Shown: piece by piece, positions 1-41,901 of the stretch | How the letters are laid out: the number at the start of each line of letters is the position of its first letter | Position numbering within the stretch: the first letter of the stretch is position 1 | Source: a virus | Strand: one strand, 5' to 3' | Length of the DNA stretch: 41,901 bases | Virus record (IMG/VR): IMGVR_UViG_3300017951_000030 | Coordinates: 1 to 41,901 of that record | Program-made: the position numbers and the translations under genes | The notes under the pieces: generated by a model | Databases searched by the model: none | Told to the model about the DNA's origin: nothing | What the model saw: the letters and a program-made list of their open reading frames with translations, nothing else

Positions 1-528
1 AATGTTGCAGATGCATGGTTCTCACCAGCAGGTGTAAATAGAGGTCAACTCCGAGGAGTAACTAAGTTGGCTTACAACCCAACTCAAGCACAGAGAGATT
101 CACTCTATGTAGCAAAAGTTAATCCTTTAGTATCTCTTCCTGGACAAGGAACAATACTATTTGGAGATAAAACTCTAGCATCTAGAGCATCAGCATTCGA
201 TAGAATCAACGTTAGAAGATTATTTATCGTATTAGAGAAAGCAATTAGTACTGCTGCTAAAGCACAACTATTTGAATTCAACGATGAATTTACAAGAGCA
301 CAGTTTAGAAACTTAGTCGAACCCTTTATGAGGGACGTAAAAGGCAGAAGAGGAGTTACAGACTTCTTAGTAGTATGTGACGAAACAAACAATACACCAG
401 CCGTTGTGGATGGTAATAAGTTTGTTGCAGACATCTATGTTAAGCCAACTAGGTCTATCAACTTTATTACATTGAACTTTGTAGCAACCAGATCAGGAGT
501 TGAATTCTCCGAGATCGCAGGACAATAA
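1..528 (+). CDS. gp18: Tail sheath protein gp18, C-terminal part (5' truncated)
   Basis: The reading frame is open from base 1, so the gene begins upstream of the window; the TTG at 67 is only an internal codon. The visible part, about 175 residues, matches the conserved C-terminal domain of T4-like contractile sheath proteins, with RINVRRLF, then ARAQ/RNLVEPF-like helices and the segment DFLVVCDETNN followed by DIYVKPTRSINFI. That domain forms the inner sheath layer that contacts the tail tube and neighbouring sheath subunits. Tail tube gene 19 follows after 12 bases, as in T4. Family assignment is by recognition of these motifs. Confidence 0.93.
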   Translation, partial: NVADAWFSPAGVNRGQLRGVTKLAYNPTQAQRDSLYVAKVNPLVSLPGQGTILFGDKTLASRASAFDRINVRRLFIVLEKAISTAAKAQLFEFNDEFTRAQFRNLVEPFMRDVKGRRGVTDFLVVCDETNNTPAVVDGNKFVADIYVKPTRSINFITLNFVATRSGVEFSEIAGQ

Positions 529-540
529 TAGGAGAAGGAC

Positions 541-1068
541 ATGGCAATTTTAGGAATTGATGATTTTAAATCAAGACTAACCGGTGGCGGTGCTAGGGCA
601 AATATGTTCAAAGCAACAGTTAATTTCCCTGGATACGCTGAAGGTGATGTTGAACTGACTTCTTTCTTATGTAAAGCTGCTCAGCTACCTGCTTCAATTT
701 TATCCCCAGTGGAAATTCCATTTAGAGGAAGAAAGTTGATTATGGCTGGCGACAGAACATTCGAACCTTGGAACATTACTGTTATCAATGATACAGATTT
801 TAAGGTAAGAGATGCGTTTGAAAGATGGTCTAATGGTATTAACCAACACGAAGCTAATGTTGGAATTGCAAACCCTAATGATTATATGGCTGACATGATT
901 GTTGAGCAACTCGACAAAGAAGGTAAAGCCGTTAAAAGATATGACTTTAGAGGAACATTCCCAACTAATATTGGAGCAATTGATCTTTCTTATGAAAATG
1001 AGAATCAGATTGAAGAGTTCACAGTAGAGCTACAGGTTAACTATTGGGAGTCAAATACTACTAGCTAA
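541..1068 (+). CDS. gp19: Tail tube protein gp19
   Basis: 175 residues, close to the T4 gp19 length. It polymerises into the inner tube of the contractile tail, through which DNA passes. Visible family features are an N-terminal DDFKSRL segment, the central PVEIPFRGRKLIMAGDR strand region, FEPWNITVINDTDF, and a C-terminal half ending in FTVELQVNYWE. An AGGAG ribosome site lies 7 bases before the ATG. It sits directly after the sheath gene and is followed by a late promoter, so it is probably transcribed with gene 18. A shorter, divergent relative lies at 6370-6828. Confidence 0.95.
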   Translation: MAILGIDDFKSRLTGGGARANMFKATVNFPGYAEGDVELTSFLCKAAQLPASILSPVEIPFRGRKLIMAGDRTFEPWNITVINDTDFKVRDAFERWSNGINQHEANVGIANPNDYMADMIVEQLDKEGKAVKRYDFRGTFPTNIGAIDLSYENENQIEEFTVELQVNYWESNTTS

Positions 1069-1074
1069 AACTAG

Positions 1075-1082
1075 TATAAATA
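1075..1082 (+). promoter_or_regulatory. T4-type late promoter upstream of gene 20
   Basis: Exact TATAAATA, the sequence recognised by gp55 with RNA polymerase in T4. It lies in the intergenic gap after gene 19 and 58 bases before portal gene 20. The expected transcript start is near 1089, so the hairpin at 1088-1120 would form at the very 5' end of the message. Confidence 0.75.
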
Positions 1083-1087
1083 GTATT

Positions 1088-1120
1088 AAAGGGAGGGGAA
1101 TTAAACCTCTCCTCCCTTTT
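1088..1120 (+). terminator. GC-rich hairpin with T run between genes 19 and 20
   Basis: AAAGGGAGG at 1088-1096 pairs with CCTCCCTTT at 1111-1119 and is followed by T. It can act as a rho-independent terminator for gene 18/19 transcripts. Because the late promoter at 1075 would start transcription at or just before the hairpin, it may alternatively be a 5'-terminal stabilising stem on gene 20 mRNA. Confidence 0.65.
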
Positions 1121-1139
1121 AATATTAAAAGGATAAATT

Positions 1140-2630
1140 ATGGCAGAATTTTTCGGGTTTGAAATTAAGAGGACTAGTAAGTCCCAAGAGCCTGTACGTC
1201 CATCATTTGTACCTAATACAGATGAAGATGGCGCAGGTGTCATACAGGCGGGAGGCCATTTTGGCGCATATCTCGACCTAGATGGTGACAGAGCAAAAAA
1301 TGAGTTAGAACTCATTTATAAGTATCGCGATATTTCAACTCAACCAGAGTGTGATGCAGCGATTGAAGATATTATGAACGAAGCCATTGTTGGAGATCAT
1401 AACGATTCTCCAATTCGTTTAGTTATGGACGAGGTAAAGGCTTCAGATAAGATAAAAGAAATTATACAAGAAGAGTTTGAAAAAATACTTTCACTCTACA
1501 ACTTTAACAGTTACGGACATGATATCTTCCGTAGATGGTATGTAGATGGTAGACTACCTTATCATGTTATTATTGATGATAAGAATCCAAAAAATGGTAT
1601 CAAAGAATTACGATATATTGACCCAACAAAGTTAAGAAAAGTAAAAGAGATTGAAGAAGAAAAAGATCCAAAAACTGGGGCAAATATTATTAAGAAACAA
1701 CAGGAATACTTTTTATTCCAAGATACAGCAATGGGTAAATCTAATCAAGGTATTAAGATACACCCAGATGCAATTATTTACTGTACATCAGGTGTACTGG
1801 ATTCAAGTAGAAAAAGAATTTTAAGTTATCTACAGAAAGCAATTAAACCAGTTAACCAATTAAGAATGATGGAAGACTCGCTGGTTATTTATAGAATCAG
1901 TAGAGCGCCAGAAAGAAGAATTTTTTATATTGATGTTGGTAACTTACCAAAGGGTAAGGCAGAAGAGTATTTAAAAAATATTATGGGCCAATATAGAAAT
2001 AAAATGGTCTATGATGCTAAAACTGGTAATATAAAAGACGATAAGAAACATATGTCCATGTTAGAGGACTTTTTCTTACCTAGAAGAGAAGGCGGTAGAG
2101 GAACAGAGATTACTACATTGCCGGGTGGAGAAAATCTTGGACAGATTGATGATATTCTATATTTCCAAAAGAAATTATATAAGTCACTTAACGTACCAGT
2201 AAATAGATTAGAACAAGAAGCTAACTTTACACTAGGAAGAAGTACAGAAATTTCTAGGGATGAAGTCAAGTTTAAAAAGTTTATTGATAGATTGAGAAAG
2301 AGATTTAGCGATCTATTCAGACAGACACTTAGAACTCAACTATTGTTAAAAGGCGTTATTACTAAACAAGATTGGGACGAGTGGAAAGAATCAATTCAAT
2401 TTAACTATATCGAGGATAATTACTTCTCAGAATTAAAAGAAGCCGAGATATGGAAAGAAAGATTTGATATGCTACAGTCTGTTGAAGATTATATTGGTAA
2501 GTACATTTCACACGAATGGGCTACTAAAAATATTCTTAAATTAGATGATGAAGCAAGAAAAGAGATGGACGATCAGATAAAAGCTGAGGTTGATGCAGGA
2601 ATGCACAAGTCAGATGAAGATGATTTTTAA
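1140..2630 (+). CDS. gp20: Portal vertex protein gp20
   Basis: 496 residues against 524 in T4. It forms the dodecameric portal at the unique capsid vertex, starts head assembly and is the channel used by the terminase. Typical family stretches are the N-terminal IYKYRDISTQPECDAAIEDI, the mid-protein RMMEDSLVIYRISRAPERR, and GRGTEITTLPGGENLGQIDD followed by LYKSLNVPVNRL. AAAGGA precedes the ATG. The gene has its own late promoter and is followed by prohead core genes 67 and 68, as in T4. No truncation is seen. Confidence 0.96.
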   Translation: MAEFFGFEIKRTSKSQEPVRPSFVPNTDEDGAGVIQAGGHFGAYLDLDGDRAKNELELIYKYRDISTQPECDAAIEDIMNEAIVGDHNDSPIRLVMDEVKASDKIKEIIQEEFEKILSLYNFNSYGHDIFRRWYVDGRLPYHVIIDDKNPKNGIKELRYIDPTKLRKVKEIEEEKDPKTGANIIKKQQEYFLFQDTAMGKSNQGIKIHPDAIIYCTSGVLDSSRKRILSYLQKAIKPVNQLRMMEDSLVIYRISRAPERRIFYIDVGNLPKGKAEEYLKNIMGQYRNKMVYDAKTGNIKDDKKHMSMLEDFFLPRREGGRGTEITTLPGGENLGQIDDILYFQKKLYKSLNVPVNRLEQEANFTLGRSTEISRDEVKFKKFIDRLRKRFSDLFRQTLRTQLLLKGVITKQDWDEWKESIQFNYIEDNYFSELKEAEIWKERFDMLQSVEDYIGKYISHEWATKNILKLDDEARKEMDDQIKAEVDAGMHKSDEDDF

Positions 2631-2650
2631 GTCTTTGAAATACATTTTTT

Positions 2651-2658
2651 TATAAATA
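2651..2658 (+). promoter_or_regulatory. T4-type late promoter upstream of the prohead core operon
   Basis: Exact TATAAATA in the short gap after gene 20 and 22 bases before the gene 67 ATG. It probably drives 67-68-21-22-23, since no other late motif is found before the terminator at 6300. Confidence 0.75.
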
Positions 2659-2679
2659 TATAAACAAGGAAAATTAATT

Positions 2680-2853
2680 ATGAGTATTGAAAACTTAATT
2701 AGTAGTCTGAAAGATTCAGATAATATCGCTGCCGGTAAGGCTTTTGATAGTATCATGGCAGACAAAATGAGTGCAGCCCTTGATGCTAAGAAGATTGAAG
2801 TAGCATCTTCTTTGCAGGATAGACAAACTGATAATAACGAAGATCAGGAATAG
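2680..2853 (+). CDS. gp67: Prohead core protein gp67
   Basis: A 57-residue ORF placed exactly where T4 has gene 67, between portal gene 20 and gene 68. The product is small, helical and charged, with LISSLKDSDN, AFDSIMADKMSAALDAKK and a polar DNNEDQE tail, like the small prohead core proteins of marine T4-like phages. In T4 gp67 is a scaffold core component that gp21 later degrades. AAGGAAAA lies upstream of the ATG and the late promoter at 2651 is immediately upstream. Assignment rests on synteny and the conserved core segment. Confidence 0.85.
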   Translation: MSIENLISSLKDSDNIAAGKAFDSIMADKMSAALDAKKIEVASSLQDRQTDNNEDQE

Positions 2854-2857
2854 TTAA

Positions 2858-3094
2858 ATGATATCTTTTGCAGAACTTAGAGAAAAGACCGTTAGACTTG
2901 GTTCTGGCGAGAAAGAAGTCAAGAAGTATAAAGGTGGTAGGAGAAAGAAGATTGATATTCAAATTTCTCAGAAAGGCCGAAAGTTTTCCGTCTATGTAGA
3001 TGGAGAAAAACTTGATGATAACTTTAAGAATGCAAAAGAGGCAGAAAAATCAGCTAATGATTTTATTAAGCTGATGGGAGAAGAGTCAGAATGA
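2858..3094 (+). CDS. gp68: Prohead core protein gp68-like
   Basis: 78 residues, shorter than T4 gp68 (141). It is lysine-rich (EKEVKKYKGGRRKKIDIQIS) with a helical C-terminal part, and occupies the T4 gene 68 position between 67 and protease 21. gp68 is an internal scaffold protein important for prohead length. The ribosome site AGGAA lies inside the end of gene 67, and the stop overlaps the gene 21 start as ATGA, so the two are translationally coupled. Function is inferred mostly from gene order. Confidence 0.75.
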   Translation: MISFAELREKTVRLGSGEKEVKKYKGGRRKKIDIQISQKGRKFSVYVDGEKLDDNFKNAKEAEKSANDFIKLMGEESE

Positions 3095-3747
3095 AGCTTA
3101 TTGCAGAATATTTAGAAACTGACCTCGAGGTCATACAGGAAGCAAAGAAAGACGGATCCAAAGGATACGTCATAGAAGGTGTTTTCATGCAGGCCAATAG
3201 AGAAAACAGAAACAAAAGAACTTACGACAAGTCAGTATTAGAGGCTGCTGTTAGTAAGTACGTTAAAGAACAAGTAAGTACTGGTAGAGCAGTTGGGGAA
3301 CTTAATCACCCTGAAGGTCCTACCATTAACTTAGATAAAGTTTCGCACAAGATCACAGAACTCCGTTGGGAAGGAAATGATGTTGTGGGGAAAGCATCAA
3401 TACTTAAAACCCCTATGGGACAAATCGTTGAAGGTTTATTAGAAGGTGGTGTTAAGCTTGGTGTTTCAAGTCGTGGTATGGGAACTCTTGTAAACAAGAA
3501 TGGCTCACAACATGTCGGCAAGGATTTTATGCTTGCGACCGTTGACATTGTTCAAGACCCGTCTGCGCCAGGTGCCTTTGTAAATGGCATCATGGAAGGC
3601 GTTGATTGGGTATGGAATAATGGAGTACTTGTTGCACAAGACATTGAAGAAATTGAGACTGAAATAAAAGAGGCTAAACGATACAACTCAGACGTTGAGA
3701 TCAGAGCGTTCAAAAATTTCCTCTCTAAATTAAACTCTAAAATATAG
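3091..3747 (+). CDS. gp21: Prohead core protease gp21
   Basis: 218 residues, about the T4 length. This serine-type protease (herpesvirus assemblin-like family) sits inside the prohead, degrades the scaffold and trims gp23 and other proteins after (L/I)xE sites. The likely catalytic His is His73 in GELNHPEGP and the likely nucleophile is in GVSSRG (Ser126 or Ser127); the following DFMLATVDIVQDPSAPGA segment is also typical. The N-terminus contains YLET and VIQEA, which could be self-cleavage sites. The start overlaps the gene 68 stop by four bases. Confidence 0.94.
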   Translation: MKLIAEYLETDLEVIQEAKKDGSKGYVIEGVFMQANRENRNKRTYDKSVLEAAVSKYVKEQVSTGRAVGELNHPEGPTINLDKVSHKITELRWEGNDVVGKASILKTPMGQIVEGLLEGGVKLGVSSRGMGTLVNKNGSQHVGKDFMLATVDIVQDPSAPGAFVNGIMEGVDWVWNNGVLVAQDIEEIETEIKEAKRYNSDVEIRAFKNFLSKLNSKI

Positions 3748-3757
3748 GAGACGCATT

Positions 3758-4903
3758 ATGTCAATCGACAATGAAAAAGTAGAAAATGCTTTAGTTGAAG
3801 ACATTGCTAGTGAAGAGCTAAGTCAAGAAGAAGAGCTCGTTGAAAATGAGAATTTAGACGAGGAAGTTGATCTTGATGAGGGCAAAACTGCTAAGTCAGA
3901 AGGCGGCCATGAGGACGACGAAGACGAGGAAGAAGAGCACGAAGAGGACGTCAAAGAAGACGCACCAGTTGTTGATATTCCAAAAACAAAAGCAGGAGTA
4001 ATCCAAGCTGCAGTAGAAATGTTGAAGAAAGCACGTAAAGAAGATGCACAGAAACTTTACGCAAAAATGGCAAAAGTTGACGAAGGTGAAGAAGAAGATT
4101 CAATCGCTTCCGTTGATAAGGCTAAGAAAGTCACTAAAAAGGCACCAGTTCCTGGTGTTAAGGCTAAGGTCGAGTCTGTAGACTTTGATGAAGACCTAGA
4201 TGCATTGGTTAAAGAAGAAGCAACTCTTTCTGAAGATTTCAGAGGAAAAGCAGGAGCTATCTTTGAGGCCGTACTTACATCTAAGTTGACTCAAGAAGTT
4301 GAAAGACTAGAAGCCGAGTATGTGCAAAATCTTGAAGAAGAAGTATCTCAAGTTCAATCTCAGCTAGTAGAGAAGGTAGATTCTTACCTTTCATACGTTG
4401 TTGAAAATTGGATGAAAGAAAATGAAGTCGCAGTAACTAACGGTCTTAGAACTGAAATTGCTGAAGAGTTCATGGCTTCACTTCAAAAAGTGTTCGTAGA
4501 ACATTATATTGATGTTCCAGAAGGTAAAGTGGACCTTGTTGATGATTTATCAGAGCAAGTATCTGAACTAGAAGGGAACCTTAATAAATCAACTGAGGAT
4601 AATATCAGATTACACGAGCAAGTTCAAGAACTTGAAAGAGCAAATGTAATTAGAGAAAATTCACAGGGTTTAGCTGAAACAGAAGCTGAGAAATTGGCAT
4701 CTCTAGTTGAAGATATTGATTTTGATAACAGAGAAACTTTTGATATTAAAGTTAAAACTGTTAAGGAATCATACTTCACTAAAGAAGTTAGTGAAACAGC
4801 TGATGAAGTAAATAGTCTTGCTGGAAGTGATGAGGCTCCTGCCGCAGAACTTTCTGACTCAATGGCTAGATACACACAAGCTATTAGTAAAAATTATTCA
4901 TAA
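3758..4903 (+). CDS. gp22: Prohead scaffold core protein gp22
   Basis: 381 residues, longer than T4 gp22 (269). It is the main internal scaffold around which gp23 assembles, and gp21 later cuts it to peptides. The first 70 residues are extremely acidic (EDDEDEEEEHEED), followed by a Lys/Ala-rich part and a long helical region, about residues 170-310, with coiled-coil heptads such as QVSELEGNLNKSTEDN. The position between genes 21 and 23 is diagnostic. AGGAG precedes the ATG. The extra length is mostly in the acidic N-terminal part. Confidence 0.92.
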   Translation: MSIDNEKVENALVEDIASEELSQEEELVENENLDEEVDLDEGKTAKSEGGHEDDEDEEEEHEEDVKEDAPVVDIPKTKAGVIQAAVEMLKKARKEDAQKLYAKMAKVDEGEEEDSIASVDKAKKVTKKAPVPGVKAKVESVDFDEDLDALVKEEATLSEDFRGKAGAIFEAVLTSKLTQEVERLEAEYVQNLEEEVSQVQSQLVEKVDSYLSYVVENWMKENEVAVTNGLRTEIAEEFMASLQKVFVEHYIDVPEGKVDLVDDLSEQVSELEGNLNKSTEDNIRLHEQVQELERANVIRENSQGLAETEAEKLASLVEDIDFDNRETFDIKVKTVKESYFTKEVSETADEVNSLAGSDEAPAAELSDSMARYTQAISKNYS

Positions 4904-4926
4904 ACATAATATAGGGGAAACTAAAA

Positions 4927-6279
4927 ATGTTTAATGCAGACTCACAACTCATGGAAAAATGGGGTCCTGTACTAGATCACGAAAGTGCTCCAGGTATTCA
5001 GGATAAATACAAGAAAGCTGTTACAGCTAGATTGTTAGAAAACCAAGAAGTTGCTCTTCAAGAAGAAGCAGCTCAAGCAGGTGGTAACTTCATTTCAGAA
5101 GCAGCAGCTGCTAACAATGTAGGCGCTGGTATGGGCGCTACTGCTGGTAACATCAAAGGCTTTGATCCAGTATTGATCTCTTTAGTAAGAAGAGCAATGC
5201 CAAATCTTATCGCTTATGATATTGCTGGTGTACAACCAATGACTGGTCCTACTGGTCTTATCTTTGCAATGAAGTCTAAGTATGGTTCACAAGCTGGATC
5301 AGAAGCCTTCTTTGATGAAGCAGATACAGACTTCTCAGGAAGTGGTAACCATGCAGCTGGTCCAACTGGTCTCGAAGGAGAAACAGACGGATCAGGTAAT
5401 GATGGTGTCCTAGGTGATGACCTAGCAGATACAACTGTTTCTTTCGGTGAAGGTATTGCTACTGCAGACTCAGAAAGATTAGGTGTCGGTGAATCCGGCG
5501 ACGGAACTTTCGGCGAAATGGCATTCACAATTGAGAAATCAACTGTTACTGCTAAGTCAAGAGCTCTGAAAGCTGAGTACACAATGGAACTTGCTCAAGA
5601 CCTTAAAGCAATTCATGGTCTTGATGCAGAGGCAGAACTTGCTAACATTCTTTCAACTGAAATCCTTGCGGAGATCAACAGAGAGATGGTTAGAACAGTT
5701 ATGTCAAGAGCTAAGTTGGGTGCACAACAATCATCAGTTGCACTAAAAGGTGTATTTGATGTTGCTACAGACTCAGACGGAAGATGGATGGTAGAGAAGT
5801 TTAAAGGTCTTATCATGCAACTAGAAAGAGAAGCAAATATTATTGCTAAAGAAACAAGAAGAGGAAAAGGTAACTATGTTATTTGTTCTTCTGACGTTGC
5901 TTCTGCTCTTGCAGCTGCAGGTGTCCTAGACTACACTCCAGCACTATCAGCAAGTCTTAATGTAGATGATACAGGTAATACTTTCGCAGGTGTTCTTAAT
6001 GGACGTCTAAAAGTTTACATTGATCCATATGCAACTGAAGACTTTGCACTAGTTGGTTATAGAGGTACTAACCCTTATGACGCTGGTATCTTCTACTGCC
6101 CATACGTACCATTAACAATGGTTAAAGCAGTCGGTGAAAATGACTTCCAGCCAAGAATCGGTTTCAAAACTAGATATGGCATGGTAGCTAACCCATTCGT
6201 TGCTGCTGACGGTATCGGTACAGTTAGAACTAACCCATACTTCAGAATCTTTAGAGTAGACGACATTATGGTCGACTAA
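4927..6279 (+). CDS. gp23: Major capsid protein gp23
   Basis: 450 residues (T4 521). HK97-fold hexamer-forming capsid protein. The N-terminal scaffold-facing peptide is expected to be removed by gp21; ISE at residues 56-58 followed by AAAANN fits the (L/I)xE site. Conserved blocks include LISLVRRAMPNLIAYDI, VQPMTGPTGLIFAMKS, KAEYTMELAQDLKAIHGLDAE (shown only in part) and the C-terminal TRYGMVANPF. AGGGGAAA lies before the ATG. A strong terminator follows. Codon use is slightly richer in GCT/GGT than neighbours, as expected for a highly expressed protein. Confidence 0.97.
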   Translation: MFNADSQLMEKWGPVLDHESAPGIQDKYKKAVTARLLENQEVALQEEAAQAGGNFISEAAAANNVGAGMGATAGNIKGFDPVLISLVRRAMPNLIAYDIAGVQPMTGPTGLIFAMKSKYGSQAGSEAFFDEADTDFSGSGNHAAGPTGLEGETDGSGNDGVLGDDLADTTVSFGEGIATADSERLGVGESGDGTFGEMAFTIEKSTVTAKSRALKAEYTMELAQDLKAIHGLDAEAELANILSTEILAEINREMVRTVMSRAKLGAQQSSVALKGVFDVATDSDGRWMVEKFKGLIMQLEREANIIAKETRRGKGNYVICSSDVASALAAAGVLDYTPALSASLNVDDTGNTFAGVLNGRLKVYIDPYATEDFALVGYRGTNPYDAGIFYCPYVPLTMVKAVGENDFQPRIGFKTRYGMVANPFVAADGIGTVRTNPYFRIFRVDDIMVD

Positions 6280-6299
6280 TCCTAAGAGGGTTACAAATT

Positions 6300-6329
6300 A
6301 AAGAGAGCCTTTCGGGGCTCTCTTTTTTT
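6300..6329 (+). terminator. Rho-independent terminator after gene 23
   Basis: AAAGAGAGCC at 6300-6309 pairs with GGCTCTCTTT at 6316-6325 around a TTTCGG loop, and a run of seven T ends the site. It ends the head-gene operon just after gene 23. Confidence 0.92.
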
Positions 6330-6332
6330 GTT

Positions 6333-6340
6333 TATAAATA
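6333..6340 (+). promoter_or_regulatory. T4-type late promoter, distal of a tandem pair
   Basis: Exact TATAAATA immediately after the gene 23 terminator and 30 bases before the ATG at 6370. Its spacing leaves room for a short untranslated leader, so it is the better candidate of the two for driving the tail-tube-like gene. Confidence 0.7.
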
Positions 6341-6356
6341 ATAGAAAGTAAAGAGG

Positions 6357-6364
6357 TATAAATA
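6357..6364 (+). promoter_or_regulatory. T4-type late promoter motif, proximal of a tandem pair
   Basis: Second exact TATAAATA, 24 bases after the first. The expected start would fall on or just after the ATG at 6370, so a message from here would be leaderless or start within the gene. It may be redundant, or serve an internal start. Confidence 0.45.
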
Positions 6365-6369
6365 GATAT

Positions 6370-6828
6370 ATGACAACTTTAAATAAAAACTTTCTTAGTC
6401 CAGTAGGATTTCAATTTAGTATTGATAAGGACAAATTTTCTAATGTAGAATATTTTTGTACTGCAGTATCACTACCTGATATGACTATTCCAGAAAGTCC
6501 AGAACCCTATCGTGGAGCAAACGTTGCATTTGCAGGTGATAGATTGGACTTCGGCGATCTTACTATTACATTTAACGTAACAGAAAATATGGAAAACTAT
6601 CTTGAGATGTATAATTGGATGCATCGGGTAGTCAATGAAAAAGAAGATCAATCAGAAGATGCAGAATTATTGGTACTTAACTCTCACTCTAATGTAGTTA
6701 AAAAGATACATTTTAGCAATGTATTTCCAATTGCATTATCAGAACTTGCATTTAATACCCAAGAGGCTGAAGTAGAGTATCTACAATGTACAGCCACATT
6801 TGCATATACTTCATTTGAATTTAAATAA
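6370..6828 (+). CDS. Tail-tube-like (gp19-related) virion protein
   Basis: 152 residues with the layout of T4 tail-tube-fold proteins: N-terminal SPVGFQFSIDKDKF, FCTAVSLPDMTIPESPEPYRG, FAGDRLDFGDLTITFNV and a C-terminal strand pattern EVEYLQCTATFAYTSFEF. The order PxxIPE...RG...AGDRLDFGDLTITF parallels PVEIPFRG...AGDRTFEPWNITV of gp19 at 541-1068, so the two are probably paralogues. It could be a tube initiator, terminator or decoration protein. A terminator separates it from gene 23 and tandem late motifs precede it, which supports a structural role. No clear Shine-Dalgarno is seen before the ATG. Confidence 0.75.
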   Translation: MTTLNKNFLSPVGFQFSIDKDKFSNVEYFCTAVSLPDMTIPESPEPYRGANVAFAGDRLDFGDLTITFNVTENMENYLEMYNWMHRVVNEKEDQSEDAELLVLNSHSNVVKKIHFSNVFPIALSELAFNTQEAEVEYLQCTATFAYTSFEFK

Positions 6829-6832
6829 AGGG

Positions 6833-6861
6833 TTTACTTTTTAGTATTTTTGTAGTATAAT
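6833..6861 (+). promoter_or_regulatory. Early-type promoter for uvsY-uvsW
   Basis: TTTACT at 6833-6838, 17-base spacer, TATAAT at 6856-6861 preceded by TGTAG, matching the consensus repeated through this genome. It lies between the tail-tube-like gene and uvsY. Confidence 0.85.
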
Positions 6862-6894
6862 ATATAATACTATAGGTACAATATTGGAAATATT

Positions 6895-7341
6895 ATGAAT
6901 AATTTAGAACAAATAATTGAAATGTGGAAGAAAGATTCAGTAATTGATGAAATGAATTTAGGTGATGCCTCAAGGGAATCTGCCAAACTTCACTCAAAAT
7001 ACTTAGAATTATATACAGTAAATAAATTAAAATTAAAGAAACTTGATTTAGAATTTAAAGTTTTACTCAAAGAAAAGTTTATGCACTATAATGGTAAACT
7101 TACCCAAGAAGAGTTAGACGATAAAGGTTGGGAATATGATCCTCTTAATGGTCTTACTATCTTAAAAGGTGATATGGATAAATGGTACGATTCTGATCCT
7201 CTTATCCAATCTCATCAAGCCAAACAGCACTATCAACAAGAGTTGGTAGATACACTCAAAGAAATTATGGAAAATATTAAGTGGCGACATCAGTCTATTA
7301 GAAATGCTATTGACTGGCATAAGTTCACTTCAGGTATGTAA
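6895..7341 (+). CDS. uvsY: UvsY-like recombination mediator
   Basis: 148 residues, near T4 UvsY (137). UvsY loads UvsX recombinase onto gp32-coated single-stranded DNA. The sequence is helical and charged, with the conserved start LEQIIEMWKKDSVIDEMNLGDASRE (abridged), then SAKLHSKYLELY and a C-terminal WRHQSIRNAIDWHKFTSGM region typical of the family. Its stop overlaps the uvsW start as TAATG, the same pairing seen in T4. An early-type promoter precedes it. The partner recombinase uvsX lies far downstream at 32364. Confidence 0.9.
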   Translation: MNNLEQIIEMWKKDSVIDEMNLGDASRESAKLHSKYLELYTVNKLKLKKLDLEFKVLLKEKFMHYNGKLTQEELDDKGWEYDPLNGLTILKGDMDKWYDSDPLIQSHQAKQHYQQELVDTLKEIMENIKWRHQSIRNAIDWHKFTSGM

Positions 7342-8846
7342 TGGATTCTATAAAAGTAACCAAGGTAAATGAAACATTCCTTAGAATAGATGCAGACGCA
7401 GGTATTCTTATGGAACTAACAGAGCATTTTTGCTTTTATGTTCCTGGTTACAAATTCATGCCAGCATATAAAAATCGTTTATGGGATGGTAAAATCCGTC
7501 TGTTAGATATGAGAAAAAGAACCCTTTATTGTGGGTTATATAATTATCTAAAAGAGTTTGCAGATGCTAGAGATTATGTAATAGAATTAGAAGCATCAAG
7601 CTATGGATTGCCAGACTCCAAAGAACCAGTTGATATAGAGCATATACTAAATATGGTTACTCTTACAGCTGGTGGCAATAAAATTCAACCCAGAGAATAT
7701 CAACTAGAGGCGCTTCATCATGCACTATCAAATAAAAAATCTTTACTTCTATCCCCTACTGCATCAGGTAAATCTCTTATTATATACATGGCCGTTAGAG
7801 CCTTTCTTGATTCTTATGATAATAATGTTCTTATAATTGTTCCTACCACATCTTTGGTAGAACAGATGTATTCTGACTTTGCTGACTATTCATCACAAGA
7901 CGAGTGGAGTGCAGAAGAGAATTGTCATAAAATATATTCAGGTAAAGAAAAATATAACCTATCACAAAGGGTTATTATCTCTACATGGCAGTCAGTATAT
8001 AAATTAAGAGCACCATGGTTTGAAAACTTTGGTATGGTTGTAGGAGATGAGGCACATAATTTTAAAGCTAAATCACTTACTGCAATTATGGAAAAATGTA
8101 ACGAAGCGGCTATTAAGATCGGGACCACAGGCACATTAGATGGTACCCAAACCCATCAGTTGGTATTAGAAGGATTATTTGGCCCTGTCCATAAAGTTAC
8201 TACCACCAAGAAGTTAATGGATAATGAAGATTTAGCACAATTAAATATTAATATACTATTACTTAAATATAAGGAAGAATTCTGTAGGCTAGTATCAAGA
8301 AATACTTATCAAGAAGAAATGGATTTTATAGTACAATACGGGCCTAGAAATAATTTTATAGCAAACTTAGCTATGAAGAATGAAGGCAACACGCTGATTT
8401 TATTTCAGTATGTAGAGAAACATGGTAAACCTTTACACAGTTTATTACAAGAAAAGTTTGATCAGTTGCCAAGAAAGACAAGGAGGTTGTTCTATGTCTC
8501 AGGGGAGACCGACGTGGATACCAGGGAGAAGGTACGGGAGATTACGGAGAAATCCAGTGACGCGATTATTGTTGCAAGTATGGGCACTTTTTCTACTGGG
8601 ATTAATATTCGTAATTTACACAACATTGTATTTGCTTCACCTAGTAAGTCACAAATTAGGGTTCTGCAAAGCATTGGACGAGGATTAAGAAAGACAGACG
8701 ATGGTAAACCAACTACTGTATTTGACATCGCTGATGATTTACATTGGAAGTCAAAGAAGAATTATACCTTAATTCATGCGGCAGAGCGCATTAAAATATA
8801 CTCGAAAGAAAAGTTTAAGTACAAGATTTACGATATAAATATATAA
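7341..8846 (+). CDS. uvsW: UvsW RNA-DNA and DNA helicase
   Basis: 501 residues, the same size as T4 UvsW (503). SF2 helicase that unwinds R-loops and branched DNA and shifts origin-dependent to recombination-dependent replication. An N-terminal DNA-binding part (YKFMPAYKNRLWDGKIRLL) precedes Walker A SPTASGKS (Lys144), motif II DEAH at 236-239, STWQS, and motif VI QSIGRGLRKT. The start overlaps the uvsY stop by one base, so translation is coupled. All helicase motifs are intact. Confidence 0.96.
   Translation: MDSIKVTKVNETFLRIDADAGILMELTEHFCFYVPGYKFMPAYKNRLWDGKIRLLDMRKRTLYCGLYNYLKEFADARDYVIELEASSYGLPDSKEPVDIEHILNMVTLTAGGNKIQPREYQLEALHHALSNKKSLLLSPTASGKSLIIYMAVRAFLDSYDNNVLIIVPTTSLVEQMYSDFADYSSQDEWSAEENCHKIYSGKEKYNLSQRVIISTWQSVYKLRAPWFENFGMVVGDEAHNFKAKSLTAIMEKCNEAAIKIGTTGTLDGTQTHQLVLEGLFGPVHKVTTTKKLMDNEDLAQLNINILLLKYKEEFCRLVSRNTYQEEMDFIVQYGPRNNFIANLAMKNEGNTLILFQYVEKHGKPLHSLLQEKFDQLPRKTRRLFYVSGETDVDTREKVREITEKSSDAIIVASMGTFSTGINIRNLHNIVFASPSKSQIRVLQSIGRGLRKTDDGKPTTVFDIADDLHWKSKKNYTLIHAAERIKIYSKEKFKYKIYDINI
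8834..8841 (+). promoter_or_regulatory. Possible late promoter at the end of uvsW
   Basis: Exact TATAAATA inside the last codons of uvsW, eight bases before the ATG at 8849. The context (CDS end in AT-rich DNA) and the spacing to the ATG make it uncertain; a transcript would begin inside the next gene. Confidence 0.3.
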
Positions 8847-8848
8847 GT

Positions 8849-9250
8849 ATGGAAATAAGACAGTTCAAACTATTAAATGGTGAAGATATCATTGCTGTGA
8901 TGAATACAAGATACGGCGATCACTATATCATTGAAAGACCAGTTCAGATTGCTTTTGATGGCATGGGTAGGTTAGTATTCAGCCATTGGTTCCCACTTTC
9001 AGAACAGATTATGTTTAAACTATATAAGAACAGATGCATTCAGCATGTGCCAGTGAATAAAGAGTATGAAGAGGCTTATACAAAATATATTATGACCGAA
9101 GAACAGCCTTTCTCAGATACTGAAATATTAGATAGAATTAAATTGCTTCAGGAAACCCTTGAAGTACAGAGAAGATCACAAGAAGAATATGATGAATTGG
9201 AAGACTTTGCTAGTCCAAATGAACCTAAAAAGAGAACTACAATACATTAA
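8849..9250 (+). CDS. Small Sm-like (LSM-type) phage protein
   Basis: 133 residues. The first 75 residues have the strand-rich pattern of small Sm-like proteins common in marine T4-like phages: FKLLNGEDIIAVM, then YIIERPVQIAF and LVFSHWFPLSEQIMFKL. The rest is a charged helix (DRIKLLQETLEVQRRSQEEYDELED) and a basic tail. It resembles the protein at 23761-24045 (RISSGEEVIGEV, then ...FMPFMPYT). Sm-like rings usually bind RNA, but the role here is unknown. It starts two bases after uvsW. A minus-strand promoter just downstream points back through it. Confidence 0.7.
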   Translation: MEIRQFKLLNGEDIIAVMNTRYGDHYIIERPVQIAFDGMGRLVFSHWFPLSEQIMFKLYKNRCIQHVPVNKEYEEAYTKYIMTEEQPFSDTEILDRIKLLQETLEVQRRSQEEYDELEDFASPNEPKKRTTIH

Positions 9251-9288
9251 AAAGTTTAGTATACCTCTATCTCCCCCGGAGTTAATAT

Positions 9289-9317
9289 ATTATACTACAC
9301 TTTTCCGCAAATGTAAA
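9289..9317 (-). promoter_or_regulatory. Minus-strand early-type promoter (antisense)
   Basis: On the minus strand this reads TTTACA (9312-9317), a 17-base spacer ending in GTGTAG, then TATAAT (9289-9294). That is the exact family consensus, including the element before the -10. It points away from gene 55, towards the 3' end of the Sm-like gene at 8849-9250. No convincing minus-strand gene lies downstream, so the product may be an antisense or small RNA. Confidence 0.75.
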
Positions 9318-9327
9318 GGGGCTAAAT

Positions 9328-9348
9328 GAAAAAAACTACACTTTTTTC
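9328..9348. terminator. AT-rich hairpin between divergent promoters
   Basis: GAAAAAA at 9328-9334 pairs with TTTTTTC at 9342-9348. The same type of element occurs at 15555-15572 and 36061-36081, each time just before an early promoter. It could end transcription in either direction. Confidence 0.5.
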
Positions 9349-9361
9349 GTTAATAAAACAC

Positions 9362-9390
9362 TTTACTTTGTTCAGTTTTTGTAGTATAAT
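9362..9390 (+). promoter_or_regulatory. Early-type promoter for gene 55
   Basis: TTTACT at 9362-9367, 17-base spacer, TATAAT at 9385-9390 with GTAG before it. It is divergent from the minus-strand promoter at 9289-9317, with the -35 boxes 44 bases apart. Confidence 0.88.
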
Positions 9391-9413
9391 ATACTATTAT
9401 TGGAGAAATAATT

Positions 9414-9977
9414 ATGAAACCTAAGCAAAAGCCACATTACGTGAACAATAAGGAATTCTCTCATGCTGTAGTGGATTACGTTAATGAGTGTAATGTGAAC
9501 AAAGACAAGGGCCTTGATGTACCTACTGTCCCAGATTATATCGCCAGATGCTTTATCAAAATCGCAGAAGGCTTATCCCATAGACCGAACTTCGTGAGGT
9601 ATACCTATCGGGAAGAGATGGTTATGGATGCAGTAGAAAACTGTTTAAGAGCTATTGGCAACTATAATATAGATACTGCAACCAGAACTGGTAATCCAAA
9701 TGCATTCTCATACTTTACTCAAATATGTTACTATGCATTTATCCGTAGAATAACCAAAGAAAAGAAACAACAAGACATTAAATTTAAATTCATTGAAAAG
9801 ATGGGTATTGAAGACTTTGTTGCCATGGGTATGGATAACGCAGGGGCAGCAGAAACAATGAATTATGTTGATACACTAAGACAACGTATTTCTACTGTTA
9901 AACAAAAAGATGCTGCAGTTAAGAAATTTGCAAAAGAGGAAAAGGCTAAAGAGAAACTAGAGCTCTTTATGATATAA
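9414..9977 (+). CDS. gp55: Late-transcription sigma factor gp55
   Basis: 187 residues, the T4 gp55 size. It is a minimal sigma factor that directs host RNA polymerase to TATAAATA late promoters, several of which lie in this window. The region 2-like core is YREEMVMDAVENCLRAIGNY followed by NAFSYFTQICYYAFIRRITKEKK. The C-terminal helix ends in KEKLELFMI, a hydrophobic tail of the kind that contacts the gp45 sliding clamp. TTGGAGAAATA precedes the ATG. Its own promoter is early-type, which fits production before late transcription. Confidence 0.95.
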   Translation: MKPKQKPHYVNNKEFSHAVVDYVNECNVNKDKGLDVPTVPDYIARCFIKIAEGLSHRPNFVRYTYREEMVMDAVENCLRAIGNYNIDTATRTGNPNAFSYFTQICYYAFIRRITKEKKQQDIKFKFIEKMGIEDFVAMGMDNAGAAETMNYVDTLRQRISTVKQKDAAVKKFAKEEKAKEKLELFMI

Positions 9978-9979
9978 TT

Positions 9980-10099
9980 ATGTGGAAATATGAATGTAAG
10001 GCAGGTGTCTATTCTGAGACATCATTAATCAAACTTTTATGGGCTATTCACAGCCATAGACTACACCACTTAATCAACCACGGGAGGTATGCAGATTGA
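9980..10099 (+). CDS. Small conserved-type protein upstream of gene 47
   Basis: 39 residues beginning MWKYECKAGVYSE and ending with a His-rich helix, AIHSHRLHHLINHG. It begins two bases after the gene 55 stop, and its TGA overlaps the TTG start of gene 47 (TTGA), so it is likely coupled to gene 47. Short ORFs of this type precede gene 47 in some marine T4-like phages as far as I recall. Function unknown; the His/Cys content is low for a metal site. Confidence 0.6.
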   Translation: MWKYECKAGVYSETSLIKLLWAIHSHRLHHLINHGRYAD

Positions 10100-11157
10100 A
10101 AGTTGCAATACTAAATGATACACACTGCGGCGTAAGAAATTCATCTGATATCTTTCTACAATATCAAGAAAGGTTTTATCAAGAGATTTTCTTTCCGTAT
10201 CTAAAGGAACACAACATTAAGAATATTCTTCACTTAGGAGATTATTATGAGCACAGAAAATTCGTCAACTTCAAGGCACTCAATGCTAATAGGAAACACT
10301 TCCTTGAGCCTATGCGTGATGCTGGCATTACAATGGACATTATACCAGGGAACCATGATGTCTACTTCAAGAACACCAATGAACTATGTTCCCTCAAGGA
10401 ACTACTTGGGTACTTCACTTCAAATGTAAATATTATTATGAAACCTACTGTCATTGATTATGACGGAACTGGAGTTGCAGTTATCCCATGGATTAATAAT
10501 GGTAATTACCAAGAGTATACAGAATGGGCACTTAAATGTAAGGCACCTATTCTTGGCGCTCACTTAGAACTAAAAGGCTTTGATATGATGGCTGGTATTC
10601 CAAATCCACATGGTATGAACGCAGATATCTTTTCAAGATTTGAAATGGTTCTATCTGGCCATTTCCATACTAAGTCAAGTCAAGGTAATGTTACTTACTT
10701 AGGTTCTCAAATGGAATTTACTTGGGCAGATGTAGATGATCCTAAATATTTCCATGTATTGGATACAGAGACAAGAGAGATCGAGGCAGTACGTAATCCA
10801 ATCACAATGTTTAAAAAGATTATATATGATGATACAAAGACAGATTACAGTAAAGTTGATGTATCAGAATTTGAGAAAAAGTTTATCAAATTAATTGTTA
10901 TAAATAAAAATGACTTATATATGTTTGATCAGTTTGTAGATAGGTTACAATCTATTGAAACATACGAGCTAAAGATTGCAGAATCTTTTGAAGAGTATTT
11001 GGGAGAAAGCGTCGAGGACGAGAAGATATCCCTGGAAGATACTACGACCCTTCTTGATTCTTATGTCGATGCCGTAGAGACCGATCTTGAAAAAGATAAG
11101 TTAAAAATTGAATTAAGGACTCTATATACAGAGGCACAGAACTTAGAGGTAGTATGA
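10096..11157 (+). CDS. gp47: Recombination nuclease subunit gp47 (Mre11-like)
   Basis: 353 residues (T4 339). With gp46 it forms the SbcCD/Mre11-Rad50-like complex that resects ends for recombination-dependent replication and degrades host DNA. Phosphoesterase motifs are in order: NDTHCG (Asp8, His10), HLGDYYEHRK, IPGNHDV, GAHLE and SGHFHTKS. The start is TTG at 10096: GGGAGG lies eight bases before it and it overlaps the stop of the preceding small gene. The end overlaps gene 46 by ATGA. Confidence 0.95.
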   Translation: MKVAILNDTHCGVRNSSDIFLQYQERFYQEIFFPYLKEHNIKNILHLGDYYEHRKFVNFKALNANRKHFLEPMRDAGITMDIIPGNHDVYFKNTNELCSLKELLGYFTSNVNIIMKPTVIDYDGTGVAVIPWINNGNYQEYTEWALKCKAPILGAHLELKGFDMMAGIPNPHGMNADIFSRFEMVLSGHFHTKSSQGNVTYLGSQMEFTWADVDDPKYFHVLDTETREIEAVRNPITMFKKIIYDDTKTDYSKVDVSEFEKKFIKLIVINKNDLYMFDQFVDRLQSIETYELKIAESFEEYLGESVEDEKISLEDTTTLLDSYVDAVETDLEKDKLKIELRTLYTEAQNLEVV

Positions 11158-12869
11158 TACATTTTAAATCTTGTTCGTGGAAGAACTTTCTTTCCACGGG
11201 CTCAGACTCAATCAAAATCCAATTAGATAAATCTCCATCAACACTTATAGTAGGCCAAAATGGTGCTGGTAAATCAACCTTACTAGATGCACTTTCATTT
11301 GGCCTTTTTGGTAAGGCACATAGAGATATTGGTAAAGGCCAATTAATTAATTCTATTAATAAAAAGCAAACTTTAGTAGAGGTAGAATTCACAGTCGGTA
11401 ATGCAGACTTTAAAATTGTAAGAGGAATCAAACCCAACAAGTTTGAGATTTGGCAGAATGGTAATCTAATTAATCAAGCATCTAATGTTAGAGATTATCA
11501 AAAGTTTTTGGAAACTAACATTTTAAAACTCAACCACAAGTCGTTTCACCAAGTAGTAGTTCTAGGTTCTAGTTCCTTTATCCCTTTCATGCAACTACCT
11601 AGCTGGTCACGTAGAAGTATTATTGAAGACTTGCTTGATATTAATATCTTCAGTAAGATGAATACTCTATTAAAGGAAAAGAACAGTAAATTGCGTGATA
11701 ACCTAAATGATGTAAATCATAGAATTGATTTGGTAAATACTAAGATTGATTCACAGTCAAAATATATTAAAAACCTAGATGCATTAAATCAAGAACAAGT
11801 AGAAAAGAATAGGGATTCTATTAACACATATAAAAAGCAAATAGATGAAACCCTAAAAGAATCACAAAAGCTAGGTAAGAACTTGTCTTCACTTATGTCC
11901 GAAGAGGAACGTAACCATAAAAACTTTATGGAACGTATGAGTGAAGTAAAGTCACTAGATAAAAACTTAAACGGCCAGATTAAGGCCCTAGTCAAAGAAG
12001 CTCGTTTCTATGAAGAGAATGACCAATGCCCTACTTGTGATCAAGAGATCAATGATAATATTAAAGAAACCAAGATCACAGCAATTAAATCTTCTGCAGC
12101 AGATGTTCAGACTGAACTCGGTAAACTGGCAAAAGAAGTAGCCACTACCGAGAAAGAAGGAGTACAGATTAGTAATAACCTTAATAAACTAAGACAAAGA
12201 CAGGGCAAGATTAATTCAAACAATGAGAAGATAGCATTACTACAAAAAGAGATTGATAAGGTTCAAAAGAATATAGACAGTCTAACACAAATGACTGGTG
12301 ATAGTGGTAAGGCCAAGAAAGAACTTTCCGACCTTAGAAAAACTAAAGAGAAAGCAACAGAAATGAAACTCAGCTATGTAGAAGAACGCACATACAATGA
12401 GGTTATTGGCGAGATGCTGAAAGATACCGGCATAAAGACTAAAGTAATTAAGCAGTATCTACCAGTAATGAATAGGCTGATTAACCAATACCTACAGGTG
12501 CTAGACTTTTTCGTGGCTTTCCATTTAGACGAGAACTTTAATGAAACTATCAGATCTCGTCATAGAGATACATTTAATTATGCATCATTCTCAGAAGGTG
12601 AAAAGCAACGTATTGACCTATCACTACTCTTTACATGGAGACAAATTGCAAAGATGAAAAACTCTGCCGCTACAAATTTACTTATCCTAGATGAAACCTT
12701 TGATAGTAGCTTGGACGTTGACGGAGTGGATAATCTTACCAAAATTCTATCTACACTAGAAGATGGAACAAACGTATTCATCATATCACATAAAGGAGAC
12801 ATCTTGGAAAACAAGTTCAGATCAAAGATTGAATTTTTCAAAGATAGAAACTTTTCAAAGATCGCATAG
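11154..12869 (+). CDS. gp46: Recombination ATPase subunit gp46 (Rad50/SbcC-like)
   Basis: 571 residues (T4 560). SMC-like ATPase partner of gp47. Walker A GQNGAGKS is at residues 34-41. Two long coiled-coil arms flank a zinc hook CPTC at Cys292-Cys295. The signature FSEGEKQRIDLSLLF and Walker B LLILDETFD lie near the C-terminus, followed by the switch His in ISHKGD. The start ATG overlaps the gene 47 TGA, so the two subunits are co-translated. All motifs are intact. Confidence 0.96.
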   Translation: MIHFKSCSWKNFLSTGSDSIKIQLDKSPSTLIVGQNGAGKSTLLDALSFGLFGKAHRDIGKGQLINSINKKQTLVEVEFTVGNADFKIVRGIKPNKFEIWQNGNLINQASNVRDYQKFLETNILKLNHKSFHQVVVLGSSSFIPFMQLPSWSRRSIIEDLLDINIFSKMNTLLKEKNSKLRDNLNDVNHRIDLVNTKIDSQSKYIKNLDALNQEQVEKNRDSINTYKKQIDETLKESQKLGKNLSSLMSEEERNHKNFMERMSEVKSLDKNLNGQIKALVKEARFYEENDQCPTCDQEINDNIKETKITAIKSSAADVQTELGKLAKEVATTEKEGVQISNNLNKLRQRQGKINSNNEKIALLQKEIDKVQKNIDSLTQMTGDSGKAKKELSDLRKTKEKATEMKLSYVEERTYNEVIGEMLKDTGIKTKVIKQYLPVMNRLINQYLQVLDFFVAFHLDENFNETIRSRHRDTFNYASFSEGEKQRIDLSLLFTWRQIAKMKNSAATNLLILDETFDSSLDVDGVDNLTKILSTLEDGTNVFIISHKGDILENKFRSKIEFFKDRNFSKIA

Positions 12870-12884
12870 TTATATTCATATAAC
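12869..12884. other. Short perfect inverted repeat after gene 46
   Basis: GTTATAT and ATATAAC with a two-base loop, overlapping the gene 46 stop. No T run follows, so it is a weak terminator candidate at best; it might be an mRNA 3'-end stem. Confidence 0.3.
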
Positions 12885-12903
12885 AAAACAGTCTAAAAAT
12901 CTA

Positions 12904-12932
12904 TTTACAACGGGCTGAACTTGTATTATAAT
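12904..12932 (+). promoter_or_regulatory. Early-type promoter for tRNA-Arg and the 66-residue gene
   Basis: TTTACA at 12904-12909, 17-base spacer, TATAAT at 12927-12932. The tRNA begins 23 bases after the -10 box. Confidence 0.82.
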
Positions 12933-12955
12933 TATATTCTAAATTAAAGAATTAT

Positions 12956-13032
12956 CTCCCAGTAGCTCAACTGGATAGAGCAACGGCCTTCTAAGCCGTA
13001 GGTTAGAGGTTCGAGTCCTCTCTGGGAGGCCA
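12956..13032 (+). tRNA. tRNA-Arg (anticodon TCT)
   Basis: Cloverleaf visible by eye: acceptor CTCCCAG (12956-12962) pairs with CTGGGAG (13022-13028), discriminator G, encoded CCA at 13030-13032. The anticodon stem ACGGC/GCCGT encloses the loop CTTCTAA with anticodon TCT at 12990-12992, reading AGA. The T arm contains GGTTCGAGTCC. AGA is the main arginine codon in the genes here, so the tRNA should aid phage translation. Confidence 0.97.
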
Positions 13033-13047
13033 AATAGAGGAAAGGAA

Positions 13048-13248
13048 ATGTTATTCATTGATTACGTATTTGATATATCAGAGGAAGGAATTGAACTAAT
13101 GGACGACCAACCAGACGAAATGCTGACACTAGATAAAACTCCATTTAATGTTGGAGATCATTTTTGCCTAGAACAGCGAGAAGATGGTAGATTATTTTTC
13201 AGGCGAGTTGATGTCCGAGATCATTATAGATGGCCGACAAACGTTTGA
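13048..13248 (+). CDS. Small acidic protein of unknown function
   Basis: 66 residues after a strong AGAGGAAAGGAA ribosome site, 15 bases downstream of tRNA-Arg and co-transcribed with it. It has an acidic N-terminal half (ISEEGIELMDDQPDE) and a strand pair, NVGDHFCLEQREDGRLFFRRVD, like small beta-barrel proteins found in marine T4-like phages. No catalytic motif. Function unknown. Confidence 0.7.
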   Translation: MLFIDYVFDISEEGIELMDDQPDEMLTLDKTPFNVGDHFCLEQREDGRLFFRRVDVRDHYRWPTNV

Positions 13249-13261
13249 ATTGTTACAAATG

Positions 13262-13279
13262 TGTTACATTTATGTTACA
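13262..13279 (+). repeat. 18-base intergenic repeat, copy 1
   Basis: TGTTACATTTATGTTACA, identical to copies at 15531-15548 and 36466-36483. It lies 13 bases after a stop codon and 36 bases before an early promoter -35 box. Here it sits inside a wider inverted repeat (ACAAATGT ... ACATTTGT). Confidence 0.85.
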
Positions 13280-13315
13280 TTTGTGTAAAATCTTTAAAAA
13301 AAGTGAAAAAACCTC

Positions 13316-13344
13316 TTTACATACTATGCTTTGCGTAGTATAAT
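13316..13344 (+). promoter_or_regulatory. Early-type promoter for the VWA-metallopeptidase gene
   Basis: TTTACA at 13316-13321, 17-base spacer, TATAAT at 13339-13344 with GTAG before it and AAAAAACCTC before the -35, a flank also seen at 21147 and, in part, 26521. Confidence 0.88.
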
Positions 13345-13375
13345 ATACTTATAAATTAAAAGAGATACCTATATT

Positions 13376-15529
13376 ATGATGAATTATGAAAACTCAATCT
13401 TACCAAAACTCTTGGCTAAAGAGAATATCTCAATAAGACACGGGAACTTCTCAACAGCCTGGTTTGATATCAAGAATAGAACCCTTGGTCTTCCATTGTG
13501 GAAAGACATGGGCAAAGATGTTTATGACCTTCTCATCGGACACGAAGTTGGTCATGCATTGGAAACCCCATTCGAGGGTTGGCACGATAGTCCAGAGAAA
13601 CTAGAAGGCTGTCCAAGATCATATATCAACGTCATAGAAGATGCAAGGATTGAGAGAAAAATCCAGTTAAGGTATCCTGGGTTAGTCAACTCATTCAATA
13701 AGGGTTACAAGAAACTATTGGATAACGAATTCTTCGGTCCAGTAGATGATATAGATTATGATCAAGTAAAACTTATTGATAAAATCAACCTAAAGACCAA
13801 ACTCGGCTCTCTTATAGATGTACCATTCAACTCAGATGAAATGGTCTACTTAGAAAGAGCCAAATCTACTCAAACATTTGATGAAGTAATTCAGTTGGTG
13901 AAAGACATTCTAGCTTACACCCAAGAAAATACCCCAGAGCTTATTCAGAAACCTGAACCAGATAATACAGAAGATCAAGATCAAGATCAAATTACAGAAG
14001 ATGATAACCAAGAAATGGATCCAACTTCATCTGGTCATGATGATTACTTAGAACAAGAAACTGAAGAAGAAACTAATCAAGAATCAAATACAGATAGAAA
14101 GACAGAAGAATCAGAAAAGGAAGAAGAACAACAGTCACAAGTGGCTTCACCAGAACCAACTCACGGGCCATTGGATGAATCCATCACGGACCAGATTTAT
14201 AGATCAAAAGAAAAGACATTACTTGATACAGATGGTAATGGTAAACAAACATTAGTTATCGGCCAAATGACCAAAGAGAATATTGAAATGTCCCTAGTGG
14301 ATTTCAAATCTCTTACAAAAGAAAGAGCCATCAATGCTCTAAAATTAGAAAAAGAGGCAGAAGAATACGGAAGTCAATACTTTAATTGGCAAGAAGAATT
14401 AAATGATTATCCTTCTTATATGAAGCAACTTAAAAAGAATGTTCAACCAGCCGTTAGAGAGTTCGAGATGAAAAAAGCCGCGACCCAGTGGCAAAGAGCT
14501 ACAGAGGCTAAGACTGGTAACATCAACGTCAACAAGTTATGGTCATACAAAACAAATGATGATATCTTCCTTAAGGCAACTAAGTTACCAAAGGCTAAGT
14601 CTCACGGCATGGTCATGTTGGTAGACTATTCTGGATCCATGTCGGATTCAATGAAATATGTAATGGATCAAATACTCCATACAGTAGTCTTTTGTAAAAC
14701 AGTAAATATTCCATTTGAAGTTTATGCATTCACAACAGGTGGCTGGAGAACAGGCTATCTGGATAGAAATTACAATGACGGCGACATGGATATGGATGAC
14801 CTAAGAATGCCACTCCTAGTCAGTTCAGATATGAGTAAGGCTGATTATATTGAGGCAACTAAGTATCTTTACCTAAGAGTAAGAGCAAGGTCTTGGCATA
14901 GTCACCCAATCGGTGCATCAGAGGGTTGGGGTTCTACTCCTCTTAACCAGGCCTTAGTAGTTTCGCATGATATTATTAAGAAGTTCAAATCAAAACACGG
15001 CATTGAAAAACTTAATTTCTTAACCTTCACAGATGGAGATGCGAATAGATTATCAATCCACGGCACTGACACTTGGGATTATTCAAGCGATGTCAGAATG
15101 TTAGTTCAAGGTAAGGTCATCAATACTACAAGAAACAGTAGTAGAAAAATGACCGAGGCTCTTCTTAATAATATCAAGAAGATGTATCAGACTAACAATA
15201 TCGGCTTCTTCATGGCTGACTCTTCCAGAGAGTGGAAGTACAGACTTAACGATATTGCTTGGTACCATACAGATAAAAGCGATGTAGAACTTAGAAAAGA
15301 ATGCAACAGAGAATACAGTAAAAACAAATGTGTTGAGTTTAAGAAGATCAAAGGCTACGACACTTACTACATGGTCAAAGGTGGTAAGAACCTAGACACT
15401 AATGAAGATGATTTCGAGGTGGAAGAAAATATGTCAGATGCCCAAATCAGAAACGCATTTAAGAAGTACTCAAAGACAAAGAAAACCAACAAAGTCCTTC
15501 TCACTAAGTTCGGAGGGGCAGTAGCTTGA
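13376..15529 (+). CDS. Metallopeptidase-like/VWA-domain protein (CobT-like)
   Basis: 717 residues. The N-terminal domain carries HEVGH at residues 56-60, a zinc peptidase HExxH motif, and VIEDARIER at 87-94, whose glutamate (Glu88) could be the third metal ligand. Residues about 185-260 are a very acidic Glu/Gln/Asp linker. A C-terminal von Willebrand A domain has an intact MIDAS DYSGSMS (Asp417, Ser419, Ser421). Layout and the ARIE helix recall CobT. The next gene encodes a MoxR/CobS-type AAA+ ATPase, so the two probably form an AAA-VWA remodelling machine. Target unknown; I see no cobalamin genes. Two ATGs (13376, 13379) are possible. Confidence 0.85.
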   Translation: MMNYENSILPKLLAKENISIRHGNFSTAWFDIKNRTLGLPLWKDMGKDVYDLLIGHEVGHALETPFEGWHDSPEKLEGCPRSYINVIEDARIERKIQLRYPGLVNSFNKGYKKLLDNEFFGPVDDIDYDQVKLIDKINLKTKLGSLIDVPFNSDEMVYLERAKSTQTFDEVIQLVKDILAYTQENTPELIQKPEPDNTEDQDQDQITEDDNQEMDPTSSGHDDYLEQETEEETNQESNTDRKTEESEKEEEQQSQVASPEPTHGPLDESITDQIYRSKEKTLLDTDGNGKQTLVIGQMTKENIEMSLVDFKSLTKERAINALKLEKEAEEYGSQYFNWQEELNDYPSYMKQLKKNVQPAVREFEMKKAATQWQRATEAKTGNINVNKLWSYKTNDDIFLKATKLPKAKSHGMVMLVDYSGSMSDSMKYVMDQILHTVVFCKTVNIPFEVYAFTTGGWRTGYLDRNYNDGDMDMDDLRMPLLVSSDMSKADYIEATKYLYLRVRARSWHSHPIGASEGWGSTPLNQALVVSHDIIKKFKSKHGIEKLNFLTFTDGDANRLSIHGTDTWDYSSDVRMLVQGKVINTTRNSSRKMTEALLNNIKKMYQTNNIGFFMADSSREWKYRLNDIAWYHTDKSDVELRKECNREYSKNKCVEFKKIKGYDTYYMVKGGKNLDTNEDDFEVEENMSDAQIRNAFKKYSKTKKTNKVLLTKFGGAVA

Positions 15530-15530
15530 G

Positions 15531-15548
15531 TGTTACATTTATGTTACA
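15531..15548 (+). repeat. 18-base intergenic repeat, copy 2
   Basis: TGTTACATTTATGTTACA, identical to 13262-13279 and 36466-36483. It begins one base after the VWA gene stop. Confidence 0.85.
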
Positions 15549-15554
15549 AAGTCA

Positions 15555-15572
15555 AAAAAAGTTCACTTTTTT
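15555..15572. terminator. AT-rich hairpin before the AAA+ gene promoter
   Basis: AAAAAAGT (15555-15562) and ACTTTTTT (15565-15572) form a perfect 8-bp stem with a two-base loop and a built-in T run. It is probably a bidirectional terminator separating the VWA gene from the promoter at 15584. Confidence 0.6.
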
Positions 15573-15583
15573 CGCAAAAACAC

Positions 15584-15612
15584 TTTACAAGCCATGCAAA
15601 ACCAGTTATAAT
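15584..15612 (+). promoter_or_regulatory. Early-type promoter for the AAA+ gene
   Basis: TTTACA at 15584-15589, 17-base spacer, TATAAT at 15607-15612. The segment 15576-15613 is identical over 38 bases to 36513-36550, the promoter of an unrelated gene 21 kb away. Confidence 0.88.
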
Positions 15613-15647
15613 ATACAAGTAAATTAATTAAAAGGAGTATCTATATT

Positions 15648-16796
15648 ATGAAAGCGATGAAAAAATCAACTCAAATTATCCTCGAAACTCTGGCCCAAAG
15701 GTTCCCAGATCAGACAGAGTTCAAGAGGTCCCAGATCAGTGATACAGCTGACTCTCTGGGTTATACAAGAAAAGACTTCTGGGATTTAATCGATGCCAAG
15801 ATCAGGGTAAAACCTGGGGTTTACGATTTATCAGCCATGATTGTTCCAGTCAAACAACAACCAGTTATGGCTAACAATGTAGTTAAGATGCAGTCAATAG
15901 TCAATGAAGAATCCAACTTTGCTAAGAAAGACCCAACATTCGTACCTTGGGGCTCTTTCTCAGACGTTGTTAAAATTCTAAAGTCCGAGATGTTCTATCC
16001 AGTTTATATCTCTGGCTTGTCAGGTAATGGTAAAACATTCATGGTCGAACAAGCGGCCGCTAAACTCGGCAGAGAGTTCATCAGGGTTCAGATTAACCCA
16101 GAAACAGATGAAGATGATTTGCTAGGTGGATTCAGGCTCATCAATGGAGAAACAGTTTTCTCTAAAGGGCCAGTTCTTAAGGCTATGGAGAGAGGAGCTA
16201 TTCTTCTCCTAGACGAGGTGGACAGAGCCACTAACAAGATCATGTGTCTACAAGGTATCCTAGAAGGAAAACCAGTACTAGTCAAAAAGACTGGCGAGGT
16301 AGTAGAACCAGAACAAGGTTTCAATGTTATTGCCACAGCCAATACTAAAGGTAAGGGTTCCGAAGATGGCAGGTTTACAGCCGCCTCTATTATAGATGAT
16401 GCCTTCTTGGAAAGATTTACAGTAGCCATAGATCAGGCTTTCCCAAGTCAAACCATAGAAAAGAAAATCATTATTAAACACATGGAAAAATTCGGCAAGT
16501 CCGATGAAGAGTTTGCCGATAAACTAGTCACTTGGGCTGACATTATTAGAAAGACATTCTATGATGATGGCGTTGACGAAGTAATTTCAACCAGAAGGCT
16601 ATGTCACATAGTTCAAACCTTTTCCATCTTTGATAACAAGATGAAGGCCATCGAGTTATGTATTGCAAGGTTTGACGACGATACTAAGGCCGCCTTCTTG
16701 GACTTATACACTAAAGTGGATTCTGGAGTAACCTTCGATGAAGAACAAGAGGGTGCTGAGAATTCCAGTAATGGAGACATCAATGAAGGATTTTAA
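15648..16796 (+). CDS. cobS: MoxR/CobS-like AAA+ ATPase
   Basis: 382 residues, often annotated cobS in marine T4-like phages. After an N-terminal helical domain, Walker A SGLSGNGKT ends at residue 130 (Lys129), Walker B ILLLDEVDRA has Asp189-Glu190, and sensor 1 VIATANTKGKG and LERF follow. Such ATPases work with VWA proteins to insert metals or remodel complexes; the adjacent CobT-like VWA protein is the obvious partner. In cyanophages a role in cobalamin synthesis has been proposed but not shown. Start chosen at 15648 because AAAGGAG lies 10 bases upstream. Confidence 0.9.
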   Translation: MKAMKKSTQIILETLAQRFPDQTEFKRSQISDTADSLGYTRKDFWDLIDAKIRVKPGVYDLSAMIVPVKQQPVMANNVVKMQSIVNEESNFAKKDPTFVPWGSFSDVVKILKSEMFYPVYISGLSGNGKTFMVEQAAAKLGREFIRVQINPETDEDDLLGGFRLINGETVFSKGPVLKAMERGAILLLDEVDRATNKIMCLQGILEGKPVLVKKTGEVVEPEQGFNVIATANTKGKGSEDGRFTAASIIDDAFLERFTVAIDQAFPSQTIEKKIIIKHMEKFGKSDEEFADKLVTWADIIRKTFYDDGVDEVISTRRLCHIVQTFSIFDNKMKAIELCIARFDDDTKAAFLDLYTKVDSGVTFDEEQEGAENSSNGDINEGF

Positions 16797-17079
16797 ATAT
16801 ATAGATTATAAATTTAACGAGGGGGCTCTCATCAAAGAGCTCCACGATTATATAGATTCAACCTATAACGCTCATTATGGTCAAGGAGGACTTCAATCAA
16901 GTGAAGTTATTATTGATCGAGGCCACGGCCTAGGATTTTTCTTAGGTAATGTGGATAAATATAATGCACGTTATGGCAAGAAAGGCGATACTCCTGAGGA
17001 GTGGCGCAAAGACCTACTTAAGGTCTTACATTATGGATTATTGGCTTTATACGAGCACGATCGCATTAATGAAAAATAA
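16783..17079 (+). CDS. DUF3310-like small protein
   Basis: 98 residues. The motif GFFLGNVDKYNARYGKKGDT followed by WRKDLLKVLHYGLLAL matches the phage DUF3310 family (LGNxxKYxxRxGKKG, then a leucine-rich helix), sometimes called nucleotide kinase-like, though its function is unproved. I prefer the ATG at 16783, which has GGAGA five bases upstream, over in-frame starts at 16738 or 16771. It overlaps the end of the AAA+ gene by 14 bases in another frame, implying coupled translation. Confidence 0.8.
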   Translation: MKDFKYIDYKFNEGALIKELHDYIDSTYNAHYGQGGLQSSEVIIDRGHGLGFFLGNVDKYNARYGKKGDTPEEWRKDLLKVLHYGLLALYEHDRINEK

Positions 17080-17092
17080 TTACACAAAGGAC

Positions 17093-17121
17093 TTTACAAA
17101 TGGCCGAAAGTGTAGTATAAT
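17093..17121 (+). promoter_or_regulatory. Early-type promoter for gene 45
   Basis: TTTACA at 17093-17098, 17-base spacer with GTGTAG at its end, TATAAT at 17116-17121. It drives the clamp gene. Confidence 0.9.
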
Positions 17122-17147
17122 ATTAACTATTAAATATGGAGATGCAA

Positions 17148-17813
17148 ATGCAATTATCTAATGAAACCCAGGCACTTCTATCCAACTTTGCTTCTATTAA
17201 TGCAAATATGGTTTTGAAACCTGGTAAACAACTAAAGACTATTTCCGAGGCCAAGAATATTTTGGCAGTCGCAAATATTACAGAAGACTTTCCTTCTGAA
17301 ATGGGCATTTATGATCTCAATGAGTTTCTATCAATTCATGGACTTATTGAAGATCCAACTCTCGTGTTCGAGGACAATGCTGTCGTGTTCAAAGATGATA
17401 CCAATACGGTAAAATATTTCTTTGCGGCACCTAGTATCCTAACAACGCCAGAGAAAGATATCACAATGCCTTCTACAGAAGTAGAAGTTCACTTTACTGC
17501 AGACTCAATCGCAAAGATTAAGAAGGCAGCGAATGTGCTTGGTCACATTGATCTTGCTATTAAAGGCGGAGATAATGTAACAGTAGAAGTATTTGATGCT
17601 AAAGATAGTAGCGCCAATACTTATACACTAGACCTTGGTGCCAATACAACTGGTTCCACATTTAACTTTGTCATGAACATTGCTAATCTAAAGCTTGTTG
17701 ATGGCGATTACAATGTATTTATTTCATCTAAGTTGATTTCCAAATGGTGTAACACTAGTTTACCTGTAAATTATTTTATTGCTTTGGAAAAAACAAGTAC
17801 TTATGGTGTATAA
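17148..17813 (+). CDS. gp45: Sliding clamp gp45
   Basis: 221 residues (T4 228). Trimeric DNA clamp that gives polymerase gp43 its processivity and activates gp55-dependent late transcription. Family features include the N-terminal LSNFASINANMVLKPG, YDLNEFLSIHGLI, and the C-terminal FVMNIANLKLVDGDY and VNYFIALEKTSTYG. Three in-frame ATGs exist (17136, 17142, 17148); only 17148 has GGAG at a good distance (six bases). Gene order 45-44-62-regA-43 follows T4, apart from two inserted groups of genes. Confidence 0.95.
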   Translation: MQLSNETQALLSNFASINANMVLKPGKQLKTISEAKNILAVANITEDFPSEMGIYDLNEFLSIHGLIEDPTLVFEDNAVVFKDDTNTVKYFFAAPSILTTPEKDITMPSTEVEVHFTADSIAKIKKAANVLGHIDLAIKGGDNVTVEVFDAKDSSANTYTLDLGANTTGSTFNFVMNIANLKLVDGDYNVFISSKLISKWCNTSLPVNYFIALEKTSTYGV

Positions 17814-17822
17814 ATATAAATA
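17809..17822 (+). promoter_or_regulatory. Double, overlapping T4-type late promoter
   Basis: TATAAATATAAATA contains two exact TATAAATA motifs offset by six bases, the first overlapping the gene 45 stop. Initiation is expected near 17824-17830, giving a leader of roughly 90 bases before the gene at 17918. Confidence 0.8.
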
Positions 17823-17836
17823 CATTAAAAAGAATT

Positions 17837-17885
17837 CTCATTATAATATGAGGATAATACGGGAGATGCCGAGGGTCGGGTCTCT
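17837..17885 (+). other. Structured leader, two hairpins
   Basis: CTCAT (17837-17841) pairs with ATGAG (17848-17852), and GAGA plus CCGA (17863-17872) pair with TCGG plus TCTC (17876-17884) around a GGG loop with a small internal loop. Both lie in the expected late mRNA leader, before an AAAGGAGAAG ribosome site. A role in message stability or translation is possible; no known riboswitch is recognised. Confidence 0.45.
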
Positions 17886-17917
17886 TATAATTAGTCTACT
17901 TTGCAAAGGAGAAGAAA

Positions 17918-18184
17918 ATGACTGAAGAAGTAAACGCACCACAAGGTGCAGAGGAGCAACAGGCTCCTAATCTTTCCCTACAAGACATCGCAACTATGGT
18001 ACAGATCATTGATCTAGTATCAAGACGTGGTGGTTTTGAAGGGCCAGAGCTAGAGGCAGTAGGTGGCCTTAGAAACAGAATTGTGGCATTTCTAAATGCA
18101 GCAGCACCTAAAGATGGAGTTCCTGAAGGACAAGTTCCTGTGGAAGAACCATCAGTTGATGAGGTAGAAGCCGAAGAGGCGTAA
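17918..18184 (+). CDS. Conserved marine T4-like phage protein, late-expressed
   Basis: 88 residues: acidic tails around a central helix pair, LSLQDIATMVQIIDLVSRRG followed by FEGPELEAVGGLRNRIVAFLNAA. I recognise this central block as common in marine T4-like phages, without a known function. It has a double late promoter, a strong AAAGGAG site and its own terminator, so it is an independent late transcription unit inserted between clamp gene 45 and clamp-loader gene 44. Late control and small size suggest a virion or assembly protein; this is inference. Confidence 0.82.
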   Translation: MTEEVNAPQGAEEQQAPNLSLQDIATMVQIIDLVSRRGGFEGPELEAVGGLRNRIVAFLNAAAPKDGVPEGQVPVEEPSVDEVEAEEA

Positions 18185-18202
18185 CCTAACTAGCCATGAG
18201 AG

Positions 18203-18236
18203 TGGGGGTGGCTCCCCCATATTTTATTATTTTATT
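18203..18236 (+). terminator. Rho-independent terminator
   Basis: TGGGGG at 18203-18208 pairs with CCCCCA at 18214-18219 around a five-base loop, followed by a T-rich tract. It ends the late unit at 17918-18184. Confidence 0.85.
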
Positions 18237-18249
18237 GAGGAACTATATT

Positions 18250-18507
18250 ATGGAAATTTCGGAAAGAACAAATCTAGTAAACGCCCTCCAAAAGGGAATC
18301 GTCCAAGTAATCTTTAAAAAAATCAATACTGATGAAATCAGAATAATGCCATGCACTTTAAGAAAAGAAATCTTAGAGGAGAATGGAGTAAAGATTGCAT
18401 TAGAAAGCATGGAACCAAGTAGTGATCATTATGCCGTATGGGCAATAGACAAGAATGCCTGGCGATCATTTAGAGTTGAGACAGTAGTTTCATGGGAGGT
18501 GCTATGA
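18250..18507 (+). CDS. DUF2693 (SH3-like barrel) protein
   Basis: 85 residues. The pattern LVNALQKGIVQVIFKKINTD, MPCTLRKEIL and then VWAIDKNAWRSFRVETVV matches the DUF2693 SH3-like beta-barrel family of phages (N-terminal KG.v.V.F.k..., C-terminal Vwd...aWRsFr). Function unknown. I choose ATG 18250, with TTGAGGAAC upstream, over an in-frame ATG at 18196 that lies in the terminator. Its TGA overlaps the gene 44 start (ATGA). Confidence 0.82.
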   Translation: MEISERTNLVNALQKGIVQVIFKKINTDEIRIMPCTLRKEILEENGVKIALESMEPSSDHYAVWAIDKNAWRSFRVETVVSWEVL

Positions 18508-19442
18508 CGGAAGAATTTCTATGGGTAGAAAAATATCGCCCACAAACAATACAAGACACAATCTTACCACAACGAATTAAAGATACATTTCAAACAATCG
18601 TTGATACTGGCGAGATACCAAATTTACTTCTTACTGGCACAGCAGGTGTTGGTAAGACTACAGTTGCCAAAGCCCTATGTAAGACCCTGGGGCTAGACTA
18701 TCTGTTAATTAACGGATCGGAAGAAGGCAACATTGATACACTGAGGACAAAGATTAAACACTTTGCTTCTACAGTATCTTTACAGGGTGGATACAAGGTG
18801 GTTATTCTTGATGAGGCCGACTACCTCAACCCCCAATCCACCCAACCCGCGTTACGTGGATTCATTGAAGAGTTCAGTAACAACTGTAGGTTCATTATGA
18901 CCTGTAACTTCAAGAACAGGATTATTGATCCATTGCATTCTCGTTGCTCTGTAATAGAGTTCAATATCGCAAAGAAAGATAGTCCTAAATTATGTGCACA
19001 GTTCCTAGATAGGTGTTGTACTATACTATCCAAAGAAAACGTCACATACGAGAAGCCAGTAGTCGCAGAACTCATTATGAAGTACTTGCCAGATTGGCGT
19101 AGAGTTCTTAATGAATTACAAAGATATTCAGTTTCAAATACAATTGATTCTGGCATCCTTACTTCTCTTAGTGAAGTATCTATCAATAATCTAATGTCTG
19201 CCTTAAAGAACAAAGACTTTAAGAAAATGAGACAATGGGTTACCGATAATATTGACCAAGAACCTGCAGCACTCTTTAGGAAGTTATATGATAATATGTA
19301 CGAGTATGTGGAACCTCAATCTATTCCACAGCTTGTTCTTATTCTCGCTGACTATCAATATAAAAATAGTTTCGTGGCAGATCACGAAATCAATATGGTC
19401 GCCTGTTGTACAGAGATCATGGCTGGGGTGCAATTCAAATGA
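18504..19442 (+). CDS. gp44: Clamp loader ATPase subunit gp44
   Basis: 312 residues, near T4 gp44 (319). AAA+ ATPase that with gp62 opens and loads the gp45 clamp. Walker A GTAGVGKT (Lys51), Walker B ILDEADYL (Asp103-Asp106) and the arginine finger SRC at 146-148 are all present. Start chosen at 18504: GGGAGG is four bases upstream and it overlaps the DUF2693 stop; an in-frame ATG at 18492 overlaps that ribosome site. The stop overlaps gene 62 as ATGA. Confidence 0.95.
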   Translation: MTEEFLWVEKYRPQTIQDTILPQRIKDTFQTIVDTGEIPNLLLTGTAGVGKTTVAKALCKTLGLDYLLINGSEEGNIDTLRTKIKHFASTVSLQGGYKVVILDEADYLNPQSTQPALRGFIEEFSNNCRFIMTCNFKNRIIDPLHSRCSVIEFNIAKKDSPKLCAQFLDRCCTILSKENVTYEKPVVAELIMKYLPDWRRVLNELQRYSVSNTIDSGILTSLSEVSINNLMSALKNKDFKKMRQWVTDNIDQEPAALFRKLYDNMYEYVEPQSIPQLVLILADYQYKNSFVADHEINMVACCTEIMAGVQFK

Positions 19443-19819
19443 GCCCCTTCGATTATATAAACGATATCACTAATAATAAGAAAGGCATAATGGTAGATGA
19501 TATTGCAGAAAAAGAATATAATGCATTTATTGTTAATCGCGGCCTAGGCAACTTCCGAGATACTATATTATTTGCAAACGAGATGAATGTTAACCACCAT
19601 CTGGATGCGCGTCTTCAATATGATTTTTTTATAAATATTATTAAGAAGCAGAAAAGGTGGTCCAAATGGGCCAAACCAGAATCAGTTTCTAATTTGGAAA
19701 TTATCAAAGAATATTATGGATATAGTAATGAAAAGGCTAAGTCCGTACTATCCTTATTAAATAATGATCAGTTGGAAACATTGAAGAAAAGGATGTATAA
19801 AGGTGGAAAACGAAAATAA
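19439..19819 (+). CDS. gp62: Clamp loader small subunit gp62
   Basis: 126 residues, shorter than T4 gp62 (187). Non-ATPase subunit of the clamp loader. The N-terminus SPFDYINDITNNKKGIM (then HHLDARLQYDFFINIIKKQKR) matches marine T4-like gp62 proteins. The ATG at 19439 overlaps the gene 44 TGA, the usual coupling for subunits made in fixed ratio; an upstream in-frame ATG at 19406 lies within gene 44. It overlaps regA by 17 bases. Confidence 0.88.
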   Translation: MSPFDYINDITNNKKGIMVDDIAEKEYNAFIVNRGLGNFRDTILFANEMNVNHHLDARLQYDFFINIIKKQKRWSKWAKPESVSNLEIIKEYYGYSNEKAKSVLSLLNNDQLETLKKRMYKGGKRK

Positions 19820-20243
19820 TATAGAAGTCAAGAACTGGACACCAGCAGATATGCTTGAAGTGTCCTTAAACGAGCCTGATGATTTCCTAAAAATCAGGGA
19901 AACATTAACAAGAATAGGTGTAGCATCTCGAAAAGACCAGAAGCTATATCAGTCTTGTCATATCTTACATAAACAAGGCAGATACTTTATAGTTCACTTT
20001 AAAGAACTATTTTTGCTAGATGGTAAACCATCAAATCTAATCGAGAATGATCTACATCGCAGAAACACAATCGCAACTCTACTTGCTGATTGGGGATTAA
20101 TTACTATACTTAATCCAAGTAAGAGTAAGGATGTAGCTCCATTAAGACAAATAAAAGTTATCCCTTATAAAGAAAAAGCAGAATGGCAGCTATGTCCTAA
20201 ATATAATATAGGAAATAGCAATGACAACGAAAGAACTAAATAG
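19803..20243 (+). CDS. regA: RegA translational repressor
   Basis: 146 residues (T4 122). RNA-binding protein that blocks ribosome binding on many early messages, including replication genes. Family features are IRETLTRIGVASRKDQKLYQ, the central GRYFIVHFKELFLLDG and NDLHRRNTIATLLADWGLI. The start is GTG at 19803, inside the end of gene 62, with AAAGGATG about ten bases upstream. The C-terminal 25 residues exceed T4 RegA. The position between 62 and 43 is as in T4. Confidence 0.94.
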   Translation: MENENNIEVKNWTPADMLEVSLNEPDDFLKIRETLTRIGVASRKDQKLYQSCHILHKQGRYFIVHFKELFLLDGKPSNLIENDLHRRNTIATLLADWGLITILNPSKSKDVAPLRQIKVIPYKEKAEWQLCPKYNIGNSNDNERTK

Positions 20244-20361
20244 AGATTTAAAAAGAATGGGCTTAGTCGCAAAAACAAAAGCCTATAGAGAACAAGTAGT
20301 ATTCGCGCAATATTTGTATGTATTTTTAACAGGAATATTATTTGGAGTAATTTTTATATAA
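20221..20361 (+). CDS. Small membrane protein after regA
   Basis: 46 residues overlapping the last 23 bases of regA in another frame, with AGGAAA before the ATG. The N-terminal half is basic and polar (TTKELNRDLKRMGLVAKTKA), followed by one hydrophobic segment, about residues 28-46 (AQYLYVFLTGILFGVIFI). The expected topology is N-in with a single membrane span at the C-terminus. Function unknown. Confidence 0.6.
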   Translation: MTTKELNRDLKRMGLVAKTKAYREQVVFAQYLYVFLTGILFGVIFI

Positions 20362-20378
20362 ACTGAATATTAAGTTTG

Positions 20379-20386
20379 TATAAATA
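20379..20386 (+). promoter_or_regulatory. T4-type late promoter for hsp20
   Basis: Exact TATAAATA in the gap after the small membrane protein, 60 bases before hsp20. The expected start is near 20392, so the following hairpin would lie at the 5' end of the message. Confidence 0.75.
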
Positions 20387-20389
20387 ATA

Positions 20390-20413
20390 GTGGTGCCGAA
20401 TGGTTCGGGCCAC
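20390..20413 (+). other. 5'-leader hairpin of hsp20 mRNA
   Basis: GTGG plus CCGAA pair with TTCGG plus CCAC around a TGG loop, with a small asymmetric internal loop. No T run follows, so it is not a terminator. It lies where the late transcript should begin. Confidence 0.5.
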
Positions 20414-20445
20414 AATAACCTTGCTATATATAGGAGGAAACTAAA

Positions 20446-20898
20446 ATGGTAAGAAGTACTATGAGCGTACCTCGCTCACTCTTTATCGGATTTGAGCCGA
20501 TACTTAACGAACTTGAGAGAATCCACTCTGCTGGAAGAACTCAAGACAACTATCCACCTCATAACGTTGTTAAGGTAGATGATGAAAACTTTATCATCGA
20601 ATTAGCTGTTGCGGGATTCTCGGAAGAGGATATTTCCGTTGAGGTAAAAGATGGGATTTTGCTAGTAAAAGGCGAAATCGGAAAAGATGAACGCGAATAT
20701 GCGCACAAAGGTATATCGTCCCGCAAGTTTGAGAAGTCCTTCCGACTCTCAGAATTTGTCGTAATAGACGGTGCTGATCTAGTGAACGGAATACTTGTAG
20801 TGAATGCTAGAGTTGAAGTTCCAGAAGAGAGGCGTCCTAGGAAGATCGAAATAGGGTCTGCTGGGGCATCAAAGAAGAAAGGATTTATCAGAGATTAA
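20446..20898 (+). CDS. hsp20: Small heat shock protein Hsp20 (IbpA-like)
   Basis: 150 residues. ATP-independent holdase chaperone. The alpha-crystallin domain spans about residues 36-130, with YPPHNVVKVDDENFIIELAV, GILLVKGE, the FEKSFRLSEFV segment and GILVVNARVEVPE; a basic tail follows. It is a typical accessory gene of marine T4-like phages and may help phage protein folding. A late promoter and strong AGGAGGA site drive it, in contrast to the early genes around it. ATG 20446 is seven bases after that site. Confidence 0.95.
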   Translation: MVRSTMSVPRSLFIGFEPILNELERIHSAGRTQDNYPPHNVVKVDDENFIIELAVAGFSEEDISVEVKDGILLVKGEIGKDEREYAHKGISSRKFEKSFRLSEFVVIDGADLVNGILVVNARVEVPEERRPRKIEIGSAGASKKKGFIRD

Positions 20899-20918
20899 TC
20901 CTAGTGAGCAGCGATTAC

Positions 20919-20946
20919 CCAGTGGATTGAAATATCAATTTACTGG
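20919..20946 (+). promoter_or_regulatory. Hairpin covering the ribosome site of the 44-residue gene
   Basis: CCAGT GG ATTGA (20919-20930) pairs with TCAAT TT ACTGG (20935-20946) around AATA: 12 pairs if the two G-T pairs form. The 3' arm contains most of the CTGGAG ribosome site of the gene at 20957. No T run follows. It could be a translational switch or an RNA-processing site. Confidence 0.5.
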
Positions 20947-20956
20947 AGATTATAAG

Positions 20957-21091
20957 ATGAAACATCTAATAACTATTGTGCGAAAGCATGATGATTTATC
21001 TGAGGCCCTTAAAAATGCAATGGAGTTCTTTTTAGTATTAGGGGGAACTATACTAATTGCACCAACCATTATGTGGATGGCAACACTTTAA
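20957..21091 (+). CDS. Small membrane protein downstream of hsp20
   Basis: 44 residues with GGAG nine bases upstream of the ATG. A charged N-terminal half (VRKHDDLSEALKN) is followed by one membrane span at about residues 23-42 (FFLVLGGTILIAPTIMWMAT). It is probably co-transcribed with hsp20 from the late promoter and ends just before a strong terminator. It lies where a hairpin may hide its ribosome site. Function unknown. Confidence 0.6.
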   Translation: MKHLITIVRKHDDLSEALKNAMEFFLVLGGTILIAPTIMWMATL

Positions 21092-21106
21092 GGATCAGAA
21101 CAACTC

Positions 21107-21136
21107 GGTGGGGTTTCGGCCCCACCAACTTTTTTT
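21107..21136 (+). terminator. Rho-independent terminator before gene 43
   Basis: GGTGGGG (21107-21113) pairs with CCCCACC (21120-21126) around TTTCGG, followed by AAC and seven T. It closes the late hsp20 unit directly upstream of the gene 43 promoter. Confidence 0.93.
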
Positions 21137-21146
21137 AAAAAACCTC

Positions 21147-21175
21147 TTTACATTTGATGTGAATTGTAGTATAAT
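21147..21175 (+). promoter_or_regulatory. Early-type promoter for DNA polymerase gene 43
   Basis: TTTACA at 21147-21152, 17-base spacer, TATAAT at 21170-21175 with GTAG before it. The leader to the ATG at 21203 would be only about 20 bases. Confidence 0.9.
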
Positions 21176-21202
21176 ATACTTATTAATTATGGATTGGACC
21201 TT

Positions 21203-23701
21203 ATGAATTTCTACACTAATGTTACCAGATACGGCAATATGCTACTCTATCGTGGCTATGAAAATGGCAAGAAAGTCCAGAAACGTATCAAATTCAAACC
21301 AACACTATTTGTAAATACACCGCAGGGAGATTGGACTTCCCTAGATGGTAAACCATGTGCACCTATCAAGTTCGATTCTATGCGTGAGGCCAAAGAATGG
21401 CTAGATGTAAATAAGAATACTGCTGGTAGAGAAATCTATGGTAACGATAGATACATTTCTCAATTCATCAATGAACAATTCCCTGGAACTATCGAGTTCA
21501 ATCGTAACCAAATTAATGTAACAACAATCGACATCGAGGTTGCCTCTGATGATGGATTCCCAGAACCAGATCAGGCAGAACACCCAATTATATCAATCGC
21601 CATGAAGAACAATATTGATAATACCTATTATGTGTGGGGTCTTGGCGAATACAATACTGACCAGTCCATTATGAAAACCAATCGCGTTATCTATGAACAC
21701 TGCGTATCAGAAGTAGACCTTATCAATAAATTTATCAATCATTGGTCTTTACCAAGTAACTGTCCAGATATTATTACTGGCTGGAACAGTATGTACTTTG
21801 ATATACCTTACATTATCAATCGCACAATCAGACTACTCGGCGACGAGGCACCTAAAAGATTATCACCATGGGGTATGGTAGAACGTAGAACGGCCCGTAA
21901 ACTTAACCGAGAACAAACAGTATTCAATATTCAAGGTGTTGGTCATGCTGACTATATGGAACTATTCCAAAAATATACTTACTCAGCCCAAGAGTCCTAT
22001 GCTCTTAACCACATTGCCCATATTATTCTTGGCGAGAAGAAATTATCCTATGAAGAATATGGTTCACTTCACAGCCTATACAAGAACGATCACCAAAAAT
22101 TTATTGACTATAATATCAAAGACGTTGAGTTGGTAGATCGCCTAGAAGATAAGATGGGTTTAATTACTCTCATGTTAACCATGGCATACAAAGGCGGTGT
22201 AAACTATTCCGATACTTTCGGAGTTACTGCAATCTGGGATACTATTATCTACAGATACCTAGATGCCAAAAAGATTGCCATGCCATTTGGTGAAACTAAA
22301 ATCAAGACAAACTATCCCGGCGGTTATGTAAAAGACCCTAAAGTTGGCTTACACGAACACGTGGTATCATTCGACCTTAACTCACTATATCCATCAATTA
22401 TCATGCAGTACAATATGTCGCCAGAGACAATCGAAAATGGTAAAGTATTGCCAATTAACCTAGACAAGATACTAGAGGGTTACACATTCGACAGACAAGG
22501 TAGTGCCGTAGGTGGTAATGGTCAATGTTTCACTACTACAAAACGTGGCGTCATGCCAACCTTAGTAGATGATTTATACAGTGAACGTGTTGTAATCAAG
22601 AACGAGATGATACAGGCCCAGAGAGAATTGCAGAAAGTAGTTCCAGGTGATAAACAAAAACTTTACGATATAGAACGTAGAATATCCGTTGCAGAAAACC
22701 AACAGATGGCAATTAAAATTCTACTTAACTCACTTTATGGCGCTATGGGTAACAAGTACTTCCGTTTCTTTGACCAACGTATCGCCGAGGCCATTACACT
22801 TTCTGGTCAGTTGACTATCAGATGGGCAGAAGTTGCACTTAACAGATACCTAAATAAAGTAATGAAAACAGACACCGATTATATTATCGCCATTGACACA
22901 GACTCGCTCTATGTCAATCTAGGCCCACTGGTCGAACAGGTCAACCCTTCCAATCCAGTTGACTTCCTTGATAAAGTTGCTAGTGAAAAACTAGAACCAG
23001 TCCTCAGTAAGGCATATCAAGAACTGTTCGATCAGATGGGTGGCATCGACAATCGTATGGTTATGAAAAGAGAGGCCATTGCAGATCGTGCAATCTGGAC
23101 TGCCAAGAAAAGATACATACTCAATGTCCATGATAACGAGGGTGTCCGTTACAAAGAACCTAAACTCAAAATCATGGGTATCGAGGCCATCAAATCTTCT
23201 ACTCCTGCACCATGCCGTGATGCTCTTAAAGAATTGTTCAAAGTTATTATGAAGGGTTCCGAGAAAGAAAACCAAAAGGCAATCTTACATTTCAAAGAAT
23301 ACTTCCAAACATTACCAGCACATGATATTGCATTCCCACGTGGAGTAAGTAATGTAGTCGAGTATTCCAGTGCAGAGACTATTTACAAGAAGGGTACTCC
23401 AATGCATGTACGTGCCGCTCTACTACACAATCGCCAGATCAAAGATCGTGGCCTGTCGAGAAAGTATCAACCAATCAGAAATGGCGAGAAGATCAAATTT
23501 ATCTATCTCAAAACACCCAACCCAATCAAAGAAAATGTTATCGGATTTATGCAGTATCTGCCAAAAGAGTTTGAATTGGATCACTATATAGATTATGAAA
23601 CACAATTTCAAAAGACATTCCTTGACCCTATTGAACCTATATTCAAGGCGATTGGATGGAGTACAGAAGAAACTTCAAGTTTAGAGGATTTTTTTGGATA
23701 A
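21203..23701 (+). CDS. gp43: DNA polymerase gp43 (family B)
   Basis: 832 residues (T4 898). Replicative polymerase with proofreading. Exo I has DIE at Asp110-Glu112; the polymerase motifs are DLNSLYPS (Asp391), ILLNSLYGAMGN, and IDTDS with Asp565 and Asp567. It ends in SLEDFFG, a likely clamp-binding peptide. I choose ATG 21203: the resulting N-terminus aligns with T4 gp43, while the in-frame TTG at 21194 adds three residues. A five-codon ORF at 21189-21206 overlaps this start as ATGA. No intron or split is present. Confidence 0.97.
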   Translation: MNFYTNVTRYGNMLLYRGYENGKKVQKRIKFKPTLFVNTPQGDWTSLDGKPCAPIKFDSMREAKEWLDVNKNTAGREIYGNDRYISQFINEQFPGTIEFNRNQINVTTIDIEVASDDGFPEPDQAEHPIISIAMKNNIDNTYYVWGLGEYNTDQSIMKTNRVIYEHCVSEVDLINKFINHWSLPSNCPDIITGWNSMYFDIPYIINRTIRLLGDEAPKRLSPWGMVERRTARKLNREQTVFNIQGVGHADYMELFQKYTYSAQESYALNHIAHIILGEKKLSYEEYGSLHSLYKNDHQKFIDYNIKDVELVDRLEDKMGLITLMLTMAYKGGVNYSDTFGVTAIWDTIIYRYLDAKKIAMPFGETKIKTNYPGGYVKDPKVGLHEHVVSFDLNSLYPSIIMQYNMSPETIENGKVLPINLDKILEGYTFDRQGSAVGGNGQCFTTTKRGVMPTLVDDLYSERVVIKNEMIQAQRELQKVVPGDKQKLYDIERRISVAENQQMAIKILLNSLYGAMGNKYFRFFDQRIAEAITLSGQLTIRWAEVALNRYLNKVMKTDTDYIIAIDTDSLYVNLGPLVEQVNPSNPVDFLDKVASEKLEPVLSKAYQELFDQMGGIDNRMVMKREAIADRAIWTAKKRYILNVHDNEGVRYKEPKLKIMGIEAIKSSTPAPCRDALKELFKVIMKGSEKENQKAILHFKEYFQTLPAHDIAFPRGVSNVVEYSSAETIYKKGTPMHVRAALLHNRQIKDRGLSRKYQPIRNGEKIKFIYLKTPNPIKENVIGFMQYLPKEFELDHYIDYETQFQKTFLDPIEPIFKAIGWSTEETSSLEDFFG

Positions 23702-23705
23702 ACAC

Positions 23706-23734
23706 TTTACTTTTATGCGAAAGTGTAGTATAAT
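23706..23734 (+). promoter_or_regulatory. Early-type promoter for the Sm-like/glycosyltransferase operon
   Basis: TTTACT at 23706-23711, 17-base spacer ending GTGTAG, TATAAT at 23729-23734. Its spacer end GCGAAAGTGTAG resembles that of the gene 45 promoter. Confidence 0.9.
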
Positions 23735-23760
23735 ATATAAATTAAATTAAGGAAATTATT

Positions 23761-24045
23761 ATGAAACTAGTAAGAATATCATCAGGAGAAGAGGTTATTG
23801 GAGAAGTAACCGAAACCCCTTATGGAGCAACAATTAAAAAGGGATATGTATTAATCCCTGGCGGTGAAGGTAAGATCGCATTCATGCCTTTCATGCCATA
23901 TACAAAGAGTTGGAAAGAAGGCCTTGAGATTAGTAAAAAGAATATTGTTTTTATTGCTGATCCAGTTGACGAGTTAGTTGAACAAGTAGAGGCAGTCAGA
24001 AACCCTAAGAAAATTATTTCACCTAAGAAGGACATTATAATCTAA
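23761..24045 (+). CDS. Small Sm-like phage protein
   Basis: 94 residues. MKLVRISSGEEVIGEV, then TIKKGYVLIP, KIAFMPFMPY and KNIVFIADP give the five-strand pattern of phage Sm-like proteins; a structurally solved Sm-like protein of supposed cyanophage origin belongs, as I recall, to this sort of family. It resembles the first part of the protein at 8849-9250. RNA binding is possible but unproved. First gene of an operon with the MazG-like enzyme and glycosyltransferases; its stop overlaps the next start by one base. Confidence 0.7.
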   Translation: MKLVRISSGEEVIGEVTETPYGATIKKGYVLIPGGEGKIAFMPFMPYTKSWKEGLEISKKNIVFIADPVDELVEQVEAVRNPKKIISPKKDIII

Positions 24046-24353
24046 TGAATACGAGCGTAAGAACTGGAGAATGGGTAGACAAGATTGGTCAATGGCACCA
24101 TGATAGAAACCTAATTGAAGGTGCAACAGACAAAGATCAAGTATGTAAATTAATTCAAGAAGTTGGAGAATTATCAGACAATGTATGTAAAGGGAACGAT
24201 GTTGCCGATGATATTGGTGACTGTATGGTGGTACTTATTAATATCGCTATTAGAAATGGTTTAACTATTGATAGGTGTTTAGAAGTTGCGTACAATGATA
24301 TTAAGGACAGAAAGGGCCGTATGGTTGACGGCATCTTCATCAAGGAGGAGTAA
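24045..24353 (+). CDS. MazG-like nucleotide pyrophosphohydrolase
   Basis: 102 residues, all-alpha. The metal-binding pattern EVGELSDN (Glu39, Glu42) and DVADDIGDCMVVLINIA (Asp52-Asp59) fits MazG/NTP-PPase enzymes that hydrolyse NTPs or dNTPs to monophosphates. Marine phages often carry such enzymes, which may cleanse the dNTP pool or, in phages with modified bases, remove the normal nucleotide; ppGpp control was proposed for cyanophage MazG. The substrate here is not predictable. Both ends overlap neighbours as TAATG, so it is part of a tightly coupled operon. Confidence 0.8.
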   Translation: MNTSVRTGEWVDKIGQWHHDRNLIEGATDKDQVCKLIQEVGELSDNVCKGNDVADDIGDCMVVLINIAIRNGLTIDRCLEVAYNDIKDRKGRMVDGIFIKEE

Positions 24354-25261
24354 TGGCAGGAAATCAACCCAAATATCCAATCTATATTATCTCTAAGGGT
24401 CGTGCAGACACTAGACTAACAGTTAAGACACTAGAGGCGAACGGAACTCCTTATACGATTGTAGTTGAACCACAAGAGTATGAAGAGTACGCTGCAGTTA
24501 TTGATCCAGCCAATATTTTGGTTACCCCATTTTCAAATCTAGGACAAGGATCAATTCCTGTCCGTAACTTTGTATGGGAACATGCTAAGAATACTGGTGC
24601 AGAAAGACACTGGATCCTAGATGATAATATTCAGCATATGTACAGACTACATAAAAATGCTAAGATCAAGATTACAGACGGGACATGCTTTAGTGCAAGT
24701 GAAGAGTTTACTGACAGATATGAAAATGTTAAAATGTCAGGACTGAACTACAGTTACTTCCTACCAGCAACTACAAAACGTCCACCCTATTATCATAACA
24801 CTAGGGTTTATTCTTGTATCTTACTTGCAAATGATATCTATCCAGAATTTGCATGGAGAGGTAGATTCAATGAAGATACAGACCTATCACTTAGGATTAT
24901 GAAGGCTGGTTATCACACTTTCCTATTTAATAACTTTGCTTGTGGTAAGATAACTACAATGACAATGAAAGGTGGTAATACAGAAGAGCTATATAATATA
25001 AATCAGACAGGAGATCAGAACAATAGAAAGGGTAATGAAAACTTTGATAACAGATATGAGTTTGCAGAATCACTAAGAAAGCAACATCCAGACTGTGTTA
25101 AAGTTACATGGAAATGGGGCAGGTGGCATCACCACATTGACTACTCCATATTCCAGAAAGAAAAACCCACTCTTAAGGCAGACCTAAATATACCTAAAGT
25201 GGTAGATAATAAGGGATTAAAATTAGTTAGATTAAAACAGGAGGCAATAAATGGCAGTTAA
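24353..25261 (+). CDS. GREB1/TAGT-like glycosyltransferase A
   Basis: 302 residues. GT-A fold features: YPIYIISKGRADTRLTVK near the N-terminus, VVEPQEYEEY, acidic metal motif HWILDDN, and FNEDTDLSLRIMKAGY in the acceptor region. SKGRADT plus VVEPQEYEEY is typical of the TET-associated glycosyltransferase family, found in phages and in animal GREB1 and linked to sugar transfer onto modified pyrimidines in DNA. The acceptor is unproved. A paralogue lies at 25610-26536. The start overlaps the MazG gene stop as TAATG. Confidence 0.82.
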   Translation: MAGNQPKYPIYIISKGRADTRLTVKTLEANGTPYTIVVEPQEYEEYAAVIDPANILVTPFSNLGQGSIPVRNFVWEHAKNTGAERHWILDDNIQHMYRLHKNAKIKITDGTCFSASEEFTDRYENVKMSGLNYSYFLPATTKRPPYYHNTRVYSCILLANDIYPEFAWRGRFNEDTDLSLRIMKAGYHTFLFNNFACGKITTMTMKGGNTEELYNINQTGDQNNRKGNENFDNRYEFAESLRKQHPDCVKVTWKWGRWHHHIDYSIFQKEKPTLKADLNIPKVVDNKGLKLVRLKQEAINGS

Positions 25262-25610
25262 AAATAATTCTACAAAAGATAGGCAAGCCAATTACGAAGG
25301 CGAAAGTCTATTTGTTTTATCGGGTGCAGAAGAGGCAGAAACTCCACATCAGTGGGACTCAATGCCAGAATTCGATCAAAAACAAAATGAGGCATGGAAA
25401 ATGCTAAAAGTCAGATTCCGTAATGAAGCAGACTTAATGGCATTTGCAGAATTGGTTGGGCAAACAGTAACACCAAAGACAAAAGGTATTTGGTATCCAG
25501 CAGCAGATAAATCTAAGAACTCGTTACTTAGATGGATGCATGAAGATCAGATAGAAGGCAATCCAGATGTTGATGAAGTTCTTACTGATGATGCAATAAA
25601 GGTTGAATAA
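25251..25610 (+). CDS. Small protein between the two glycosyltransferases
   Basis: 119 residues. The segment HQWDSMPEFDQKQ, then KVRFRNEADLMAFAELVGQT and TPKTKGIWYP, forms a domain I have seen in phage proteins, alone or fused to DNA-modifying enzymes, with no established function. It overlaps transferase A by 11 bases (AGGAGG precedes its ATG) and transferase B by one base (TAATG), so all three are made together and may act together. Confidence 0.75.
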   Translation: MAVKNNSTKDRQANYEGESLFVLSGAEEAETPHQWDSMPEFDQKQNEAWKMLKVRFRNEADLMAFAELVGQTVTPKTKGIWYPAADKSKNSLLRWMHEDQIEGNPDVDEVLTDDAIKVE

Positions 25611-26536
25611 TGATTAATATAAAGAACTATCTTGAAGAGCAACAAGACCTTTTTGCTCTAATGGATGGAACAGAACAAGAGTCCGATTTTAATTTAGTTG
25701 GTTTAGTAGAAGATTTAATTGCAGACTACAGCAATCAAACTTCTCAAGTATATACAGTTTATATACCATCTAAAGGCAGGGCAGATACTCCTAATACCTA
25801 TGATATTTGCAATGAAGAAAATATCCCATGTAAGGTTGTAGTTGAACCACAAGAGTATGAAGAATATCACCAAACCATTCCGTCAGAAGATTTACTTACC
25901 TTAGATAAGAATGATCAAGGTGTTCAATATGCTAGATCGTGGATTAAAAACTATTCAACAAGTATAGGTGAAGAATATCATTGGCAGTTTGATGATGATA
26001 TGAAATACTTTACAATGAGAATTGATGATAAAAATCAAAGAGTCAATCTAGTGCATTCTAAATCTATTATCGAACAAGTTGCAACTCTTTTTGAAAACTT
26101 TGCAGTTGGCGGTATGACTTCAAATGCATTTGCTTTCTCTAAACCAAATCCAGTAAAACTCAATCAGTTGGGTTATGGCTGTACATTTATTAATAATAAT
26201 TTCAAACAAGAATGGAGAGACAAGACAGTAGAAGATTGGGATTATACATTACGTGCTCTAGAGGCAGGAATGTGTACCATGGCATTCTCTCACATTAACT
26301 TTCAAACGCCATCTTCTGGCACAAACAAAGGTGGTAACAATCTTACCGACTGGGCCACTATTGAGAAAAGAAAAGAATTTTATGATTACTTCGCCTCACT
26401 CTGGCCTAAAAACTTTAGGGTAGTAGAGTTGGTAGAAGGATCAAGTAAAGGCTACAAATTAGAACATAAAAGACGTTTCTTTAACGATTATAAAAATTTA
26501 AAATTAAAGTTAAAAACCTCTTTACAAACGGATTAA
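25610..26536 (+). CDS. GREB1/TAGT-like glycosyltransferase B
   Basis: 308 residues. VYIPSKGRADTPNTYDI, VVVEPQEYEEYHQ, the acidic HWQFDDDMKYF motif and EDWDYTLRALEAGM parallel transferase A at 24353. It has a roughly 45-residue N-terminal extension that A lacks, starting MINIKNYLEEQQ, which resembles T4 capsid-targeting peptides and the N-termini of the proteins at 38967-41901. Acceptor unknown; DNA is suggested by the family. Its last codons contain the -35 box of the next promoter. Confidence 0.8.
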   Translation: MINIKNYLEEQQDLFALMDGTEQESDFNLVGLVEDLIADYSNQTSQVYTVYIPSKGRADTPNTYDICNEENIPCKVVVEPQEYEEYHQTIPSEDLLTLDKNDQGVQYARSWIKNYSTSIGEEYHWQFDDDMKYFTMRIDDKNQRVNLVHSKSIIEQVATLFENFAVGGMTSNAFAFSKPNPVKLNQLGYGCTFINNNFKQEWRDKTVEDWDYTLRALEAGMCTMAFSHINFQTPSSGTNKGGNNLTDWATIEKRKEFYDYFASLWPKNFRVVELVEGSSKGYKLEHKRRFFNDYKNLKLKLKTSLQTD

Positions 26537-26549
26537 ATTGTAGTATAAT
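26521..26549 (+). promoter_or_regulatory. Early-type promoter for the primase-like gene and ugd
   Basis: TTTACA at 26521-26526 lies inside the end of transferase B; 17-base spacer; TATAAT at 26544-26549 with GTAG. The ATG at 26560 is 10 bases after the -10, so the leader is very short. Confidence 0.88.
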
Positions 26550-26559
26550 ATACAATATT

Positions 26560-27486
26560 ATGGATAAAGTTTCTGGTACATTATTTGAGTCACTCTTTGA
26601 TGTCAAGACAGACAAGAGAATAGACTTACCATCATTTAAAGACTTTGAAGAAATACTATATCGCTTATCCGAGAAACCAAGAAAAGATAAAAAGTCAGCA
26701 GAGTTAATGTCTCCTGCTTTTTATTCTGTCGGCAGTACAAGGAAAAACGATAATGTAGAAGGCTGGGGTGGTTGGTGTGCCATAGATGTAGATGACTGCA
26801 CTGAGGACTTGAATAAGTTCCTAGAGAAAAAGTGTAAAGATTATTATTATATCTGTTACTCTACTGCTTCATCCACTAAGGACTTGCCAAAGTTTAGACT
26901 TGTCTTTCCCCTAACAGAGTTTGTAACAAAAGACAAGATTAAACATTTCTGGTTTGCGCTCAACAAGGAACTTGGAGAAATGGGCGATATACAGACCAAA
27001 GATTTATCGAGAATGTATTATATACCCGGCAAGTATGCTAACGCATATAACTTCATCTTTACAAAAGAAGGTAAGGCAATATCCCCTGTGGATATTATGT
27101 CAAGACACGAGTATATAGAAAGAAGTGGTAATACATTCTTCGATAAATTACCTAAGAGTATGCAAGAGGCTATGTTGGCCCATATGAAATCATCACTAAC
27201 AAATACTAAAGTTACATGGACTGGCTATAAAGATTGTCCATTCTTTCCAAAACAATTAGAACAAGAATATAGATCAATTACTGGAACTGGTTGGTATCAT
27301 AAAATGTATCAGATTATGGTTGCACTGGCTGGTAATGCAGTGAAGAACAAATATCCAATTACGGCAAAAGAAATCGCGTATCTTTGCAGAGAACTAGATT
27401 TAGATACTGGTAATTGGTATAAAAAGAGGCCGTTAGATAAAGAGGCTGAAAGGGCCTTAGAATTTGTGCATAGGAATAGTTTATGA
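26560..27486 (+). CDS. Primase-polymerase-like protein (AEP core plus PriCT-like C-terminus)
   Basis: 308 residues. The core WCAIDVDD (Asp76, Asp78) followed by CYSTASSTKDLPKFRLVFPL and DLSRMYYIPG matches the archaeo-eukaryotic primase layout DxD, S-x-(H-like), R. The C-terminal ITGTGWYHKMYQIMVALAGN, ITAKEIAYLCRELD and PLDKEAERALEF resemble the PriCT helical domain. It may be a primase or replication initiator; the usual His in motif II is not obvious, so catalysis is uncertain. T4 primase gene 61 is not in this window. The stop overlaps ugd (ATGA). Confidence 0.65.
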   Translation: MDKVSGTLFESLFDVKTDKRIDLPSFKDFEEILYRLSEKPRKDKKSAELMSPAFYSVGSTRKNDNVEGWGGWCAIDVDDCTEDLNKFLEKKCKDYYYICYSTASSTKDLPKFRLVFPLTEFVTKDKIKHFWFALNKELGEMGDIQTKDLSRMYYIPGKYANAYNFIFTKEGKAISPVDIMSRHEYIERSGNTFFDKLPKSMQEAMLAHMKSSLTNTKVTWTGYKDCPFFPKQLEQEYRSITGTGWYHKMYQIMVALAGNAVKNKYPITAKEIAYLCRELDLDTGNWYKKRPLDKEAERALEFVHRNSL

Positions 27487-28667
27487 GTAAAAAAATTACA
27501 GTAGTAGGAGCAGGTTATGTCGGTATGGCAAATGCCACAATGCTTGCAAAATACAATGACGTTAAAATTTTAGAGCTGAGTGATGATAAGGTAGATGATA
27601 TTAACCATGGTGTCTCTCCTATATTTGATCCAGATATTTCAAATGAATTGCCATTAATGGGAATTATTGCAACAAGATCTGCTGATGAGGCATATTCGGA
27701 AGGGCCAGATATAGTTATGATCGCAACACCAACAGACTATGATCCAGATACGGATTCATTTGATACTAAGTCTGTAGAATATGTTATCGGCGATGTGGTT
27801 AGAAGAAACTTTAATCCTATCATTATTATTAAGTCCACTATTCCAGTAGGCTTTGTTGATTCTATGAGAGAGAAGTTCCAGTATGAAAACATTATATTCT
27901 CGCCAGAATTTTTAAGAGAGGGTAGGGCATTAAGAGATGCTCTCAGGCCAACAAGAATTGTAGTTGGTGATAGAAGTGATGAGGCTACAGAATTTGCAAA
28001 TGTAATAAAAGAGGCTATTATCCCACAGTCAATTGAACCACCTGTAATCTATACAGGAACAAGAGAAGCAGAAGCGATTAAGTTATTTGCAAACGGCTAT
28101 CTTGCTATGAGAGTTACCTTTTTTAACGAGCTGGATATGTATGCAGAAAGATATGGATTAAGTCCTCGTGATATTATTGAAGGTGTTGGCTATGATGAAC
28201 GTATTGGAAGACACTATAATAACCCTTCATTTGGTTACGGCGGTTACTGTTTTCCAAAAGATACCAAACAACTAAAGGCTCTTTATACTAAAGGTAATAT
28301 ACCTAATGATATTATAAGTTCAATCGTTGATTCTAATGAAACAAGAATGGACTGGATAACAAGGCGTATTCTATATAAGAAGCCTAAGACAGTAGGAATC
28401 TATAGGCTAATTATGAAATCTGGTTCAGATAACTTTAGAAGTTCTGCAATACAAGGTGTTATAGAACGTCTCAAAAAGAGAACAGAAGTTATTATTTACG
28501 AGCCCGAATTTCCACCAGAGATTGAAAACCTTATGGATTGTGAGATCGAGCATTTCCTAAATAGTTTTAAACGAAGATCAGACGTTATCGTTACCAATAG
28601 AATGGATGGCGAACTTTTAGATGTTTATGATAAAGTATATACGCGAGATGTTTTCAATAATAATTAA
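27483..28667 (+). CDS. ugd: UDP-glucose/GDP-mannose dehydrogenase family (Ugd-like)
   Basis: 394 residues. Oxidises a nucleotide-hexose to its uronate, most often UDP-glucose to UDP-glucuronate, with two NAD. Rossmann motif GAGYVG (9-14), IKSTIPVG, FSPEFLREGRAL, EAIKLFANGYLA (Lys200, Asn204) and the catalytic Cys256 in GYGGYCFPKD are intact; the third domain is present though divergent. It overlaps the primase-like gene by four bases. With the SDR at 28729 it could supply an unusual UDP-sugar to the glycosyltransferases upstream. Confidence 0.92.
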   Translation: MSKKITVVGAGYVGMANATMLAKYNDVKILELSDDKVDDINHGVSPIFDPDISNELPLMGIIATRSADEAYSEGPDIVMIATPTDYDPDTDSFDTKSVEYVIGDVVRRNFNPIIIIKSTIPVGFVDSMREKFQYENIIFSPEFLREGRALRDALRPTRIVVGDRSDEATEFANVIKEAIIPQSIEPPVIYTGTREAEAIKLFANGYLAMRVTFFNELDMYAERYGLSPRDIIEGVGYDERIGRHYNNPSFGYGGYCFPKDTKQLKALYTKGNIPNDIISSIVDSNETRMDWITRRILYKKPKTVGIYRLIMKSGSDNFRSSAIQGVIERLKKRTEVIIYEPEFPPEIENLMDCEIEHFLNSFKRRSDVIVTNRMDGELLDVYDKVYTRDVFNNN

Positions 28668-28676
28668 CAAAAACAC

Positions 28677-28705
28677 TTTACATTTATTAAAAAGTGTAGT
28701 ATAAT
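28677..28705 (+). promoter_or_regulatory. Early-type promoter for the SDR-to-nucleotidyltransferase operon
   Basis: TTTACA at 28677-28682, 17-base spacer ending GTGTAG, TATAAT at 28700-28705, flanked upstream by AAAACAC. Confidence 0.9.
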
Positions 28706-28728
28706 AGTACCATTAAAAGGTAAAGAAC

Positions 28729-29580
28729 ATGAGTAAAATATTAGTTACAGGTGGAGAAGGATTTATCGGATCCAACCTTATCAAGAGGCTCCTCAAACAA
28801 GGCCATGAAGTAGTATCAATGGATAATGGCCATTCAAATAAAATCACAAATAGACACAAAGGCTGTACATATTATTTCGGAGATGCATTTGATCTCTTTA
28901 GTACACTTCAACACACTAATCCTTGCTTTGATTATATCTATCACTTCGGAGAATATGCAAGAGTAGAACAATCATTTGATGATTACGATACAGTTATTGA
29001 TTATAACTTAATGCAGTTTCCAGAAGTCCTAAGATTTGCATCATATCAAAATGCCAAACTTATCTACTCTGGTTCATCTACTAAGTTTGCAGATAATACA
29101 TATTCTGCTAGTCCATATGCATATACCAAAGCGCAAAATACAGAACTTCTTAAAAATTATGCAAACTGGTTTGGACTAGACCACGTGATAGTATATTTCT
29201 ATAATGCATATGGAGACAATGAGATTGATAGAGGTAAATATGCCACAGTGGTTGGTAAGTTCCTAAGAATGGTAAAAGAAGGCAAGAAAGAATTACCTAT
29301 GACTGGAGATGGCTCACAATTAAGAAACTTTACTCACGTTGATGATATAGTAGATGGCCTTTTGCTTGCTGCCGAACATGGAGATGGCGATAATTATGGT
29401 ATAGGTGCAGATGAACAACATTCAATACGTGATCTAATTAATTACCTAGGTGCTGAACCTAACTTTAAACCAGATAAACCAGGCAATAGAAAATCAGGTA
29501 AATTAGTTACACAGAAAATAAAAGACTTAGGTTGGAGTCCTAAGAGAGATTTAAAAACTTATATTAAGGAAAGGCTATGA
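28729..29580 (+). CDS. NAD-dependent sugar-nucleotide epimerase/dehydratase (extended SDR)
   Basis: 283 residues. NAD-binding GGEGFIG (8-14), the YHFGEYARVEQS segment, SGSST at 114-118 and catalytic YAYTK (Tyr130, Lys134) are intact. GalE, UDP-glucuronate decarboxylase and dTDP-glucose dehydratase relatives all share these; I cannot choose between epimerase and decarboxylase from motifs. Placed just after ugd, a UDP-glucuronate epimerase or decarboxylase (giving UDP-xylose) is the most economical guess. It is slightly short for the family (usual 310-330). Confidence 0.85.
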   Translation: MSKILVTGGEGFIGSNLIKRLLKQGHEVVSMDNGHSNKITNRHKGCTYYFGDAFDLFSTLQHTNPCFDYIYHFGEYARVEQSFDDYDTVIDYNLMQFPEVLRFASYQNAKLIYSGSSTKFADNTYSASPYAYTKAQNTELLKNYANWFGLDHVIVYFYNAYGDNEIDRGKYATVVGKFLRMVKEGKKELPMTGDGSQLRNFTHVDDIVDGLLLAAEHGDGDNYGIGADEQHSIRDLINYLGAEPNFKPDKPGNRKSGKLVTQKIKDLGWSPKRDLKTYIKERL

Positions 29581-29756
29581 GTATTGAAAAAATCGTAGAA
29601 AAATTTAAAGTTATAGACCCTAAACTTAGAACCTACTATATTGGAAAGTGGGCCGAAGAAAAAGGTATTGACTCAGACCTTGCAATGGAAATGGCAGGTT
29701 ATGTAAAAGATGGTTATATAGGTGCAGGTGCTTGGAATTGGAGGTATCAACAATGA
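29577..29756 (+). CDS. Small protein coupled to the SDR and hydrolase genes
   Basis: 59 residues, overlapping the SDR stop (ATGA) and the next start (ATGA). Helical: MSIEKIVEKFKVID, then LRTYYIGKWAEEKGIDSD and GYVKDGYIGAGAWNWRY. No transmembrane segment and no motif I know. The overlaps on both sides make it a real gene. Confidence 0.75.
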   Translation: MSIEKIVEKFKVIDPKLRTYYIGKWAEEKGIDSDLAMEMAGYVKDGYIGAGAWNWRYQQ

Positions 29757-30259
29757 AAAATATAATGAACGTTGCAATATTACTTGCACTAGTATCAATA
29801 GGCTTTGTCGGCCAAATTAATGCAATAAATGTAACAGATGAACAAGCAGAGGCAAGATTTTGTCTAGCACAGAACATATATTTTGAATCAGCCAATCAAC
29901 CATATGCAGGTAGAGTGGCAGTCGCAAACGTTGTTATGAATAGGGTAGAGGATTTACAGTTCCCTGATACAGTTTGCGGTGTAATATATCAAGCGAAACT
30001 AAGAGAAAACTGGAAAGGCAATATGGTTCCTGTAAGAAATCAATGTCAGTTCAGTTGGTATTGTGATGGTAAGTCGGATGAACCCACGGATTCAGTTACG
30101 TGGATGGAATCTTTACGTATCGCACATTTAGTATTGACAGGCACAGTGCCTGACTTAACGGAGGGAGCTCTGTATTATCATGCAGATTTTGTATCACCAT
30201 ATTGGGCTCCATATTTAACCAAGGTTGTTACTATAGACAACCACATTTTTTATAAGTAG
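29753..30259 (+). CDS. Secreted SleB-like cell wall hydrolase
   Basis: 168 residues. Residues 1-24 form a signal peptide ending in QINA. The mature part has the Hydrolase_2 (SleB) pattern: CLAQNIYFESANQPYAGRVA with the catalytic-type Glu, VANVVMNRV, FPDTVCGVIYQA and CQFSWYCDGK. SleB enzymes cut peptidoglycan glycan strands. It could be the endolysin, exported by the host Sec system, so a classical holin may not be needed. I choose ATG 29753 (GGAGG nine bases upstream, ATGA overlap) over 29732. It sits under an early-type promoter. Confidence 0.88.
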   Translation: MKNIMNVAILLALVSIGFVGQINAINVTDEQAEARFCLAQNIYFESANQPYAGRVAVANVVMNRVEDLQFPDTVCGVIYQAKLRENWKGNMVPVRNQCQFSWYCDGKSDEPTDSVTWMESLRIAHLVLTGTVPDLTEGALYYHADFVSPYWAPYLTKVVTIDNHIFYK

Positions 30260-30265
30260 AGTAAT

Positions 30266-30511
30266 ATGAGAAAAGACGGATTTCAAGACCAATACGAAAC
30301 AGTATGTGAAGTGACTTGCATTGATAATGGCAGATCAATGGAAGTAGATGTAATTAACTTTAGGCCAGAACATTCTTGCAAGATACTGGTAGAAAAAAAG
30401 ATTGATGTTTTTCTCAAGTATAATGCCAAGCATGATCTATATGTAGGATCAAAAGCAGGTATGGACTTTACAACAAAAGGCCCATCATATATTGGGTCAT
30501 TTAGATATTAA
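30266..30511 (+). CDS. Protein of unknown function
   Basis: 81 residues beginning six bases after the hydrolase stop. A strand-rich pattern: YETVCEVTCIDNGRSMEVDV, HSCKILVEKKIDVFLKYN and DLYVGSKAGMDFTTKGP, suggesting a small beta-barrel. Two Cys lie in the N-terminal half. No signal peptide. I do not recognise a family; it is part of the operon 28729-32057. Confidence 0.7.
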   Translation: MRKDGFQDQYETVCEVTCIDNGRSMEVDVINFRPEHSCKILVEKKIDVFLKYNAKHDLYVGSKAGMDFTTKGPSYIGSFRY

Positions 30512-30520
30512 GGAGAATTA

Positions 30521-30949
30521 ATGTATCAGTATAAAGCATATGTAACGAAAGTAGTAGATGGAGACACGGTCGATGTAGATGTCGATTTAGGTTTCGGAAT
30601 GATTTATAAGAAGCAAAGAGTCAGAATGGTGGGAATAGATACACCCGAATCAAGAACAAGAGATTTAGAAGAAAAGTTTTTTGGAAAGGCTTCTAAGGCT
30701 CATCTTAAAAAACTGTTAGAACAAAACGACAATAAAGTTTATTTAACATCACATGATAAAGGTAAGTTTGGCCGTATTCTAGGCGACTTGCGTTTAACAC
30801 ATGATGCAGATAAAACTGTTAATCAAATAATGATTGACGATTTTCATGCTGTTGAATATTACGGCGGGAATAAAGAGCTTACTGAAAAGGCTCATTTGGA
30901 GAATAGAGTAGCACTTGGACTTAAAGGGCTAGTTTATGTTAAAGATTAA
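30521..30949 (+). CDS. SNase-like nuclease (thermonuclease family)
   Basis: 142 residues, the size of mature staphylococcal nuclease. VVDGDTV (Asp13, Asp15), RVRMVGIDTPE (Arg35, Asp40, Glu43) and KFGR (Arg85) are the metal-binding and catalytic residues of the family. It hydrolyses DNA or RNA with calcium. There is no signal peptide, so it probably acts in the host cytoplasm, perhaps on host nucleic acid. AAGGAG lies just before the ATG. Confidence 0.92.
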   Translation: MYQYKAYVTKVVDGDTVDVDVDLGFGMIYKKQRVRMVGIDTPESRTRDLEEKFFGKASKAHLKKLLEQNDNKVYLTSHDKGKFGRILGDLRLTHDADKTVNQIMIDDFHAVEYYGGNKELTEKAHLENRVALGLKGLVYVKD

Positions 30950-30969
30950 TTATATTATGGAGAAAAATT

Positions 30970-31638
30970 ATGGCTTATCCTAAAGCATACATGGAAACAC
31001 TTGGATCATACGTCTATGGATATTATCCTGAAGGACTGAGTGGTCAAGCAGAATATATTGGTAAAGGGGTAGACACACGTTGTCTAGCTCATGTAAAAGA
31101 TAAAAACCAAGACCCGGCAAATCTTTATATCTTAGGTAGAAACCTAGAGAAGTATGCCAAATCAACACCAGCAGAAGAGATTGCATCTTTTGCCGCAGAG
31201 GCAGCAATCATTGCGATTACTAATCCTAAACTGAATAGTGTTTCGGGTAGATATGGAGACCTATGGAAACCAGAAAGACTTGACGACTTATATCAAGAAT
31301 GGAAGAAACAACAAATCAATCCAGTAAAAGAATCAATGAGATTTTATAATGATCACCCAGAAATCCAAGAGCATGTTAAAGGCATGTGGGCAACGGGTAA
31401 CTCATTTGTATTTACTTCGCCAACTTCAAATGGAATTGAATATATACTAAACGTGACTCCAGAAGTAGATGGGTTTGTTCCAGTTGTTAAAGTTAAATTC
31501 TCTAGGGATAAGAGAGAAGAGCTAAGAGAAAAGTGGATTAAAGATAATGATTCAGAATATAATCTAAGTGCAGATGGAGAAATGGTAAACGTAACAGGAT
31601 TAACAGTGGAGAAAGCCATAGAGCTTTGGATGTCATGA
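30970..31638 (+). CDS. GIY-YIG-domain protein
   Basis: 222 residues. The N-terminal domain has YVYGYYP (14-20), AEYIGKG (27-33), Arg37, His41 and an acidic helix with Glu77 (SFAAEAAII), matching GIY-YIG nucleases of the LEM-3-like type rather than typical homing enzymes. The C-terminal 120 residues contain a strand-rich domain, SNGIEYILNVTPEVDGFVPV, of unknown role. It is embedded in an operon (31635 start overlaps its stop as ATGA), so it does not look like an intruding homing gene. Confidence 0.75.
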   Translation: MAYPKAYMETLGSYVYGYYPEGLSGQAEYIGKGVDTRCLAHVKDKNQDPANLYILGRNLEKYAKSTPAEEIASFAAEAAIIAITNPKLNSVSGRYGDLWKPERLDDLYQEWKKQQINPVKESMRFYNDHPEIQEHVKGMWATGNSFVFTSPTSNGIEYILNVTPEVDGFVPVVKVKFSRDKREELREKWIKDNDSEYNLSADGEMVNVTGLTVEKAIELWMS

Positions 31639-32057
31639 GAGTAGGAATTACAGCATCAACATTTGACTTGCTACATGCAGGTCATTGTGCTATGTTAAGA
31701 GAAGCAAAAACACAATGTGATTATCTTATTTGTGCACTACAAAATGACCCATCATTAGATAGACCAGATAAGAATAAACCAATTCAAAATATAGTAGAAA
31801 GACAAGCGCAACTAGCCGCAATTAAATATGTGGATGAAATCCTAGTATATAATACCGAACTAGAGTTGCTCGATATTCTAGCCATGTATGACATTGATGT
31901 CAAAATTATGGGTGTTGAATATAGAGACAAAGACTTTACAGGTAAGGATATGTGCCAAAAAAGAGGCATTGAATTCTACTTTAATAAGCGAGATCATCGC
32001 TTTTCAACAACAAACTTACGCGAAAGAATTGAACAAAACACTTTACAATCTGAGTGA
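31635..32057 (+). CDS. Cytidylyltransferase-like nucleotidyltransferase
   Basis: 140 residues. The HxGH motif is His14-Ala-Gly-His17 in TFDLLHAGH, and the C-terminal FSTTNLRERI corresponds to the STTxLxxRI motif of glycerol-3-phosphate cytidylyltransferase and RfaE/HldE-type enzymes. It should join a nucleotide to a phosphorylated polyol or sugar, and thus belongs functionally with the UDP-sugar genes of this operon. Start 31635 is chosen for its ATGA overlap with the preceding stop; the in-frame TTG at 31626 is less likely. Confidence 0.87.
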   Translation: MRVGITASTFDLLHAGHCAMLREAKTQCDYLICALQNDPSLDRPDKNKPIQNIVERQAQLAAIKYVDEILVYNTELELLDILAMYDIDVKIMGVEYRDKDFTGKDMCQKRGIEFYFNKRDHRFSTTNLRERIEQNTLQSE

Positions 32058-32070
32058 ATTGTAGTATAAT
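32042..32070 (+). promoter_or_regulatory. Early-type promoter for rpsU-uvsX
   Basis: TTTACA at 32042-32047 inside the end of the nucleotidyltransferase gene, 17-base spacer, TATAAT at 32065-32070 with GTAG; AAAACAC lies before the -35. Confidence 0.9.
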
Positions 32071-32097
32071 ATACTTAATATTAAAACAGGAGAATAT

Positions 32098-32364
32098 ATG
32101 CCGTCAATAGATTTAAGACCTAGGAAAAGACACCCTAAGGATAAAAGACCAGCAAAACCAATGCCGTTTGACGTAGCCCTAAGAAAATTTAGAAAGGCTG
32201 TTGAACGCGCTGGTATTTTGCAAGATGTTCGTAGAAAGGAGTTCTATGAAAAACCTACTGCGAAAAGAAAACGTAAAAAGGCCGAAGCCGTCGCAAGATG
32301 GAGAAAGAAAGAAAGGGCCATTGAAATGCAATTAGGTACTGGTAGTACCAGGAGAAAAAGATAA
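32098..32364 (+). CDS. rpsU: Ribosomal protein bS21
   Basis: 88 residues. From residue 22 the sequence [19 protein letters not shown], then [20 protein letters not shown] follows bacterial bS21 almost without gaps (PFDVALRRFKR..., VRRREFYEKPT...). bS21 is a small-subunit protein near the anti-Shine-Dalgarno region that helps start translation. Phage copies, known from marine phages, may replace the host protein and favour phage messages. It has an extended basic N-terminus and C-terminus compared with the 71-residue E. coli protein. First gene after a strong early promoter; AGGAG precedes the ATG and TAATG couples it to uvsX. Confidence 0.96.
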
Positions 32365-33419
32365 TGTCAGTAATGGATAAATTAAAAAAGAATTCTAAGA
32401 TCAAGACAACCAATGTATTGTCTAAATCAGTATTCTTTACAGAAAAAGATATGGTACCAACTGAAGTACCAATGGTAAACGTAGCTCTATCTGGAGATAC
32501 GGAAGGTGGTCTTACATCAGGACTAACAGTTCTTGCAGGGCCTAGTAAACACTTTAAAACTTCTTTTGCCCTACTTATGGCAGGTGCGTATATGAAGGAA
32601 CATGAAGATTCAGTATTATTATTTTATGATTCAGAGTTTGGTTCACCACAATCATACTTCGAAGCATTTGGTATTGATACTGATAGAGTATTGCATACTC
32701 CAATTACAGATGTGGAACAACTCAAGTTTGACCTAGTATCACAATTAGATAATATAGAAAGAGGTGATAAGGTAGTTATTGTAATTGATTCTATCGGTAA
32801 CCTAGCATCTAAGAAAGAGCTAGAAGATGCTCTTAGTGAAAAATCAGTTGCAGATATGTCCAGGGCAAAAGCACTGAAAGGATTATTCAGAATGGTTACT
32901 CCTTATTTAACCATGAAGAATGTTCCACTTCTCGCAGTTAACCATACTTACCAAGAGATTGGTCTATTCCCTAAAGCTATCGTATCAGGTGGTACAGGAA
33001 TTTACTACTCAGCAGATAACATCTGGATTCTTGGCCGTAGACAAAATAAGACAGGTTCAGATGTAACAGGTTATGACTTTATTATCAATGTAGAGAAGTC
33101 AAGATTTGTAAAAGAGAAGTCAAAGATTCCAGTATCAGTTTCATGGGAAGGTGGTATTGAAACTTATTCAGGCTTACTAGATATTGCCTTGGCAGGTGGA
33201 TATGTGGTTAAACCTACAGTCGGTTGGTATTCAAGAGTAGATCAAGCTACTGGCGAAGTATTACAGCCAAAAGTAAGACAGAAAGATACACTTACTAAAG
33301 AATTTTGGGATCCAATCTTTAATGAAACAGACTTCAAAAAGTTTATTAAATCTTACTATCAGATAGGACATAAACCTTTGTTAGAAATTGATTTAGAAAC
33401 CACTTTACAAGAGGAGTAA
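32364..33419 (+). CDS. uvsX: UvsX RecA-like recombinase
   Basis: 351 residues (T4 391). Strand-exchange protein that works with UvsY. Walker A is AGPSKHFKTS with Lys65, close to T4 UvsX. Further blocks are LLFYDSEFGSP, the Walker B-like VVIVIDSIGNLASKKE, and VNHTYQEIG. The C-terminal tail is acidic, ending LEIDLETTLQEE. The start overlaps rpsU as TAATG. Its final codons contain a -35 box and the ribosome site of the next gene. Confidence 0.96.
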   Translation: MSVMDKLKKNSKIKTTNVLSKSVFFTEKDMVPTEVPMVNVALSGDTEGGLTSGLTVLAGPSKHFKTSFALLMAGAYMKEHEDSVLLFYDSEFGSPQSYFEAFGIDTDRVLHTPITDVEQLKFDLVSQLDNIERGDKVVIVIDSIGNLASKKELEDALSEKSVADMSRAKALKGLFRMVTPYLTMKNVPLLAVNHTYQEIGLFPKAIVSGGTGIYYSADNIWILGRRQNKTGSDVTGYDFIINVEKSRFVKEKSKIPVSVSWEGGIETYSGLLDIALAGGYVVKPTVGWYSRVDQATGEVLQPKVRQKDTLTKEFWDPIFNETDFKKFIKSYYQIGHKPLLEIDLETTLQEE

Positions 33420-33432
33420 AATGGAGTATAAT
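33404..33432 (+). promoter_or_regulatory. Early-type promoter spanning the uvsX/33421 junction
   Basis: TTTACA at 33404-33409 in the last uvsX codons, 17-base spacer, TATAAT at 33427-33432 within codons 3-4 of the next gene. A transcript would start near 33439, past that gene's ATG, so it would serve helicase gene 41 and later genes. Confidence 0.65.
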
Positions 33433-33777
33433 ATAACTAACAAAGATTATACTTTGGTCGAAAACGATAGTGGAGAACTAGCAGACTTCTATGGTATCAG
33501 ACTAAAGACTGGCAAATGGAAAAATGTAATCTTCGTTTATGGTAAAGTATCCGTAAAAGAAGATCAGACAAATGATACAGCAACATTATCATTTACATAC
33601 ACTATCCAAGACCCAGTCGATCATGATATAGATAAACTGCAAAGTGATCCAGATTTTAATAACTACCTAGGTGCTTTGTTACAACATATTATTTCAGAAA
33701 ACCTAGAGAACAAAGAGGCACAAATTGGATTTAAAACATCAACTACCGACACACATACTGAGCAACTTACTGAATAA
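33421..33777 (+). CDS. Conserved-type protein between uvsX and gene 41
   Basis: 118 residues with GAGGAG seven to ten bases upstream, inside uvsX. Strand-rich: DYTLVENDSGELADFYGIRL, KTGKWKNVIFVYGKVSVKED and TATLSFTYTIQDP, followed by a helix, DFNNYLGALLQHIISENL. No catalytic motif. Small proteins at this position are common in marine T4-like phages, without known function. Its 3' end overlaps gene 41 by 53 bases. A promoter lies across its start codon. Confidence 0.8.
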   Translation: MEYNITNKDYTLVENDSGELADFYGIRLKTGKWKNVIFVYGKVSVKEDQTNDTATLSFTYTIQDPVDHDIDKLQSDPDFNNYLGALLQHIISENLENKEAQIGFKTSTTDTHTEQLTE

Positions 33778-35116
33778 CGAGAGTTATTGCAGAAGAGTTA
33801 TTCCGTATATCAAACCCGAATATTTCGAGGGTGAGCATCGTACAGTATTTAATCTAGTTGCACAGTTTGTTGGCAAACACAATAAACTACCAACAGCAAG
33901 TATCTTAGAACTAGAACTTAGAAAGCTCGATGCACATGATGATTTATTAAATAATGCATCACAGTTGGTAAAAGTATTACAAGCAGAAGAAATAATTGAT
34001 ACAGATTATCTTATTAAAGAAAGTGAAAAGTGGTGTAGAGATAGAGCAGTATATTTGGCAATTATGGATTCCATTGGTATCATTGATGGAAAGGATAAAA
34101 ATAGAACAGACGGCGCTATTCCAGAAATACTATCAGATGCTCTAGGTGTTTCATTTGATCAAGCCATTGGTCATGATTATATTGATAATTCAGATGAACG
34201 ATTTGATTTCTATAATACGAAAGAAGATAGGACTCCATTTGATTTAGATTATTTTAATAAGATCACTAAAGGCGGCTTACCTAATAAAACACTGAACATT
34301 GCTTTGGCAGGAACAGGTGTAGGTAAGTCCCTCTTTATGTGTCATTGTGCTGCATCAGTATTACAACAAGGTAAGAATGTGCTGTATGTAACAATGGAAA
34401 TGGCAGAAGAAAGAATTGCAGAACGTATCGATGCCAATCTAATGGACTTACCAATAGAACAACTCGCAAGAATTAATAAATCAACATTCGATAGTAAAAT
34501 ACAAAAGATCGCACAGGCATCTATAGGGAAACTTATTATTAAAGAATATCCCACAGGTGCCGCTCATACGGGTCATTTTAGGGCATTACTTAATGAACTA
34601 AAGATGAAAAAGAACTTCCGTCCGGATATGATATATATAGATTATCTTAATATATGTGCGTCTAGCCGTATGAAAGGGCTGGGTGGAAGTATAAATAGTT
34701 ATTCTTACATCAAGGCAATTGCAGAAGAACTGCGTGGTCTTGCTGTAGAATTTAATGTTCCGATAGTATCGGCAACTCAAACTACCAGATCAGGATTTGG
34801 TAATACAGATGTCGGACTTGAAGACACGTCAGAGTCATTCGGGCTTCCTGCCACGGCTGACCTTATGTTCGCTCTTATTTCAACAGAAGAGCTTGAGGAC
34901 TTGGGCCAGATTATGGTAAAACAATTGAAAAATCGTTATAACGATCCGACCAAATACAAGAGATTTGTTGTCGGTATAGATAGAAGTCGGATGAAACTTT
35001 TTGACGTAGAAGAAAGTGCACAACAGGACTTAGTCGCCGAGAGTGTGCCTGATAAACCAATAGCAACGTGGGGCGACAGAGAAACCAAAGACACGTTTGC
35101 TGAATTTAAAATATAG
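33725..35116 (+). CDS. gp41: Replicative DNA helicase gp41
   Basis: 463 residues (T4 475). DnaB-like hexameric helicase that travels with the primase. The N-terminal ILSNLLNNESYCRRVIPYIK (then PEYFEGEHRTVFNL) aligns with T4 gp41; Walker A is AGTGVGKS with Lys201, followed by VLYVTMEMAEERI, the Walker B DMIYIDYLNIC, and VSATQTTRSG. The likely start is TTG at 33725, with AGAGG seven bases upstream, inside the preceding gene; no ATG is available before the conserved region. Confidence 0.95.
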   Translation: MDLKHQLPTHILSNLLNNESYCRRVIPYIKPEYFEGEHRTVFNLVAQFVGKHNKLPTASILELELRKLDAHDDLLNNASQLVKVLQAEEIIDTDYLIKESEKWCRDRAVYLAIMDSIGIIDGKDKNRTDGAIPEILSDALGVSFDQAIGHDYIDNSDERFDFYNTKEDRTPFDLDYFNKITKGGLPNKTLNIALAGTGVGKSLFMCHCAASVLQQGKNVLYVTMEMAEERIAERIDANLMDLPIEQLARINKSTFDSKIQKIAQASIGKLIIKEYPTGAAHTGHFRALLNELKMKKNFRPDMIYIDYLNICASSRMKGLGGSINSYSYIKAIAEELRGLAVEFNVPIVSATQTTRSGFGNTDVGLEDTSESFGLPATADLMFALISTEELEDLGQIMVKQLKNRYNDPTKYKRFVVGIDRSRMKLFDVEESAQQDLVAESVPDKPIATWGDRETKDTFAEFKI

Positions 35117-35126
35117 GAGAAAATAT

Positions 35127-35306
35127 ATGGATATGTTACTAAAAGCTAAAGACTGGGTCGTAGCAAGACTTGGTGAAAGAACATCTTGGGATGGACTAGC
35201 ACTTATTGGAGCTTGTGGCGCAGTATTACTATTTGGCGGACTTGCCAAGTTACTAGCCTGGGTTGGATTACTTTGGGGTGTATACACATTGGTAAAGAGT
35301 GACTAA
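35127..35306 (+). CDS. Small membrane protein after gene 41
   Basis: 59 residues. MDMLLKAKDWVVARLGERTS is amphipathic, followed by two hydrophobic stretches, about residues 22-40 and 42-56 (LALIGACGAVLLFGGLAKLL, AWVGLLWGVYTLV). Similar small proteins occur in marine T4-like phages. It could be a holin or another membrane factor, but nothing shows this. Start 35127 is chosen because AGGAG is seven bases upstream; the longer in-frame ORF from 35097 overlaps gene 41. Confidence 0.75.
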   Translation: MDMLLKAKDWVVARLGERTSWDGLALIGACGAVLLFGGLAKLLAWVGLLWGVYTLVKSD

Positions 35307-35312
35307 TAATAT

Positions 35313-35972
35313 ATGTTTGACGTGAAACTTATATCATATTCGCAACCACCTGCAGAGGTTGAGTTAAATCCCGATCTACTGCAGATGGTTGCCTATTCTG
35401 CTAGAGTCAGTAACCCTAGCAATCAACACAACGAAGAAACTTCCGAAAAACTTGTTAAGTATTTAATTAAACACAAACACTGGAGCCCATTAGAAATGGT
35501 AAGTGCTTGTTTAGAGATTAACTGCCCAAGAGATATCGCAAGACAAATTCTTCGACACAGGTCTTTCTCATTCCAAGAATTCAGCCAAAGATATGCTGAT
35601 CCTACGGAAGACCTTAATTTTGTCACAAGAGAAGCAAGATTACAAGATACTAAAAATAGGCAGAACTCTATAGAGATACCTATGGAAGATTCAATTAATT
35701 ATGTATGGGAATCATACCAAGAAGTAATTATTGAAAGATGTAAAAAGGCTTACGACTGGGCAATCAAAGCAGGAATTGCAAAAGAACAGGCCAGGGCTGT
35801 GTTACCCGAAGGTCTTACAATGTCACGTATGTATGTAAATGGAACTCTACGCTCTTGGATCCATTACATAGAATTAAGAAGTGCCAATGGTACTCAAAAA
35901 GAGCATATGGATATCGCCAAAGCAGTTGGTGATGTAATCTATAAAATCTTTCCAGTGGACGATGTAGTATAA
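35313..35972 (+). CDS. thyX: FAD-dependent thymidylate synthase ThyX
   Basis: 219 residues, the usual size. It makes dTMP from dUMP with methylene-tetrahydrofolate and FAD. The signature RHR-x7-S is Arg81-His82-Arg83 ... Ser91, followed by QRYAD; the C-terminal RSWIHYIELRSANGTQKEH block gives dUMP-binding arginines. Marine T4-like phages commonly carry it for DNA synthesis in AT-rich genomes. A related role in making a hydroxymethylated pyrimidine cannot be excluded but has no sequence support. The ribosome site is weak. Confidence 0.95.
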   Translation: MFDVKLISYSQPPAEVELNPDLLQMVAYSARVSNPSNQHNEETSEKLVKYLIKHKHWSPLEMVSACLEINCPRDIARQILRHRSFSFQEFSQRYADPTEDLNFVTREARLQDTKNRQNSIEIPMEDSINYVWESYQEVIIERCKKAYDWAIKAGIAKEQARAVLPEGLTMSRMYVNGTLRSWIHYIELRSANGTQKEHMDIAKAVGDVIYKIFPVDDVV

Positions 35973-35977
35973 TACAT

Positions 35978-36053
35978 GGGGCTATAGCTCAGTAGGGAGA
36001 GCGACTGGTTTGCAACCAGTAGGTCGGGGGTTCGATTCCCTCTAGCTCCACCA
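35978..36053 (+). tRNA. tRNA-Ala (anticodon TGC)
   Basis: Acceptor GGGGCTA (35978-35984) pairs with TAGCTCC (36043-36049) with one G-U, discriminator A, encoded CCA at 36051-36053. The anticodon stem ACTGG/CCAGT encloses TTTGCAA with anticodon TGC at 36011-36013; the T arm has GGTTCGATTCC. It begins five bases after the thyX stop and is probably cut from the same transcript. Confidence 0.97.
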
Positions 36054-36060
36054 TTATTGC

Positions 36061-36081
36061 GAAAAAAGTACCACTTTTTTC
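36061..36081. terminator. AT-rich hairpin after tRNA-Ala
   Basis: GAAAAAAGT (36061-36069) and ACTTTTTTC (36073-36081) are a perfect 9-bp inverted repeat with a three-base loop and a T run, directly after the tRNA. Probably a bidirectional terminator. Confidence 0.7.
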
Positions 36082-36091
36082 AGCAAAACAC

Positions 36092-36121
36092 TTTACAAGC
36101 CTCTCCTTTTTGTAGTATAAT
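36092..36121 (+). promoter_or_regulatory. Early-type promoter for the gene at 36147
   Basis: TTTACA at 36092-36097, 18-base spacer (one longer than usual), TATAAT at 36116-36121 with TGTAG before it; GCAAAACAC lies before the -35. Confidence 0.85.
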
Positions 36122-36146
36122 TATATTATAAATTAAAAGGAGAACG

Positions 36147-36464
36147 ATGAAAGATAAAAACCCATTTAACAGTAACTATCCATCAGTAGATAGATTTTCA
36201 GATTACGGCGTCAGGATTGGAGATGCAGTAGAGTATAGAATACCTGGTTCAAGTGATTACACTAGAGGCTATATTTCAGAATTACGTGAAGATAGAATCA
36301 ACGTAAGAACATATACAAACGGACAATTTGAAACAGAAGCTAGATTACCTAAAAGTTTATTTGATGAGTTTAAATTGGAAATCTTTGATGATAACAGAGG
36401 ATGCGATAATTCAGCAATTGGACTATCAGGATGCTATGAACCATGGAGAAGAATGTGGCATTAA
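36147..36464 (+). CDS. Protein of unknown function
   Basis: 105 residues, ribosome site AAAGGAG, own early promoter. A central barrel-like stretch, VRIGDAVEYRIPGSS, then DYTRGYISELREDRINVRTY, resembles small SH3-like folds that bind nucleic acid or protein, but this is only a pattern. C-terminal part has two Cys (GCDNSAIGLSGCYEPW). Not recognised. Confidence 0.72.
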   Translation: MKDKNPFNSNYPSVDRFSDYGVRIGDAVEYRIPGSSDYTRGYISELREDRINVRTYTNGQFETEARLPKSLFDEFKLEIFDDNRGCDNSAIGLSGCYEPWRRMWH

Positions 36465-36465
36465 T

Positions 36466-36483
36466 TGTTACATTTATGTTACA
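36466..36483 (+). repeat. 18-base intergenic repeat, copy 3
   Basis: TGTTACATTTATGTTACA, identical to 13262-13279 and 15531-15548, two bases after a stop codon. Here it joins a hairpin: TGTTACA (36477-36483) pairs with TGTAACA (36488-36494), and a larger arm AATTGTTACA (36463-36472) pairs with TGTAACAATT (36488-36497). A T7 run follows at 36504-36511, so it may terminate transcription. Confidence 0.85.
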
Positions 36484-36520
36484 ATCGTGTAACAATTGTG
36501 TAAATTTTTTTAAAAAACAC

Positions 36521-36549
36521 TTTACAAGCCATGCAAAACCAGTTATAAT
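36521..36549 (+). promoter_or_regulatory. Early-type promoter for the gene at 36581
   Basis: TTTACA at 36521-36526, 17-base spacer, TATAAT at 36544-36549. The segment 36513-36550 is identical to 15576-15613. Confidence 0.88.
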
Positions 36550-36580
36550 AGTAGAGTAAATTAAATAAATGGAGTAAATT

Positions 36581-36877
36581 ATGAAATTATCATTTGAAGA
36601 TCAAGTTATTCAAGACACTCATACAGAAGTAGCCGCACTATCAGATAGGCAAGTTCTACAAATTCTACACGAAACATTTAATGATCCTAGTCCATTATCT
36701 GGAGAAGATGCAAACAGGCCAGATGCATGGATGGCTACTAGAAGGGCCGATCTTAAACAACACCTTTACAATATCTATATGAATGGTATTCCAAATTTAG
36801 ATTACGACCTTTGCAGTTGTGGTTCTCTTTTGGAACTGTGCCCAGATTCATATGAGCATATGACACACGGATATTAA
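36581..36877 (+). CDS. Protein of unknown function
   Basis: 98 residues, TGGAG eight bases before the ATG. Helical first part (TEVAALSDRQVLQILHETF), then RPDAWMATRRADLKQHLYN and a C-terminal LCSCGSLLELCPDSYEH with three Cys. The Cys cluster could bind a metal, but the spacing (CxC...C) fits no motif I know. Starts an operon with 36879, ligase 30 and later small genes. Confidence 0.72.
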   Translation: MKLSFEDQVIQDTHTEVAALSDRQVLQILHETFNDPSPLSGEDANRPDAWMATRRADLKQHLYNIYMNGIPNLDYDLCSCGSLLELCPDSYEHMTHGY

Positions 36878-36878
36878 T

Positions 36879-37085
36879 ATGAGAGCTTTTAAAGAAATAA
36901 CAAAATGGCCAGATGGAACTCTTAATCACACTTATATCCTTAACGACCACGGCCATTTAGTTGGTTATAGAAATACAGTAACCAAAGAATACAAACAATT
37001 TAAAACTCCGATGAAACAGTTTTCAAAAAGTCACAGAAAATTCATCGAGTTAAAACCAGTAGAAAAATATATGGAGACAGCATGA
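36879..37085 (+). CDS. Small basic protein of unknown function
   Basis: 68 residues starting one base after the previous stop, with no clear ribosome site, so it probably depends on coupling. WPDGTLNHTYILNDHGHLVG suggests two short strands, followed by a lysine-rich helix (YKQFKTPMKQFSKSHRKF). It may bind nucleic acid. The stop overlaps the ligase start (ATGA). Confidence 0.7.
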   Translation: MRAFKEITKWPDGTLNHTYILNDHGHLVGYRNTVTKEYKQFKTPMKQFSKSHRKFIELKPVEKYMETA

Positions 37086-38347
37086 AACCTTGGGAAGTAA
37101 TTAAACACCTCGAAACTAACAACTCTAGGCTATTTAAAGAAGAGGTTGTTTCCCAACATATTGCAGATAAAGAATTCCAAACTGGAGTAAAGTTGGCCCT
37201 TAACCCATACGACACGTTCGGCGTTAAATTGATAGATACTTCTAAGAAGGACGGGCCGGGGTTAGGGGCCAACGAATTTATGTCATTAGTACTATCACTT
37301 TCTTGTAGATGCCTTACAGGTAATGCCGCGAAAGATAAGATAGAAGAGTTAATGAATAAAGCCACAATGGACGAGTGGAACTATTGGTATCGCAGAATCC
37401 TTCTTAAAGATTTAAAATGTGGTGTATCAGAAAAGACAATTAATAAAGTCGGTAAGGCAATTGGCTTTGAGATTCCGAGATTCAATTGCATGTTGGCCAC
37501 AAATGGTGAAAACAATAAACACATGAAAGGTGAATGTCTTATCGAGTACAAGTATGATGGGGTAAGAGCCATTACCATAGTTAGTAATGGTAAGGCCACT
37601 ATCTATTCTAGGAATGGTAAAGTATATTCCAACTTTCCTCATATTGAAGAAGCCTTGAGTCAGCCAGAGTACGAGGGCATGGTATTTGATGGCGAGATAA
37701 TGAGTGAGAACTTTACAAGTTTAATGAAGCAAGTTCACAGAAAAGAAGGTGCCCAAACACAAGATGCATTCCTTGCATTGTTTGATATGATTACACTAGA
37801 AGAGTTCAATAAAGGACTTTCAAATGATGGCTGTTATGATAGAAAACTAATTATGGAAGAACAGTTATCAGATTTACCTGAGTGTATTAAGTTGGTAGAT
37901 TATGAAGTTGTAGACTTAGAACAAGAGGCTGATGTATTTAAACAGATAAATAAAGATGCCATAGAAAATGGCTATGAAGGAATTATGGTAAAACCAGTAG
38001 ATGGTTTATATGAATGTAAAAGAAGTAATGCTTGGTTTAAGATCAAGCCATATATTGAAGTTACCCTTACAGTAGAAAGTATAGAAGAGGGTCAAGGAAA
38101 ATTCGAAGGAACAACAGGTGCACTAGTATGTGCAGGACACGATGAAGGCGTTGATATTAAAGTCAATGTTGGTGGTGGTCTTACCGACACTATTAGAGAT
38201 AGTATTTGGAAAGATCAGAATGCTGTATTAGGCCAGTTAGTAGAGATTAGAGCAGACTCTATATCTCAAAACCAGGACGGGACTTATTCATTAAGATTCC
38301 CGAGATTTAAAACTTTTAGAGGATTCGTCCCAGGAGAAAAATTATGA
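37082..38347 (+). CDS. gp30: ATP-dependent DNA ligase gp30
   Basis: 421 residues (T4 487). Seals nicks during replication and repair. After an N-terminal helical domain, the adenylation motif EYKYDGVRA has the nucleotide-accepting Lys157; motif III FDGEIM, motif IV ENGYEGIMVKPVDG and motif V WFKIKPY follow, then an OB domain. ATGA overlap with the preceding small gene and ATGA overlap with the next gene indicate one coupled operon. All ligase motifs are intact. Confidence 0.96.
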   Translation: MKPWEVIKHLETNNSRLFKEEVVSQHIADKEFQTGVKLALNPYDTFGVKLIDTSKKDGPGLGANEFMSLVLSLSCRCLTGNAAKDKIEELMNKATMDEWNYWYRRILLKDLKCGVSEKTINKVGKAIGFEIPRFNCMLATNGENNKHMKGECLIEYKYDGVRAITIVSNGKATIYSRNGKVYSNFPHIEEALSQPEYEGMVFDGEIMSENFTSLMKQVHRKEGAQTQDAFLALFDMITLEEFNKGLSNDGCYDRKLIMEEQLSDLPECIKLVDYEVVDLEQEADVFKQINKDAIENGYEGIMVKPVDGLYECKRSNAWFKIKPYIEVTLTVESIEEGQGKFEGTTGALVCAGHDEGVDIKVNVGGGLTDTIRDSIWKDQNAVLGQLVEIRADSISQNQDGTYSLRFPRFKTFRGFVPGEKL

Positions 38348-38571
38348 GCAGTAAATACGTTTACAAAGGCATTGACAAAGAGTCAACTATAGTATGGAAA
38401 CCAAAAGTCTATGACGATCCATTCAAATTCGATTATGAAAGAACTAAGGCCAGAATTGAGGCCGCAGAAGAAGCAGGTTATACTGATGATGTAGAAACAA
38501 TTAAGAAAAACATTAAAAGGGTAGTTGCAGATAACCCCGGCATGTTTGATGATTTCTTGGAGTTAGTATGA
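38344..38571 (+). CDS. Small charged protein after the ligase
   Basis: 75 residues, overlapping the ligase stop and the next start by ATGA. Mostly helical and charged (FDYERTKARIEAAEEAGYTD, then VETIKKNIKRVVADNPGMFD). CAGGAGAAA lies upstream within the ligase gene. Function unknown. Confidence 0.72.
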   Translation: MSSKYVYKGIDKESTIVWKPKVYDDPFKFDYERTKARIEAAEEAGYTDDVETIKKNIKRVVADNPGMFDDFLELV

Positions 38572-38738
38572 CAGAAGATACAATAGTGGGTAATGGCTGG
38601 AAAGTCTATGCCCACGAAAATAATAAACTTTTAGCAGAATATCTTTTTGCTGTTAAAGAAGAAGCAGAAAAATTTGAAGAAGATATGAAATCAAAAGGCT
38701 ACGAAACTAAATTACTGAGAGTTGAATGGACTATTTAA
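38568..38738 (+). CDS. Small protein of unknown function
   Basis: 56 residues, start overlapping the preceding TGA. GNGWKVYAHENNKLLAEYLF followed by a charged helix (KEEAEKFEEDMKSKGYETK) and a terminal strand. It looks like a small alpha/beta domain. No family recognised. Confidence 0.68.
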   Translation: MTEDTIVGNGWKVYAHENNKLLAEYLFAVKEEAEKFEEDMKSKGYETKLLRVEWTI

Positions 38739-38881
38739 TTTTTGGCCTAGTTATCTTAGGCGTAGGCTTTACATCATACAATTTAGGTATCAAAGATGGT
38801 GCTTCAAAGACAGTTGAAAAACTAATCGACTTACAAATCATCAAACTAGATGGTAAAGGTAATCTAATATCTGGCAAGTAG
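38726..38881 (+). CDS. Small membrane-anchored protein
   Basis: 51 residues, beginning inside the previous gene in another frame. The first 15 residues are hydrophobic (YLIFGLVILGVGF), so it is probably an N-terminal membrane anchor followed by a polar helix (KDGASKTVEKLIDLQ). GAGAG lies upstream as a weak ribosome site. Function unknown. Confidence 0.58.
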   Translation: MDYLIFGLVILGVGFTSYNLGIKDGASKTVEKLIDLQIIKLDGKGNLISGK

Positions 38882-38893
38882 GTCTCCTAATAT

Positions 38894-38901
38894 TATAAAT
38901 A
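38894..38901 (+). promoter_or_regulatory. T4-type late promoter upstream of 38967
   Basis: Exact TATAAATA in the intergenic gap, 21 bases upstream of an early-type promoter. Dual early and late control would suit proteins packaged in the virion. Confidence 0.55.
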
Positions 38902-38914
38902 GTTATATCGAAAC

Positions 38915-38943
38915 TTTACAAAGCGTTGGTTTTGTAGTATAAT
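38915..38943 (+). promoter_or_regulatory. Early-type promoter upstream of 38967
   Basis: TTTACA at 38915-38920, 17-base spacer, TATAAT at 38938-38943 preceded by TGTAG. Confidence 0.88.
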
Positions 38944-38966
38944 ATCTTTATATACACGGAGACAAT

Positions 38967-40427
38967 ATGATAAGATTTAAAAACAGTTTTATGACAGAAG
39001 AGCTAAGTGCTCTCTCAACTACTGACGATAATCTGAACGCAGTAAAGTTAGTACAAGCAATAGATGATGCAATTTCATCTATAGACACGGAAGTAGAATT
39101 AGACCTTAGACAAGGCAAATCAAACTCTAAAAAGATCGGCATCTCTCAATTGATGGACGATAAATCCCGAAGAAAGTTTGCAGAACTTGCAAGAGAAGTA
39201 ATAGACAAAGACCCTAATTTAGAACTTATCAAAATTAGTGGTGCAAGAGCAGAAAAAGATTATTACTTTAAACATAAAGATATGGATAGAGCAGTTTATG
39301 TAAATGCCAGACCAAAAGGTGGTCGTAGTGCACTTGGAGATGATCCTCATGAACTTATGACTGCTGCTCTTTGTCTTTTCCCTAAGAAACATAATATTAC
39401 TAATTCAGATGAAATGGATGCATTAATTCAATTAGTAAGAGGGCAATTAAAGAAAGTAAAGGGATATAAAGATAGTCAGGTTGAATCATTAGTTGGTAGT
39501 TACCCTAACCTAGCCCAAGCAGTGTCTGCTGCTAATGTTATTATCGATGCAGGATATGGTAATGCTGATATGGTTTATCTTACAGGCCAATCTTGGGACG
39601 ATGATGTAAAACAATTTAAAATGTCCAAGTATGGGATGCAAGATTTTAACTCTTCCGACTTTATTATTAAAAAGGGTAATAGTTTCCTAGGTGTTTCTCT
39701 TAAAAAGAAAAAGAGAGTTACCGAAGAGGACCCAACACTCATCAATAAATCATTTACAAAGTTACTGAATGAACCTAAACTTAAAAAGTTAAAACAGGCA
39801 GTAGAAGATGACGCAGGTAGATTTTATGTTCACGTAATCAACCTTGCTCAGAGATTAAGAAAAAGATATCCAAATGTGATGTCAGATGAATTATATGACG
39901 AGTTAAAAAAGAATCCAGCAACAGTAAAGAACTGGAAAAAATATATTAACAGAGTTCCTAATGATTTAATTAATAGAGTATTAAAAGGTAAAAGAACTTT
40001 ATTCAGAATGATGGGCGAGACAATTCTAAAGCAGTCCGAACTCTTCTCAAATATTCTAGTACAACTTATTTTTAAATCAGACCTAAAAGAACTTAAAAAA
40101 GTAAACTTTGATTTTGCTCTAGTAACAGGTATCGGCGACTACGGACCACAGAAAGGTGTAGTTGTTGAAAAGGGAGAATATAAAGATATTGATACAGTAT
40201 CAAGCAAACTAGATGATTTATTCTCACAGGGCAAACCTAACATGCAATACACTCCAGGAGCAAAACAAGCATTCGACCCTGGGTCAGGAGCAGCCAACTT
40301 GAAGTTTACTCTCTTCATTGGTAAAGTACCTATCTGTAATATTATACTCAGATATAAAGGTAACTTTTCTAGTGCTCCAAACTTTAATGCTACAATGACA
40401 AATGAATTTAAGGGGTTATACAAATGA
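38967..40427 (+). CDS. Large marine T4-like protein, possible PD-(D/E)xK nuclease fold
   Basis: 486 residues. Residues 230-246 read SDFIIKKGNSFLGVSLK: Asp231 then Ser244-x-Lys246, with an upstream helix containing Glu129 (DPHELMTAAL). This E...D...(S/E)xK order is how divergent PD-(D/E)xK nucleases look. The remainder, with a basic RLRKRYPNVMSDEL region and a C-terminal strand-rich part ending NATMTNEFKGLY, is unrecognised. The N-terminus MIRFKNSFMTEE resembles capsid-targeting peptides. It has early and late promoter motifs and overlaps the next gene by ATGA. Fold assignment is inference. Confidence 0.7.
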   Translation: MIRFKNSFMTEELSALSTTDDNLNAVKLVQAIDDAISSIDTEVELDLRQGKSNSKKIGISQLMDDKSRRKFAELAREVIDKDPNLELIKISGARAEKDYYFKHKDMDRAVYVNARPKGGRSALGDDPHELMTAALCLFPKKHNITNSDEMDALIQLVRGQLKKVKGYKDSQVESLVGSYPNLAQAVSAANVIIDAGYGNADMVYLTGQSWDDDVKQFKMSKYGMQDFNSSDFIIKKGNSFLGVSLKKKKRVTEEDPTLINKSFTKLLNEPKLKKLKQAVEDDAGRFYVHVINLAQRLRKRYPNVMSDELYDELKKNPATVKNWKKYINRVPNDLINRVLKGKRTLFRMMGETILKQSELFSNILVQLIFKSDLKELKKVNFDFALVTGIGDYGPQKGVVVEKGEYKDIDTVSSKLDDLFSQGKPNMQYTPGAKQAFDPGSGAANLKFTLFIGKVPICNIILRYKGNFSSAPNFNATMTNEFKGLYK

Positions 40428-41668
40428 TTAGATTAAAAAATTATGTACCTCTATATGAGGCAGCAAAGAATACTCACATGACACACATTGAGGATTTAAT
40501 CCTTGATGGTGGAGTTAAGGGGGCACGCCAAGCTATCCTAGCGCTTAGAAGTCTTAGGGATATGTTATCGGGAAACGCCAAAGCACCAGTGGACGTTACG
40601 GTCAAGTGGGACGGTGCCCCCGCCGTCTTTGCAGGAGAGGATCCAGAAACTGGAGAATTCTTTGTTGCAAAGAAAGGCATCTTTGCGAAGAACCCGAAAG
40701 TATATAAAAATCATGCTGACATTGATGCCGATACATCTGGTGATCTCAATAAAAAATTAAAACTAGCTTTCGATAGTTTAAAAGGGCTGGGTATTAAAGG
40801 TGTTATCCAAGGCGACTTTATGTACGATAAAGCCGATCTAAAGAAAGAAAAGATTGACGGCGAGTCTTATATTGTGTTTCATCCTAACACAATTGCATAT
40901 GCCATTCCAGCAAGTAGTTCATTAGCAAAAGAAATTACAAGAAGTAAGATTGGTATTGTTTGGCATACTTCTTATAGTGGTGCAACATTTGAAACTATGA
41001 GAGCAGAGTTTGGTAGAGAGATAGTACCAAAGTTAAAGAAATCAAAAGACGTATGGATGCAAGATGCTACATTGCCCGATCTATCTGGTACAGCAACCCT
41101 TACCGCCAAAGAAACAGCAGAGTTAAATAAAAACTTATCTAGTGCAGGTAAGATATTTAAACAGATCGCATCTACAGTATTAAAAGAAATAGAATCAAAC
41201 AAAGAATTAAATCTAGTAATAAATGTTTATAACAATAGAATGGTAAGAGAAGGCCAAAGAATTGCAGATACTAAAAAACATGCTACTGGTCTAGTAATGT
41301 TTGTTAATAATAGATATCAAAAAGAGATTGATAAAAGAACTTCTGAGAAGGGTAAACAGACACAAATAGACAAAAGGGACGAATTGTTAAAGTTTTTTAG
41401 TAAAAATAATATAAAAAACTTAAAATTAATCTTCGATTTACAGAATTTTGTAATAAATAGTAAATTAATTATTATAAATAAACTAAATAGTCTTAATAAA
41501 ATTAATACTTTTGTTAAAACTAAATCCGGGTTTAAAGTAACCAATCAAGAAGGTTTTGTTGCTATAGACCGAATGGAAGGTGGCGCTGTTAAGTTGGTAG
41601 ACAGATTAGAATTCTCCTACAATAACTTCAGTAAAGATATTATTAAAGGTTGGGATAATCCTAACTAA
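40424..41668 (+). CDS. DUF6267-like protein, ligase-superfamily nucleotidyltransferase fold
   Basis: 414 residues. VTVKWDGAPAVFAG has the KxDG adenylation motif (Lys61). IKGVIQGDFMYD at 125-135 fits motif III, QEGFVAID (Glu376) motif IV and GAVKLVDR (Lys390) motif V of ATP-dependent DNA/RNA ligases and capping enzymes, in the right order, although 240 residues separate III and IV. I recall this family as widespread in T4-like phages and of unknown function. The N-terminus MIRLKNYVPLYEAAK is capsid-targeting-like, with LYE as a possible gp21 site. Start overlaps the previous stop (ATGA). Confidence 0.78.
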   Translation: MIRLKNYVPLYEAAKNTHMTHIEDLILDGGVKGARQAILALRSLRDMLSGNAKAPVDVTVKWDGAPAVFAGEDPETGEFFVAKKGIFAKNPKVYKNHADIDADTSGDLNKKLKLAFDSLKGLGIKGVIQGDFMYDKADLKKEKIDGESYIVFHPNTIAYAIPASSSLAKEITRSKIGIVWHTSYSGATFETMRAEFGREIVPKLKKSKDVWMQDATLPDLSGTATLTAKETAELNKNLSSAGKIFKQIASTVLKEIESNKELNLVINVYNNRMVREGQRIADTKKHATGLVMFVNNRYQKEIDKRTSEKGKQTQIDKRDELLKFFSKNNIKNLKLIFDLQNFVINSKLIIINKLNSLNKINTFVKTKSGFKVTNQEGFVAIDRMEGGAVKLVDRLEFSYNNFSKDIIKGWDNPN

Positions 41669-41683
41669 TGGGACCAGGGATAA

Positions 41684-41901
41684 ATGAAAATAAAAAACTT
41701 TAGCGACTATATAGTCGAATCATCAAAAGAAATCACAATAGTATTCGGACGATTTAATCCGCCTACTATTGGTCACGAAAAACTTTTTGAAACTCTTAAA
41801 AAGGTATCACGTGGTGGGTCATATAGAATATATGCATCACAATCAAGTGACCCTAAAAAGAATCCTCTTAAATTCAAAGATAAAATTAAATTCCTAAGAA
41901 A
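41684..41901 (+). CDS. Nucleotidyltransferase (HIGH-family), 3' truncated
   Basis: 72 residues before the window ends. VFGRFNPPTIGHEKL holds the TxGH form of the cytidylyltransferase/adenylyltransferase motif (His31), followed by YRIYASQSSDPKKNPL, typical of NMN- or pantetheine-phosphate-adenylyltransferase-like phage proteins. The N-terminus MKIKNFSDYIVESSK matches the capsid-targeting-like pattern of the two preceding proteins; IVE is a possible gp21 site. AGGGA is three bases upstream of the ATG; the ATG at 41668 leads to an early stop. Confidence 0.85.
   Translation, partial: MKIKNFSDYIVESSKEITIVFGRFNPPTIGHEKLFETLKKVSRGGSYRIYASQSSDPKKNPLKFKDKIKFLR

Follow-up and report, generated by a model that had tools for sequence, protein, structure and literature searches.

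A sigma70-type promoter on the minus strand beside gene 55

The window, by which we mean the whole 41,901-nt stretch of viral DNA analyzed here, carries on its plus strand uvsY, uvsW, an Sm-like gene, and gene 55, followed by homologues of genes 47 and 46 (Table 1). The closest annotated genome by DNA is that of Phage C48C1, a member of the Kyanoviridae. The original prediction had placed the site under study among uvsW, the Sm-like gene, and gene 55, and these neighbors are as it stated, with a domain match for uvsW and a family match for gp55. A strong intrinsic terminator (6300-6325) lies upstream of the uvsY operon, right after a gene of the capsid region that ends at 6279. Two tRNA genes are found in the window, at 12956-13029 and 35978-36050.

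On the minus strand, positions 9317-9289 read TTTACA-TTTGCGGAAAAGTGTAG-TATAAT, with a 17-nt spacer and no mismatches. The site has the −35 and −10 hexamers of a sigma70-type promoter, a spacing within the range of 16 to 18 nt, and a counterpart at the orthologous position in relatives. Across both strands of the whole window there are 12 exact TTTACA-17-TATAAT sites, of which 11 are on the plus strand and this is the sole minus-strand case; the full reverse consensus claimed for it is thus borne out. The same pattern reversed without complementing had no match in the window. The plus-strand promoters at 15584-15612 and 36521-36549 share an identical 29-nt core, spacer included (TTTACAAGCCATGCAAAACCAGTTATAAT).

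In its arrangement (TTGACA/TTTACA-17-TATAAT), the site resembles the host-type sigma70 promoters of T4-like cyanophages, and its extended −10 is of the kind seen on the plus strand of the same phage. Unlike those promoters, it drives no gene, opposes all of its neighbors, and has an inverted repeat at its start that is missing from gene 55 (g55) promoters. The predicted start is 32 nt past the Sm-like stop codon, and transcription from it would be directed into the Sm-like gene. Our prediction of this start coincides with the one proposed originally, near 9282. The coordinates and the gene neighbors also support the proposed direction, which enters the Sm-like gene at its 3′ end and leads on toward uvsW, and the placement opposite the gene 55 promoter. 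The promoter had been called early; its sequence is host-like, and a middle promoter would be as possible as an early one. Host-like promoters of Syn9 were reportedly assigned to middle genes by Doron et al. in 2016.

Table 1. Features of the uvsY to gene 55 region, with positions in the window
Feature	Position	Strand	Basis or comment
Sigma70-type promoter 5′ of uvsY	6833..6861	plus	sense promoter of the uvsY-uvsW-Sm operon
uvsW helicase gene	7341..8846	plus	PF21241 UvsW_N
T4-type late promoter TATAAATA	8834..8841	plus	at the uvsW end, a few bases 5′ of the Sm-like start codon
Sm-like gene, 133 aa, ends T-I-H-stop	8849..9250	plus	phrog_527/471; the predicted RNA is antisense to this gene
Conserved purine-rich tract AGAGGTATAC, predicted initially transcribed sequence	9259..9268	minus	
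Short inverted repeat CTCC-GGG-GGAG at the 5′ end of the predicted RNA	9271..9281	minus	stem sequence differs between relatives
Predicted transcription start	9282	minus	7th base after the −10; A in the window, G in 87% of the group; spacing rule and conserved G/GT
−10 element TATAAT	9289..9294	minus	sequence and loci of the window's group
Extended −10 GTGTAG	9295..9300	minus	common to most plus-strand promoters of the window
−35 element TTTACA	9312..9317	minus	sequence; (nearly) invariant in 69 non-redundant loci of the window's group
Promoter of gene 55 (TTTACT-17-TATAAT), facing away from the minus promoter	9362..9390	plus	sequence and conservation
Gene 55, late sigma factor	9414..9977	plus	gp55 = phrog_234

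The minus-strand promoter is conserved in the Kyanoviridae

Loci encoding gp55 were fetched with four queries, namely, gp55 of the window, HTVC008M, S-RIM8, and ACG-2014f. The site is strongly conserved in these related phages, a check that the original prediction had proposed. Counted without regard to phylogeny over deduplicated loci that are the best hits to the four queries and unevenly sampled, a minus-strand promoter matching at least 11/12 within 200 nt before g55 was present in 73/74 loci of the window's group, versus 2.5% of control windows (other 200-nt minus-strand windows from the same loci). The corresponding counts for the three other groups were 50/74, 46/68, and 55/74, with controls at 1.8 to 2.6%. 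Loci that missed this strict test mostly had a −10 of TAGACT, TACACT, or TATACT, or very short gaps, and a relaxed pattern fit 48 of the 56 misses examined. Under that pattern, a minus-strand sigma70-type promoter at most 310 nt upstream of g55 was found in 71/74, 74/80, 63/68, and 73/75 loci of the four groups (controls, 4 to 8%). When a GT start 5 to 7 nt downstream was also required, the counts were 52/74, 65/80, 61/68, and 70/75, versus 0 to 0.4% in controls.

A product of chance or of composition in an AT-rich genome is an extremely improbable explanation of the site. Promoter-like sites are indeed common in the window when up to two mismatches are allowed (32 observed versus 16 expected), but conservation at this position is 92 to 97% in the four groups compared with 4 to 8% in control windows, and these comparative data refute it. 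Judged from sequence and its conservation, the minus site is highly likely to be a real promoter under selection.

Among named phages, the minus promoter was found in C48C1, the pelagiphage HTVC008M, ACG-2014f, S-RIM8, and Syn9 (NC_008296; promoter at 123705-123733, predicted minus-strand start at 123,698). S-CRM01 has a version with a weaker −10 (TTGACA-17-TACACT); its genome (HQ615693) also holds, from ~60.5 kb, a large block of minus-strand genes unlike the other Kyanoviridae examined. P-TIM40 is without the promoter, and its gap before g55 is only 46 nt. A homologue of the Sm-like gene is the upstream neighbor of g55 in 304/306 loci, and in locus L021, where a small open reading frame (ORF) is inserted between the minus promoter and g55, the promoter remains at the Sm-like end. 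Because of this constant neighbor and the place kept in L021, we regard the promoter as a unit with the end of the Sm-like gene, where it belongs. Locus L037 has a duplicated promoter and start region, in two diverged copies at about −390 and about −166 relative to g55. Syn9 likewise has a second copy of the promoter and start region (TTGACA-17-TATAAT-AACACTGCCAGGGTTGATAAGGGC-ATG), on the plus strand at 52741-52790 directly before gp88, as do loci L338-L341.

Conservation extends into the predicted start region

In 69 non-redundant loci of the window's group, information content was high across the promoter, showed a second peak at the predicted +1, and continued through the purine-rich tract to about +20. 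Conservation was concentrated in the promoter and ~25 nt of the predicted RNA. Strong inverted repeats were in excess in every group. They were placed just after the start in the window's group (44% versus 7% in shuffles) and spanned the start in the HTVC (57% versus 10%), S-RIM8 (41% versus 9%), and ACG-2014f (43% versus 7%) groups. The g55 promoters had no comparable excess over shuffles. Wobble pairs in the repeat, compared as a means of distinguishing RNA from DNA, favored the G-T type in two groups and the A-C type in the window's group and so gave no decision. Since both the position of the repeat relative to the start and the wobble types differ between groups, we do not claim an RNA hairpin; an element acting on DNA or at initiation is equally possible.

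Folding predictions for the minus-strand RNA were unremarkable. In the window it did not surpass shuffles, and in the window's group it did so only weakly (mean z of −0.97). The plus-strand RNA of the window (9247-9310) folded at a z of −4.3 through an inverted repeat that takes in the −10 region. We considered a stable conserved RNA fold on the basis of this value and rejected it, as the fold is not group-wide and group means were −0.5 or weaker.

The predicted RNA is very probably non-coding and antisense

No conserved ORF was found on the minus strand. The only candidate would be a leader peptide, with a Shine-Dalgarno-like purine tract followed by TTAATG, and it was rejected because many loci, among them L020, L044-L046, L051, L056, and L057, have a stop as the second codon. 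The tract and TTAATG pattern arises because the Sm-like protein has a conserved T-[ILV]-H-stop end. We also looked for minus-strand intrinsic terminators within 1.5 kb and found none in the window; of the four main groups, three had rates like those of shuffles. In S-RIM8-like loci, terminator matches exceeded shuffles (0.20 versus 0.05 per locus), which makes a short RNA possible there; outside those loci, a small RNA ending at an intrinsic terminator was rejected. The predicted RNA had no match in Rfam. Given the lack of a conserved ORF, of a conserved terminator (the S-RIM8-like excess aside), and of an Rfam match, the product is, most simply and very probably, a non-coding antisense transcript.

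The original prediction had gone on to propose an antisense RNA that could silence uvsW or the Sm-like gene, or else a regulatory RNA. Its basis in the promoter, the direction, and the absence of an ORF stands, and an antisense or non-coding RNA would be the natural product of such a promoter; of the two genes, only the Sm-like gene has a suggestive case for silencing. The suggestion comes from the window's group, in which the Sm-like gene has a late promoter of its own.

Antisense transcription has been observed in Kyanoviridae cyanophages (PMC10976474), so antisense RNA as such is already known in this family. In cyanophage S-PM2, cfrI is an expressed non-coding RNA antisense to the 3′ end of psbA (PMC5931967). 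Like cfrI, the RNA predicted here would be non-coding and antisense, would come from a T4-like cyanophage, and would be situated where the sense gene has its 3′ end. It differs in that the locus is not psbA and that the element, with its conserved promoter and start region, is spread over the sampled family. The limited literature that we searched did not describe this element, which is weak evidence of novelty.

The Sm-like gene and its late promoter

The label given to the Sm-like gene in the original prediction holds. The AlphaFold model of its product (pLDDT of 87.5) matched 3BY7, whose title describes structural similarity to Sm/Lsm RNA-binding proteins, with an rmsd of 1.4 Å over 80 residues and a TM score of 0.91 by target. 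In this structure comparison, true Sm proteins also matched the model, with scores below that of 3BY7. The product is thus predicted, from these models, to have an Sm/Lsm fold. Used alone as the query in a scan of viral contigs, the Sm-like protein retrieved no relatives. At its C terminus (9220-9250 and orthologues), T-[ILV]-H is conserved, although the tail before it is variable and acidic.

In the window's group, 63/74 loci had a TATAARTA late promoter just before the Sm-like start codon, versus 2.8% in the control. It was absent from the three other main groups, in which the minus promoter is still conserved.

Possible roles of the minus promoter

We tentatively favor, as quite possible, a mechanism in which the 3′ end of the uvsY-uvsW-Sm operon is subject to sigma70-dependent antisense and convergent transcription, with a later switch to the late promoter. 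The host-sigma70-type promoter would fire leftwards just past the Sm-like stop codon and yield a non-coding antisense RNA from ~9282. During the phase of the sigma70 holoenzyme, before gp55, this RNA and the convergent polymerases would limit read-through of the 3′ part of the operon, the chief target being the Sm-like gene. Once gp55 replaced sigma70, the minus promoter would fall silent and the Sm-like gene would be expressed from its own late promoter. Such a temporal switch cannot be the full account, because three groups keep the minus promoter without the late one. Further points count against this mechanism: a conserved promoter with ~25 nt of conserved sequence exceeds the needs of plain antisense pairing, the RNA may be short in S-RIM8-like loci, and P-TIM40 manages without the promoter.

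Alternatively, the conserved start region, comprising the first 25 to 30 nt, could be the active part of a small RNA that acts in trans and is possibly bound by the neighboring Sm-like protein. The significant inverted repeat with its varied stems and the predicted Sm/Lsm fold encoded by the adjoining gene would fit such an RNA. We consider it distinctly unlikely, however: three of the four groups are without a terminator that would define a small RNA, neither Rfam nor the folding predictions supported one, and in three groups the 5′ arm of the repeat would be left untranscribed because the predicted start falls within the repeat. A competing or insulating divergent promoter that regulates gene 55 is, in our judgment, very unlikely. 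Polymerase at the minus site would block read-through into g55 or exclude polymerase from the g55 promoter, as might be the case in Syn9, where the divergent TTGACA boxes are interleaved (minus promoter as above, plus promoter from 123718) and the two promoters therefore could not be bound simultaneously. But in the window, as in most of its group, ~45 bp separate the −35 boxes, and in L021 a gene separates the minus promoter from g55, so a fixed coupling to g55 is not conserved.

A replication origin is also unlikely. Here, the leftward transcript would stay annealed as an R-loop and prime leading-strand synthesis, in the manner of T4 oriF and of the proposal for oriE, and UvsW would later remove the R-loop. 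T4 provides a precedent for promoter-linked R-loop origins: oriE, oriF, and oriG are close to places where the transcribed strand changes, oriE apparently requires an early promoter, and UvsW unwinds the R-loops of oriF and oriG (PMC3016281). The minus promoter, conserved though no gene is served, is close to uvsW, and a conserved sigma70-type promoter beside uvsY/uvsW recalls both oriF (the uvsY promoter) and oriE (an early promoter). Unlike at those origins, the minus promoter points into the Sm-like gene, and the fourfold-site skew gives no indication of the site. In HTVC008M, the sign of the GC skew at the third positions of all codons reverses near the site, and in Syn9 it does so approximately there; this suggestive signal was lost on restriction to fourfold sites, which do not support an origin here. 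The minimum of the fourfold-site skew was offset from the site by −8.2 kb in Syn9, −5.2 kb in S-RIM8, +2.7 kb in C48C1, −25 kb in HTVC008M, and 102 kb in ACG-2014f. In the minus-strand genes of Syn9, S-RIM8, and S-CRM01, the sign of the skew is that expected from coding-strand bias. Inspection of the site, short of a systematic search, identified no iterons and no AT-rich unwinding element.

A broader form of antisense control, namely, a family-wide regulatory antisense RNA of T4-like marine phages that controls or is bound by the adjoining Sm-like protein and serves to switch between transcription by host sigma70 and by gp55, is unlikely. The Kyanoviridae are abundant marine phages. The presence of the minus promoter in >90% of the sampled loci and in several lineages, with no gene served, suggests a required antisense RNA or a replication signal, and either of these, if true, would fill a real gap.

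Follow-up and report, generated by a model that had tools for sequence, protein, structure and literature searches.

Which molecule is glycosylated by two tandem transferases encoded in an uncultivated virus (IMGVR_UViG_3300017951_000030) and, if the acceptor is the phage's own DNA, would a base have to be hydroxymethylated beforehand? A sequence-only reading of the window (the whole 41,901-nt stretch analysed, a 41.9-kb genome fragment) had grouped these TAGT-like enzymes with UDP-sugar genes as a possible module for the modification of hydroxymethyl-pyrimidines in DNA.

Organization of the locus

The window is a fragment of a T4-type phage, and the cassette sits between its DNA polymerase and UvsX genes, the borders of a slot with the following features:

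21194-23701, + strand: gp43-type DNA polymerase, left slot border (landmark); annotated as DNA polymerase at the same position in C48C1
24045-24353, + strand: MazG-like NTP pyrophosphohydrolase (PHROG 1992, E 8e-38; PHROG 715, E 2e-34)
24353-25261, + strand: TAGT1, PF20691 glycosyltransferase of predicted GT-A fold, core enzyme (Pfam, 158.3 bits; AlphaFold2 pLDDT 87.1)
25251-25610, + strand: orf119, 'MPEF' domain, partner of TAGT1 (MPEF profile and alignment; without a Pfam family)
25610-26536, + strand: TAGT2, another PF20691 glycosyltransferase, not always present and evolving faster (Pfam, 92.2 bits)
26560-27486, + strand: primase-like gene (PHROG 9765 DNA primase, E 4e-46)
27483-28667, + strand: UDP-glucose 6-dehydrogenase, Ugd (3phl, E 1e-129; TIGR03026 above cut-off)
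28729-29580, + strand: extended SDR, nucleotide-sugar epimerase-like (4zrm, E 2e-26; relatives aligned)
31626-32057, + strand: cytidylyltransferase-like gene, between the GCT and HldE domain II models (PF01467, 50.9 bits)
32364-33419, + strand: UvsX-type recombinase, right slot border (landmark; 74.3% identity to the C48C1 protein)

The C48C1 counterpart of the recombinase is annotated as a DNA repair protein, while other matches are named UvsX. A megablast search of 21194-33500 against phages matched nothing. Since pN/pS against a relative (the record of L005) was 0.08-0.25 in each of the ten genes compared from the slot and its borders, we regard them as real genes. MazG, TAGT1, orf119 and TAGT2 overlap start to stop in series, and the primase-like gene overlaps Ugd in the same way. 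ORF calls agreed with the coordinates first proposed for the transferases, Ugd and SDR; the cytidylyltransferase ORF was also present, with its start at 31626 instead of 31635. The 119-aa gene between both transferases, and the primase-like gene separating them from the sugar genes, had previously gone unmentioned.

The two transferases and a small partner gene

Both transferases matched the full PF20691 (TAGT) model well above its curated cut-off of 27.5 bits (TAGT1, E 3.2e-46; TAGT2, E 5.5e-26), and a DNA-level search recovered the same matches, bearing out the family assignment; at E 0.1 Pfam matched neither of them to any other family of glycosyltransferases. The AlphaFold2 model predicts a GT-A fold for TAGT1, with 5ggf (Z 14.9, rmsd 3.1, 192 aligned) and TarP (6h1j, Z 13.1) among its neighbours, those listed being mostly protein or polysaccharide glycosyltransferases. 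Residues D90 D91 N92, N173, D175 and G207-N209 of TAGT1 were invariant among 25 aligned sequences, and the alignment places DDN/DDD and NED/VED columns, which we take to be DxD-like and acidic catalytic motifs, in common between the window TAGTs and that of T6.

The conservation of TAGT1 equalled that of the polymerase, whereas TAGT2 (dN 0.117 vs 0.039 for TAGT1), Ugd and the SDR diverge faster. TAGT2 and orf119 are acidic (pI 5.0 and 4.7) and TAGT1 is mildly basic (8.8). In the TAGT tree, T6 and L263 (gp42-linked) split from 22 others with support of 100/98, the T6 branch being long; both window transferases fell outside this pair, and TAGT2 grouped loosely with the TET-linked TAGT of L047 (81/86). 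As judged from sequence, TAGT1 is a member of a widespread MPEF-associated clade, apart from the T6 hydroxymethylcytosine type.

MPEF is our own name for the small partner domain, which has no Pfam family; orf119 gave nothing above cut-off in Pfam, PHROGs or further profile searches. An MPEF profile, itself derived from this family of loci with its many close kin, matched at ≤2.5 kb from a TAGT in 146 of 168 loci (those left after dropping three duplicates and then 6 of 174 without a detected TAGT ORF), and a contig edge cuts 11 of the 22 loci without MPEF. The domain occurs as a separate protein, as part of a TAGT fusion, or linked to a ParB-like domain (41/168 loci), whose PHROG and phage matches include DNA methyltransferases. 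A tblastn search with orf119 matched nothing; a divergent MPEF (L033) retrieved 12 records from 8 phages, all already TAGT-bearing records, and 2 loci among viral contigs, with a TAGT adjoining in the new one. BLAST placed MPEF and TAGT in one protein in Aeh1, phiAS5, phage 65 and 1.076.O, and a similar fusion was read by eye in 1.124.O (64.5% identity to 1.076.O); in the fused L042 protein the N-terminal domain was predicted poorly (pLDDT about 40-60). What is new here is MPEF as a partner gene of TAGT1 across a widespread clade.

Sugar genes and the exchangeable slot

The dehydrogenase and SDR assignments proposed earlier both stood. Ugd aligned over its full length with its nearest solved relative, 3phl, including the NPSFGYGGYCFPKD stretch, and keeps the cysteine motif of UDP-glucose 6-dehydrogenases; its third Pfam domain scored 29.3 vs a cut-off of 30. 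The best solved matches of the SDR are named UDP-glucose 4-epimerase, and 4lk3 ranked behind the epimerases (E 9e-14). UDP-xylose synthases, which are decarboxylases, are marked by a Glu within a T-S-E motif; the SDR has S-S-T-K at what would be this position, as do its relatives, in an alignment confined to those relatives. A pentose donor made by Ugd and the SDR, as once suggested, is not favoured and is only a guess, since nothing marks the SDR as a decarboxylase.

The cytidylyltransferase-like protein, above cut-off for PF01467 and with PDB matches to 3elb and 1coz, did not reach the cut-off of either the heptose-1-P adenylyltransferase or the glycerol-3-P cytidylyltransferase model. Its gene lies near Ugd/SDR genes in L022, L024, L104, L123, L125, L131, L154 and L159 and is present also in the TAGT-free slots L275 and L310; that it is part of the cassette is uncertain. 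The MazG-like gene (Pfam MazG, E 0.0046, below cut-off) had been placed in the same operon, and it does overlap TAGT1, but this adjacency is frequent and not constant (23 of 46 T4-like loci have such a gene immediately before TAGT1). The primase-like gene, found also in TAGT-free relatives, is probably a lineage gene outside the cassette. Ugd, SDR and TAGT1 co-occur outside this phage group too, in phage Kuja and L045.

As a control we used UvsX loci, 27 of 81 being usable (both slot borders present). Ugd was present in 4 of 5 slots with TAGT vs 16 of 22 without (Fisher p 1.0, again leaving kinship out of account), contrary, within this phage group, to the idea that the sugar genes and TAGT are tied as one module. 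The same control removed Ugd and SDR as TAGT-specific partners, a role suggested by the TAGT1 loci (Ugd 40/168, SDR 38/168). A gp42-type enzyme without Ugd occupied 6 of the 27 complete slots, one of them (L242) at just E 4e-6; Ugd stood alone in 19, both were present in 1 and neither in 1, a tendency to mutual exclusion with Fisher p 1.6e-4 when kinship among loci is ignored. In the L306 slot a gp42-type enzyme is accompanied by a C5 methylase and a DNA alpha-glucosyltransferase (PF11440), the latter two above cut-off. Altogether, gp42-like genes occurred in 18/80 UvsX loci; L275 carries such a gene beyond the slot borders, along with Ugd. The same slot holds TAGT in T6, and gene 42 and beta-gt in T4. 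A DNA-modification setting was thus supported, the slot carrying such genes in some relatives and in T4/T6.

Search for a base-hydroxylating enzyme

As previously remarked, no hydroxymethylase was seen in the window: PF00303 had no match there, nor in the records of G004 (120.8 kb, the nearest long relative, incomplete), G031 (150.8 kb), L159 (121 kb) and L277 (177.5 kb). Across the 153 loci in which both TAGT and MPEF were present, counting near kin and G004, the fetched stretch never contained a gp42-like gene. Tet_JBP gave no match in Pfam scans of 20 window proteins or in the G004, G031, L277, L159, L125 and L137 records; the model worked elsewhere, matching C48C1 (65 bits) and the L313 record (55 bits). 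TET as the source of the acceptor was dropped because the C48C1 genome and the L313 locus are without TAGT. PF13640 had no match in six TAGT1 records. Sixty G004 proteins without a window homologue were picked between 20.4 and 103 kb, and two overlapping Pfam scans covered 56 of them; no oxygenase was among the best 25 of 40 and best 25 of 32 families matched.

Of 10 isolate records with TAGT, 8 had a PF00303 match. Compared with T4 gp42, the proteins of G033/G034, Aeh1, phiAS5, PTm1 and 12B8 resemble ordinary thymidylate synthases, and the counterparts in Kuja, phage 65 and avDM6 are divergent. Aeh1 and PTm1 also gave weaker second matches, and the POP12 gene is split; in L035/L036 a gene of this family lies near TAGT1, MPEF, TAGT2 and SDR. 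As several such proteins look like ordinary thymidylate synthases, PF00303 near TAGT1 was rejected as proof of hydroxymethylation. The proposed hydroxymethyl-pyrimidine link is left unsupported by the lack of PF00303 matches in the window and the long metagenomic TAGT1 records searched, by the lack of Tet_JBP matches in those records, and by the separation of TAGT1 from the T6 type.

Comparison with known systems

The beta-glucosyl-HMC alpha-glucosyltransferase of T6/T2 shares with the window PF20691 and a slot between gene 43 and uvsX, but in T6 gene 42 lies beside TAGT, with no gene annotated between them, and T6 ggt pairs with L263 apart from the window TAGTs. Of the TET-associated phage TAGTs, that of L047 groups loosely with TAGT2, yet Tet_JBP did not match in the TAGT1/MPEF records searched. 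The putative glucosyltransferase of Aeromonas phage Aeh1 is of the TAGT1 type and carries an MPEF-like domain N-terminally; it differs from the window in this fusion and in having one TAGT only. A 2021 survey, following Iyer et al. 2013, lists an Aeh1 glucosyltransferase as presumably DNA-modifying, with 'unknown base' (PMC8056088), and we assume this to be the MPEF-TAGT gene.

The RB69-type arabinosyl-cytosine cassette is likewise described with its sugar genes in the interval from polymerase to UvsX (PMC6024577). According to another report, RB69 encodes a GT-B transferase alongside a large multi-domain protein, the base being made via a thymidylate-synthase homologue (PMC13390438); none of these was seen in the window, and Pfam and PHROG scans of slot proteins gave no match to the arabinosyltransferase or the multi-domain partner. 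In Bacillus phage SP-15, with its hypermodified uracil, the glucuronate for DNA is believed to come from a phage Ugd (PMC5977210), which is a likeness to the window, although SP-15 has a hydroxymethyl-deoxyuridine synthase and another gene set. Vibrio phage Kuja (Ackermannviridae) has two tandem TAGTs of the TAGT1 clade and a Ugd adjoining an SDR, the nearest annotated phage homologues of those in the window (39% and 47%); unlike in the window, Ugd-SDR lies about 60 kb from the TAGTs and a thymidylate-synthase-family gene is present. A nearer Ugd (50%) was found in two unannotated records labelled Listeria phage.

Discussion

We lean slightly towards interpreting 24045-29580, minus the primase-like gene, as a DNA-glycosylation cassette in an exchangeable DNA-modification slot. 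DNA modification is the best reading because dCMP hydroxymethylase cassettes occupy the slot in some relatives, in one case accompanied by a DNA alpha-glucosyltransferase. TAGT1 with orf119 would transfer the first sugar onto phage DNA, and TAGT2 would add or vary a further one. Ugd would convert host UDP-glucose to UDP-glucuronate, from which the SDR would perhaps form a second uronate donor (UDP-galacturonate is a guess), and MazG may trim a competing nucleotide. We count in favour of DNA the TAGT HMM match and fold, the T4/T6 slot, the slot exchange with gp42 and AGT, ParB-linked MPEF, MazG adjacency, and Ugd-SDR-TAGT1 in Kuja and L045. Against it stand the lack of an evident base-hydroxylating enzyme, Ugd being as common in TAGT-free slots, the largely protein or polysaccharide transferases among TAGT1 fold neighbours, the acidity of TAGT2 and orf119, and a survey of SAR11 myophages, which may or may not be kin of this phage, in which Ugd, RfaE and GT genes are read as LPS-modifying (PMC7029224).

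Surface-glycan modification, the role argued for in that survey, is an alternative that we consider unlikely: the transferases, with Ugd, the SDR and the cytidylyltransferase-like protein, would change the LPS or capsule of the host during infection, blocking superinfection. It fits the 16 of 22 slots that keep Ugd without TAGT, the resemblance (below cut-off) of the cytidylyltransferase-like protein to HldE domain II, the glycosyltransferases adjoining TAGT1 in L045 (PF04488) and L040 (PF00534), above cut-off, and in L015, below it, and the scarcity of SAR11 restriction-modification systems, the survey giving just one in >100 genomes (PMC7029224). However, neither TAGT matched another glycosyltransferase family in Pfam, cassettes with dCMP hydroxymethylase and AGT take the place of this one in some relatives, TAGT1 changes as slowly as the polymerase, and MPEF is linked to a ParB-like domain.

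The GREB1 TAGT domain glycosylates protein in animals. By analogy TAGT1 and MPEF might modify a virion or host protein, a quite improbable alternative to which the top solved folds (5ggf; collagen galactosyltransferase) lend some weight, as do the 1.076.O gene between portal and head morphogenesis genes, the TAGT1 gene preceding terminase (read by eye) in L027, L032, L044 and L045, and two 47-kb phages (partial genomes) with a TAGT1 gene whose annotated nucleotide-modification genes are methylases and dUTPase only. The replication-region position in the window's lineage speaks against it, and DNA is suggested by the fusion of MPEF to ParB-like domains and by the precedent of T6. We give little credence to the original model, a pentose or uronate on 5-hydroxymethylpyrimidine with the hydroxymethylase in the missing part of the genome. 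The window is indeed a fragment, and gp42-like genes in UvsX loci (with L275), the L035/L036 neighbourhood and PF00303 in most isolate records would accord with it, but gp42-like genes were absent from the TAGT and MPEF loci, PF00303 from G004, G031, L159 and L277, and the isolate proteins aligned look ordinary or are divergent.

Returning to DNA as the acceptor, a bolder and rather doubtful proposal is that TAGT1 and MPEF, often on a ParB-like module, form a self-contained, horizontally mobile DNA glycosyltransferase needing no phage-encoded hydroxylation. Its target would be a base or other DNA position common to all phages, or a hydroxyl from an unrecognised enzyme, and a variable second transferase and donor genes would adjust the sugar among closely related strains.

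According to a 2026 study, 288/753 phage genomes have TAGT but no T-even alpha- or beta-glucosyltransferase, and novel transferases are suggested to exist in them (PMC13216743). Our results make TAGTs separable into a hydroxymethylase-linked T6 type and an MPEF-linked type, name MPEF as the partner gene of TAGT1, and identify isolates with both domains in one protein. If DNA does serve as the acceptor without prior hydroxymethylation, this would represent a new route to modified DNA.

Gene content of the window and conservation of TAGT1

The record, of 41,901 bases and with its completeness not stated in the record, belongs to a T4-type myovirus. Its genes were named by matches to Pfam, PHROGs or NCBIfam, and the polymerase and UvsX through their counterparts in the annotated related phage C48C1 (OQ984149):

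Structural genes: tail sheath, tail tube, portal, head protease, scaffold, major head protein
Other genes: UvsY, helicase, late sigma factor, SbcD/SbcC-like subunits, clamp, clamp loader
Further genes: RegA-like repressor, DnaB-like helicase, ThyX, ligase
Slot, from polymerase to UvsX: p527a, MazG-like, TAGT1 (24353-25261), orf119 (25251-25610), TAGT2 (25610-26536), primase-like, Ugd (27483-28667), SDR (28729-29580), endolysin-like, nuclease-like, CyT (31626-32057), a few unknowns

The sequence-only reading had proposed a cassette of two TAGT-like glycosyltransferases with sugar enzymes; this cassette is real and the family was correctly named, with TAGT1 and TAGT2 alike passing PF20691. MazG, TAGT1, orf119 and TAGT2 overlap start to stop. 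The predicted structure of TAGT1 was a confident GT-A model (pLDDT 87.1), for which the top row was human O-mannose N-acetylglucosaminyltransferase in VIA-align (5ggf; Z 14.9, rmsd 3.1, 192 aligned) and Mimivirus R699 in Foldseek; the labels POMGNT1-like fold, ParB-like and terminase are, beyond the matches cited, our own reading. A tree of 24 rows separated T6 ggt and the gp42-linked TAGT of locus L263 from the 22 others (100/98); it placed TAGT1 among the enzymes from Aeh1, phage 65, PTm1, Kuja and 1.124.O, and TAGT2 loosely beside a TET-linked TAGT. T6 and L047 have long branches in this tree.

With TAGT1 as the query, 45 loci were matched in viral contigs; a 25-sequence alignment yielded many more (596 matches, 80 kept), as well as 53 loci when bacterial and archaeal assemblies were searched. 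The block order was conserved among close kin, TAGT2 being absent in some. Against the L005 record, dN was 0.039 for TAGT1, 0.044 for the polymerase and 0.052 for UvsX, versus 0.117 (TAGT2), 0.132 (Ugd) and 0.139 (SDR). In the comparison with G004, the nearest long relative, TAGT2, Ugd and SDR reached 0.43, 0.33 and 0.24, with TAGT1 at 0.050. These values led us to regard TAGT1 as core, and TAGT2, Ugd and SDR as variable. Among 44 loci, the place between the partner gene and the primase-like gene was filled by TAGT2 in 17 and by other genes in 15, and had no gene of at least 90 aa in 12; near-identical kin are counted here, as are the duplicates L120, L121 and L268. Those of the other genes that we inspected were a GT-B-like protein below the cut-off (L015; L182 is similar by eye), a methyltransferase-like protein with a very weak score (L111), and a protein without Pfam match, by our eye a glycosyltransferase (L113).

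A 458-497-aa HNH-domain protein also occurs between the primase-like and sugar genes of TAGT1 phages (L123 2645-4138, by Pfam; L124 10947-12323, by eye). At about 29.7-35.6 kb, G004 has matches to CsgF, CsgG, curlin repeat, CHASE2, a cyclase domain and FecR, placed by our reading; excerpts of PMC7029224 report a curli cluster in SAR11 myophages.

The partner domain

No Pfam family matched orf119. Its relatives, whose domain we call MPEF, align over the motif W-x-x-MPEF ... VRFRNEEDxxxFA ... KTKSIWYP, and our searches of open-licence PMC papers listed no description of this partner. An MPEF profile match lay within 2.5 kb of a TAGT in 146 of 168 loci, a figure that indicates association and not independence, since the profile was built from the same family as the loci. 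The profile search found the domain fused to TAGT in 16 of these loci and joined to a ParB-like domain in 41; 11 of the 22 loci without a match are contig edges, and the TET-linked L047 is among the other 11. The ParB-like part in L028 matched PHROGs named DNA methyltransferase and ParB-like partition protein. Among 50,697 phage records, 12 (8 phages) matched an MPEF query, and in all 12 a TAGT adjoined.

Sugar donors

The Ugd protein is complete in length and retains the cysteine motif, and SDR resembles epimerases, carrying S-S-T at the position where UDP-xylose synthases have T-S-E; UDP-glucuronate and UDP-galacturonate are therefore our first guesses for the donors. Ugd was no commoner in slots with TAGT (4/5) than in those without (16/22; p 1.0), so it may serve another enzyme. 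In favour of a link of Ugd and SDR with TAGT count Kuja, which has two TAGTs of the TAGT1 clade and whose Ugd (39%) and SDR (47%) are the closest homologues from an annotated phage, and L045, which groups Ugd, ParB-MPEF, a glycosyltransferase, TAGT1 and SDR. Excerpts of PMC5977210 offer a proposed precedent in SP-15, with Ugd supplying glucuronate to phage DNA.

Near the cassette, L109 has a eukaryote-type phosphomannomutase (7986-8690; the PF03332 match is from a scan of the L109 gene), with similar genes in L021, L022, L154, L277 and L295. An FkbM-type methyltransferase gene, possibly for sugar O-methylation, lies upstream of TAGT1 in L018 (9279-9929, by Pfam) and L025 (670-1320, by likeness).

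Acceptor of the TAGT enzymes

The sequence-only reading had associated the family with hydroxymethyl-pyrimidines, a chemistry against which the distribution of PF00303 (thymidylate synthases and hydroxymethylases) and Tet_JBP speaks. PF00303 was absent from the window and from 19 further TAGT1 records, and was present in 2 of 45 TAGT1 records (G033 and G034, both ordinary-looking), in 3 of 14 UvsX records (G069, G072 and G076, whose fetched loci all lack an MPEF-linked TAGT) and in 8 isolates out of 11, all 8 being among the 10 that have TAGT. In the same four sets Tet_JBP occurred in 1/45 (the L047 record), 0/19, 1/14 (L313) and 1/11 (C48C1). Across 153 loci that combine TAGT with MPEF, a set that takes in G004 and near kin, the fetched stretches held no gene like gp42, the T4 dCMP hydroxymethylase. 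The 47-kb phages 1.076.O and 1.124.O have five proteins in common at E 1e-3, the fused TAGT (64.5%) being by far the closest, and G004 has only TAGT/MPEF in common with them, plus a helicase for one; we conclude that in these three TAGT1 is not accompanied by a common gene for making the acceptor.

Surface glycan and protein are both live rivals as the acceptor; DNA is supported chiefly by the modification cassettes that the slot holds in relatives and in T4 and T6, where gene 42 and a DNA glycosyltransferase occupy the same place. From 80 UvsX-based loci plus C48C1 we obtained 27 slots with both borders, 5 with TAGT and 20 with Ugd. Six Ugd-free slots had gp42-like genes, five with the NDYAW motif of T4 gp42 (L244, L289, L299, L306, L263) and one a weak match (L242); L275 has both, with Ugd inside the slot and the gp42-like gene beyond it. 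Per locus, 19 had Ugd only, 6 gp42 only, 1 both and 1 neither (p 1.6e-4, kinship ignored). The L306 cassette in the slot (4075-9768) encodes, all above the cut-off, a PF00303 gp42-like enzyme, a DNA alpha-glucosyltransferase (PF11440), an NTP transferase and a C5 cytosine methylase.

A shared unnamed gene, a transferase by our reading, and a UDP-galactopyranose mutase-like gene (PF03275 in L289) lie near the gp42-like gene in L289 (5716-9212) and adjoin the Tet_JBP match in C48C1 (49583-53030), possibly for a furanosyl DNA modification. In L244 (5785-9706) and L299 (7131-9960), three or four unknown genes in a row, one PLP-dependent-looking by eye and the three tested without Pfam match, follow the gp42-like enzyme, a possible further hypermodification pathway.

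Our best reading of the cassette is a variant DNA-glycosylation system of an MPEF-linked TAGT type.
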